34,653 nucleotides of DNA from the IMG/VR virus record IMGVR_UViG_3300047409_000414, positions 1 through 34,653 of that record; one strand, written 5' to 3'. This stretch comes from a virus. The notes beneath the pieces were generated by a model. It did not search any database and had not been told where the DNA came from. It saw only the letters and a list, made by a program, of their open reading frames with translations. Below are positions 1-34,653 of the stretch, piece by piece. The first letter of the stretch is position 1. Every line of letters starts with the position of its first letter. The position numbers were made by a program, and so were the translations under genes.

Positions 1-149
1 CGAAGGTACGCAAGAACGGTCACGATACCCCAGCCAGCCCTCAATAGGCCGGCTCCGACTACCCGCTTGAAGCATATGCAAAATCCGACTGGCGACGCGA
101 TCGGCGGCGCATGCGCGTCGCTGTGGCTCAACCTTATAGGGGATTAGCG
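1..149 (+). other. Left edge: leader of early operon, possible small ORFs
   Basis: No convincing gene lies here. A plus-strand frame open from the window edge ends at a TAG at 45-47 and could be the last 14 codons of a truncated gene. A 23-codon ORF starting ATG at 76 ends with TAG at 145-147, two bases before the ATG of the next gene. It could be a coupled leader peptide or chance. A purine-rich stretch at about 138-142 probably serves as ribosome binding site for the gene at 150. No -35/-10 pair was recognised, so the early promoter may lie outside the window. Confidence 0.25.
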
Positions 150-677
150 ATGGCCCGATCAGCGAAGGATGGAACCAACGGCAAGAAGGGCAAGCAGACC
201 GAGCATCCAGCTACCGCAGGCCATAACGGTCTGAGTGAGGACGATAAGCGCACCCGGTTTTTCAATTACTGCACCAACTGGGAGGCCGCCCGCGCAGCCG
301 TCAAGATCATCGAGGAAGAGGCCAAGAGCGTGCTGGGCAAGCACGTTATCCGTGATTTCCGCACCCAGATCGCGCAGCGCACGCCCGAGGGTGAGGCCAG
401 AATCCGGGAACGCATCGAGACAGCCCTGCGGATCCTGCGCTGGAATGCCAAGGCGCTCGGCACGCAAGCCAACTTTCTGGAGGACGACGATCGTACCCCC
501 GCCGTCGAACGGGCCGAGGAAGAGGGCAAGCGCGATGGTCTCGCCGGCGCTCCCTGCAAGACCGACTACGCGCCCGACACCGAGCAATACCGTCGGTACA
601 TGACGGGTTACCACGCCGGCCAGGCCGTGATGGTCAAGGCTGGCATCAAGCCGATGCCAACGCAACCGGATGCGTGA
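150..677 (+). CDS. Early phage protein with ribosome-modulation-factor-like C-terminus
   Basis: This is a 175-residue protein if started at ATG 150, which has a ribosome binding site just upstream. A start at 111 would add 13 residues without one. The N-terminal 20 or so residues are Lys/Gly-rich and probably disordered. The middle is charged and helical. The last 45 residues (pattern EEGKRDGLAG, then Y, then YMTGYHAGQ) resemble the ribosome modulation factor (RMF) family, in which a small basic protein helps inactivate ribosomes as 100S dimers. This is resemblance by eye, not a domain hit. It heads the early operon and its stop overlaps the start of the resolvase gene. A ribosome-associated role in infected cells is inference; it could equally be a nucleic-acid-binding protein of another kind. 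Confidence 0.75.
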   Translation: MARSAKDGTNGKKGKQTEHPATAGHNGLSEDDKRTRFFNYCTNWEAARAAVKIIEEEAKSVLGKHVIRDFRTQIAQRTPEGEARIRERIETALRILRWNAKALGTQANFLEDDDRTPAVERAEEEGKRDGLAGAPCKTDYAPDTEQYRRYMTGYHAGQAVMVKAGIKPMPTQPDA

Positions 678-1224
678 TGTGCACGGCGATCCAAATTACA
701 TCCTGGCGCTCGATCTCGCGCTGAAGACTGGCTTCGCCTTTGGCGCGGTCGGCACGCCGGTGCCTGAGTTCGGATCGCATAAGCTGTGTGACGACGGCGA
801 GCAGCTCGGCGTCCGCTTCCGCGCGCTGCGCACCTGGCTGATCAAGATGCTGGCCGAGCGGCCGTCGACAACGCGCGTGATCTTCGAGGCGCCGATCCTT
901 CGGCCGCACGACAAGATCGGTACCGTGCGCGCGTTGTGCGGCTATGCCGCGATCGTCGAGGAGCTGTTCGAACAGCGGCCGGCCATCAGGCTGACCGAGG
1001 CGACGCCGAGCGAGCATCGGCGCCACTTCCTGGGCAACATCAACAAGCTCAAGAGCAAGGCCATCAAGGATCTGACGGTCGCGAAGTGTCGACGGCTCGG
1101 CTGGAACCCAACCGACACCGACGCCGCCGACGCTTTGAGCCTCTGGCACTACCAATGCGCACTCATTGATCCGCGCCTCGCGATCGAGGCGTCGCCGCTG
1201 TTTCTGCGGAGGGCTGCATCGTGA
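670..1224 (+). CDS. RuvC-like Holliday junction resolvase
   Basis: The 184-residue protein has the RNase H-like fold signature of RuvC-type resolvases. Asp15 lies in the first strand (ILALDLALKTGFAF), Glu73 in VIFEAP, and a C-terminal acidic pair, Asp151 and Asp154, in DTDAADALSLW. In this family four acidic residues bind two metal ions and cut four-way junctions symmetrically. Phage members resolve recombination or replication intermediates before packaging. The gene overlaps the upstream gene by 8 bp and the downstream gcrA by 4 bp, so it is translated as part of one early operon. An alternative GTG start lies at 679. Length is close to that of bacterial RuvC (about 170 residues). Confidence 0.88.
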   Translation: MRDVHGDPNYILALDLALKTGFAFGAVGTPVPEFGSHKLCDDGEQLGVRFRALRTWLIKMLAERPSTTRVIFEAPILRPHDKIGTVRALCGYAAIVEELFEQRPAIRLTEATPSEHRRHFLGNINKLKSKAIKDLTVAKCRRLGWNPTDTDAADALSLWHYQCALIDPRLAIEASPLFLRRAAS

Positions 1225-1655
1225 GCAAGAGCGAGTTCTGGGTGGAACACCCCGAGGCCGAGCTGCTGATGCGCGAGATGTTCGAGGATGGCTTCACCAT
1301 GAGCCAGATCGGTGCGGTCATCGGCTGCTCGCGCAATGCCGTGATCGGCAAGGTGCATCGTCTCGGGCTTGAGCGCTTCGTGCCGCGTGCAACGCCGTTG
1401 CTGCGGCAGCCGCAGGCAACCAGACGCGCGCGATCGCCGCGACCGCCACCGCCACCGCCGAAGCCATTGCTGGTCGAGGTCGAGGCGCCGACGGCGGAGC
1501 ACGCGCACAAGCAGATCACCGAGCTACAGCACGGCGATTGCCGCTGGCCGGTCGGCGAGCCGGCGGACTTCTGCTTCTGCGCCGAGCCCCAGCGCTGGGA
1601 CTCGAGCTATTGCGCCTACCACGATGACCTCAGCCGGGAGCGCAAGCGCCGATGA
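1221..1655 (+). CDS. gcrA: Phage-encoded GcrA-family cell-cycle regulator
   Basis: This 144-residue protein has a GTG start overlapping the upstream stop. It carries both GcrA hallmarks: an N-terminal helix-turn-helix (about residues 20-50, ending RNAVIGKVHRLGL) and a C-terminal Cys-rich segment (CRWPVGEP...FCFCAEP...SYCAYH). A Pro/Arg-rich linker separates them. In alphaproteobacteria GcrA binds sigma70-RNA polymerase and activates promoters carrying CcrM-methylated GANTC sites in S phase. A phage copy could redirect this circuit or activate phage promoters that carry GANTC. No GANTC methyltransferase gene was seen in the window, so methylation would come from the host. The identification is strong; the role in infection is inference. 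Confidence 0.93.
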   Translation: MSKSEFWVEHPEAELLMREMFEDGFTMSQIGAVIGCSRNAVIGKVHRLGLERFVPRATPLLRQPQATRRARSPRPPPPPPKPLLVEVEAPTAEHAHKQITELQHGDCRWPVGEPADFCFCAEPQRWDSSYCAYHDDLSRERKRR

Positions 1656-1981
1656 CCCGACGATGCCCGCACTGCCAGCAGGTCTTGCCTGAGTTTCGGC
1701 TCGGCGTGCGATTGCCGCCGCTCAAGGCGCGCATCTTCGACCTGGTCCAGCGCGGTGGAGAGGATGGCATCCTGGCGAGCGACCTTCTCAACATCGCGTA
1801 TGCCGATCCGCCCGCTAGCGGTCGCAAGATTTTGAGCTCGCACATCCACCAGATCAATGAGGCGATCGAGGACACCGGTTATCGCATCGTCGGTGGGCAA
1901 GGTGGCAATCGTCGGCCCGATCGCAAGACGTGCCCGGGCGTCTATCGGCTGGTGAACAAGCGTATGAGGAGGGCCGCATGA
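1652..1981 (+). CDS. Zn-finger / winged-helix-like early protein
   Basis: A 109-residue protein whose ATG overlaps the gcrA stop (ATGA). The N-terminus has a CPHC pair that could be half of a zinc ribbon. Residues of about 24-95 (LPPLKARIFDLV, then GILASDLLNIAY, then ILSSHIHQINEAI, then YRIVGG) look like a winged-helix fold of the response-regulator C-terminal type, which binds DNA. It sits between a transcription regulator and an HNH nuclease in a tightly packed operon. A DNA-binding regulator is the most reasonable reading, but no specific family was recognised. Confidence 0.75.
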   Translation: MTRRCPHCQQVLPEFRLGVRLPPLKARIFDLVQRGGEDGILASDLLNIAYADPPASGRKILSSHIHQINEAIEDTGYRIVGGQGGNRRPDRKTCPGVYRLVNKRMRRAA

Positions 1982-2463
1982 ACAAGTGCGAGCACCCCCG
2001 TTCTGAAATACGTCGGCGCGTTCAGTCAAACGGCGTAGTTGCCTACTGGCGGCAGTGCCTTGATTGCTTCCAGGTCGTCGGTAGTGCCGTCAAACACTGC
2101 GATGCGCCAGCGGATGCTTTGCCATTCGATGAAATGGCGCGCCAGCACTATTGGGCCGAACAAGAGCAAGCGCACCGAAACGACTGGGAACAGCGTCAGC
2201 AACAGCGCCGCAGAGAAGATCAGCAGAGAGATCGAGAATGGTGGGACCGTTATAACGATTACCTCGAAGGTGATGGATGGCAGAGGAAGCGGGATTTAGT
2301 TTTTGCTCGCGACGCCAAGCGTTGTCAGGCCAGGCTCGATGGATGCTCGATCTTTGCCACTCAGGTGCACCACCTGACTTACCGGCACGTCTTTAACGAA
2401 CCGTTGTTTGACTTGGTGGCCGTTTGTCAGTCCTGCCACGAACAACTGCACCACGATGAGTGA
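1978..2463 (+). CDS. HNH endonuclease (early region)
   Basis: A 161-residue protein. The start at ATG 1978 is chosen because AGGAGGG lies just upstream and it overlaps the previous stop as ATGA; the open frame extends 16 codons further. The N-terminus has Cys/His pairs (NKCEH and CLDC) that may bind zinc. A charged Gln/Arg-rich helix (about 75-95) follows. The C-terminal HNH motif has CQARLDGC, then VHHLTYRH, Asn and CQSCHEQLHH, the beta-beta-alpha-metal fold that nicks or cuts DNA. It could be a free-standing homing-type nuclease or a replication-associated nickase. It lies between a putative regulator and the primase-helicase and overlaps the latter. Confidence 0.85.
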   Translation: MNKCEHPRSEIRRRVQSNGVVAYWRQCLDCFQVVGSAVKHCDAPADALPFDEMARQHYWAEQEQAHRNDWEQRQQQRRREDQQRDREWWDRYNDYLEGDGWQRKRDLVFARDAKRCQARLDGCSIFATQVHHLTYRHVFNEPLFDLVAVCQSCHEQLHHDE

Positions 2464-4448
2464 TGATCCGCATGACCGTCTTCTCGGCACAAGAGCTATT
2501 GAAGCGGCACAGCATCGACTTCGTCGAGAGCCGGAAGGGTAAGTACACCACCGATTGCCCGAATTGCTCGGGTAATTACCTGAACGTCGAAATCAAACGC
2601 GATGGGGTCGTGTGGTTCTGCCAATCGTGTCAGCAGGGCGCCGGCGAGAAATTCGAGCAGGCAAAGCCCACCGGCGAGCTCGGACCGATCAAAGCGGTGT
2701 ACGACTACACCGATGAAACCGGCAAGCTGTTGTTTCAGGTATTGCGATTCGAACCAATCAATGGCGCCAAGGAATTCCGCCAGCGCACCGGGCCCGATCA
2801 GGAGAAGTGGTCGATCAAGGGCGTGCGGATCGTGCCGTTCAATCTTCCCGCAGTGCTGGAAGCGATCGCAAACGAGCAGACGGTTTTTGTGTGCGAGGGC
2901 GAGAAGGACGTTCTGACACTGCAGCGCCTCGGCATTGTCGCGACGTGCAATCCGATGGGCGCCCAAAAGTGGCGGCGCGAATTCAATGAGCTCTTGCGTG
3001 GTGGCGACATGGTCATCGCCATCGATAACGATGATCCCGGTCGCGAGCATGGCCAACTGGTTGCGCAAAACCTTCTGCCCGTCGCCAAGCGCGTGCGGTT
3101 GCTCGATCTTGCGAAGCACTGGCCGACCATCGAAGTCAGCGACGACGTCACCGATTGGATCGAGCAGGGTGGCAGCCCGGAAGCGCTGTGGTCGATCGTC
3201 GAACAACTCCCGACGCTTGATGAAATCAAACTGAACGGCAGCGGCAACGGCCATGATGAGGCAAAGGTAAACGCAACCCCAGCGTTGCGTCTCTATCTGC
3301 CGAGCGTTTACATCTTTCCCGAGGCGACGGGGATACCCGGGCGCGAATGGATTCATGGTGGGCACTATATCCGCGGCGCAGCCACGGCGACGGTCGCACC
3401 AGGCGGCACGGGCAAGACGACGTTGAGCCTTTACGAGGCCATGATCATGGCCGGCGAGGGATATCGCGTCTGGTACATCAGCGGCGAAGATCCGCGAGTT
3501 GAAATCGATCGACGCCTGGCCGCGCACGTTCAATGGCACAAGTCCGACTTACTGCGCATTCAAGGAAACCTTTTCATCGACGATCGTGAAAGCTATCCGA
3601 TAAAGCTCACAAAGGCCGCACGCGGTGCATCTGTCGTGTTCGACGACCAATGGATCGATTTATTTGCGGCCGGCATTCGCAGGAATCGCTTGGACGTTGT
3701 GACGATCGATCCCTTCATCACGTTCCACACCGTTCCTGAAAACGACAACACCGCGATGGATATGATCATCAAACGCGTCTCGCAGGTCTGCATCGCCGAA
3801 AGGTGCTGCGTTGAGTTCAGTCATCACGTTCGCAAGCCTGCGCAGGCGCAAGCCGAGATCACAGTCGATGACGCGCGCGGGGGCGGCGCGATCGTCAACG
3901 CAGTGCGCTCGTGCCGCGTCATCAACCGTATGTCAACCGAGTTGGCCCAGCAGGCGCGCGTCGATCTGGACAAACGCTCGATGTATCTGCGGCTCGACCC
4001 AGGAAAGCGCAACATGGCGCCAGCCGAGAGCGCATCGTGGTGGCGTCTGGTGTCGGTCAAGATCGCCAACGGCGTCGACAGTGTTCAAGCGATCGAGCGC
4101 TGGGAATTCCCCAAACTATTCGGCGAGGTGTCGGTCGCCGACGCCGAGGCTATTCGGGAGATCGTGCGCAAGGGTGAATCGCGCGCCGACCCTCGCTCAC
4201 CGCATTGGCTCGGGCACGACCTGGCCAAGCGCTTCAAGCGTGACGTCAACAGCAAGGGCGATCGCATCTGGATGAACGCCGTCATCGGCACCTGGCTCGC
4301 CAACGGGTGGTTTGCGAAGGAGCAAAAGTTCGACCCCGACCTGCGCAAGCCACGCACGTTCTACGTGTTGTCGTCTGGCCCCGCCGATCAAACCGCTGCT
4401 GATGCCGACAGCAACATCCCCCCGATGACGAATACCAAGAGGATATGA
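2460..4448 (+). CDS. Bifunctional DNA primase-helicase (Zn finger, TOPRIM, AAA)
   Basis: A 662-residue replication protein (GTG 2460; ATG 2463 or ATG 2472 are alternatives, the last giving the family-like start MTVFSAQELL). Domains in order: a CHC2-like zinc finger with CPNC at 33-36 and CQSC at 54-57; a TOPRIM domain with VCEGEKD (144-150) and IAIDNDDPG (187-194), whose acidic residues bind metal for primer synthesis; then a RepA/RecA-like ATPase with Walker A APGGTGKTT (313-321) and a Walker B candidate VVTIDPF. The arrangement resembles plasmid/phage helicase-primases that prime and unwind the replicon's own origin. The C-terminus may form a winged helix. It ends 20 bp before the repeat array at 4468-4634, the likely origin. 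Confidence 0.92.
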   Translation: MMIRMTVFSAQELLKRHSIDFVESRKGKYTTDCPNCSGNYLNVEIKRDGVVWFCQSCQQGAGEKFEQAKPTGELGPIKAVYDYTDETGKLLFQVLRFEPINGAKEFRQRTGPDQEKWSIKGVRIVPFNLPAVLEAIANEQTVFVCEGEKDVLTLQRLGIVATCNPMGAQKWRREFNELLRGGDMVIAIDNDDPGREHGQLVAQNLLPVAKRVRLLDLAKHWPTIEVSDDVTDWIEQGGSPEALWSIVEQLPTLDEIKLNGSGNGHDEAKVNATPALRLYLPSVYIFPEATGIPGREWIHGGHYIRGAATATVAPGGTGKTTLSLYEAMIMAGEGYRVWYISGEDPRVEIDRRLAAHVQWHKSDLLRIQGNLFIDDRESYPIKLTKAARGASVVFDDQWIDLFAAGIRRNRLDVVTIDPFITFHTVPENDNTAMDMIIKRVSQVCIAERCCVEFSHHVRKPAQAQAEITVDDARGGGAIVNAVRSCRVINRMSTELAQQARVDLDKRSMYLRLDPGKRNMAPAESASWWRLVSVKIANGVDSVQAIERWEFPKLFGEVSVADAEAIREIVRKGESRADPRSPHWLGHDLAKRFKRDVNSKGDRIWMNAVIGTWLANGWFAKEQKFDPDLRKPRTFYVLSSGPADQTAADADSNIPPMTNTKRI

Positions 4449-4467
4449 ACCTGTGAGCGTGCAACCG

Positions 4468-4634
4468 TGCGCCAGTCGGAAACATCAACTGGCGCAGACT
4501 GGCGCAAACCGGTCCCGGAGGGGGTAGTGCGCCAGTGCGCCAGTCCAGGCCCCCCCCTACGGGGGGGGGCCCTGGTGGGGGACCTGACTGGCGCAGAGGC
4601 GCACGGGCCAACCGACTGGCGCACGACTGGCGCA
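4468..4634 (+). repeat. Iteron-like array of eight 9-bp repeats; candidate origin
   Basis: The 9-mer ACTGGCGCA occurs exactly eight times in 167 bp. Five copies are direct (4488-4496, 4498-4506, 4587-4595, 4615-4623, 4626-4634). Three are inverted, reading TGCGCCAGT (4468-4476, 4528-4536, 4536-4544). Inverted copies at 4528-4544 face direct copies from 4587 across a G/C hairpin. Exact copies were not noticed elsewhere in the window. Clustered short repeats next to a replication initiator are the usual form of a theta-type origin. No AT-rich unwinding tract is evident, which argues for caution. A short frame open through the region gives low-complexity protein and is treated as chance. Confidence 0.7.
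4545..4575. other. G/C-only hairpin inside the repeat array
   Basis: Left arm CCAGG followed by eight C (4545-4557), loop TAC, then nine G followed by CCCTGG (4561-4574). The arms pair almost completely with one extra base. No U-tract follows, so it is not a standard terminator. Its central position between facing repeat copies suggests a structural element of the putative origin, for example a single-strand priming hairpin. Confidence 0.6.
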
Positions 4635-4660
4635 GAAACCCGCGGAGGAGTGAGAGGCAG

Positions 4661-4747
4661 ATGACCGAGACCCAGGAGCGCGTGGCCGTCGTGCTGGCCA
4701 TCGTGGCCGCAGCCGTCATCATCGTCCTGATGCTGGTGCTGACGTGA
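4661..4747 (+). CDS. Single-pass membrane micropeptide (28 aa)
   Basis: ATG 4661 follows a strong GGAGGAG at 4643-4649. The product has a short acidic N-terminus (MTETQER) and then one hydrophobic helix of about 20 residues (VAVVLAIVAAAVIIVLMLVLT) to the end. It would insert in the inner membrane with the N-terminus probably cytoplasmic. Function is unknown. Small one-helix proteins in phage early regions may act on host membrane proteins or in superinfection exclusion. The open frame extends upstream to 4535, but that part is low-complexity repeat DNA and was not included. Confidence 0.6.
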   Translation: MTETQERVAVVLAIVAAAVIIVLMLVLT

Positions 4748-4801
4748 CCGCCCCCTCGCCTCAAATCCTGCTGAAAAAACTGACATGGGGAGGAACGACG
4801 A

Positions 4802-5128
4802 ATGACCGCCCGCCGGACATTGCCGCAACGTCGCGCCGCCGAAACCTTCGACCTGCGGCACGGCCAGCAGACCGTGACCGTCACCACCGGCTACTACGCC
4901 GACGGCAGCCTCGGCGAGGTGTTCGTGAGCGCGCCCAAGGCTGGCAGCAGCATGGAGGCGATTGCCCGCGACGCCGCAGTCTTGCTGTCGATCGCCATCC
5001 AGCACCGCGTCCCGCTCGACATCCTGCGCCATGCGATCACGCGCGAGGAGGACGGCTCGGCCTCAAGCATTATCGGCGCGGTGATCGACCGGCTCGCCAA
5101 TGCTTCACTTGCGGACAGAGAATGCTAG
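4802..5128 (+). CDS. TSCPD-domain-like small protein
   Basis: A 108-residue protein with a clear ribosome binding site (GGGGAGGA about 10 bp before the ATG). The pattern (TGYYADGSLGEVFVSAPKAGSS, then Arg/Asp, Ala-rich helix, VPLDILRHAI) matches by eye the TSCPD domain. That domain is found at the C-terminus of some ribonucleotide reductases and as stand-alone small proteins in phages. No reductase gene is present, so the stand-alone protein may modulate a host enzyme or have a structural role. It ends tail to tail with the minus-strand gene at 5125, overlapping by 4 bp. Confidence 0.78.
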   Translation: MTARRTLPQRRAAETFDLRHGQQTVTVTTGYYADGSLGEVFVSAPKAGSSMEAIARDAAVLLSIAIQHRVPLDILRHAITREEDGSASSIIGAVIDRLANASLADREC

Positions 5129-5403
5129 AAAAATTTGAGGCTTGCCAGAATGGCTACGACCGCAGCCGCGATCAGCCCGCCGCGCACAGTCAGGCGATAT
5201 TCCATGGCCAGCATCTCGGTGCGCAGAGCGGCAACCTCGCTTCGCACGTAGCCAACATCGGCCTTCGTGGCGACGCCCGACCGCAGCGCATCTTCCATCG
5301 CATCGGCGTGCGCACGCGCCTGCTCGGCGCCAATGCCGGCGCCGGTGAGCCGGTCGACGTAGCGCAGCCGGTCGAACAGCGGTGGCGAGTCAGCAGTGGT
5401 CAT
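5125..5403 (-). CDS. Coiled-coil, C-terminally anchored protein (DUF1640/CCDC90-like)
   Basis: A 92-residue minus-strand protein with GGAG six bases before ATG 5403. The pattern is an amphipathic start (FDRLRYVDRLTGAGIGAEQARAHADAMEDAL), a coiled coil (ATKADVGYVRSEVAALRTEMLAMEYRL), and a C-terminal membrane helix (RGGLIAAAVVAILASLKFF). This fits the DUF1640/CCDC90-type architecture common in proteobacterial genomes and prophages, whose function in bacteria is unclear. It is the only minus-strand gene in the left half and is transcribed divergently from the NusG paralogue across an 82-bp gap, so the two may share regulation. Confidence 0.8.
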   Translation of the reverse strand: MTTADSPPLFDRLRYVDRLTGAGIGAEQARAHADAMEDALRSGVATKADVGYVRSEVAALRTEMLAMEYRLTVRGGLIAAAVVAILASLKFF

Positions 5404-5485
5404 AAGGCGCTCCAGACACCGTCAGGACGGCTAACGGTCCGTACTCTAGCCGCAACGGCAGCGCAGGTAAAATAGGGATTTTACT
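5404..5485. promoter_or_regulatory. Divergent intergenic region with start-site hairpin before nusG-like gene
   Basis: The 82 bp between divergent genes hold two inverted repeats. CGGCTA (5428-5433) pairs with TAGCCG (5447-5452) across 13 bp, which could be an operator. GTAAAAT (5467-5473) pairs with ATTTTAC (5478-5484) around a four-base loop AGGG that is the core of the Shine-Dalgarno sequence. The ATG follows one base later at 5486. Such a hairpin could present or hide the ribosome binding site, or be a protein-binding palindrome. No clear -35/-10 pair was identified. Confidence 0.55.
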
Positions 5486-6001
5486 ATGACCTACTGGGCC
5501 ATTGCGCAGGTCCAGCCGCAGCGGCTGGCAATCACCAAAACGCTGCTCGATCGTGCTGGCTACGAAATCTACGCGCCCCGCGTCCGCACCCGTCGCCAAG
5601 CAACCGTGCCTGGCGGCCTCTCCTCGCTGCTGTTCCCAGGTTACTTGTTCGTGCGCATCACCGACGGCCGGTTCTACCCGGTGCGCTACACGCCCGGCGT
5701 GGTGCGTCTGCTGATGACCGGCGAATGTCCCGCGCGCATGCCCGAGCGCGAAATCGATGGCCTGCGACGGCGTGAGGTCAAAGGGTTCATCTGGCTGCCG
5801 CCCCGGGTTCCTCGGATCGGCGCCAGGATGCGGATCATCAGTGGGCCCTTCGCTGGGCACCTTGCCCTCTTCGAGGGTATGGCCAGCGGCGATCGACTGC
5901 GCGTCCTGTTCGATTTTCTTGGCAGCGCGGTGCGGATCGAGCTCCCCGGGCACGCAGTGGAACCACAAGATGTTGCAATCAACCGTGGTTTGAGATACTA
6001 G
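5486..6001 (+). CDS. NusG/RfaH-type transcription antitermination factor paralogue
   Basis: A 171-residue protein with NusG architecture: an N-terminal NGN domain (YWAIAQVQPQRLAITKTLLDRAGYEIYAPR at 3-32, then LFPGYLFVRI at 49-58, GVVRLL at 71-76), then a KOW domain (about 112-153: GARMRIISGPFAGHLALFEGM, then RVLFDFLGSAVRIELP). NusG-family proteins ride on RNA polymerase, suppress pausing and couple it to Rho, ribosomes or cis signals. Specialised paralogues (RfaH, LoaP) act on long operons with leader signals. This one lies immediately before a 319-bp structured leader and the late operon. An antiterminator for late genes is therefore the leading hypothesis. It lacks the acidic N-terminal extension seen in some housekeeping NusG proteins. 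Confidence 0.9.
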   Translation: MTYWAIAQVQPQRLAITKTLLDRAGYEIYAPRVRTRRQATVPGGLSSLLFPGYLFVRITDGRFYPVRYTPGVVRLLMTGECPARMPEREIDGLRRREVKGFIWLPPRVPRIGARMRIISGPFAGHLALFEGMASGDRLRVLFDFLGSAVRIELPGHAVEPQDVAINRGLRY

Positions 6002-6320
6002 CGAATTTCCACCCTGCCACGGCAAGCGATTGAATTTGCAAAGGGAAGCCCCAAAAACCGGGCGACCCCAAGTGCAGAGCATTTCCGCAAGCACAACGAA
6101 ATCGGCGCCGGGAGGCCCGTGGCAGGCTGTTTTCCTCGTCGCCGTCGGGTCGTGCCTGTACCGCCCAACCGCAGGCACGACCCGCCCCCACAAACGGGCT
6201 AGGAAGGCCGCTGGTGCTTTCCCAGTTGCTGGGCCTGCCTTCCACGTCACCAGCCCAGAAAAACGCACCACGGGCCTCCTGGCGGGCTGGCATCATCCAT
6301 AAACCAGAGGAGCCCCACCT
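6002..6320 (+). promoter_or_regulatory. Structured gene-free leader of the late operon
   Basis: No convincing coding frame was found in these 319 bp. Several inverted repeats are visible. A perfect 13-bp stem is formed by CGGGTCGTGCCTG (6146-6158) and its complement (6172-6184) around a 13-nt loop. GGAAGGC (6202-6208) pairs with GCCTTCC (6237-6243), enclosing CCCAG/CTGGG (6221-6233). Competing with that, GCTGGTG (6210-6216) pairs with CACCAGC (6248-6254). None is followed by a U-tract, so simple intrinsic termination is unlikely. Lying between a NusG paralogue and the late genes, it may carry the cis RNA signal for antitermination. GAGGAG at 6308-6313 serves the next gene. Confidence 0.6.
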
Positions 6321-6875
6321 ATGAGGACGTGGTTACTTGCGTTCGCGATTGTGCTGGCCATGCCGGCGTCGAGCAAAGCTGCCATCATCGCCGACCTCGG
6401 CGACAATCCCACCTCGGCCACTGGCCACTTCAGCAACAATGTCGGAGGAACGACGTTCGCCGATCAGTATACGTTCAACCTGACCGGCGCACCGCAATTC
6501 ATTGCCTTCGCGTCGGCGACAAATGACTTCATCTCGCCAGCCGACTTCATCACCTCGTTCGCAGGACAGCTCTTCAACTCCGGCCCCAACAACGTACCTG
6601 GAGGTGGAGACGACTTTGCTGTCAATCCTGCGGTGCTTGCTGTTGCATGCCCGACGAACCCCCTGGGGTGTCAGGTCTTGGCTGGTACGGCCCTGCTCGA
6701 TGCCGGTCATTATTTTCTGAACCTGGCTGGTACTGGCGGCGGTACGGCTGGCTATGGCGGTGATCTCACCAGCCGTGCCGTGCCCGGTCCCGTCGCCGGT
6801 GCGGGGTTGCCAGGGCTGGCGATGGCAATCGGGGGCTTGCTGCTCTGGGGGCGACGCCGTCGTCACCCGACTTGA
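6321..6875 (+). CDS. Exported protein with PEP-CTERM-like sorting tail
   Basis: A 184-residue secreted protein. It has a signal peptide (1-20, MRTWLLAFAIVLAMPASSKA), then a Gly/Asn-rich beta-type domain with FADQYTF at 46-52, which recalls the FxDxF class of PEP-CTERM proteins. The end is tripartite: VPGP (154-157), hydrophobic GAGLPGLAMAIGGLLLW, and RRRR (178-181). That layout is the signal for exosortase-like processing, with VPGP in place of PEP. Such proteins are normally bacterial and linked to surface polysaccharide. In a phage it is most likely a lysogenic-conversion gene altering the host surface, or a protein placed in the envelope during infection. Two internal Cys (110 and 117) may form a disulfide. 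Confidence 0.75.
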   Translation: MRTWLLAFAIVLAMPASSKAAIIADLGDNPTSATGHFSNNVGGTTFADQYTFNLTGAPQFIAFASATNDFISPADFITSFAGQLFNSGPNNVPGGGDDFAVNPAVLAVACPTNPLGCQVLAGTALLDAGHYFLNLAGTGGGTAGYGGDLTSRAVPGPVAGAGLPGLAMAIGGLLLWGRRRRHPT

Positions 6876-6908
6876 CGGTGTTGGAGTTCACACCGAAGGA
6901 GGCAACCC

Positions 6909-7172
6909 ATGTCTCTAACCGGCCTTCTGCTCGGGATCATCAACATCGCGATCGTCGTCGCGATCCTCGTTCTCATCGGCTACATCGCCATGTGGATACT
7001 CAGCGCGCTCGGGTTTGCGGTGCCGGCCCAGGTGCAGAAGATATTCATGGTCATCGTCGCGCTGATCGCGCTCTACATGATCGTGTCGTTGCTGCTCGGC
7101 GTGCCGTCGCTGCGCATCATCGGGCACGTGGAGTTGATCGGTGACCACGCGCAAATGGTACGAGCGGCATAG
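6909..7172 (+). CDS. Small two-helix membrane protein
   Basis: An 87-residue protein with a strong GGAGG just upstream of ATG 6909. Two hydrophobic segments (about 5-33 and 43-63) are joined by a short linker containing FAVPAQVQ. The tail is short and hydrophilic. Proteins of this size and shape are common immediately upstream of the terminase genes in alphaproteobacterial prophages. Function is unknown; a holin-like or membrane-remodelling role is possible but unsupported, since the endolysin is about 22 kb away. The next gene starts directly after its stop. Confidence 0.75.
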   Translation: MSLTGLLLGIINIAIVVAILVLIGYIAMWILSALGFAVPAQVQKIFMVIVALIALYMIVSLLLGVPSLRIIGHVELIGDHAQMVRAA

Positions 7173-7499
7173 GTGCGTAAGCTAACGCCGTTCATCCGCA
7201 GCACCGTAGATGCACGTGCCGTCAGGCCACAGGCCCATACAGTCGAGCCGTTCTATCTCACGCAAGAGCATCGGGCATGGCGTGAGGCAGTGATCCGCAA
7301 TGCACAACGCCGATGCGAGGCTATCGACAATGGGTGGCGCTGCGCCAAGGCCGAGCCGCGGCATCGCATGTTCGCCGACCACATCGTGGAAATCAGAGAT
7401 GGTGGTGCCAAGCTCGACCTCGCCAACGGCATGTGCCTTTGCGGCAGCCACCATACGGCGAAGACCATGCGCGCCCGTGCCGAGCGAATGCGGCGATGA
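7173..7499 (+). CDS. HNH endonuclease of the packaging module
   Basis: A 108-residue protein starting at GTG 7173, immediately after the previous stop. The HNH core is CEAIDNGWRCAKAEPRH, then FADHIVEI, then LDLANGMCLCGSHHTAKT: paired Cys and His residues with the DH and N of the motif. Small HNH proteins next to the terminase genes in HK97-type phages work with TerL in specific cleavage and DNA packaging. Position before the terminase genes supports that role here. It differs in sequence from the HNH protein encoded at 1978. Confidence 0.88.
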   Translation: MRKLTPFIRSTVDARAVRPQAHTVEPFYLTQEHRAWREAVIRNAQRRCEAIDNGWRCAKAEPRHRMFADHIVEIRDGGAKLDLANGMCLCGSHHTAKTMRARAERMRR

Positions 7500-7584
7500 G
7501 GGGGGGGCAGGAGAAAAATATTCCCGATGGGGGGTGGCAACCGCACGGGGCTCACGGCCGGATTTTTTAAACCTTGAGGAAGCG
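7500..7584 (+). other. Short non-coding gap before small terminase
   Basis: This 85-bp gap starts with a run of G, contains an AT-rich spot (GAAAAATATTC at about 7512) and a T6 tract at 7563-7568. The stem before the T tract is weak, so a terminator is not claimed. TTGAGGAAGCG just before 7585 supplies the ribosome binding site. Confidence 0.3.
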
Positions 7585-7857
7585 ATGAAAGAAAATTCTC
7601 CGAAAAAGCGCGGACGCCCGCCAAAAAGACAACCCATAGACGAGGCCGTTACGGCTGGCATGACGCCGCTCGATTACATGCTTGCGGTTGTTCGTGATCC
7701 GACTGCTGCGCAAACTCGACGTGACCGCATGGCGATTGCGGCGGCGCCGTACTGCCATCCGCGGACGACCGAGGCTCCGCTTGGCAAGAAGGATCAGGCG
7801 CAGCTCGACGCGGTCACGAGTGCCAAGGGCACCGAGTGGAGCGAGCTGGTGCACTGA
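7585..7857 (+). CDS. Probable small terminase subunit
   Basis: A 90-residue protein; ATG 7585 is preceded by GAGGAAG. The open frame runs further upstream, but that part overlaps the HNH gene. It begins with a Lys/Arg-rich AT-hook-like stretch (KKRGRPPKRQP), then a helical block (MTPLDYMLAVVRDPTAAQTRRDRMAIAAAPYCHPR). This helical motif is familiar from small proteins before TerL in Rhizobiales prophages. Small terminases recognise the packaging site and hand DNA to TerL. Position between the HNH gene and TerL (with one fibre gene in between) supports the call. The protein is shorter than typical TerS (140-180 residues), so it may be a reduced form. Confidence 0.65.
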   Translation: MKENSPKKRGRPPKRQPIDEAVTAGMTPLDYMLAVVRDPTAAQTRRDRMAIAAAPYCHPRTTEAPLGKKDQAQLDAVTSAKGTEWSELVH

Positions 7858-8777
7858 TGGCGATTCCATTCATCGCGGGTCCGAAGATTTCGGCGGGACA
7901 ATCGCTATCCGATGTTGTCGATTGCAGTTCGTCGCCGCCGGTTCGCATCACGATGCCGTCGGCGTGGACACCGGCGCACCTGACGTTTCAGGTTTCGTCC
8001 GATGGCGTGACGTTTGGGGACCTGGTCGATATGAACGGCCAGGAGATCAAAGCTAACGTCAAAGCAAATACTGTTGTGAGGCTATCGTCGCAGTGGATTA
8101 CTGCGCCGGTGTTTCTCAAGTTTCGTTCCGGATCAAGCAGCGTTCCGATCGTGCAAACGGCGGATCGCATTTTTGGATGCACGATGACGAATGATCAGAC
8201 TGGGTCGGTAGGCACCGAAGGGCCGCCAGGTCCCGCAGGCCCGCAGGGGCCGGCTGGCCCGAGTGCGGTCAGCGCGAATGCGGGCAACTTAGCCAAGCTC
8301 GGGACCGACAGTCTCATCCTCGTTCCGAATGCTCTGGTCCTGAAGGGGACCGTTGCCGGTGACGATGCCGCGCCGGGGATGATCGGCGAGGTGATCTCGT
8401 CCAGTAATTTTGGAGGCGTAAGCCTGACGACCGCCATTGCCATGAACGTCACGCAGATCATGCTATCGCCCGGCGACTGGAACGTCGGTGGTGTGGTCAT
8501 TTTCGCGCCTGCCGGCACTGGTCCTAATTCCGTCATCGCGGCGCTCAGCCAGACTGCGGCGGCGTTGCCGTCCGACAACGACGTTGCGACCGGCAAGGGC
8601 ATCATGCAGCAGATTTGGGCCTCGTCGATGCCTGCGGGTAAGACGCAGACCACGCCGACGAGTCTGATCAGGATCAACACCAGTACGGCGAAGCCGGTGT
8701 ACTTGGTGGCGCAGGCGACCTTCGGCGGCGGGACGGTAAACGTGACGGGTTACATCTCCGCCAGGCGCGTGCGCTGA
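7857..8777 (+). CDS. Collagen-like virion surface/fibre protein
   Basis: A 306-residue protein if started at ATG 7857, which overlaps the upstream stop by one base; a start at 7836 would add seven residues. The N-terminal domain (about 1-115) is beta-rich with ISAGQSLSDVVDC and TMPSAWTPAHLTFQVSSDG, a discoidin-like pattern seen in phage surface proteins. Six Gly-X-Y triplets follow (GTE GPP GPA GPQ GPA GPS), a collagen-like stalk that usually drives trimerisation. The C-terminal 170 residues are beta-rich and end in a conserved-looking YISARRVR. It lies between the terminase genes. A head fibre or decoration protein that binds surfaces is the likely role. Confidence 0.75.
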   Translation: MAIPFIAGPKISAGQSLSDVVDCSSSPPVRITMPSAWTPAHLTFQVSSDGVTFGDLVDMNGQEIKANVKANTVVRLSSQWITAPVFLKFRSGSSSVPIVQTADRIFGCTMTNDQTGSVGTEGPPGPAGPQGPAGPSAVSANAGNLAKLGTDSLILVPNALVLKGTVAGDDAAPGMIGEVISSSNFGGVSLTTAIAMNVTQIMLSPGDWNVGGVVIFAPAGTGPNSVIAALSQTAAALPSDNDVATGKGIMQQIWASSMPAGKTQTTPTSLIRINTSTAKPVYLVAQATFGGGTVNVTGYISARRVR

Positions 8778-8785
8778 AGGCCTGC

Positions 8786-10492
8786 ATGTCCCGCGCTGCG
8801 CTCGATCTTTCATGCCGGGATTGGGAAACCCGCATCAGCAATCGTCGCTCGCTCATTCCCGCAGGTGCGCACGGCATCAACCCGGCCGAGACCGCCCGCG
8901 CGATCAAGATATTCGACAAGCTGCGGCTGCCGGATGTGCCGGGCACGCCGGCGCTGGCTGAGGCGGCCGGGGAATGGTTTCGCGAGATCGTCGGCGTGCT
9001 GCTCGGCGCCGTCGATCCGCTGACCGGCGAGCGCGTGATCCGCGAGCTGTTCCTGCTGGCGGCCAAGAAATCTTCGAAGACTTCTTACGGCGCCGCGCTG
9101 ATGGTGACGGCGCTGTTGCTCAACAAAAGGCCGCGCGCGGAATTCCTGCTCGTGGCGCCGACGCAGGCGGTGGCTGATCTGGCGTTCATGCAGGCGGCCG
9201 GCATGACTCAGCTCGACGACGACGGGTTTTTGCAGAAGCGCATGCTGGTGCAGGATCATCTCAAGTGCATCACCGACCGCCGCACCAAGGCGCAGTTGAG
9301 GATCAAGACTTTCGACACGTCGGTATTGACCGGCGTCAAGCCGGCGGGGGTGCTCATCGATGAACTGCACGAGATTGCCAAGACGTCGAAGGCGGGCCGC
9401 ATTATCGGCCAGATCAGAGGCGGGTTGCTGCCGATCCCGGAGGCTTTCCTGGCGTTCATTACCACGCAGTCCGACGAGCCGCCGGTCGGTGCGTTTCGTG
9501 CCGAGCTGAGCATGGCGCGCGCGATTAGGGACGGCAGGGCGAGCGGCGCGATGCTGCCGGTGCTGTATGAATTCCCGGCGGCGATTGCGAATGACCGCGG
9601 CCATCCGCCGGCCTGGCAGGACGTGGCGAACTGGCCGATGGTGACGCCGAACATGGGCAAGTCGATCACCATCGAGCGGCTGGCCGCTGATTTCGAGACC
9701 GCGACCTACAAGGGGTCGGAGGAAATCTGCCGGTGGGCGTCGCAGCACCTCAACATGGAGGTGGGGCTGGCGCTCAAGAGCGACGGCTGGCCCGGCGCCG
9801 AGTTCTGGGCCGATGCCGAAGACGAGACGATCACGATCGATACGATGCTGGAGCGGTGCGAGGTCATCGTGGCCTGCGCCGATGGCGGCGGCCTCGACGA
9901 TCTGTTCGGCTTTGGCCTGATCGGCCGCGATGCGACGACCAAAGATTGGCTGACGTGGTCGCATGCGTGGTGCCATCGCGGCGTGCTCGAGCGCAGGAAG
10001 AGCATCGCATCGCGCCTGCAGGATTTCGCCAAGGCGGGAGAGTTGACCATCGTCGACGACAAGCTCGACGACGTTGCCGAGATGGTCGCGATCATCGAGC
10101 GGGTCAACGAAGCGGGATTGCTGGCGTGCGTCGCGCTCGATCCCGAGGGACCGTATGGCGAGCTGGTCGATGCGCTGGCCGAGATCGGCGTCACCGAGAA
10201 GGACGAGCAGATCGTCGGTGTGCCGCAGGGCTACAAGCTGATGAATGCGATCAAGTCGAGCGAGCGCAAGCTCGCCAACGGCACGCTGTGGCACGCGAAG
10301 TCGGCGTTGATGGACTGGTGTGTTGGCAACGTCCGGCTGGAGCCGACCGCGACCGCCATCCGCGCCACCAAGCAGAACGCAGGCGACGCCAAGATCGACG
10401 CGTGGGCCGCGTTGATGGACGGGGTCACGGTCATGGTGCGCAATCCCAGTCCGACGCGCCTCGTGCCGGAAATGGCGGCGATGATCGCCTGA
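8786..10492 (+). CDS. terL: Terminase large subunit (packaging ATPase-nuclease)
   Basis: A 568-residue TerL of the HK97-like Terminase_1 class. The ATPase domain has a variant Walker A, AAKKSSKTS (92-100), and Walker B VLIDE (189-193). The RNase H-like nuclease half carries ACADGGGLDDLFGFGL and later acidic residues such as Asp in ALDPEG and near AGDAKIDAW, consistent with two-metal catalysis. It pumps DNA into the prohead through the portal and cuts concatemers. Length is typical for the family. The start ATG 8786 lies 9 bp after the previous stop with a weak AAGG. A 494-codon minus-strand frame inside it is a shadow. Confidence 0.93.
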   Translation: MSRAALDLSCRDWETRISNRRSLIPAGAHGINPAETARAIKIFDKLRLPDVPGTPALAEAAGEWFREIVGVLLGAVDPLTGERVIRELFLLAAKKSSKTSYGAALMVTALLLNKRPRAEFLLVAPTQAVADLAFMQAAGMTQLDDDGFLQKRMLVQDHLKCITDRRTKAQLRIKTFDTSVLTGVKPAGVLIDELHEIAKTSKAGRIIGQIRGGLLPIPEAFLAFITTQSDEPPVGAFRAELSMARAIRDGRASGAMLPVLYEFPAAIANDRGHPPAWQDVANWPMVTPNMGKSITIERLAADFETATYKGSEEICRWASQHLNMEVGLALKSDGWPGAEFWADAEDETITIDTMLERCEVIVACADGGGLDDLFGFGLIGRDATTKDWLTWSHAWCHRGVLERRKSIASRLQDFAKAGELTIVDDKLDDVAEMVAIIERVNEAGLLACVALDPEGPYGELVDALAEIGVTEKDEQIVGVPQGYKLMNAIKSSERKLANGTLWHAKSALMDWCVGNVRLEPTATAIRATKQNAGDAKIDAWAALMDGVTVMVRNPSPTRLVPEMAAMIA

Positions 10493-10506
10493 AGGAGTCT
10501 TTCAAA

Positions 10507-12387
10507 ATGTCCACGATCTACAAGACCACCGCCGCTGCAGGCGAAGGCGATCTGGAATTTGTTCTGTCGGACGACACCGTCGACCGCATGGGCGACGTCA
10601 TCGACGCTTCGGGCTGGAAGCTTTCGGAGTTCAAGAAAAATCCGATCGCGCTATTTGGCCATTCAAGCTCGTTCCCGATCGGGAATTGGTCAGACGTTCG
10701 CGTCGATGGCAACAAGCTCATCGGCAAGCTTGAGTTTGCCAAGCGTGGCACTAGCGCCCGCATTGATGAGTTAATCAGCTTGGTCGAGCAGCGAGTGTTA
10801 CGCGCGGTTTCGGTCGGGTTCGAGCCGATCGAGTACGAGCCGCTCGACAAGGAAAAGCCCTACGCCGGTCAACGATTCAAAAAGCAGAACTTGCTGGAAG
10901 CGTCACTGGTGGCGGTGCCGGCGAATCCGGCGGCGCTGCAATTGGCAAAGTCCCTCAAAATCTCCGACGAAACTCTGTCCTTAGCCTTTGGCGAGCATGC
11001 CGGCGTGAGGCGCAAGGACATCCCAACAACTGGCGAGCACGCCGCGACATCTCCTGCCTATAGGGCAACCAAAATGCAAACGCTTCCACAGCGCATCGAG
11101 GATGCGCAAAACGAACTCGTCGCCAAACGTGACAAGCTTACCGAGCTCAACGCCGCCGATACGCTCGATCTTGACGCTATCGAAGAACTGAACGATCAGA
11201 TCGTTCTTTGCGAGCGCTCGCTTGCAGCAATGAAGGCGTCCGAGGCCAAGATCGGCATCAACGCCGCCAAGGCCGAGACGCCTTCACAAGCCGTCGCTCG
11301 TCGGCCGCTCGGCATCAGCCAGCGCGAGGTCAAGGGAATTGACCTGTTCGTGCGCGCGATGGTCGTCCGCGGCTGCGCAAAATTCGGGAACAAGCCGATC
11401 GAGCGGGTGCTGGAGGAACGCTATCCCGGTCACGAGGCTACCGCCTACATCGCCAAAGCCGACCAGACCGTGGGCACGACCACCGTGTCCGGCTGGGCCT
11501 CCGAACTGGTGCAGCAATCCTGGGCGGAATTCCTGCAGGCATTGACCGGGTTCTCGATTTACCCGGCGTTGCGTGCCGGCGGCATCGGCCTGAGTTTCGA
11601 CGGCGTCGGAACCATCAACCTGCCGAGCCGCACCGCTGGCGGCGCCGGCGGCGGGTTCGTCGCGGAAGGCTCGCCCATCCGTGTCGGCCGCATCACCACC
11701 GCACCCACGACGATGACGCCAAGGAAACTTGGTGTGATCGTGCCCTTTACCCGCGAGCTGGCAAAACGATCGACGCCCTCGATCGAAGCCTTGGTTAGGC
11801 AAGCCATTCTTGAGGATACATCGGTCATCCTTGATGCAGCACTTCTCGACAACGTCGCATCGAGCACGGCGAGGCCGGCAGGTCTGCTTAACGGCGTCTC
11901 GGCGACCGCGACTGGCGCGGCCGGCGGCAACTTTGCCGCCATCGTCGCCGACTTCAAAGCGTTGCTCGCGCCGTTCTATGCAGCCAATGCCGCTGACAAC
12001 ATCACCGTCATCATGAACCCGGCGCAGGGGCTATCCCTCGCCTTGACGCCTGATTCCATGGGTCAGTTCGGATGGTCCCAGGCCATCACGAACCGCCTCA
12101 AGATCATCGAATCGACGCACGCGACTGCCAATCGCATCATCGCAATCCGCAATTCTGACTTTGCCACTGCGCTCGGCGATACGCCTGAGTTCGACGTCTC
12201 GGAATCCGCCACCGTTCATATGGAAGATACTACTCCTTTGGAAATCGTGGCCGGAACACCTACGACGGCAGACCCCGTAAGGTCGTTTTTCCAGACCGCA
12301 ACGATCGGTGTGAGAATGCTCATGGACGTGTCGTGGAAAATGCGCCGGTCGGGAATGGTTTCTTGGATCGACACCACCACCTGGTGA
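10507..12387 (+). CDS. Fused prohead protease - major capsid polyprotein
   Basis: A 626-residue protein; ATG 10507 follows AAGGAG, while the long open frame upstream is a TerL shadow. Residues of about 10-150 are an HK97-type prohead protease (U35/S78): His52 in LFGHSSS and Ser102 in VSVGFEP are the expected catalytic residues, and LLEASLVAVPANPAA (129-143) is the family motif. Residues of about 190-255 form a charged coiled coil with the look of a scaffold or delta domain. From about 290 on is an HK97-fold major capsid protein (GTTTVSGWASELVQQ, FVAEGSPI, ILDAALLD). Most relatives encode protease and capsid separately. Fusion implies self-cleavage of a polyprotein during head maturation. Confidence 0.93.
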   Translation: MSTIYKTTAAAGEGDLEFVLSDDTVDRMGDVIDASGWKLSEFKKNPIALFGHSSSFPIGNWSDVRVDGNKLIGKLEFAKRGTSARIDELISLVEQRVLRAVSVGFEPIEYEPLDKEKPYAGQRFKKQNLLEASLVAVPANPAALQLAKSLKISDETLSLAFGEHAGVRRKDIPTTGEHAATSPAYRATKMQTLPQRIEDAQNELVAKRDKLTELNAADTLDLDAIEELNDQIVLCERSLAAMKASEAKIGINAAKAETPSQAVARRPLGISQREVKGIDLFVRAMVVRGCAKFGNKPIERVLEERYPGHEATAYIAKADQTVGTTTVSGWASELVQQSWAEFLQALTGFSIYPALRAGGIGLSFDGVGTINLPSRTAGGAGGGFVAEGSPIRVGRITTAPTTMTPRKLGVIVPFTRELAKRSTPSIEALVRQAILEDTSVILDAALLDNVASSTARPAGLLNGVSATATGAAGGNFAAIVADFKALLAPFYAANAADNITVIMNPAQGLSLALTPDSMGQFGWSQAITNRLKIIESTHATANRIIAIRNSDFATALGDTPEFDVSESATVHMEDTTPLEIVAGTPTTADPVRSFFQTATIGVRMLMDVSWKMRRSGMVSWIDTTTW

Positions 12388-12398
12388 CCTGAAGCAAA

Positions 12399-12429
12399 GC
12401 GGGGACGACTGCTGAAACAGTCGCCCCGC
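12399..12429 (+). terminator. GC-rich stem-loop after the capsid gene
   Basis: GCGGGG-A-CGACTG (12399-12411) pairs with CAGTCGCCCCGC (12418-12429) around loop CTGAAA, with one bulged A. No U-tract follows, so it is a poor intrinsic terminator. It lies 11 bp after the capsid stop and just before AGGAGG of the next gene. It may protect the 3' end of abundant capsid mRNA or attenuate read-through. Confidence 0.5.
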
Positions 12430-12442
12430 CGTAGGAGGCGCA

Positions 12443-12664
12443 ATGCGTGAGCTTTGGTATGTGCTGGAAGACGGGACCTTGGGCGACCCTCGCGATGTTG
12501 CGCCGGATCACGTTGGTAATCTCAAGCACAAGAGCGGAAAAAGGCTCGCGATGGACGGCGACGTGCCGTCCACGCGAGAAGTCGACCCGCAGGCGCACGC
12601 CAAGGACATGAGGGCAGAAGAGGCGCCGCGGCCGTATCGCACACGCGAAACCAAAGCCAAATAG
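12443..12664 (+). CDS. Small head-region protein, paralogue of the next gene
   Basis: A 73-residue protein with AGGAGG at 12433-12438. The sequence LWYVLEDGTLGDPRDVAPDH, then GNLKHKSG and a DG turn, matches the N-terminus of the next protein, and its end (PYRTRETKAK) matches that protein's C-terminus (GYVTRETKPA). It looks like the longer protein without its central domain. Small proteins with this N-terminal pattern often sit between capsid and portal genes. A capsid-decoration or assembly role is inferred from position only. Confidence 0.72.
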   Translation: MRELWYVLEDGTLGDPRDVAPDHVGNLKHKSGKRLAMDGDVPSTREVDPQAHAKDMRAEEAPRPYRTRETKAK

Positions 12665-12677
12665 GAGAGGAAACATC

Positions 12678-13289
12678 ATGTCGAGCCTTGGTCTTTATTT
12701 GCTGCAGGACGGGACGCACGCGGACCCTGGCGGTTGCGCACCAGACGACAAGGGCGTTCTGCGGCACACAGAGAGCGGTCTGGCTGTTTGCCTGTATGAG
12801 GACGGGACGCCGCAAACGGTCGGCCAAGATGCGATCAACAACATGAACCTTGCGGCGGCCAAGGCGGCCGAGCCTGACGCGCCTGACGTGCCGGTCGTCA
12901 CCTCGCTGCTGCCGGACCATTGCGCGATCGGCGATCCCGACTTCACGCTGTTCATCGTCGGCCGGGGGTTTGCGGAAAGCTCCGTTATCGTCTTCGCCGG
13001 TCATGACGAGCCGACCACGCTCAACGAAGACGGCACGCTGTCGACCGGCGTGAAACCGTCGCTGTGGGGTGCGCCGGTCGTGGTGCAATGCTCGGTTCGC
13101 AACGGCACGCTGCACGGCAACGCAGTTGACTTCACCTTCGCTGCGGCAACCGGCATGAAGCGGGAACCGGACAAGAAAGAAGAACCCAAGAAGCCCGCGG
13201 CCAAGGAAGTGAAGCCGGAAGAGCCGAAGCCCGGCTACGTCACACGTGAAACAAAGCCTGCCCCCGGCCCCGAACGGGGGGGCCGCTGA
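12678..13289 (+). CDS. Ig-like capsid decoration protein candidate
   Basis: A 203-residue protein with GGAGAGGA before the ATG. Residues 1-50 share a motif with the preceding gene (LYLLQDGTHADPGGCAPDD, then GVLRHTESG). Residues of about 70-155 look like an IPT/TIG-type Ig-like fold (VTSLLPDHCAIGDPDFTLFI, VGRGF, SSVIVFAG, then VVVQCSVRNG). A Lys/Glu/Pro-rich tail ends in GYVTRETKPAPGPERGGR. Ig-like domains are common on phage capsids and tails, where they bind weakly to host or environmental glycans. Its place after the major capsid gene fits a head decoration protein. Its stop lies one base before the likely TTG start of the portal gene. Confidence 0.75.
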   Translation: MSSLGLYLLQDGTHADPGGCAPDDKGVLRHTESGLAVCLYEDGTPQTVGQDAINNMNLAAAKAAEPDAPDVPVVTSLLPDHCAIGDPDFTLFIVGRGFAESSVIVFAGHDEPTTLNEDGTLSTGVKPSLWGAPVVVQCSVRNGTLHGNAVDFTFAAATGMKREPDKKEEPKKPAAKEVKPEEPKPGYVTRETKPAPGPERGGR

Positions 13290-13290
13290 G

Positions 13291-14682
13291 TTGGCTATCC
13301 TCGCAAAGATATTCGGCGGCAAAGCAAAGGCCGCCGTTCCGGCCGAAGGCCAATACCGTCCAGGGCCGTACTATCTGAACGACGGAGCGCATAGCGGCTG
13401 GCTGTCTGCAACCGCCGGCCGGTTCTGGAACTGGTGGCAGATGGGCTACTCGTTGCAGTCCTATGGCGACGGCGGCGCTATGGTCGAAGCGTGCGTTTCG
13501 GCCTATTCGCAAACCGTCGCCATGCTCCCTGGCGACCATTGGACATCGGTCGCGAACGGCGGGCGTGAACGTGTCACCACGTCGGCGCTGGCGCGGATCA
13601 TTCGCAGTCCGAATGATTATCAGTCGATGTCGGATTTGCTGCTGAATTTGACGCGGCGGCTTTACACCAAGGGCGAAGCATTCGCCGTCGCCATCCGCAA
13701 TAATCGGTTTGAAATCGACGAATTGCACTGGATGCGCGACGGCTATCCCAACATCGCCGAGGACGGCTCGATATTCTATTCGCTCTATGGCAACGAGGTC
13801 GTGGAGCGACGGTTTAATCTGGCCTATCCGATTCCCGCGCGCGACGTGTTGCACGTCCGGCTGCATACGCCGCGGCACCCGTTGCGAGGGCAGAGTCCAA
13901 TCGTCGCGGCTGCGCTCGAGTTGGAAATGTCGGGCGCGGCGCTGAGCCAGCAGGTCGCCTTCTATCTCAACCAGGCGCGGCCCTCGTTCATCCTGGAAAC
14001 GGACGAGAAACTGACGACGGCGCAGGCGAAGGATTTGCGTGAATTTTGGAATGCGCAAACGCAAGGGGAGAACGCGGGCGGCACGCCAATTTTGAGCTGG
14101 GGCCTGAAATCAAAACCGATCACGGTTGGTGCCAGTGACACGCAGCTTGCCGACATGCTCAAGTGGACCGACCAGCATGTGGCGCTGGCGTTTCGGATGC
14201 CGCTGCAAATCCTCGGCATTGGCGGGACACCGTTCGCCTCGACCGAAGCACTGATGTCGTCGTGGAAATCTACGGGCTTGGGCTTTGCGATCAATCACAT
14301 CGAGGAAGCGATCGGGAAGCTGTTCGCTTTGCGAGGCTACCCGGACGAATACATCGAGTTTGACACCAACGCGCTGCTGCGGTCGTCATTCAAGGAGCGC
14401 ATCGAGGCGCTCAGCATCGGCACCAGGCGCCTGTACACGATCAACGAGGCGCGGGCCGAAGAGGGCCTCGCGGCCAAGCCCGGCGGCGACGAGCTGCTGG
14501 TGCAGATGCAGGACATACCGTTGAGCCAGGCCGGCAAGACGCAGCAACCTGCTCCTGCCCTGCCGGCGCCGGGTGACGACCCGTCTGGTGATGGGGCCGC
14601 CGATGACACCGCCCCGGTAAAGAGCCATGAGCACATCCGCAAATTCCGCGCAGCGCAAGCCGCCCATGCCCTCGCCGCTTGA
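13291..14682 (+). CDS. Portal protein (HK97 family)
   Basis: A 463-residue protein if started at TTG 13291 (AILAKIFGG, a typical portal N-terminus), two bases after the upstream stop. A GTG at 13246 would add 15 residues overlapping the previous gene without a visible ribosome binding site. The portal pattern is clear: MVEACVSAYSQTVAMLPGDHW, then LLLNLTRRLYTKGEAFA, VLHVRLHTP, QSPIVAAALELEM, the clip/stem helices, then LNQARPSFILE and ALAFRMPLQILG. Twelve copies form the DNA channel at one capsid vertex and dock TerL and the connectors. The C-terminus is Pro/Asp-rich and overlaps the next gene by 56 bp. Confidence 0.93.
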   Translation: MAILAKIFGGKAKAAVPAEGQYRPGPYYLNDGAHSGWLSATAGRFWNWWQMGYSLQSYGDGGAMVEACVSAYSQTVAMLPGDHWTSVANGGRERVTTSALARIIRSPNDYQSMSDLLLNLTRRLYTKGEAFAVAIRNNRFEIDELHWMRDGYPNIAEDGSIFYSLYGNEVVERRFNLAYPIPARDVLHVRLHTPRHPLRGQSPIVAAALELEMSGAALSQQVAFYLNQARPSFILETDEKLTTAQAKDLREFWNAQTQGENAGGTPILSWGLKSKPITVGASDTQLADMLKWTDQHVALAFRMPLQILGIGGTPFASTEALMSSWKSTGLGFAINHIEEAIGKLFALRGYPDEYIEFDTNALLRSSFKERIEALSIGTRRLYTINEARAEEGLAAKPGGDELLVQMQDIPLSQAGKTQQPAPALPAPGDDPSGDGAADDTAPVKSHEHIRKFRAAQAAHALAA

Positions 14683-15505
14683 CGATCTCGCCGAGGAGCT
14701 CGGCACCGTCGCCGGCCGCATCGAGCGGGAGGCCGCCCTGCGCATCGGCGCCGCGATTGCCGACCTGCAGCGGCAGGAGGCCGAGCGGGCGCTCGCCTTC
14801 GATCGGTTGTCACGCAAGGTCGAGGATGTTTTGTCGGGCGTTCGCCCGCCCGAACGTGGCGAGGCCGGACCCGCTGGTCCTCCCGGTCCGGCCGGCGCGC
14901 GTGGCGAGGATGGGGCGCCAGGGGCGGGTGGTGTAGCGGGCCCCCCCGGCGAATGCGGCCAGCGCGGCCTGGAGGGCGAATGCGGGCCCACCGGCGCCCG
15001 CGGCGAGGCCGGCGCCCCCGGAAAGCTGCCGAAGGTCGCCGCCTGGACCGACGTCGTCCATTACGAGGGGCATGTCGTCACCCATAACGGGTCCTTGTTC
15101 CAGGCGCAGCGCGATACCGCGCGCGAGCCGCCGCATGACGATTGGGCGTGCGTCGCGGCAGCCGGCCGGGCTGGGAACGACGGCCGCTCGCTCAACGTGC
15201 GGGGCACCTACGACGCCGCGATCGACTATTCCGAATTGCACGTCGTCGCATTCAATGGCGCATCGTTCATCGCCCGGCGCGACAATCCCGGTCCGTGTCC
15301 CGGCCCAGGCTGGCAGTTGATCGCCTCGCCGGGCAAGCGTGGCGACAAGGGCGAGCGCGGCGTGAAGGGCGACCGGGGCGAGCCAGGGATGGCCGTGGTT
15401 GCCTTGGCAATTGCCGATGATGGGCTCCTGCGGCTGACGAACGGCGACGGGTCGGCCGTCGAGCTCGATCTCTACCCGCTACTGGCAAGGATTGCGCAGC
15501 ATTGA
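14627..15505 (+). CDS. Collagen-like protein with two carbohydrate-binding-like modules
   Basis: A 292-residue protein; ATG 14627 overlaps the portal end, and ATG 14666 is an alternative. An N-terminal helix (about 15-70) could be a trimerising coiled coil or virion anchor. Nineteen unbroken Gly-X-Y triplets occupy 78-134, including two Cys in GEC triplets that might lock strands. Two related modules follow (137-178 and 191-233: V-H/Y-x-G-x-V-x-x-x-GxxF-A-R-D, Pro, W), resembling chitin-binding-type CBM5/12 folds. A second run of seven triplets (235-255) and a short beta tip end the protein. It is probably a fibre projecting from head or neck that binds polysaccharide. Two collagen-like proteins in one phage is uncommon. 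Confidence 0.8.
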   Translation: MSTSANSAQRKPPMPSPLDDLAEELGTVAGRIEREAALRIGAAIADLQRQEAERALAFDRLSRKVEDVLSGVRPPERGEAGPAGPPGPAGARGEDGAPGAGGVAGPPGECGQRGLEGECGPTGARGEAGAPGKLPKVAAWTDVVHYEGHVVTHNGSLFQAQRDTAREPPHDDWACVAAAGRAGNDGRSLNVRGTYDAAIDYSELHVVAFNGASFIARRDNPGPCPGPGWQLIASPGKRGDKGERGVKGDRGEPGMAVVALAIADDGLLRLTNGDGSAVELDLYPLLARIAQH

Positions 15506-16155
15506 GCCAGTTCACGGTCATCACGCCTGCGACCGACCTGACGCTGTTGACGCCCGAGGAATTGCGCGTCGCCGCCGGCCTCGATCGCACCGACGCCAGC
15601 CAGGACGAGACGCTGGCGGAATACGAAGCGGAGATCGCCGCCGAGATCGCCTCGGACTGCGCCATCGCGAGCGACGGCGTCAACCCGCCGACGCTGCGAT
15701 CGGAGGTATGCGCGGATGTGTTCCGTATCGGGTGCCCGGTCGAGGCGCTCCACCTGTCGCGCCGTCATGTGTCGGAGATCGCCTCGATCCTCGAGAACGG
15801 CACCCCCCTGGACGAGCCGGCCTGGCGGCTCGTTGCGGAGACGGGGAAGCTCGTGCGGTTGGTCAATGATGCCGACGCTTGCTGGTCGGCGGTCAAGGTC
15901 GAGGTGTCCTATACTGCCGGCTTCGATGTTGTGCCGGCCGAGCTCAAAGCTGAAGCCAAGGCGCGGATCAAGTTCAAGGCCTCGGAAGGCTCGCGCGATC
16001 CGCTGGCGCGCTCGATCCGCACCGACATCCCGGATGTCGAGAGCCGGCAGGTCGACTATCAGGTCGGCGGGCTGTCGCGCCTGATGGGCGAAGGGCTTGC
16101 GCCCGAGAGCGAACGGCGGCTGCGGCGCTTCATGACCCAGAGCATGGTCGGCTGA
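15502..16155 (+). CDS. Head-tail connector (gp6-like adaptor)
   Basis: A 217-residue protein starting at TTG 15502, overlapping the previous stop. The pattern fits the HK97 gp6/DnaT-like connector family: LLTPEELRVAAGLD, then repeated acidic helices (DETLAEYEAEIAAEIASDC), VEVSYTAGFDVVPAELKAEAKARI, and a Gly-rich C-terminus. In virions it forms a ring below the portal. Length is close to other Rhizobiales phage members (about 200). It is the first of four small connector/terminator genes preceding the tail tube, and the next gene begins 3 bp after its stop. Confidence 0.83.
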   Translation: MSQFTVITPATDLTLLTPEELRVAAGLDRTDASQDETLAEYEAEIAAEIASDCAIASDGVNPPTLRSEVCADVFRIGCPVEALHLSRRHVSEIASILENGTPLDEPAWRLVAETGKLVRLVNDADACWSAVKVEVSYTAGFDVVPAELKAEAKARIKFKASEGSRDPLARSIRTDIPDVESRQVDYQVGGLSRLMGEGLAPESERRLRRFMTQSMVG

Positions 16156-16158
16156 TCC

Positions 16159-16518
16159 ATGGGCGAGCTGACGGCAGCGCAGGCCACCGCGGACTGGGAG
16201 GCCGCGCTCGACCGGGTCGGCGAGACGATCGAGATCGGCCGCCAGATCGGGACCGATGCAAGCAACGTCGTGCGGGTGCAATGCCGCGCCCGTGTGAAAA
16301 GCGACCGGCCGCACGCTCTTGCCGAGGACATCCAGCAAGGCGAGGTCATCATTCGCGCGTTTTATCCCGACCTTGTCGCGAACGCCTTCCCGCTGCCGGT
16401 GCGAAGCACTGACCACGTCGTCATCCGGGGCGAGCGCAAAAGGATCAACTCGGTCGACAACAATACCGGGCGCATCGGCACGACGCAGATCTTCGTGAAG
16501 ATCGGAGCGGTGGGTTGA
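16159..16518 (+). CDS. Head closure / head-tail joining protein
   Basis: A 119-residue protein in the position where siphophages encode the head-closure protein. The N-terminus (LTAAQATADWEAALDRVGETIEIGR) is followed by a compact beta-barrel-like part (VVRVQCRARVKS, GEVIIRAFYPDL, DHVVIRGERKRINSVDN, IFVKIGAVG). That beta architecture is typical of stopper proteins. The call rests mainly on gene order (portal, connector, this, tail terminator, tail tube) and size. It overlaps the next gene by 4 bp. Confidence 0.72.
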   Translation: MGELTAAQATADWEAALDRVGETIEIGRQIGTDASNVVRVQCRARVKSDRPHALAEDIQQGEVIIRAFYPDLVANAFPLPVRSTDHVVIRGERKRINSVDNNTGRIGTTQIFVKIGAVG

Positions 16519-16967
16519 CGACGGTCACCGAGGCACGCCTCGCGCTGCGCGCCGTTATGGAAAACGGCAACATCGTCGATGCGGCGAACAATCCGGTTCC
16601 GCTGCGCTGGCAGAACGAGCCAGCACCAGACTTGCCAGACGAACCGGCCCCGTGGGTGTTTACACAATTCCTGACCGAGAGCGGCATGTTTGTGGAGCAT
16701 GGGCGCGGGCGCGGTCATAACCGCTTTCGAAATTTCGCGCGCGCCGTTTCGTGGTGCTTCGTCCCGCAGGATACAGGCTTGGATCAGGCCGAGATGATCG
16801 CCAATCAGATCGCCAATCTGCTGCGCAGCTACAAGGATGCGGCAATTACTTGCGAGCAGGCGGACGTGTTTTCCGGCGATAGTCTGCCGTCGATCGGGAG
16901 CGCCGATGTCGGCAATTACGCATCGGCCGCGTGCGAAACAATTCTGTTTTTCGATCTAGTCGGCTAA
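16515..16967 (+). CDS. Tail terminator / tail completion protein (DUF4128-like)
   Basis: A 150-residue protein with a TTG start at 16515. The layout is an N-terminal helix (MTTVTEARLALRAVM), a central beta hairpin with FTQFLTESGMFVEHG, FRNFARAVSWCFVP, then a helix (AEMIANQIANLLRSY) and a beta end (SAACETILFFDLVG). It matches the usual tail-terminator fold, which caps the tail tube and joins it to the head. Gene order directly before the major tail protein supports this. Confidence 0.75.
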   Translation: MTTVTEARLALRAVMENGNIVDAANNPVPLRWQNEPAPDLPDEPAPWVFTQFLTESGMFVEHGRGRGHNRFRNFARAVSWCFVPQDTGLDQAEMIANQIANLLRSYKDAAITCEQADVFSGDSLPSIGSADVGNYASAACETILFFDLVG

Positions 16968-16986
16968 CCGCAACAGGAGCCAAGCC

Positions 16987-18246
16987 ATGCCCGTCGTCGC
17001 AGAAACCAGAGCCGAACGGCTCGCCTACAAGATTTACACCGACCCGTTGATCCAGTCGCAGACGCAGCCAGATCCTGCGACTGATCCTGGCCCGACCTTG
17101 GGACAGGTCTTGCGCTATCTGTCGCACGACCTGCAATTGACCAAGGACCAGTATCGGGCAACCGAGATGCGGGCAGATCGGCAGCGTCCGATGGGCAACG
17201 ACGGCTCGAAGACGATCGCCGGCACCATCAAAGGATATCTCAGTGCCGGGACGCAGCAGGACTTCTTTGCGGCCATCATGCGCAATACCTGGACGGCCGG
17301 ATCTACCGCGAGCGAGGCCGAGCTGACGTCGATTGCCTTTTCCAAGACCGGCAAGACGATCACGTTCGGCGGCGGCGACCCGGTTGTTGAAGGGCTCGGC
17401 GCCGGGCAGACGATCGCCGTCACCGGCATCACCGGGCTCAATCTCGGCCAGCGGTTCTCGATCGTCAGCTTCAGCGGGACCGGCAACCGGGTCGCGCATG
17501 TGTTTCCGGCACCGGCCGAGGACCTCGCCGCGGCAACGACGTTCAGCATCGGCAGCGTCGGCAAAACCCTGGTCAACCCGAATGCCACGCTCGACTTCGT
17601 CAATTACAAATTCGCGATCGAGGTTTACAACCCGGAAACCGACCTGGCGCGGCTCTACACCGAATGCCGCGTCGGCAGCATGGACCTCGACATTCCGGTC
17701 AACGACAACCCGAAGCTTGATTTCGGCGTCATGGGCCGCGGCCGGACGCTCTACAAGGCGGCTGCGGCGCCGTTTCTAACCGGGCCAGCCGACGAGACCT
17801 CGTCCGACATCCCGACCGCCATGGATGGCTTGCTGATATTCAACGGCTTGCCGTTCGGCGTCGCGACCAGCGTCAAGATTTCGATCAAGCTCAATCCGCA
17901 GCCGGCCAAGGTCATCAACCCGCAAGGCCTGGTCGCGGCGATCTTCCTCGAGGACTTCCTGTGCGACGGCACGTTCGCAGCCTATGTCGATGATACGCAG
18001 CTCTTCGATCTGCATTCCGACAATACCGAGTTTGGCCTGCTGATCCATTTGCCGGCGCAGCCGAGCTCGCCCACGACCTCGGCCACGTCGTTCTTTCTGC
18101 CGCGCATCCGCATTCTGACGCTGCAGGAGACGGACAGTGCCGGCGGCAAAATGGTCAACTGCACCTTCGAGGCTGCGCGCTACTTCGGCACCGCGCCCGG
18201 CGTACCGTCGACAACCCTGCAGATCAGCGACACCAACGTCGCATAA
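16987..18246 (+). CDS. Major tail (tube) protein
   Basis: A 419-residue protein with ACAGGAGCC before ATG 16987. It follows the phage tail-tube pattern: RAERLAYKIYT at the start, then YLSHDLQLTKDQYRATEMRADRQRP, GSKTIAGTIKGYLSAGTQQDFFAAIMR, and a C-terminal NCTFEAARYFG. Residues of about 115-185 (SKTGKTITFGGG...VEGLGAGQTIAVTGITG) look like an inserted Ig-like or beta domain that would decorate the tube. The protein polymerises as rings around the tape measure. The size is larger than minimal tube proteins (about 200-300), consistent with the insertion. Confidence 0.87.
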   Translation: MPVVAETRAERLAYKIYTDPLIQSQTQPDPATDPGPTLGQVLRYLSHDLQLTKDQYRATEMRADRQRPMGNDGSKTIAGTIKGYLSAGTQQDFFAAIMRNTWTAGSTASEAELTSIAFSKTGKTITFGGGDPVVEGLGAGQTIAVTGITGLNLGQRFSIVSFSGTGNRVAHVFPAPAEDLAAATTFSIGSVGKTLVNPNATLDFVNYKFAIEVYNPETDLARLYTECRVGSMDLDIPVNDNPKLDFGVMGRGRTLYKAAAAPFLTGPADETSSDIPTAMDGLLIFNGLPFGVATSVKISIKLNPQPAKVINPQGLVAAIFLEDFLCDGTFAAYVDDTQLFDLHSDNTEFGLLIHLPAQPSSPTTSATSFFLPRIRILTLQETDSAGGKMVNCTFEAARYFGTAPGVPSTTLQISDTNVA

Positions 18247-18256
18247 AGAGGAATCC

Positions 18257-18733
18257 ATGGCTTCAAAATTCGCCGCACTGGCGGCCGATGTCTCGGCGTC
18301 GTTCAAGGTCGAACTGCGCGATCCACGAACCGACATGGTGCTGCGCGACGGCGATGGAAACGCCTCCTATATCGACGTGCTCTCGACCGATTGCGAACGT
18401 GCGCGCGAATTCGAGAAGGGCAAGCGCAAGGACCTGCGCCAACGGATCATGCGATCGAGAACCGGGACCATCGACACCTCGGATCAGATCGAGGACAACA
18501 TCGCGCTGTTATCCATCCTGACGGTCGGCTGGCATCTGGTCGATCTGCGCGGCGAGGTCATCGATATTCCCTGCACGCCGGACAACGCCGCCGAGCTCTA
18601 CAGCGAGCCGGGGTTGGCATATGTTTTCAACGCAGTCTGGTTTGCGGCTAACAGTGTCGCAAATTTTTTGCCGGCCGGGTCGCCGACCTCGTCCGCTACG
18701 GGGAATGGGCGTTTGCAAACCAGCGCCGACTGA
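18257..18733 (+). CDS. Tail assembly chaperone, short form (gpG-like)
   Basis: A 158-residue protein (ATG 18257, AGAGGAATCC upstream). It sits between tail tube and tape measure genes, where siphophages encode gpG/gpGT chaperones that hold the tape measure while the tube assembles. The sequence is mostly alpha/beta with acidic patches (DRTGTIDTSDQIEDNIALLSILTVGWHL). A slippery heptamer at 18661-18667 lies near its 3' end. Ribosomes that do not slip finish this short form, ending GNGRLQTSAD. It is not detectably similar to lambda gpG by eye; the call rests on position and the frameshift. Confidence 0.85.
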   Translation: MASKFAALAADVSASFKVELRDPRTDMVLRDGDGNASYIDVLSTDCERAREFEKGKRKDLRQRIMRSRTGTIDTSDQIEDNIALLSILTVGWHLVDLRGEVIDIPCTPDNAAELYSEPGLAYVFNAVWFAANSVANFLPAGSPTSSATGNGRLQTSAD

Positions 18734-19101
18734 ACGACGGCGGCAGCGAGGGCGAGCACCTCGGCGCCGCTGCGGCGACGCTGCGCAAGATCGGCCGCGG
18801 CGACAAGGCCAGGGCGATCAACGAGGATGGGGCGCCGCCGTTCCCGTTCGAGCTGGAATACCTCTGGTTTACATTCCACGACATCTCGATGGGCCTCGCC
18901 GCGACCGGCATGGCGGTGCCGGCCATCACCTGGGAAACACTGCAGGCTTACGAGCTGCTCGAGGGGTCGCTCGATCCGTGGGAGCGCCGGGCGCTGATGC
19001 GGCTCTCGAGCGCGCGCGCACACACTCTCTCGATCCGGCCGGAACCAGCAAAGGACTTAGCCTCACATGGGCGTAAGCTTTCGCGTCGATCCGATCGATA
19101 A
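18257..19101 (+). CDS. Tail assembly chaperone, -1 frameshift long form (gpGT-like)
   Basis: The long form joins 137 codons of the short frame to 144 codons in the -1 frame, about 281 residues. The site is A-AAT-TTT (18661-18667), an X-XXY-YYZ heptamer correctly phased in the short frame. After slipping, translation continues FAGRVADLVRYGEWAFANQRRL and ends at TAA 19099-19101. The -1 frame is clearly coding (LEYLWFTFHDISMGLAATGM, ITWETLQAYELLEG). It is closed upstream by TAA at 18649-18651 and has no ATG, GTG or TTG before 18889, so it needs the frameshift. A small stem (GGTC/GACC, 18678-18688) lies downstream. The T domain recruits the tape measure in the lambda model. Confidence 0.88.
18661..18667 (+). 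promoter_or_regulatory. Programmed -1 ribosomal frameshift site
   Basis: The heptamer AAATTTT is read A-AAT-TTT in the zero frame. Both tRNAs can re-pair after slipping back one base (AAT to AAA, TTT to TTT). It is the expected signal in the tail-chaperone position of long-tailed phages and opens the only route into the downstream coding frame. Confidence 0.87.
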
Positions 19102-19723
19102 GATGACCAGGACGCTGCTCGCTGGGTTGAACGAGCAGCGCAAGGTCATGGCCGCGCAATTCGCGCGCGAGGAGATCGCTAAGGCCGAGGCGATCAACAA
19201 AGCGGCGACCGGCGGCGAGGTCAAATATACCGTTTCGGTCGATGGCCGCGTCGGCGCCCCGCTCGAGAGCGTCAACACCAAGGGCGGCTCGATCATCGTC
19301 GAATTCAATCTCGGCACCGACGTGCTGCGCTGGATCGCCGACAAGCTCAAGGCGCGCTCGCCGTCGCGCAGCGGGCGCTATATCGCCGCGCAGATCATGC
19401 TCGCAGATGGGCGCGAGGTCTCGCCCTACGGGCGGGTGCCGCCGGCCGATCTCTATACGTTTGTCGATACGGCGCCCTATGCGGCCAAGATCGAAATGGG
19501 CAAGACCAAGTCTGGGCGGAGCTTCACTATCAACGCCTCGAACGCGCGGGTCTATGACCGCACCGCCAAGGAGGCGCGTAGTCTGTTCAAAGACATTGCG
19601 GATATCAAGTACGGCTTCACGTCGTTGGCGCAGTCCTACACGTTCCGTACCCACGGGCGAACGCGCCGCCAGGGCGGTGCGGCCAGGTCTGGGGCGATCT
19701 TTGTCAAGATGAAGGGCTTCTAG
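19067..19723 (+). CDS. Tail-associated protein between chaperone and tape measure (HK97 gp10-like?)
   Basis: A 218-residue protein with ATG 19067 overlapping the end of the frameshifted chaperone by 35 bp. An N-terminal helix (IDKMTRTLLAGLNEQRKVMAAQFAREEI) leads into a beta-rich region. The region SPSRSGRYIAAQIM, then TFVDTAPYAAKIEMGKTKSGRSF, resembles the HK97 gp10 family of neck/tail proteins, which however usually lie before the tail tube. The C-terminus is basic (RTHGRTRRQ). Its role in tail assembly is inferred from location; the exact family is uncertain. Confidence 0.75.
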   Translation: MGVSFRVDPIDKMTRTLLAGLNEQRKVMAAQFAREEIAKAEAINKAATGGEVKYTVSVDGRVGAPLESVNTKGGSIIVEFNLGTDVLRWIADKLKARSPSRSGRYIAAQIMLADGREVSPYGRVPPADLYTFVDTAPYAAKIEMGKTKSGRSFTINASNARVYDRTAKEARSLFKDIADIKYGFTSLAQSYTFRTHGRTRRQGGAARSGAIFVKMKGF

Positions 19724-19726
19724 ATC

Positions 19727-22700
19727 ATGGCGACGACGCAAGAGGCCATCGCGCGGCTGCGGATGATCTTTGAGACGCAAGGCGCCGACGCGGCTGCGGC
19801 CGAGATGAAGAAGCTTGAGGCGTCGACGACCAGCCTGGGGACGAGCTCGCTCAATCTCGACCGCGCCTTTACCGGGCTCGAGCGACGCTACAGCGAGACG
19901 GCGCGGGCTACGGCCGAGTATGAGCGATCGATGCGGACGCTCAACGCCGCGGTCGCGCAGAACCCCGCGCTGGCCGAGCGGGCGGCGGCGGTGCAACAGA
20001 CGATTACTGCGCGTTATCAGGCGACCATGCAGGCGGCACAGCAGGCGGCGCATGCACAGACGGCGCTCGGGCAGGTCAACCAGGCGGCGCAGTCGCAGAT
20101 GCAGGGCTTGGCGGCGTCAACGGGCCTGTTGGGCTCGACGCTCTCGACGCTCGGTAGGGCTGGAACAGTTGCGGCTGTCGGCATCGGCGGCCTCTATCTC
20201 GGCTTTCAGAAACTCGACGAGGGCGTCACCAGGACCGCGCAGTATGCGCGGGACCTGAAGAATTTCAGCGAGGCGACCGGCTTGAGCACGGCACAGGTGC
20301 AAGGGTTGAATAAGGAGGCTTCCAAATTCGGCATTGATATCGACCAGCTACATGGTGGCTTGTTGCGGTTCACCGCCGGAATTGAAGAATTGAAGCAGGG
20401 GTCCGGCTCGCTGCTCACTTCCATTCGCGGAGTGGACAGCGGTCTGGCCGATCAGATGCAGAATGCCAGGGGCGAGGCCGAAGCGCTGGGCTTGCTTGCA
20501 CAGGCTGTCCAGCGGGCGGGCAACGAATTCCAGCGCGCGCAGATTGCCAGGGCTGCCTTCGGTAGGCAGGGCCTTGGTCTGCTGCCGCTCTTGCAGAGCC
20601 TTGATGTTGGCGACATTGCCCAAAAATTTTCGGCCAAGGGATTGTCGGAGAGCGTCATCAACGAGATGAACAAGTTGCAATCGGCTATCGACGCGTTGGG
20701 AACCAGCATTGACAAGAAAATCTATGCCTCGTTCGGCGAGTCCTGGCTGAAGTCGAAGCTTTCATTCCTGGAATATGTCGACGCCGTGGTGAAAAACATC
20801 GGCAAGGTTAACGAGACAGCCAAAGAGAACCGCGCGGTTGAGGAGATCAATGCACAGTCTAACGCCGTGAAGGATCTGCAGACATACGTTGACCGGCTGC
20901 AGAAATCTGTTGACGAGTCTGGCGGCGCTATGGGCCGTCTATTTGGCGGCCCGCAGGCCGCGGCGCTCGATACCTATAAGGAAAAGCTCAAGCAGGCGAA
21001 TGCAGAGCTGGACAAGCTTCTCGAGGAGCGCACGAACAAGGCGTTGCCGCTACCGGCACAAGCGCCGGATCTGCTGCCAGCGTCATCGGGCCAATCTATT
21101 GACGATTTGAAGAAGACCATCAATGCCTACAAGGAACTGCAAAGCGCAATTGGCAATCTCATACCTGTGCAGCAGCAGGTAGCCGCCGAGGCCGCGCGGC
21201 TGGAACTGGCCGCAAGAACAGGGCCGTCCGAATACAAGGCTCAGATTGAGCAAGCGACTGCGGCGTTGCTTGCGCTCAAAACCGTTCAGGCCGAGATGTC
21301 GCAAGTCGCGCCCGGCACCTATGAGCGGCAGCTCGAGCAAATCCAGGCGATGAAGGCGGAATATCCCGGCTTGGTCGCGCAGGACGCGATTCGTCTGGCG
21401 GAGATGCAGGCTCAGCTTCGCGTTGCGCAGGCCGTGACCGGCGTGCAGCGAATGCAAGCGCAAGAGCAGGCCACCTATGTTCAGCTTGTGAGGCAAGGCG
21501 TCGCGCCGGAACTCGCGATGACAATGGCCAAGAAGCAGACCGCCATTGCACAGGCGCAGATCAACGCCCAGGCGCAGCAACAATTGCTCAGTTTGCGGAA
21601 TCAGGCCGGCGTCGCGGCAGCGGTGACCGGCGAGGAGAAGATACGCGCGCAACAGATCGCGACAATCAACTCGCTCTTGCAGCAAGGCGTTGACCTCGAG
21701 ACCGCAACCGCCATTGCCGCGCGCGAGCGGGCCAATGCGGAGGCGACGGTCAATGCGCAAGTACAGCAGCAGGTTTTCAAATTGAATGAATCGACGGAAT
21801 TGATCCGCGCGCAGATCAAAGACCTGCAAGCACAGGCCGGCCAAGCGCAGACAATTCTCGGCATCAACGAAATGAACGTCCGCACCCAGCAGGCTTTCAA
21901 CGATGCCATTCGCCAGGGCGCCAGCGACGAGGCGGCTTCGGCGGTCGCCGCGGCGACGTACAATAATCTCTTGGCGCAGCGGGCGATGCAAATCGCGCAG
22001 ATTAACGCGCAGCAGTTGCAGCAGCAGCAGTCGCCACGAGACAGCGGCGTCGGCGGCGACAATAAGGGCGCCCTTCCGGGTCAGGAGTTCCTCCCAGCGA
22101 GAACCGGCCTGCTGCCGGGGGCGGGGCAAGTGCTCTCGGAGATCGAGTCGTATGCCCAGGCAGGATCGGCGGCAGCGAGGCAGTTTTTGGCGAGCGAAAG
22201 CGCGGGGGGGATGTTGGCGAGCCGGGACTTGAGCGAGCTCGTGGCGAAGATGAAGCAAGAGGCCGCGCTCGGACCGATACTGCAGCAATACCAGCAGACG
22301 CAGGATCAGGCGCTGCAGCAGCTTGTATCACTGCAGAACCAGGGGCGCCTGGGCGCTGCCGGCACACCGCAGGAGAAGGCGCAAATCCAGGCGCAGATCA
22401 CCTATGAGGACCTGATCAAGCAAGGCGTGGCATCCGATCTCGCGCACCAGATCGCCAACCAGGAATTGGCGAACGCGATGCAGGACCTGGCAAAGTCGGT
22501 CGATGCCAATACCAGCGCACTGCAGGACCAGCTCGATCCGATCTACACCGAAGGCAGGGCGGCACTGCGTATCGGCTATTACGGTGAGGGCTCGGGCGGC
22601 ACCATGCGCACCGTTACCGGGACGGGCTACGCCAACGACAATACCGGACGCGCTGCCGGTGGCGACGTCTATGCCGGACGCGCCTACATGATTGGCGAGC

Positions 22701-22903
22701 GTGGTCCCGAACTGTTCGTCCCCGGCGCCTCCGGTACGATCGTCCCGAACGCCGCGCTGCAGGGCGGCGCTAATGCAGCGCAGAGCGGCAACGTCGTCAT
22801 CATCAATAACAACTTCCCGCCCGGCGCCGTGATGGGCGACCGCAGGACGCAGTATCAGGCCGCCAACAGTTACGGCCGCGCTGTCGCGGCTATGGGGGCT
22901 TGA
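19727..22903 (+). CDS. Tape measure protein
   Basis: A 1058-residue, Ala/Gln-rich, mostly helical protein, the longest gene in the window and directly after the chaperone, as expected for the tape measure. Residues 1-110 are coiled coil. A hydrophobic Gly-rich segment (about 134-165, LGRAGTVAAVGIGGLYLGF) may insert in the host membrane. Residues of about 564-766 and 873-912 hold four related units of about 63 residues. The C-terminus has RAYMIGERGPELFVPGASGTIVPN, a common tape-measure ending, split here as RAYMIGERGPELF plus VPGASGTIVPN. At roughly 0.15 nm per residue a tail of about 150 nm is expected (family rule, inference). Confidence 0.92.
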   Translation: MATTQEAIARLRMIFETQGADAAAAEMKKLEASTTSLGTSSLNLDRAFTGLERRYSETARATAEYERSMRTLNAAVAQNPALAERAAAVQQTITARYQATMQAAQQAAHAQTALGQVNQAAQSQMQGLAASTGLLGSTLSTLGRAGTVAAVGIGGLYLGFQKLDEGVTRTAQYARDLKNFSEATGLSTAQVQGLNKEASKFGIDIDQLHGGLLRFTAGIEELKQGSGSLLTSIRGVDSGLADQMQNARGEAEALGLLAQAVQRAGNEFQRAQIARAAFGRQGLGLLPLLQSLDVGDIAQKFSAKGLSESVINEMNKLQSAIDALGTSIDKKIYASFGESWLKSKLSFLEYVDAVVKNIGKVNETAKENRAVEEINAQSNAVKDLQTYVDRLQKSVDESGGAMGRLFGGPQAAALDTYKEKLKQANAELDKLLEERTNKALPLPAQAPDLLPASSGQSIDDLKKTINAYKELQSAIGNLIPVQQQVAAEAARLELAARTGPSEYKAQIEQATAALLALKTVQAEMSQVAPGTYERQLEQIQAMKAEYPGLVAQDAIRLAEMQAQLRVAQAVTGVQRMQAQEQATYVQLVRQGVAPELAMTMAKKQTAIAQAQINAQAQQQLLSLRNQAGVAAAVTGEEKIRAQQIATINSLLQQGVDLETATAIAARERANAEATVNAQVQQQVFKLNESTELIRAQIKDLQAQAGQAQTILGINEMNVRTQQAFNDAIRQGASDEAASAVAAATYNNLLAQRAMQIAQINAQQLQQQQSPRDSGVGGDNKGALPGQEFLPARTGLLPGAGQVLSEIESYAQAGSAAARQFLASESAGGMLASRDLSELVAKMKQEAALGPILQQYQQTQDQALQQLVSLQNQGRLGAAGTPQEKAQIQAQITYEDLIKQGVASDLAHQIANQELANAMQDLAKSVDANTSALQDQLDPIYTEGRAALRIGYYGEGSGGTMRTVTGTGYANDNTGRAAGGDVYAGRAYMIGERGPELFVPGASGTIVPNAALQGGANAAQSGNVVIINNNFPPGAVMGDRRTQYQAANSYGRAVAAMGA
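21416..22462 (+). repeat. Four ~63-residue repeats in the tape measure
   Basis: Units begin at residues 564, 627, 704 and 873. The first two are adjacent and each exactly 63 residues. The third follows a 14-residue linker. The fourth is partial. Shared positions include T at 20, a QGV/QGA at 27-29 followed by an acidic or Pro residue, an Ala-rich helix, and N-A-Q near 50. Repeats let tape measures change length, and so tail length, in steps. Confidence 0.7.
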
Positions 22904-23553
22904 TGGCGGCCGAGAATGTAGTCCTCGATCAGGAAGGCTGCCTGAAGTCGCTGGTGCGCCGGCTGACCGACGACTCCATCATCCAGACCGGGGATACGCT
23001 GCAGGAACTGCGCATCAAGCGTGGGCCGCTCGCGCGCCGGATCTGGTCGGCGGCGTGGATTACCGAAAAGGTCCCCCAGGTCGAGGAATGCTTCGAGGTG
23101 TTCGGGACGCATACGTCGTTCCTGCTGCGGCCGAGCCGATCGGCCGACTACACCGAGACAAACCAGAAGCTGCGCAATACCGTGACCGGCCTGCAAGTCG
23201 GCGACGGCACGACGGCCACATTCCAGCTCGAGATCACGAGAACGGTCGGCAGCAAGAGCGGATCAAAGAAGGTGATGCATCCGCTTTCGCCGCTGACGGC
23301 GCTGCGCGTCGACGCGACGGCGCGGACCGAGGGCACCCACTACAGCGTCGATTATTCAAGCGGTGTCGTTACCTTTCTCGCCGGGTCCATCCCATCGGCC
23401 GGGCAAATCCCGACCGCCGATTTCTACTACGATACGCCGGTGCGCTGGCTGTCGGATCATGTGGAGACCCGCATCCTGCAAGCCTACGGCAGCGACGGCG
23501 AGGTCCAGCAGGAGATCAACCAGGCGGACCTGATCGAAGTGTTTGATGAATGA
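22903..23553 (+). CDS. DUF2460 distal tail protein (GTA gp12-like)
   Basis: A 216-residue protein (ATG 22903; TTG 22900 would add one residue), overlapping the tape measure stop. It shows the DUF2460/TIGR02217 pattern: ELRIKRGPLARRIWSAAW, then LQVGDGTTATFQLEITRTVG, VTFLAGSIPSAGQIPTADFYYDTPVRWLSD. In the Rhodobacter capsulatus gene transfer agent the equivalent forms the distal tail ring on which the hub assembles. An unusual feature is the partly shortened N-terminus relative to that family. Its stop overlaps the start of the DUF2163 gene (ATGA). Confidence 0.88.
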   Translation: MAAENVVLDQEGCLKSLVRRLTDDSIIQTGDTLQELRIKRGPLARRIWSAAWITEKVPQVEECFEVFGTHTSFLLRPSRSADYTETNQKLRNTVTGLQVGDGTTATFQLEITRTVGSKSGSKKVMHPLSPLTALRVDATARTEGTHYSVDYSSGVVTFLAGSIPSAGQIPTADFYYDTPVRWLSDHVETRILQAYGSDGEVQQEINQADLIEVFDE

Positions 23554-24590
23554 GGACGCTTGCGCTCGATCCGGCCACGGCGACCATTGCGCGGTTGATC
23601 ACGATCACACGCCGCGATGGCACAATCTTAAGGGTGACGCCGTGGCCGCGCGCGATCCATATCGGGTCCGAAGGACCCTGGCTGCCGGCGCCGGGGCTCA
23701 AGACGTTCGACATCGGCGAGCGTGGCAATGGCGAGCCGGCGTCGACGCAGTTGCAGCTCTCTGCCGGAAGCGGCGGCATCGTTATTGCGATTGATGTTGA
23801 AGACGGCCTGTACGATGGGGCCGACGTCGAGATCTTCCTGACCGATGCTGACAACCCGACAGCGATTGACTTCGAGTTCCTCGGCCGCATCGCCTCGTGG
23901 TCGTTCCCGGCGCATGACGTCGTTACCTTCAGCGCCAAGAATCACTTCGCCTTGCCGCGGCACAATCTCGTCCCGGTCTTCTCCGTCATGTGCCGGTTTG
24001 CGCTCGGCGACCAGTTTTGCGGCGTGCCGATCATGCGGCCGGAGGTGTCGCGCAGCACCGCTTACGCGCTTGGCGATTGCGTGCGCCATCTGACCGGCGC
24101 CGCGCCGTCAGGATATGGCAATGTCTATTTCGAGACGACGACCGCGGGGACAACGGCGGCATCGGTGCCGAGCTACAACTATTCAGTCGGGGCGACCACG
24201 ACGGACGGCGGCGCAATCTTTACCTCGCGCGATGCCTACGAGCGCGCCTGTACGATCGCCGCCGTGCCCAACGCGCACAACCTGACGCTGACTGCGTCGC
24301 CAGATCCGCGCGCGGTCGATAACTGGTACGCGCCCGGCAAGCTCCAATTCGCCAGCGGTCGGCTCAAGGGGCGCACCTATAAGATCGGCGGCTGGCGCGC
24401 GAGCGACCGGCGATTGACGACCTACTTGCCAGCAGGAGCTTATGTGCAGCCGGGCGACACCGCGCTGATCTGGAAAGACTGCAACAAGACAATCGCGCAG
24501 TGCGAAGATCCTTTCGATAATGTGCGCCGCTTCGGCGGCTTCCCCTACTACGAGGGCGCCAAAGCCGTCGCGCTGGAACAGAACGAATGA
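23550..24590 (+). CDS. DUF2163 tail hub protein (GTA gp13-like), probable Fe-S binder
   Basis: A 346-residue protein with the DUF2163/BR0599 architecture: an N-terminal beta domain (ARLITITRRDGTILRVTPWP), a middle region with MCRFALGDQFCGV, and a C-terminus with DCNKTIAQCEDPFDNVRRFGGFPYYEG. The four Cys in these two motifs match the positions that bind a [4Fe-4S] cluster in relatives such as lambda gpL (family knowledge). The protein would form part of the tail hub. Residues of about 185-250 (YALGDCVRH...YGNVYFETTTAGTTAASVP) look like a small beta insertion of carbohydrate-module type. Overlap with both neighbours indicates coupled translation. Confidence 0.88.
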   Translation: MRTLALDPATATIARLITITRRDGTILRVTPWPRAIHIGSEGPWLPAPGLKTFDIGERGNGEPASTQLQLSAGSGGIVIAIDVEDGLYDGADVEIFLTDADNPTAIDFEFLGRIASWSFPAHDVVTFSAKNHFALPRHNLVPVFSVMCRFALGDQFCGVPIMRPEVSRSTAYALGDCVRHLTGAAPSGYGNVYFETTTAGTTAASVPSYNYSVGATTTDGGAIFTSRDAYERACTIAAVPNAHNLTLTASPDPRAVDNWYAPGKLQFASGRLKGRTYKIGGWRASDRRLTTYLPAGAYVQPGDTALIWKDCNKTIAQCEDPFDNVRRFGGFPYYEGAKAVALEQNE

Positions 24591-26515
24591 GCTTTACGGA
24601 GAATGCTGGAGAGAGGTCGAGCGTTAACACCGGACTCATTTCCGGCGACAACTGGGGGGTGAATCGGCCGGTGTATTCACCGGCGCCAGTTACAACGCCG
24701 CCGCCGCAGGTTGCGCCAACGACGCCGCCATTGCCGGCGGCAGGTGCGCCGCTCGATCCGCAACAGCTCGCCGCCGTACTTTATGACAAGGACATACCGC
24801 TCGGCTATTCGACGCGCTCGCAATGGGGCGGGCGCCTCATCGAGGGGCCGGTCTTTAACGTCATCGGCACCGAGCGCGTCGTTAGCTTCATCGCCGGGTA
24901 TTACATACCAGTCAATTTTTGGAATGCGACAAGGACCGTCACCGAGCTTTATTTCCGCGGGCAATTGGCATGGACGCAGAGTGGCGGTGCGCTTTTGAGC
25001 GGGCTGAACGTCGGCGTGGCGACGGCGGGCGGCGCGCAAACGGTGCGCTTTGCGACCGGGACGCTGGCGCAGACGCCAGACGCATGGAGCGTCGCGCGCT
25101 ATGGCGCGCAGGCGGTCGCCTATGTCCCATTGGTCACTGCGACGTTTGAGAATATTCGCATCGTGCAGTTCGGCAACATTGTCCCGTTCACGAGCGTCAC
25201 CGTCGAGGATACCGCCCCCGGTTCACCGGGTGACCTCGTCGCCTGGGCCGATGCGATCGAACAGCTTGCGCGTCACGACGGACGCACGGCCGATGAGTTC
25301 GAGACGGTCGATGTCTCGGGCGGCATCAACGCCTTGATCCTCGGCAGTAAAATCGACTTCATCGAGTTTCTAAGCGGGATGCGCAAGCATAAGCCGCAGT
25401 GGAACATAAGAACTGCAGACAAGCTCAGGCTGGTTGAAACGGGCGTTTTCTCGCTCGAACTGACGTTGGAATTGCCGAAATTGATCCAGCACGGGGCGCA
25501 GCCGATCGTCGTTCATACCGGCGACGCCTTCGACAAGCCGCGCGAGAAAATCTGTCACTACCTCGACATCGATCGCGACTACGAGCCGAGCAATGTGCGC
25601 GTCGCCGAAGACATCGACCCGGTGGTATCGACGGACGCGCTGGAGAGCGACAGTTACGATATCCCGGTCGTTTCGACGGCTGACATCGTCATGGTTGAGA
25701 CATCATATGCCTATTACAACGGCGAGGTCGCGCGGCAGAAATCGGAATTCTCCGGCATGGCCTATTATCTCGGGCTGGAGCCGGGCGACTGCTATAAGTG
25801 GACCACGGCCAGCGGGCGCGCGCTCTTCCATCGCGTCAACGAGATCGTGCGGCGCGCCGACTTCACCGTCGACGTCAAGGGAGAAGCCTTCCTGACTTGC
25901 GCCATCGAAGCCGAATACGATGGCGTGCCGGGCGGCACATGGAATCCGGCCGATAAGTCGGCCAGCATTGCATTGTCGAGCGGGAACCTGACCGCAAGCG
26001 CAACCGGCGGGGTCGCCAACCGCAGCGTGCGCTCGACGACCTGGCGCACGATCACCAAGGTCTATTTCGAGGTCCTCTATACCAAGATCAACGGCGGCAG
26101 CCAGATTGGATGCGGGCTTGCTTTGGCGGTGGCTGACTTGGCCCTTTATGCCGGCAATGCCACGGGTGGCATCGCCGTCAATTGCCTCGGCGGCGGCGCG
26201 ATCTGGAGAAACGGAGCTTCTACCGGAATAGCCTTGGGCAATGTTTCGAACGGCCAAATGCATTGCGTGTCCGTCAATCTTGCCACCATGCACTTTTGGG
26301 CGCGGATCGACAGTGGCAACTGGAACGGATCGCCGACCGCCGACCCGGCGACCGATACAGGCGGCATCGACATCTCGTCGGTCTTTGCCGGCCAGCATGT
26401 CTATGCCGCGCAACCCATGTCACTGTTCGATGATAGCGCAACTGCCAATTTCGGAGTCACGGCCTTCGCCAACGCGGTGCCGAGCGGCTTTGCGGCCTGG
26501 GACCTGCTGCATTAA
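24587..26515 (+). CDS. Tail tip/hub protein with C-terminal SPRY-like domain
   Basis: A 642-residue protein occupying the place of the GTA gp15 hub but about half its usual length. A Pro-rich linker (about 31-60) leads into a phage-hub body (IPLGYSTRSQWGGRLIEGPVFNV, FIAGYYIPVNFWNATRTVTELYFRG, WADAIEQLARHDGRTADEF). The last 130 residues (KVYFEVLYTKINGGSQIGCGLA, then CVSVNLATMHFWARIDSGNWNG) match the SPRY/B30.2 pattern, a beta-sandwich used for protein or glycan recognition. It may therefore combine baseplate and receptor-binding functions. No NlpC/P60 gene separates it from the DUF2163 gene, unlike GTA clusters. Confidence 0.8.
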   Translation: MSFTENAGERSSVNTGLISGDNWGVNRPVYSPAPVTTPPPQVAPTTPPLPAAGAPLDPQQLAAVLYDKDIPLGYSTRSQWGGRLIEGPVFNVIGTERVVSFIAGYYIPVNFWNATRTVTELYFRGQLAWTQSGGALLSGLNVGVATAGGAQTVRFATGTLAQTPDAWSVARYGAQAVAYVPLVTATFENIRIVQFGNIVPFTSVTVEDTAPGSPGDLVAWADAIEQLARHDGRTADEFETVDVSGGINALILGSKIDFIEFLSGMRKHKPQWNIRTADKLRLVETGVFSLELTLELPKLIQHGAQPIVVHTGDAFDKPREKICHYLDIDRDYEPSNVRVAEDIDPVVSTDALESDSYDIPVVSTADIVMVETSYAYYNGEVARQKSEFSGMAYYLGLEPGDCYKWTTASGRALFHRVNEIVRRADFTVDVKGEAFLTCAIEAEYDGVPGGTWNPADKSASIALSSGNLTASATGGVANRSVRSTTWRTITKVYFEVLYTKINGGSQIGCGLALAVADLALYAGNATGGIAVNCLGGGAIWRNGASTGIALGNVSNGQMHCVSVNLATMHFWARIDSGNWNGSPTADPATDTGGIDISSVFAGQHVYAAQPMSLFDDSATANFGVTAFANAVPSGFAAWDLLH

Positions 26516-26836
26516 ATGCCGTCGCTCGACTCCTGCATCAATTCCATTTTCGAGCCGGGCAATCCCGGCAGCGCGACCGACAGCGGCACGATCACAGTGC
26601 CGAAGTTCGGCACCGTTTTCGCGACGGCGACGCAAACCCTGTCAATCGGACAAGTGGCTGCGGTGCTGACGCTGGCACCCTCGACCTCCGCGACGGCAAC
26701 GCAATCGCTCGCAATAAGTCAGACGGCTACCGCCATGGCGGTAGTGAGCAGGGCCGCGCAGGTCATGGGGGTGTTTGTCAATTCTTCCGGGACATCGCGC
26801 CAAGGCAACGTCGACGGCGTCATGGTCAATCTGTGA
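26516..26836 (+). CDS. Small Ala/Thr/Ser-rich tail-region protein
   Basis: A 106-residue protein starting at ATG 26516, one base after the previous stop. The middle carries an imperfect duplication (TATQTLSIGQVAAVLTLAP and TATQSLAISQTATAM). This is low-complexity, beta-like sequence as found in fibre stalks. It lacks other recognised domains. Position between hub and spike genes and the lack of gaps support a virion or fibre-assembly protein. It could also be a degraded fibre fragment. Confidence 0.6.
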   Translation: MPSLDSCINSIFEPGNPGSATDSGTITVPKFGTVFATATQTLSIGQVAAVLTLAPSTSATATQSLAISQTATAMAVVSRAAQVMGVFVNSSGTSRQGNVDGVMVNL

Positions 26837-26844
26837 GGTGACAG

Positions 26845-28176
26845 GTGGCAGTCTATTACGTCTGGTCGGGCGCGACGGGGACGGGCAGCGGCGCGAGCTG
26901 GGCCAACGCTTTCACGACGTTGACGACCGCATTCGCGACCGAGGTGGCGGGCGATACGCTCTATGTCGCGCACGATCATGCGGAGACCTCGGCAAGCGCG
27001 GTGACGTTGACATCAAGCGGCACTGTTGCCAATCCAACCAAGGTCGTTTGCGTCGACCGTGCTGGTTCGGTGCCGCCAGTGTCGGCCGACCGGCGAACAA
27101 CGGCGCAGGTTGCAACCACCGGCGGCACCACCGCGATCGCCTGCAATGGGTTCACGCACTACGACGGCATCATATTCCTCACCGGCAACACGGGGGCCTC
27201 GGCCGGGTTTACATTGCCGGGCACGACCAATCAGTCGCTGCGTTTTGACAACTGCTCGTTCCGGTTCAGCGGTGCGTCCGGTTCGTCTACGCTGAACATA
27301 GGTAATATCGGGACCTCAACCGGCACTTATGTCGAGTTGAACAATACGACTTTATCGTTCGCCGCCACCGGTCAACTTGTGCAGATCAATGGTGCGTTCG
27401 GATGGCGCAATACGGCGTCGGCATTGATCGGCGGTGTCGTTCCGACCACCTTGTTGAATCCTGTGGCGGGACGTGGCGCGGGTATCGAGATCATCGGCGT
27501 GGACCTTTCGGCGGCCGGGTCCGGCAAGACTTTGATTGGTGCGGGAGCAAGCACAACTTTTGCCGCGATCAAGCTGCTTGACTGCAAGCTCAATGCCTCG
27601 GTCACCAAGGTATCCTTGCCAATAAATTCGCACGGATCGCACGAGGTTGATTTCATCCGTTCCGGTGCGTCGGGCGTCAATTACACCGTTTCACGCTATC
27701 GCGTCCCTGGTGCGCTCGATGAGGAAATCACCATCGTTCGCACGGGCGGCGCCTCGGATGGCACGACCCCGATCGCCTGGAAGATTGTCACCACCGCTAA
27801 CTGTAATTACTCAATGCCGTTTGAGTGCCCGCCGATCGCAATCTGGAACGACACCATCGGCTCGGCGGTCACGGCGACGGTGGAGGGCGTCTGGAGTGGC
27901 GGCGCGGTGCCGAACGACGACGACATCTGGCTCGACATCGAATACCTCGGCGATGCTTCCTCGCCGCAGGGCTCGTTCGTCAACGACGGCAAGGCCGATC
28001 TGCTGGCGACGGCTGCCGGCCAGACCCCGAGTTCGGAAACCTGGGGCGGCTCGAACACCAAGTTCAAGCTGGCCGTGACGTTCACGCCGCAGCAAAAGGG
28101 TTGGGTGTACGCAAGGATTAAATGCGCGAGGGTATCTACGACTTTCTACGTGGACCCTCTGGTGAAACTGACTTGA
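26845..28176 (+). CDS. Tail spike/fibre with right-handed beta-helix
   Basis: A 443-residue protein with GTG 26845 and GAGGTG upstream. The start VYYVWSGATGTGSGASWANAFTTL is the typical opening of pectate-lyase-like beta-helix proteins. Residues of about 40-290 are Gly/Thr/Ser/Asn-rich with regularly spaced hydrophobic strands (LYVAHDHAE, GIIFLTGN, LRFDNCSF, YVELNNTTLSF, IEIIGVDLS, IKLLDCKLN). The C-terminal 150 residues form a separate beta domain, perhaps for trimerisation or attachment. Spikes of this fold bind or cut surface polysaccharide. No catalytic residues can be assigned by eye. It follows the tail tip genes as receptor-binding proteins usually do. Confidence 0.8.
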   Translation: MAVYYVWSGATGTGSGASWANAFTTLTTAFATEVAGDTLYVAHDHAETSASAVTLTSSGTVANPTKVVCVDRAGSVPPVSADRRTTAQVATTGGTTAIACNGFTHYDGIIFLTGNTGASAGFTLPGTTNQSLRFDNCSFRFSGASGSSTLNIGNIGTSTGTYVELNNTTLSFAATGQLVQINGAFGWRNTASALIGGVVPTTLLNPVAGRGAGIEIIGVDLSAAGSGKTLIGAGASTTFAAIKLLDCKLNASVTKVSLPINSHGSHEVDFIRSGASGVNYTVSRYRVPGALDEEITIVRTGGASDGTTPIAWKIVTTANCNYSMPFECPPIAIWNDTIGSAVTATVEGVWSGGAVPNDDDIWLDIEYLGDASSPQGSFVNDGKADLLATAAGQTPSSETWGGSNTKFKLAVTFTPQQKGWVYARIKCARVSTTFYVDPLVKLT

Positions 28177-28192
28177 TAGCAGGTAGAAGATC

Positions 28193-28606
28193 ATGACCGT
28201 TCAGTTATCCTTCACGGTAAGAAACGCAATGCTCGACGCGCTCGAGACTGCGATCGGCACCGGCGCGGTGGTCAAGCTGCGAAGCGGTTCGCCGCCTGCC
28301 AACGCCGCGGCAGCCGATACCGGCACCGTCCTGGCAAGCATGACGCTCGCATCCGATTGGATGGCTGCAGCGGCTTCCGGCTCGAAAAATTTCAGCAGTC
28401 TGCCGATCGAGGATACGTCGGCCGATGCGGCGGGCACGCTAGGGCATTATCGCGTCTACGCCTCTGGCGGCACGACCTGCCACATGCAAGGCACGATCAC
28501 CGTGACCGGCGGCGGTGGCGACATGACTGTCGATGCTGTCAGCGTGGTAGTTGCCCAGGATATCAAGATAACGGCGTGGTCGCTGAACATGAATGCACAC
28601 GCCTAG
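28193..28606 (+). CDS. Virion-associated protein at end of tail operon
   Basis: A 137-residue protein. The pattern (VRNAMLDALETAIGTGAVVKLRSGSPPANAAAADTGTVLASMTL, then GTLGHYRVYASGGTTCHMQGTITVTGGGGDMTVD, ending DIKITAWSLNMNAHA) is a small beta-sandwich protein that recurs near tail-fibre genes in many phages, function unknown. Weak ribosome binding site (AGAAG). It is the last gene of the late operon before a strand switch and ends tail to tail with the minus-strand gene at 28603, overlapping by 4 bp. Confidence 0.8.
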   Translation: MTVQLSFTVRNAMLDALETAIGTGAVVKLRSGSPPANAAAADTGTVLASMTLASDWMAAAASGSKNFSSLPIEDTSADAAGTLGHYRVYASGGTTCHMQGTITVTGGGGDMTVDAVSVVVAQDIKITAWSLNMNAHA

Positions 28607-28914
28607 CACACCATCCGACAAGTGACGTCGGTCACTCGCCCTGCGCGGTTGGCGGTCACTCTGAAAATGCCGGTTGAACAGCCAACCGAGAAATTCAGGC
28701 CGCGGCTGTCCTCGTGAGTGAATGATGCGCTGTAAATCTGCGAACAATTGTATCCGCCGTAGTTGATGCTCCTTTGCAGCAACTCCAGGTGCTTCGGATC
28801 GGTGATGTCATTCGCGCCTGGTTCCTCGGGGCTGGAACTCCCCCTGCTGCCGGTCAGCATAACGGCAAAGATGGCGATCACGCCGAAGGCCAGCAGTATC
28901 AAGCCAGATTTCAT
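28603..28914 (-). CDS. Signal-anchored exported protein of the moron cassette
   Basis: A 103-residue minus-strand protein with AAGGGA about nine bases before its ATG. Residues of about 1-22 (MKSGLILLAFGVIAIFAVML) are a signal peptide or membrane anchor. An acidic linker follows, then a small globular part with four Cys (NYNCSQ-type, VGCST, VTCRMVC region) that could form two disulfides in the periplasm. No family was recognised. Being on the opposite strand inside a late operon, with an upstream promoter, it fits a moron expressed in the lysogen, perhaps affecting the envelope or superinfection. Confidence 0.65.
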   Translation of the reverse strand: MKSGLILLAFGVIAIFAVMLTGSRGSSSPEEPGANDITDPKHLELLQRSINYGGYNCSQIYSASFTHEDSRGLNFSVGCSTGIFRVTANRAGRVTDVTCRMVC

Positions 28915-29035
28915 TTATGAATCCCTTCGTATTGTGGGCAAAGGTATAAAAGAACATTTACCGCCGACGCAGTTGTCCGATCGTGCCAAAGGTTTGACTT
29001 TGGCGGCCAGGGCGCCTGTGGGGTTGGGTGGGGGC
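28915..29035 (-). terminator. Gap with hairpin and inverted repeat between the two moron genes
   Basis: GGGGGC (29030-29035) pairs with GCCCCC (29040-29045) around four bases, overlapping the stop codon of the 29206-29036 gene. A second inverted repeat, CCAAAG (28986-28991) with CTTTGG (28998-29003), lies in the gap. No U-tract follows on either strand, so the hairpin is at most a weak or factor-dependent terminator, or an mRNA-stabilising end. Confidence 0.4.
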
Positions 29036-29206
29036 TTACGCCCCCAGTGCTCGTTCCCTGGCCTGGGAGCCGTCCCAGTGGCCCCGGTCGATGGCCTGCT
29101 GCTCGAACTCGTTCTTAGCGATCGGAAGGCTCCAGCCATTGAATGCTGCGCAGTGTGCGTCGAGGTAGGCATTGGTCTGCTTGAAGGTCTGGTCGGTCTT
29201 GGTCAT
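29036..29206 (-). CDS. Small soluble protein of the moron cassette (56 aa)
   Basis: Start ATG 29206 is chosen because AGAGGAAG precedes it; the frame is open 22 codons further to 29272 but that part is the AT-rich promoter region. The product is mixed charged and helical (MTKTDQTFKQTNAYLDAHCA, then GWSLPIAKNEFEQQAIDRGHWDG). No family was recognised. It is the first gene behind a predicted minus-strand promoter. Confidence 0.55.
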   Translation of the reverse strand: MTKTDQTFKQTNAYLDAHCAAFNGWSLPIAKNEFEQQAIDRGHWDGSQARERALGA

Positions 29207-29234
29207 GTCTGTCTTCCTCTGTTCTGATGAAAGT

Positions 29235-29262
29235 AAAATATAGTAGTTACCAAAGTAGTCAA
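29235..29262 (-). promoter_or_regulatory. Sigma70-like promoter for moron cassette
   Basis: On the minus strand TTGACT (29262-29257) and TATTTT (29240-29235) are separated by 16 bp, close to sigma70 consensus. The surroundings (about 29207-29327) are strikingly AT-rich for this genome. The promoter would give a short leader of about 25 bases before ATG 29206. Confidence 0.55.
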
Positions 29263-29327
29263 TTGTATTCATAGTATTCGCATGAGTTATTTCTTAAACT
29301 AAGCAGCAATCGCACGGAGCAAATCCA

Positions 29328-30866
29328 ATGAGCAACGAAGCCCCGCCATGGCTCCTGGTGATGCGCTCGATCAATGGGTTGACGGAGACGCCTGGGTCTG
29401 CCGACAACCCGAAGATACTGGCGATGAACGAGGAGATCGCGCGGCGCTATCCCGAGATGCGCTCGTACTGCAACGGCTACCAGCACGACGAGACGCCGTG
29501 GTGCGGGCTAACAGTGGCCTACTGCATGGCGATGAGCGAGGTGCGGCCGGTGTTCGGGCCGACCGATACCGACAAGTGGCTGTGGGCGCAGTCGTGGGAC
29601 GACCCGAGCTTCGGCAAGATCATCAAGGAGCCGCGTCTCGGCTGCGTAGTGGTGATGACGCGCGAGGGTGGCGGCCACGTAACGCTGTACGAGCGCAGCG
29701 AGGGCTCCAACTATATCTGCCGGGGCGGCAACCAGGGCGACAAGGTGAAGGAGTCGTCCTACGCCAAGAGCACGGTGATCGCGCTGGTGTGGCCGCACGA
29801 GCCTGGCGTTCCGGTCCCGGCGGCGCGGCCGATGCTGAAGGACGGCGACAACGGTCCCGACGTGGAGGCGCTCCAGCGCAGTCTCGGCATTCCGGCCGAC
29901 GGCAACTTCGGGCCGGTGACCGAGGCGCAGGTGAAGGCGTTCCAGGCAGCGGCGAAGCTGACGGCGGACGGTGTAGTTGGGCCCGCGACCTGGGCCGAGG
30001 TGGACGCGCTCGACGAGCGCATGGCGGCGGGCGGGGACGGCGTGGAGCCGCAGTCGCTGGAGGACAAGATCGCAGCTGAGGTGGTTGGTTCGGAGTTGGC
30101 GGGCTTCGTCTGGGACGACCGGGGCGTTGCGCCGCTGGGCTATCTCCAGGGCATGGCTTTGACGTTTGCGCTGGCGGTGCAGGAGTGGCAGGCGGGCAAC
30201 CCGGTGGCGCTGGAGATCGCTAGGGCGGACACCGGCAAGGAGGATACCGACGCGCTGGCGTGGTTAGCGCCCGAGTTCGAGGAGATGGGGTTCAGCAATC
30301 GCCAGGACGGGCTCAACACTCTGCGGGCTCTTTTTGTTTTGCTGATCGGGCTTGGCATGCGGGAAAGTTCTGGCAAGTACTACTGCGGCCGGGACACCAC
30401 GGCTACGAATGTCGAGAGCGACACCGCCGAGGCGGGACTGTTCCAGACCTCGTGGAACATCAGGAGCTGCTCGCCACTGATGGAGGAACTGCTCGCCACC
30501 TACTGGGCCGATCCCAACGGCTGGCTGGCGGTGTTCGCCAAGAAGCAGAACCCGACCGCGTCGAATCTTTCCCACTACGGGTCCGGTGATGGGGCGCGCT
30601 ACCAGTTCCTGGCCAAGTTCTCACCGAGCTTCGCGGCCTACGTGACGGCGCTGGGCCTGCGCAAGCGGCGGCAGCACTGGGGTCCGGTGAACCGGCGCGA
30701 GGTCGAGCTGACGAATGAGGCCGACGCCCTGCTGATGGCGGTGCAGAAGATGGTGACCGAAGGCGTGAGCGAGCCCGAGCCGCCGATCGGCCAGGCGGCG
30801 AGGATCGACATCTCGGTCAGCGGCGATGTGCTGATCACCATCAACGGCGTGCCAGTTACGTCATGA
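29328..30866 (+). CDS. Modular endolysin: TIGR02594-type peptidase, PG-binding, lysozyme-like domain
   Basis: A 512-residue protein. Residues of about 5-155 form an NlpC/P60-CHAP-like peptidase of the TIGR02594 type: Cys59 in TPWCGLTVAYC, His117 in GGGHVTLYE, and RGGNQGDKV (132-140). Residues of about 168-225 are a PG_binding_1 module (LKDGDNGPDVEALQRSLG, DGNFGPVTEAQVKAFQ, VGPATW). Residues of about 245-470 look like a transglycosylase/lysozyme-type domain with Glu346 in GMRESSGKYYCG and AEAGLFQTSWN. It should cut both peptide and glycan bonds of peptidoglycan. No signal peptide is visible, so release by a holin is expected. It overlaps the next gene by 4 bp. Confidence 0.88.
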   Translation: MSNEAPPWLLVMRSINGLTETPGSADNPKILAMNEEIARRYPEMRSYCNGYQHDETPWCGLTVAYCMAMSEVRPVFGPTDTDKWLWAQSWDDPSFGKIIKEPRLGCVVVMTREGGGHVTLYERSEGSNYICRGGNQGDKVKESSYAKSTVIALVWPHEPGVPVPAARPMLKDGDNGPDVEALQRSLGIPADGNFGPVTEAQVKAFQAAAKLTADGVVGPATWAEVDALDERMAAGGDGVEPQSLEDKIAAEVVGSELAGFVWDDRGVAPLGYLQGMALTFALAVQEWQAGNPVALEIARADTGKEDTDALAWLAPEFEEMGFSNRQDGLNTLRALFVLLIGLGMRESSGKYYCGRDTTATNVESDTAEAGLFQTSWNIRSCSPLMEELLATYWADPNGWLAVFAKKQNPTASNLSHYGSGDGARYQFLAKFSPSFAAYVTALGLRKRRQHWGPVNRREVELTNEADALLMAVQKMVTEGVSEPEPPIGQAARIDISVSGDVLITINGVPVTS

Positions 30867-31216
30867 TCCCCGGAGCGGAGGAGATCGGCAAGACCACCCG
30901 CAGCTTCTTCGATGCGCTGAAGGACCAGCCGCTGAGCCTGGCGCTGGTGGCAATGAACTTTATGCTGATGTTCTTCTTGTTCTATTCTGGTTCTGCGAGG
31001 AAAGACACGGTCAACATGATCATTGCGTGGCAGGAAAAAACCGATCAGCTTATGGCCAATTGCGTCTCGAAAGAAGTGCTGGAGTCGGTGGTTGGCGCGC
31101 TCGAGCGGCAATTGCAGGAAATGCGGCGGCAGCTCAATGGCGGGCCGAAGCCCGATCCGGTGCCGGTCCCGGTGCCGCGGCCACCTGAGCCGAAGCCCGA
31201 GGAGCCAAAGCCATGA
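30863..31216 (+). CDS. Holin- or spanin-like membrane protein
   Basis: A 117-residue protein whose ATG overlaps the endolysin stop. One clear membrane helix (about 24-43, LSLALVAMNFMLMFFLFYSG) is followed by a coiled-coil-prone region (VLESVVGALERQLQEMRRQL) and a Pro-rich end (PDPVPVPVPRPPEPKPEEPKP). One-helix proteins with periplasmic coiled coil resemble inner-membrane spanins, and holins may also be of this size. Position after the endolysin supports a role in lysis. No separate outer-membrane spanin lipoprotein was recognised. Confidence 0.7.
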   Translation: MIPGAEEIGKTTRSFFDALKDQPLSLALVAMNFMLMFFLFYSGSARKDTVNMIIAWQEKTDQLMANCVSKEVLESVVGALERQLQEMRRQLNGGPKPDPVPVPVPRPPEPKPEEPKP

Positions 31217-31282
31217 ATGAGCGAGCGGCCGGTTTCACGACTTGGGCGTCAGCTTGATGGAGATGGTCCCGCCGAGCGCGAT

Positions 31283-31444
31283 TCAGTCCTCCGGTTGATC
31301 GTCGGACTCCTCGTCTTCCAGCAACTCCACAAACCGGCGAAGCTCATCGACGATCTCCTCTAGAGCGAGCCCAGCGAGCCCGGCGTGCGCCACCGCGGCC
31401 GCAACCTCATTCGACAAACGCTCAAGCGCTTCCGCGGCGTCCAT
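31283..31444 (-). CDS. Small acidic helical protein (53 aa)
   Basis: ATG 31444 lies 4 bp after the stop of the YkgJ-like gene, giving a coupled operon; an AG-rich stretch before it can serve for initiation. The sequence is helical and strongly acidic toward the end (LEEIVDELRRFVELLEDEESDDQPED). No family was recognised. It might act as a partner of the upstream Cys-cluster protein. Confidence 0.55.
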   Translation of the reverse strand: MDAAEALERLSNEVAAAVAHAGLAGLALEEIVDELRRFVELLEDEESDDQPED

Positions 31445-31448
31445 GCTT

Positions 31449-32120
31449 CTAACTCCCCACCTTGACCTTGCGCGTGTTCGCCAGCCCTTCGAGCAGGCCC
31501 GAACCAAAGTGCTCGGGCTCCAGCTCGCAGTTGTGCACCTCGTGCCATTGGCCATCCTCGGACATGGACGGCGGGAACACGGTGATGGCGCGCTTGTTGT
31601 CGAAGCGGATGATTGCGGCCATGCCGTCCTTGCCGCGCCGCTCGATGTAAGCAAGCAACGCAGGATCGCGCCACGCGTCGGGCGTTGCCGGGTCCACCCA
31701 GATCTGCACCACCTGGATATTGGTTGGCTCGCTGCCGTCGTGCGGCCGCAGCGTGATGAAGTCAGGAACCAAATCCACAACGTAGCGCGTGCGGTCGGGG
31801 CGATGCAGATCGGCGGTGTCGTCCCCAGTCAGCCATCGGCAAGACCATGTGCGACAGCAGAACGGTCGGCGCTCATAGATCGCGCAACCTTTGCGGTGGC
31901 GCTGGTGCTCGCACGGCTTTCCGGCTTCCTTCTTCCACTCGCGCACCATGCCGGCGAAGTCAGATGCCTTGGCCCATCCGGCGTCGATCATGGCATCGAC
32001 CGTCTCGTTCACGCGCTCGGGCGGGTACAGGTCCGGCGACATGGGCAGCAGGCGGCAGCACAAGGTGCAGCCGCCGCACTGGCGGGCATGCTTGTTGGCG
32101 AGCACTATGGTCATCGGCAT
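31449..32120 (-). CDS. YkgJ-family cysteine-cluster protein
   Basis: A 223-residue protein with the Cys-rich core of the YkgJ/CxxCxxCC family: CGGCTLCCRLLPM at about 15-27, PCEH, GCAIYERRPFCCRTWSCRWL at about 78-97. Members are thought to bind a metal or Fe-S cluster, but their biochemical role is unsettled. The C-terminal half (about 105-223) is an extra region not covered by the motif (VQIWVDPATPDAWRDPALLAYIERRGKDG). GAGGTG precedes the start; an internal ATG two codons on is possible. It sits in the repressor operon, so it is likely expressed in the lysogen. Homologues occur on the chromosomes of many Rhizobiales, so capture from a host is plausible. Confidence 0.85.
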   Translation of the reverse strand: MPMTIVLANKHARQCGGCTLCCRLLPMSPDLYPPERVNETVDAMIDAGWAKASDFAGMVREWKKEAGKPCEHQRHRKGCAIYERRPFCCRTWSCRWLTGDDTADLHRPDRTRYVVDLVPDFITLRPHDGSEPTNIQVVQIWVDPATPDAWRDPALLAYIERRGKDGMAAIIRFDNKRAITVFPPSMSEDGQWHEVHNCELEPEHFGSGLLEGLANTRKVKVGS

Positions 32121-32136
32121 GCTGCACCTCGCCTGG

Positions 32137-32562
32137 TCATTCTGGTTCAGGTTTTTTGGAGCCGACCTGGTGCATGCCGTTGGCGAGCGAAGCCAGCGTC
32201 ACCATCAGGTCGGCGACGGCGCGGCGGACCTTTGGCGATTTGATTGAGTCCCAGGCCTCCGCCATCTCGACGCCAACGACGGTCGAGCCGAGCCGCGTGA
32301 TCACGTCGTCGCGTTTGCTTCTGGGACTGATGCCGTCGGGGACGTTGCATAGTTCGTCAACGCTCACCTGGAACAGTTGTGCGATTTGCACCAATCGGCT
32401 GCCGCTAATGCGGTTCACGCCCTTCTCGTATTTCTGCACCTGCTGAAAGGTGAGCCCGAGTTGCTTGCCGAGAGCCTCTTGCGACATCTTGTGAATGTTG
32501 CGCAGTCCACGCAGGTTCTGACCAATCGCAACGTCGTAGGGGTTTGGGAGTCTGAGCGACAT
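32137..32562 (-). CDS. XRE-family helix-turn-helix repressor
   Basis: A 141-residue protein. The start ATG 32562 (MSLRLPNPYDVAIGQNLRGLR) is preferred over the longer frame to 32799, whose extra part lies in non-coding DNA; GAGG precedes it. Residues of about 12-66 are a classic HTH_3 domain (MSQEALGKQLGLTFQQVQKYEKGVNRISGSRLVQIAQLF, written here in two parts: MSQEALGKQLGLTFQQVQKY and EKGVNRISGSRLVQIAQLF). The C-terminal part is helical without the Ser-Lys peptidase of CI/LexA, so induction by RecA autocleavage is not supported. It may be the lysogeny repressor or a host-type regulator; no Cro-like divergent gene is visible. Confidence 0.8.
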   Translation of the reverse strand: MSLRLPNPYDVAIGQNLRGLRNIHKMSQEALGKQLGLTFQQVQKYEKGVNRISGSRLVQIAQLFQVSVDELCNVPDGISPRSKRDDVITRLGSTVVGVEMAEAWDSIKSPKVRRAVADLMVTLASLANGMHQVGSKKPEPE

Positions 32563-32724
32563 GTGCGGCCTCGATTTTTTGTGGGTTGTCCCCCTTCCCC
32601 TGCGCAGCACAGCTTTGCCAACCCCCTCAAAATGGGGTGGGGCTAGTTCATGGATTTGCGGTGTATGCGCCACGATCGTCTCCCCCGTGGAAGATCGGGG
32701 AAGCGGCCCCGGCAGCCGGGGGTT

Positions 32725-32921
32725 GAACGCGGGGAATCGTACTTGCCCGCCGAACGCTTTTAGCCGTGAGGCCTGGACAGCACGCCCGCCCCCGGCCAAT
32801 CATGGCCAGGAGGGCGCACCCGCCAGGGCGCGTCCGTAGCGTGCCCGCGTTGTAAGCGCAGGCCGCGTCGGCGGTTCGGATAGGGGCTCCCGAATCCGCC
32901 CAAGTACGATTCCGGGCGTTC
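32725..32921. repeat. 21-bp inverted repeat pair, each arm with a GANTC site
   Basis: Arm 32725-32745 matches the reverse complement of 32901-32921 at 19 of 21 positions, with a perfect 13-bp core GGAATCGTACTTG (32733-32745 / 32901-32913). The arms are 155 bp apart. Each core holds a GANTC site (32734-32738 and 32908-32912), and a third lies at 32892-32896. They may be operators for the repressor or sites for an accessory protein. Confidence 0.6.
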
Positions 32922-33098
32922 AAACCCAGCCGCGACTTTAGCGCGGGCCAGTTGCAATCGGCAACGTCCGATTTGGCAATCGCCGCCATGCAGGTTTTGC
33001 CATCGGTGTCCGGGTGCCCGGAAGGGTTGCAATCCAATCTGGGAATTTAACGCCCGCATTTGAGCGATCCCTACGACACAAAGGGAAACGCCTAGAGA

Positions 33099-33223
33099 AC
33101 AAATTTGGGAAAAGGCGTTGTGGAAGTCTTTGAAATTAAAAGGCCCCTCGGTATCAGACGAGTTTCCGAGGTCCTTTTAAAATCAAACACTTCCGCATGG
33201 TTTTTTTCACAAATTTGGGAAAA
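33099..33223. repeat. 15-bp direct repeat flanking integrase terminator; candidate attP
   Basis: ACAAATTTGGGAAAA occurs at 33099-33113 and 33209-33223. The second copy also begins a palindrome TTTGGGAA-AAC-TTCCCAAA (33214-33232). The repeats flank a 79-bp inverted repeat. Directly repeated arm-binding sites around a core, next to the 3' end of a lambda-type integrase, are what attP looks like in many temperate phages. Confidence 0.5.
33119..33197 (-). terminator. Extended inverted repeat with terminator for integrase operon
   Basis: Arms 33119-33151 and 33166-33197 pair imperfectly over about 32 bp. The strongest part is CCGAGG/CCTCGG plus AAAAGG/CCTTTT around a 14-base loop. Read on the minus strand, the stem ends in CCTTTTAATTT, a reasonable rho-independent terminator about 60 bp after the integrase stop. 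It may work in both directions. Confidence 0.65.
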
Positions 33224-33235
33224 CTTCCCAAAGCC

Positions 33236-34420
33236 CTATTTCACCACCCGCAGCCGCTTGCGGCGCGTGGTCTGCTCGCTGCGCTCGATCTCAGCATCCC
33301 AGAGCGCCACAACTTGCGCGTTTATCCGCCGGGTGTCGGCGGTGCGCGAATAATAGTTGGCCATGCCGTCCGATCGATGCCCGGTCACCGACTTGACGCC
33401 GGCCGCGCCCACGCCGAGCGAGGCCACATCGGCAGCGGCATTCTTGCGCAGCCCGTGCATGCTCAGCGACTTGGTCCCGATCGCGGCCAACCCGATTTTG
33501 ATGAGATGACGTCGGATCGCGTGACTGAGGTTTTCCGCGCTCGACCATGATCGGCCGAAATCGTTCACCAGGATCGTGTCGGCGGCTCGCGGCGCCGCCG
33601 CCAAGGCCTCGCGCAACGGGCGTGGGCACAGATGATAGTTGGGCTGGTCTTGCGCTTTGCGGTTGCCCTTTTCCGGCGTCACCAAAATGCCGCGACCGTC
33701 GAACTGCGACCAGGCCATCTTGATGCAGTCGCCGCCGCGTTGGGCCCCGAAGTGCAGCAGTAATTTTGCCAACCGCAAATGCGCTGGCGCCGTCGCCATG
33801 AACAACGCCTCGGCTTCGTCCGACCACGGCACATGCGGGCGCTTCACCTGATAGCGGCGCTCTGCTTCCAGGGTCGGATTGGGCACGCCCTTGATCCCGA
33901 ATTGCGGATGCTTCTTGCAAACCTTCCAGATGTTCGACAACAGCATCACATGCAAGCGAGCGGTTGAAGGACCATGTGCGATGGTGAGCTGCTCGGAGTA
34001 AATGTCGACCGCATCGGTGTCGAGATCGGCTAAGCGGCAATGGGTGATCGGTCCACACCGCATCGCGCTCAATCCCTTCTCATAGGCGGCGCGAGTCCCC
34101 GGCTTTTTGTCCGTGAACGCCAGCGAGGCCCGATAGCACTCAATCGCGGCGATGATGGTCCCCGGCTGCACGACGCGATCGCGGGGTAGCACTTCGGTGG
34201 CGCCCACGATCGCGAACAGGGGCCTGCCGACCTCGGCCGGCGGCCCCTGCTTCAGCGAGTTGATGCAAGCCGCATAGCAGCGCCGGAATTCCGGGCTACT
34301 CTCATCATCGGGCAATCGCGTCAGATGCCCGCCCGGCGCGCGGAAGTAAACATAGCTGCCGCGGCGGTAGAGGTATTTAAGCTTTGCCTTTTCGGCGTTG
34401 GGCTTTGAGCCTTTCATCAT
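33236..34420 (-). CDS. int: Tyrosine recombinase integrase
   Basis: A 394-residue site-specific recombinase. The N-terminus (about 14-40) is a small beta arm-binding-like domain (KYLYRRGSYVYFRAPGGHLTRLP). The core-binding region is about 85-185 and the catalytic domain about 195-370. Catalytic residues visible: Arg228 (FGAQRGGD), Lys251 (TPEKG), His322 and Arg325 (MHGLRK), His348 (TGHRSD) and nucleophile Tyr356 or Tyr357 (ANYYSRT). It integrates and, with an excision factor, excises the genome. The first 44 bp overlap the AlpA-like gene upstream, so both are co-transcribed. The family is common among prophages and islands of Rhizobiales. Confidence 0.92.
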   Translation of the reverse strand: MMKGSKPNAEKAKLKYLYRRGSYVYFRAPGGHLTRLPDDESSPEFRRCYAACINSLKQGPPAEVGRPLFAIVGATEVLPRDRVVQPGTIIAAIECYRASLAFTDKKPGTRAAYEKGLSAMRCGPITHCRLADLDTDAVDIYSEQLTIAHGPSTARLHVMLLSNIWKVCKKHPQFGIKGVPNPTLEAERRYQVKRPHVPWSDEAEALFMATAPAHLRLAKLLLHFGAQRGGDCIKMAWSQFDGRGILVTPEKGNRKAQDQPNYHLCPRPLREALAAAPRAADTILVNDFGRSWSSAENLSHAIRRHLIKIGLAAIGTKSLSMHGLRKNAAADVASLGVGAAGVKSVTGHRSDGMANYYSRTADTRRINAQVVALWDAEIERSEQTTRRKRLRVVK

Positions 34421-34625
34421 GTTCCCTTAAAGCTCGATGAACCGTGTTCTCACTCGGTCCCCCGTTGCCGTCTTTGAAGTCTTCATAGGCGGCATCGAGG
34501 TCGAGGCGATCCCAGGTCGACATCTTGTTGATCTTCACGGCGGGCGGCATCTTGCCCTCGTCGACCAGTCGCAGAAACGCCGACCGGCTCATCGACAAGT
34601 AAGCTGCCGCAGTTTCAGCTCGCAT
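34377..34625 (-). CDS. AlpA-like excisionase / DNA-binding factor
   Basis: An 82-residue protein from ATG 34625; a TTG at 34646 would add seven residues and the frame may continue past the window edge. The N-terminus RAETAAAYLSMSRSAFLRLVDEGKMPPAVKI is the MerR/AlpA/Xis-type winged helix that binds and bends att DNA. A basic tail follows (HDERLKAQRRKGKA). Being upstream of and overlapping the integrase, it is probably the recombination directionality factor, or a regulator of int. Confidence 0.82.
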   Translation of the reverse strand: MRAETAAAYLSMSRSAFLRLVDEGKMPPAVKINKMSTWDRLDLDAAYEDFKDGNGGPSENTVHRALREHDERLKAQRRKGKA

Positions 34626-34653
34626 CGCGCGCGGCGGGAACGCCAAAGACTCG

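Follow-up and report, generated by a model that had tools for sequence, protein, structure and literature searches.

A putative RfaH/JUMPstart-type cassette at the head of the late operon of uncultured phages

Main finding

A cassette of the RfaH/JUMPstart type, apparently captured, quite probably acts in the phage analysed here as a late-operon switch, which by analogy with its bacterial counterpart would make RNA polymerase processive on a 22-kb late operon. The elements on which this reading is built are established by observation, namely protein family, synteny, site, abutting hairpin, their conservation, and a change in the loop of the site that is linked to one in the pocket of the protein. 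Judged from the sequences of its relatives, the layout is common to many uncultured phages.

Results

Gene order

The window, that is the whole stretch of DNA analysed (34,653 bases), corresponds to an entire IMG/VR virus record. Early genes occupy the plus strand from 111 to 5128, including a primase/helicase at 2460-4448 (profile matches), and are followed on the opposite strand by a small ORF (5125-5403), the copy of which in the sister contig L002 is 80% identical. Because this minus-strand ORF divides it from the early plus-strand genes, the factor gene probably has a promoter of its own in 5404-5485. The first gene of the late transcription unit (5486-6001, plus strand) encodes a specialised elongation factor of RfaH/NusG type (NGN + KOW, 171 aa), hereafter P0001. 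A non-coding leader of 319 bp (6002-6320, plus strand) lies between this gene and the late genes, and the putative target, a late operon of ~22 kb (6321-28606, plus strand), was delimited by the ORF list and family matches. Both the 319-bp gap and a late operon of more than 20 kb beyond it had been reported in the initial annotation, and both are present as claimed, the plus-strand genes of 6321-28606 including terminase, portal, capsid and tail. In full, the operon encodes a PEP-CTERM-like protein, HNH, a tail-fibre-like protein, TerL, protease/capsid, portal, tape measure and tail genes. A repressor and an integrase (family matches) are found on the minus strand at the right end of the record.

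Some genes deserve mention in their own right. The small ORF at 4802-5128 matches the TSCPD end of PRK07562, a vitamin-B12-dependent ribonucleotide reductase (48 bits), and in L002 the PRK07562-type match is in two pieces, ~590 bases apart. One ORF, at about 10500-12387, is an apparent fusion of prohead protease and HK97-type major capsid protein. Collagen-like Gly-Pro-Pro repeats are found in the proteins encoded at 7836-8777 and 14627-15505, the former additionally matching a phage tail-fibre family. The first gene after the site (6321-6875) encodes a PEP-CTERM-like exported protein with C-terminal VPGPVAGAGLPGLAMAIGGLLLWGRRRR, which scores 34.8 bits against NF038126, under the cut-off of 50. 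A PEP-CTERM-type protein (VPEASTWTMLAIGFAALAGFAVSRKRS), unrelated in sequence to the latter, is encoded at 6571-7137 in L016. PEP-CTERM sorting is normally found in exosortase/EPS hosts.

The factor protein

P0001 belongs to the NusG/Spt5 superfamily, NGN being followed by KOW. The score against Pfam NusG is 45.3 bits (cut-off 22.2). The KOW motif stays under the cut-off by sequence (13.1 bits), and is predicted as a C-terminal beta barrel, following an NGN domain, in the AlphaFold2 model (pLDDT 84), the nearest PDB structures of which are NusG and recruited RfaH. The complete NusG-type protein annotated initially at 5486-6001 is thereby confirmed. The best NCBIfam model is RfaH TIGR01955 (71 bits), the equivalog cut-off of 144.5 not being reached; nor are those of the LoaP model NF033641 (27.6 bits, cut-off 125) and the UpxY model NF033644 (40 bits, cut-off 100). 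PHROG 6386, named 'transcription antiterminator', is matched with 65 bits (E = 1.5e-17). In the alignment, the set of residues by which RfaH contacts ops (K10, H20, R23, Q24, T72, R73) is not kept as a whole, P0001 featuring Q, L, R, A, T and P at positions 10, 20, 23, 24, 72 and 73, respectively; the HTT anti-pausing motif is replaced by gap-F-Y. The position of RfaH E48 is occupied by S, and the single AlphaFold2 state, with a beta-barrel KOW, is compatible with switching of the kind seen in RfaH, whose autoinhibited KOW is alpha-helical and refolds. P0001 is hence of specialised-NusG/RfaH type, closest to RfaH models but failing several of the tests by which RfaH is defined.

The ops-like site

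Viral relatives (66) were gathered by protein similarity alone, and the DNA after each stop codon was read; motif counts refer to 58 non-redundant viral loci. The E. coli ops core, GCGGTAGC, was found on the sense strand within 200 nt after the stop in 13 of these, against a mean of 0.21 and a maximum of 2 in 200 shuffles. Control counts in the same loci were 0 on the antisense strand, 0 at 600-800 nt downstream, and 4 in the 200 nt upstream of the gene. GCGGTAGC is missing in the 200 nt after the window gene, where the T-less variant TGCAGAGCA is found instead. At the same location the window clade has a shortened form, (C/T)GC-RGM-GC(G/A); sites in the clade closest to the window read TGCAGCGCG, CGCAGCGCG, CGCGGCGCG or CGCGGAGCG, reside 54-114 nt after the stop, and are usually followed by T-rich DNA. 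No site was found in ~27 of the 58 viral relatives, mostly from another clade of the tree. L023 and L024, sister to L016 within the T-less clade, have no recognisable site, and their downstream gene starts within ~30 nt.

The candidate loading/pause site of the window is GTGCAGAGCATTTCC (6072-6086, plus strand; matrix match of 11.7 bits), the core of which, TGC-AGA-GCA (6073-6081), is a triloop form devoid of the T6 of E. coli ops. The matrix was built from 13 sites of window-clade type from other phages, the window and L002 being left out, and ranks 6072-6086 above every other plus-strand site of the record; a score of 11.7 bits is reached by 0.65% of shuffled leaders, and by one minus-strand site elsewhere in the record. 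The window-clade form emerged unprompted, as GCRGCGCGTT, also from a motif-free Gibbs search, scoring above shuffled, upstream and far-downstream controls, over the last by a modest margin (374 vs 346). Since Gibbs runs on all 58 loci ended at differing local optima, the targeted counts reported above were added. The 6072-6086 site has TT in place of the TG pause dinucleotide of ops, and departs from ops at the base most specifically read by RfaH. Rfam gave no match anywhere in the window.

A hairpin abutting the site

The ops-like site is abutted by the hairpin GGG-aa-GCCC-(CAAAAACC)-GGGC-ga-CCC (6043-6068, plus strand; fold z = -2.6), a probable pause hairpin of the nascent RNA, which ends 4 nt 5' of the variant core. 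The hairpin end falls 0-5 nt before the core in most loci. For the 36 nt that end at the core, fold z averages -2.2 across 31 phage loci; at offsets of at least 12 nt on either side the mean ranges from -0.3 to +0.4. Stems vary in sequence among loci, unlike the ops-like core. Stem covariation, suggested at the outset as a check, was monitored on this hairpin and did not bear out: five pairs changed on both sides in the primary-sequence alignment, a number not above shuffled controls, in an alignment in which L008 and the window are mis-registered, the stems being too diverged to align. The case for the abutting hairpin consequently rests on position and stability, as gauged by the fold profile anchored at the site, which took the place of covariation. 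E. coli JUMPstart is itself able to form a stem-loop directly 5' of ops, and the leader of the putative target has a stem-loop at the same place, next to a variant core. Were polymerase halted as at ops, 10-14 nt would separate the hairpin from the 3' end of the RNA, a spacing similar to that known for hairpin-stabilised pauses.

Hairpin and site together (6043-6086) are the conserved leader feature, which the initial annotation did not include. It had proposed a check on whether relatives keep gene and leader together; gene, leader signal and late operon are indeed jointly kept.

Other structures of the leader

Attention had been drawn originally to a perfect 13-bp hairpin (arms 6146-6158 and 6172-6184, plus strand). 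This is real and beyond chance: none of 3000 shuffled leaders contains one, and the leader is the sole 319-nt tile of the whole record with such a hairpin. A long-range stem of 17 pairs, one of them G-T (6106-6122 with 6268-6284, plus strand), encloses it, and the leader as a whole folds with z = -3.4. The further claim of two mutually exclusive stems is not supported, as the MFE structure contains both stems together. In L002, whose protein is 94% identical, the 13-bp stem is kept with one T-A to T-G change, and the long-range stem has lost two pairs by sequence comparison. The 13-bp hairpin was not found in relatives more distant than L002. Because it is common only to the window and L002, its distribution indicates that it is not the conserved leader signal.

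These data bear on a LoaP-like alternative, in which the phage NusG protein antiterminates the late operon by reading an RNA hairpin, either the 13-bp or the abutting one, rather than non-template DNA. In its favour, the leader is rich in structure, most relatives have a hairpin abutting the site, and there is room for RNA recognition in that the window clade has not retained the DNA contacts by which RfaH is specific for T. Yet P0001 scores 71 bits with RfaH and 27.6 with LoaP (cut-off 125), the ops-like core is conserved and the sequence of the hairpin is not, and the 13-bp hairpin is confined to the window and L002; the alternative is therefore considered unlikely. Of the late system originally proposed, the phage NusG paralogue, the leader signal and the long late operon are supported, and are kept in relatives; recognition of the 13-bp hairpin in the manner of LoaP is not supported, the conserved signal being ops-like.

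A second long hairpin immediately precedes the first late gene's start codon in L003 (1864-2074), L004 (6471-6678), L005 (6477-6684) and L006 (6486-6713). Its arms are changed yet complementary, as GCCAGGTGCC..GGCGCCTGG and GCCAGGGCATC..GATGCCCTGG, and in these loci the start codon behind it is often without a Shine-Dalgarno sequence.

Linked changes in the loop of the site and the pocket of the protein

When RfaH is bound to ops, the loop G4-A7 (GGTA) is closed by the C3:G8 pair, as its structure shows, and T6 is flipped out of this loop into a pocket made of H20, R23, Q24 and R73 (PMC5995543). Window-clade sites retain the closing GC...GC, the loop being cut to GGA, GGC, AGC or AGA, without T6. 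Of 12 proteins with GGTA-type sites 10 retain Gln24, and of 14 proteins whose sites are T-less one does so (Fisher p = 1.7e-4, uncorrected for descent). The exception is L008, in which GGGTAGC is also found nearby. T-less sites fall in a single supported clade of the tree (99/94; 15/17 rows), and for this reason the losses of T6 and Q24 appear to be essentially one linked evolutionary change. Within the clade, loops starting with G are paired with R20 (4/4) and loops starting with A with L, F, N or Q20 (10/10 rows), a pairing which reflects few independent events.

The joint absence of T6 in the site and of Gln24 in the pocket suggests, as far as sequences tell, an orthogonal factor-site pair. 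Odds are about even for the broader scenario, in which a captured RfaH cassette would have taken over from Q- or N-type control in a widespread group of temperate phages, and would have been made orthogonal in the window clade by the T-less loop, the remodelled pocket and the pause hairpin, without cross-talk between phage and host RfaH. The natural protein-site pairs (GGTA, GGA, GGC, AGC and AGA loops) provide an experimental handle on changing the DNA specificity of specialised NusG factors. How such specificity is acquired or changed is a question left open in passages of the RfaH evolution literature (PMC7593976).

Chromosomal and other relatives

GCGGTAGC resides within 200 nt after the gene in 32 of 100 chromosomal relatives, including 17 of 20 from one alphaproteobacterial family; 29 of the 32 sites are located 45-107 nt after the gene. 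Chromosomal cassettes also feature an abutting hairpin, typically ..GGGTGA..TCACCCGGACT-GCGGTAGC (mean z -1.6), and their neighbours are mostly of glycan-cluster kind (asparagine synthase, DegT aminotransferase, glycosyl transferase, GDP-mannose dehydratase, ABC transporter). A JUMPstart-like element thus occurs outside gammaproteobacteria, hairpin and GCGGTAGC, often as TCACCCGGACT-GCGGTAGC, being found behind most of the listed alphaproteobacterial chromosomal RfaH-like genes and before glycan genes (L068, L069, L088, L090, L098, L099, L124, L127, L131, L135, L144, L152-L169).

That the chromosomal relatives are prophages of the window clade was considered and rejected: 14 regions inspected (392 genomes, one alphaproteobacterial family) showed no similarity to the other phage proteins of the window or to the terminase set, and Pfam matches in 10 of them were mostly of glycan-cluster kind. 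Since chromosomal cassettes precede glycan genes and the regions inspected resemble none of the window's other phage genes, the phage cassette looks either captured from, or common to, surface-glycan operons. No relative of P0001 was found among the cultured phages of INPHARED. With other members as queries, the matches were confined to NusG/RfaH genes of hosts on host contigs, to records that were metagenomic and unannotated or labelled as host, and to a single nusG, from the Microcystis phage MaAM05. Among the cultured phages searched there is hence no isolate with a system made of a NusG factor and an ops-like leader.

It is improbable that P0001 is a host-directed regulator, acting on host EPS/O-antigen operons, or that a host RfaH-like factor serves the phage site, late-gene control being secondary in either case. 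The notion draws on the chromosomal relatives of this bacterial class, in which hairpin and ops precede glycan genes, and on the PEP-CTERM-like surface protein encoded by the next gene in the window and L016. Against it, the gene heads a packaging operon in many unrelated phages, and site and pocket of the window clade have moved jointly away from the host GGTA type, a shift by which host sites would no longer be served by the phage factor.

Genes and signals downstream

Among 28 loci scanned, 20 have a terminase or a portal as the longest plus-strand ORF of the 5 kb that follow. The terminase large subunit holds this place in the window, L005, L006, L008, L010, L011, L013, L014, L016, L028, L029, L032, L035, L041, L042, L051 and L062, a portal or portal-type protein in L019 (DUF4055), L025 and L046. 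A terminase of the window's type is likewise downstream in L003. The largest downstream gene is not a packaging gene in L009 (sulfatase), L012 (methylase), L015 and L033, and the longest ORF of L017, L018, L022 and L030 has no Pfam match. Because terminases downstream of the cassette fall in several families, cassette-bearing phages belong, by sequence, to more than one phage lineage.

No sigma70-like promoter was seen at 4400-9000, in a scan blind to alphaproteobacterial or phage-specific promoters. No strong intrinsic terminator was found in the late operon, plus-strand terminator-like candidates being few and weak; bypass of intrinsic terminators as an obvious need was accordingly discarded. 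Given the lack of sigma70-like promoters at 4400-9000 and the weakness of terminator-like sites, the factor is more likely to relieve pausing and Rho-dependent polarity than to carry polymerase past one strong terminator.

The promoter scan could equally have missed an ordinary late promoter, and the leader, given its fold (z = -3.4), could be an RNA stability or translation element, no NusG factor being involved. This explanation is highly unlikely, as it leaves unexplained why ops core and hairpin are so sharply positioned with respect to the factor gene, both in diverged phages and in chromosomes.

Discussion

Antitermination, pausing and loading are drawn by analogy with RfaH/ops. In the preferred reading, a late-operon switch of RfaH/JUMPstart type, RNA polymerase would start in front of the factor gene, transcribe it, and enter the leader. 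There the nascent-RNA hairpin (6043-6068) and the ops-like sequence (6073-6084) may, on the geometry described, pause the enzyme. The non-template strand, (T/C)GC-RGM-GC(A/G), would form a tiny hairpin, the loop of which would be read, as in ops/RfaH, by the N-terminal domain of P0001. Remaining on polymerase, P0001 would confer resistance to pausing and termination along the 22-kb late operon, the termination resisted being most likely of Rho type, since no strong intrinsic terminator is seen. Because the factor gene is promoter-proximal to its own target, action would be autogenous and feed-forward.

Textbook types of phage antitermination are N, Q and put. If the reading is true, a NusG paralogue serving late genes from a recognisable loading site is another strategy, and helps explain how a 20-kb virion operon is expressed in alphaproteobacterial phages, for which few late regulators are, to our knowledge, described. 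In the literature covered, which included few subscription papers, no phage RfaH-type factor with an ops-like site of its own at the head of a late operon was found, nor was a T-less ops variant; on phage-encoded NusG or RfaH the same literature holds only a remark that rfaH-like genes reside on plasmids and prophages.

Comparison with known systems

Late antiterminators of phages and GTAs, such as Q, AlpA, GafZ and Xp10 p7, confer processivity on polymerase in operons that are late and virion-type or derived from phages (PMC11150451, PMC7969949, PMC4513864). Late, virion-type operons are the shared target, but the proteins are unrelated, and Q, AlpA and GafZ load at the promoter, whereas the candidate site lies here several hundred nt into the transcript. 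PHROG 6386 catalogues NusG-type proteins in phage genomes, as here, yet the entry has no leader site, target or mechanism. As with LoaP, UpxY and TaA, the gene adjoins its target operon and a signal lies in the leader; P0001, however, scores far under the LoaP and UpxY cut-offs (27.6/125 and 40/100), and it is an ops-like core that is conserved.

RfaH relatives of plasmids (ActX, PrfaH of IncX3 (9ik0), NusG paralogues of tra operons) are likewise specialised NusG proteins on mobile elements. Several lie inside the long operon presumably served, according to passages of PMC7593976 and PMC7819879, in which recruitment sites for resident plasmid paralogues are not reported. They differ in serving conjugation or pilus operons, in place of phage packaging and morphogenesis. 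The closest likeness is to RfaH with ops/JUMPstart of E. coli and relatives: both systems have a NusG paralogue with NGN and KOW, a single leader site with a GC-loop-GC core (GCGGTAGC in many relatives), and a long, hard-to-express operon. Differences are that the factor is here encoded by a phage, beside its own target, which is a late virion operon; that the loop of the window clade is without T6 and P0001 without K10, H20, Q24, R73 and HTT; and that the KOW of P0001 is predicted as a beta barrel, that of RfaH being an alpha hairpin. The cassette would thus work like RfaH/ops, yet through a protein that fails several of the defining tests of RfaH proper.

Follow-up and report, generated by a model that had tools for sequence, protein, structure and literature searches.

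How does a long open reading frame come to be translated when it carries no start codon of its own? The question is raised by a locus in the viral DNA of IMG/VR record IMGVR_UViG_3300047409_000414, which we analysed over its whole length of 34,653 nucleotides (hereafter the window). Here, two open reading frames, termed G and T, follow the tail tube gene and precede that of the tape measure, with one extra gene before the latter (Table 1); T lies in the -1 frame relative to G, overlaps it and lacks its own start. On the sequence evidence set out below, we consider it highly probable (about 95%) that the locus encodes a lambda-type G/GT tail assembly chaperone pair, expressed via programmed -1 ribosomal frameshifting.

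Reading frames of the chaperone locus

A base-by-base check confirmed all coordinates of the original prediction, which had placed a slippery heptamer, A_AAT_TTT, in phase with the G frame, AAT (18662–18664) and TTT (18665–18667) being in-frame codons. It lies 23 codons before the G stop, where the last part of G overlaps the -1 frame. The -1 frame behaves as had been described, with a TAA directly upstream, after which it stays open over positions 18652–19101 (149 codons, 144 of them past the heptamer), and its first ATG, GTG or TTG is found at 18889, within the conserved Phage_TAC_18 domain. The following gene overlaps T by 35 nucleotides.

This absence of a start before 18889 disfavours independent initiation, in which T would be translated alone, through re-initiation or an internal start. 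Truncated T reading frames with their own start are often seen in public records (OP596612.1 and phage phiH1), but in the window the earliest such start falls inside the conserved domain and the conservation of T begins right at the slip site, making this explanation extremely improbable. The same records bear on a further claim, that ordinary gene calling loses the fusion and leaves a false gap: the fusion is indeed lost, but what takes its place is more often a truncated T reading frame from an internal start than a clean gap.

Table 1 Features of the chaperone locus and of related loci. Positions are those of the window, except in the last two rows.
Feature	Position	Strand	Evidence
Tail tube (major tail) protein, adjoining G on its 5′ side	16987–18246	+	Pfam Phage_tube_2, E 3.9e-18
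0-frame tail assembly chaperone G (gpG-like), 158 aa	18257–18733	+	ORF, ATG at 18257, stop at 18733
TAA shutting the -1 frame, just 5′ of the slip site	18649–18651	+	Sequence
Slippery heptamer A_AAT_TTT, in phase	18661–18667	+	Sequence; most relatives within the lineage carry A_AAT_TTY at this position
Second in-phase heptamer T_TTT_TTG, overlapping the first; alternative or additional slip site	18664–18670	+	Lost in A_AAT_TTC relatives
T domain, -1-frame extension, 144 codons + stop	18667–19101	+	Phage_TAC_18 PF23812 match; pN/pS
Phage_TAC_18 match inside the -1 frame	18805–19002	+	Residues 52–117 of translated 18652–19101
Gene between T and tape measure, 218 aa	19067–19723	+	phrog_16336 (unknown function), E 4e-29
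Tape measure protein	19727–22903	+	phrog_1538 tail length tape measure, E 2.2e-5; position, length
T of locus L027	2968–3387		Sub-branch without X_XXY_YYZ
T of loci L033/L035	2749–3336		Sub-branch without X_XXY_YYZ

Elsewhere in the window, a tyrosine integrase is encoded on the minus strand (33236–34420), indicating that the phage is probably temperate. One reading frame (10510–12387) fuses a prohead protease (Peptidase_S78) to an HK97-type major capsid protein, and also matches the protease/capsid fusion model NF045541, below its cut-off. Directly after the portal gene lies a collagen-like repeat protein (14627–15505; Pfam Collagen, E 5.7e-11). We also observed a NusG/RfaH-like transcription antitermination factor (5486–6001; Pfam NusG, E 1.2e-11; RfaH, E 1.1e-19, below its cut-off) and, near it, an unusual cargo gene (6321–6875), whose product is predicted to be secreted and partially matches FxDxF PEP-CTERM proteins (E 1.8e-8, below cut-off).

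Homology and frame-specific selection

An open -1 frame is in itself weak evidence in this genome, since at a GC content of 62.5% the window holds 88 stop-to-stop runs of at least 149 codons, only ~30 of which are genes. The +1 frame is likewise open (18621–19076, 151 aa); as a candidate gene it was rejected, having no Pfam match and a pN/pS of 1.58, and the same frame shuts earlier in a relative (L015). In-phase X_XXY_YYZ heptamers number 11 in the 9136 codons of the plus-strand genes of the window, so that the chance of finding one in the 26-codon overlap is ~3%, or ~1% for heptamers of the A/T/G-then-A/T types. The arrangement is nonetheless far beyond chance once homology, selection specific to one frame and the heptamer's conservation among relatives are all considered.

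The product of the -1 frame matched Phage_TAC_18 (PF23812, 'Phage tail assembly chaperone') at 29.4 bits, above the curated cut-off of 27, and its counterparts in relatives scored 34–103 bits. For G, there was a weak match to phrog_313, 'Tail assembly chaperone' (E 0.049), and a sequence search with the G domain found no match in the PDB. The window showed no Rfam matches, and no plasmid relatives were found. We aligned the T domain across 19 sequences and G across 17, the latter including relatives at 15–89% identity; the only residues invariant in the G alignment are M1 and F137, F137 being the Phe of the slip codon.

Selection was measured on the window and four close relatives. Among these five sequences, the variable columns are distributed over the three codon positions as 25/10/52 for G in frame 0 and as 14/12/33 for T in the -1 frame, with pN/pS values of 0.18 for G and 0.32 for T, whereas the T DNA read in the two other frames gives 1.15 and 1.58. 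Both G and T are thus under purifying selection, and codon-position variability and pN/pS change frame at the proposed slip point. By its own terms, the original prediction would have fallen had the -1 frame encoded nothing conserved in relatives; it passes this test, as the frame encodes a Phage_TAC_18 domain under purifying selection, which keeps its frame relation to G, with a slippery heptamer in phase, in relatives down to ~25% identity.

These comparisons also bear on the notion that the locus is one chaperone reading frame split by gene breakage or a sequencing error. A one-base indel can yield a -1 relation between two reading frames; however, the same split recurs in independent metagenome contigs and in genomes of diverse phages, both parts are under purifying selection, and no single-frame version was seen among the relatives examined. 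A broken gene is therefore effectively excluded.

In the same five sequences, a 38-nucleotide run without variation (18635–18672), the second longest among them, spans the slip site and reaches ~26 nucleotides 5′ of the heptamer, into single-frame coding DNA; it is possibly an extended frameshift signal, or possibly due to chance.

The predicted slip site and its variants

Under programmed -1 frameshifting, most ribosomes would translate G to its stop and produce the short chaperone, while at A_AAT_TTT the Asn (AAU) and Phe (UUU) tRNAs would sometimes slip one base back onto AAA and UUU. A slipped ribosome would then read the -1 frame as far as 19101, for a predicted GT product of 137 + 144 = ~281 aa with the junction NF/FAGR.

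The site is identical in close relatives (83–90% identity), and in relatives at ~40% identity the aligned position holds A_AAT_TTC or A_AAT_TTT, while T_TTT_TTC, T_TTT_TTG or A_AAA_AAG occur in more distant ones. The same layout, with A_AAT_TTT, A_AAT_TTC or T_TTT_TTB (B = C/G/T), is kept at ~40% and at 25–30% identity.

To this we add a second in-phase heptamer, T_TTT_TTG, which was absent from the original account. It overlaps A_AAT_TTT, and the GT junction may therefore read NFLAGR besides NFFAGR. The shift could even take place mainly at T_TTT_TTG, or at both sites, with NFLAGR accompanying or replacing NFFAGR: this heptamer is in phase in the window and in all close relatives, and one distant relative (L005/L028) carries it alone. 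Relatives at ~40% identity, however, have dropped T_TTT_TTG and kept A_AAT_TTY at the same position, which marks A_AAT_TTY as the lineage-wide site and leaves a principal or shared role of the second heptamer conceivable but unlikely.

We surveyed the T domain more widely, using PF23812 matches in 397 genomes, all from the order that contains the Rhizobiaceae metagenome-assembled genome L034, together with viral and phage loci, made distinct at <70% T identity (n = 43). T was found in a -1-compatible frame of an overlapping upstream reading frame in 38 of 43 loci, the frame tally of 38:3 being biased towards -1 because this frame was tested before +1. Of these 38 loci, 33 had an in-phase slippery heptamer of the usual types in the overlap (33 of all 43). 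Free of the above bias is the count of overlap heptamers by phase, with 36 in the correct phase and 1 in each of the other two. Loci whose T frame is open far upstream, such as L065, were missed by the automated survey and proved positive when checked by hand; in-phase heptamers were found by hand in all of eight loci of a second order and in L065.

The relatives and the phase count together speak to a different source of GT, namely RNA polymerase slipping on the T6 run (18664–18669) and adding a base, so that GT would be made from an altered mRNA. A T6 run following A3 is found in the window and its close relatives. Nevertheless, relatives with AAATTTC or AAATTTTA, in which the longest run is no more than 4, keep the frame relation unchanged, again with an in-phase heptamer, and the strict 36:1:1 phasing is no requirement of polymerase slipping. 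Persistence of the frame relation in A_AAT_TTC relatives that have no run disfavours transcriptional slippage, which we regard as very improbable, and ribosomal slipping at the heptamer is the reading that we retain.

Four surveyed loci (L027, L033, L038 and L053) keep the -1 relation without any X_XXY_YYZ heptamer. At the slip position all have a Ser codon, TCT or AGT, then the Phe codon TTT and an A, a context that would allow only a single-tRNA (U_UUU) slip, with which their sequences are compatible.

Stimulatory elements were sought around the slip site of the window. The minimum free energy of 18661–18760 was no better than that of dinucleotide shuffles (z +0.5), relatives showed neither compensatory base-pair changes near the slip site nor a consistent folding signal, and no clear Shine-Dalgarno-like element was found 5′ of it. 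With neither a stimulatory structure nor a clear Shine-Dalgarno-like element, the frameshift rate may be low. For comparison, the GeneTack study reports -1 products of 6–7% for two tail chaperone genes of phages (PMC3711429). A fuller scenario would combine a double slippery site, A_AAT_TTT/T_TTT_TTG, working unaided by stimulatory RNA structure or Shine-Dalgarno-like elements and giving two GT junction isoforms, with a sister branch in which a single-tRNA U_UUU slip (TCT/AGT_TTT_A) replaces the in-phase heptamer; as a whole, we hold this to be doubtful.

Comparison with known chaperone pairs

Slipping, its efficiency and the role of the products in tail assembly are what we infer here. As in lambda, two overlapping reading frames lie between tail tube and tape measure; the first contains a -1 slip heptamer close to its end, and the second has no start of its own. 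The lambda slip site is G_GGA_AAG. Unlike lambda, the present locus has an A_AAT_TTT site, a T of the Phage_TAC_18 family and an extra gene between T and the tape measure. The lambda tape measure is bound by numerous gpG and a small number of gpGT molecules, T serving to recruit the tube subunit (PMC5009743, reviewing Levin 1993; Xu 2004, 2013, 2014). By analogy, many copies of G and few of GT would coat the tape measure protein encoded here, the expected chaperone partner, and the T part of GT would bring in tail tube subunits.

A further parallel is offered by Pseudomonas phage vB_Pae-Kakheti25 gp18/gp19 (NC_017864), which has the same gene order of tail tube, G, GT, a gene at the HK97-gp10 position and tape measure. 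In its record, GT is a joined CDS described by the words 'projected programmed translational frameshift', and its T belongs to the same Pfam family, Phage_TAC_18 (E 1.1e-29). The Kakheti25 slip site, A_AAA_AAC, is two codons away from the stop, whereas the heptamer here lies much further upstream. A G/GT frameshift is also predicted for gp12/gp13 of Acinetobacter phage vB_AbaS_Loki, which likewise has an HK97 gp10-like gene between chaperones and tape measure and, unlike here, an AAAAAAC motif adjoining the stop codon (PMC5313236). The gene at 19067–19723 sits at the position of these HK97 gp10-like genes (Neck1 in Kakheti25), a likeness of position alone.

Bradyrhizobium phage ppBdUSDA122-1 (OP596612.1) shares the A_AAT_TTT heptamer, in phase, and a Phage_TAC_18 T domain ~26–30% identical to that of the window. 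No frameshift is annotated in its record, which labels the 0-frame reading frame 'branched-chain amino acid ABC transporter' and lists T, in truncated form, as a hypothetical protein. In phage PaMx28 (NC_028931, 1116–1595), comparison with phage phiH1 suggests that the G frame is disrupted near T_TTT_TTC, which is perhaps a sequencing indel in a partial genome.

Our analysis corrects the annotation of a lineage of alphaproteobacterial phages and prophages that lack an annotated GT and carry wrong names for some of its parts. It also provides a comparative set in which the heptamer varies (A_AAT_TTY, T_TTT_TTN, A_AAA_AAN, G_GGA_AAN) while the T domain is homologous, serving frameshift prediction; the understanding of tail assembly is unchanged. 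With the gene order of Kakheti25, a projected GT frameshift on record there and the same T family, the locus points to an ordinary lambda-type G/GT -1 frameshift, a known phage device that is new only as a member, in a little-annotated lineage.
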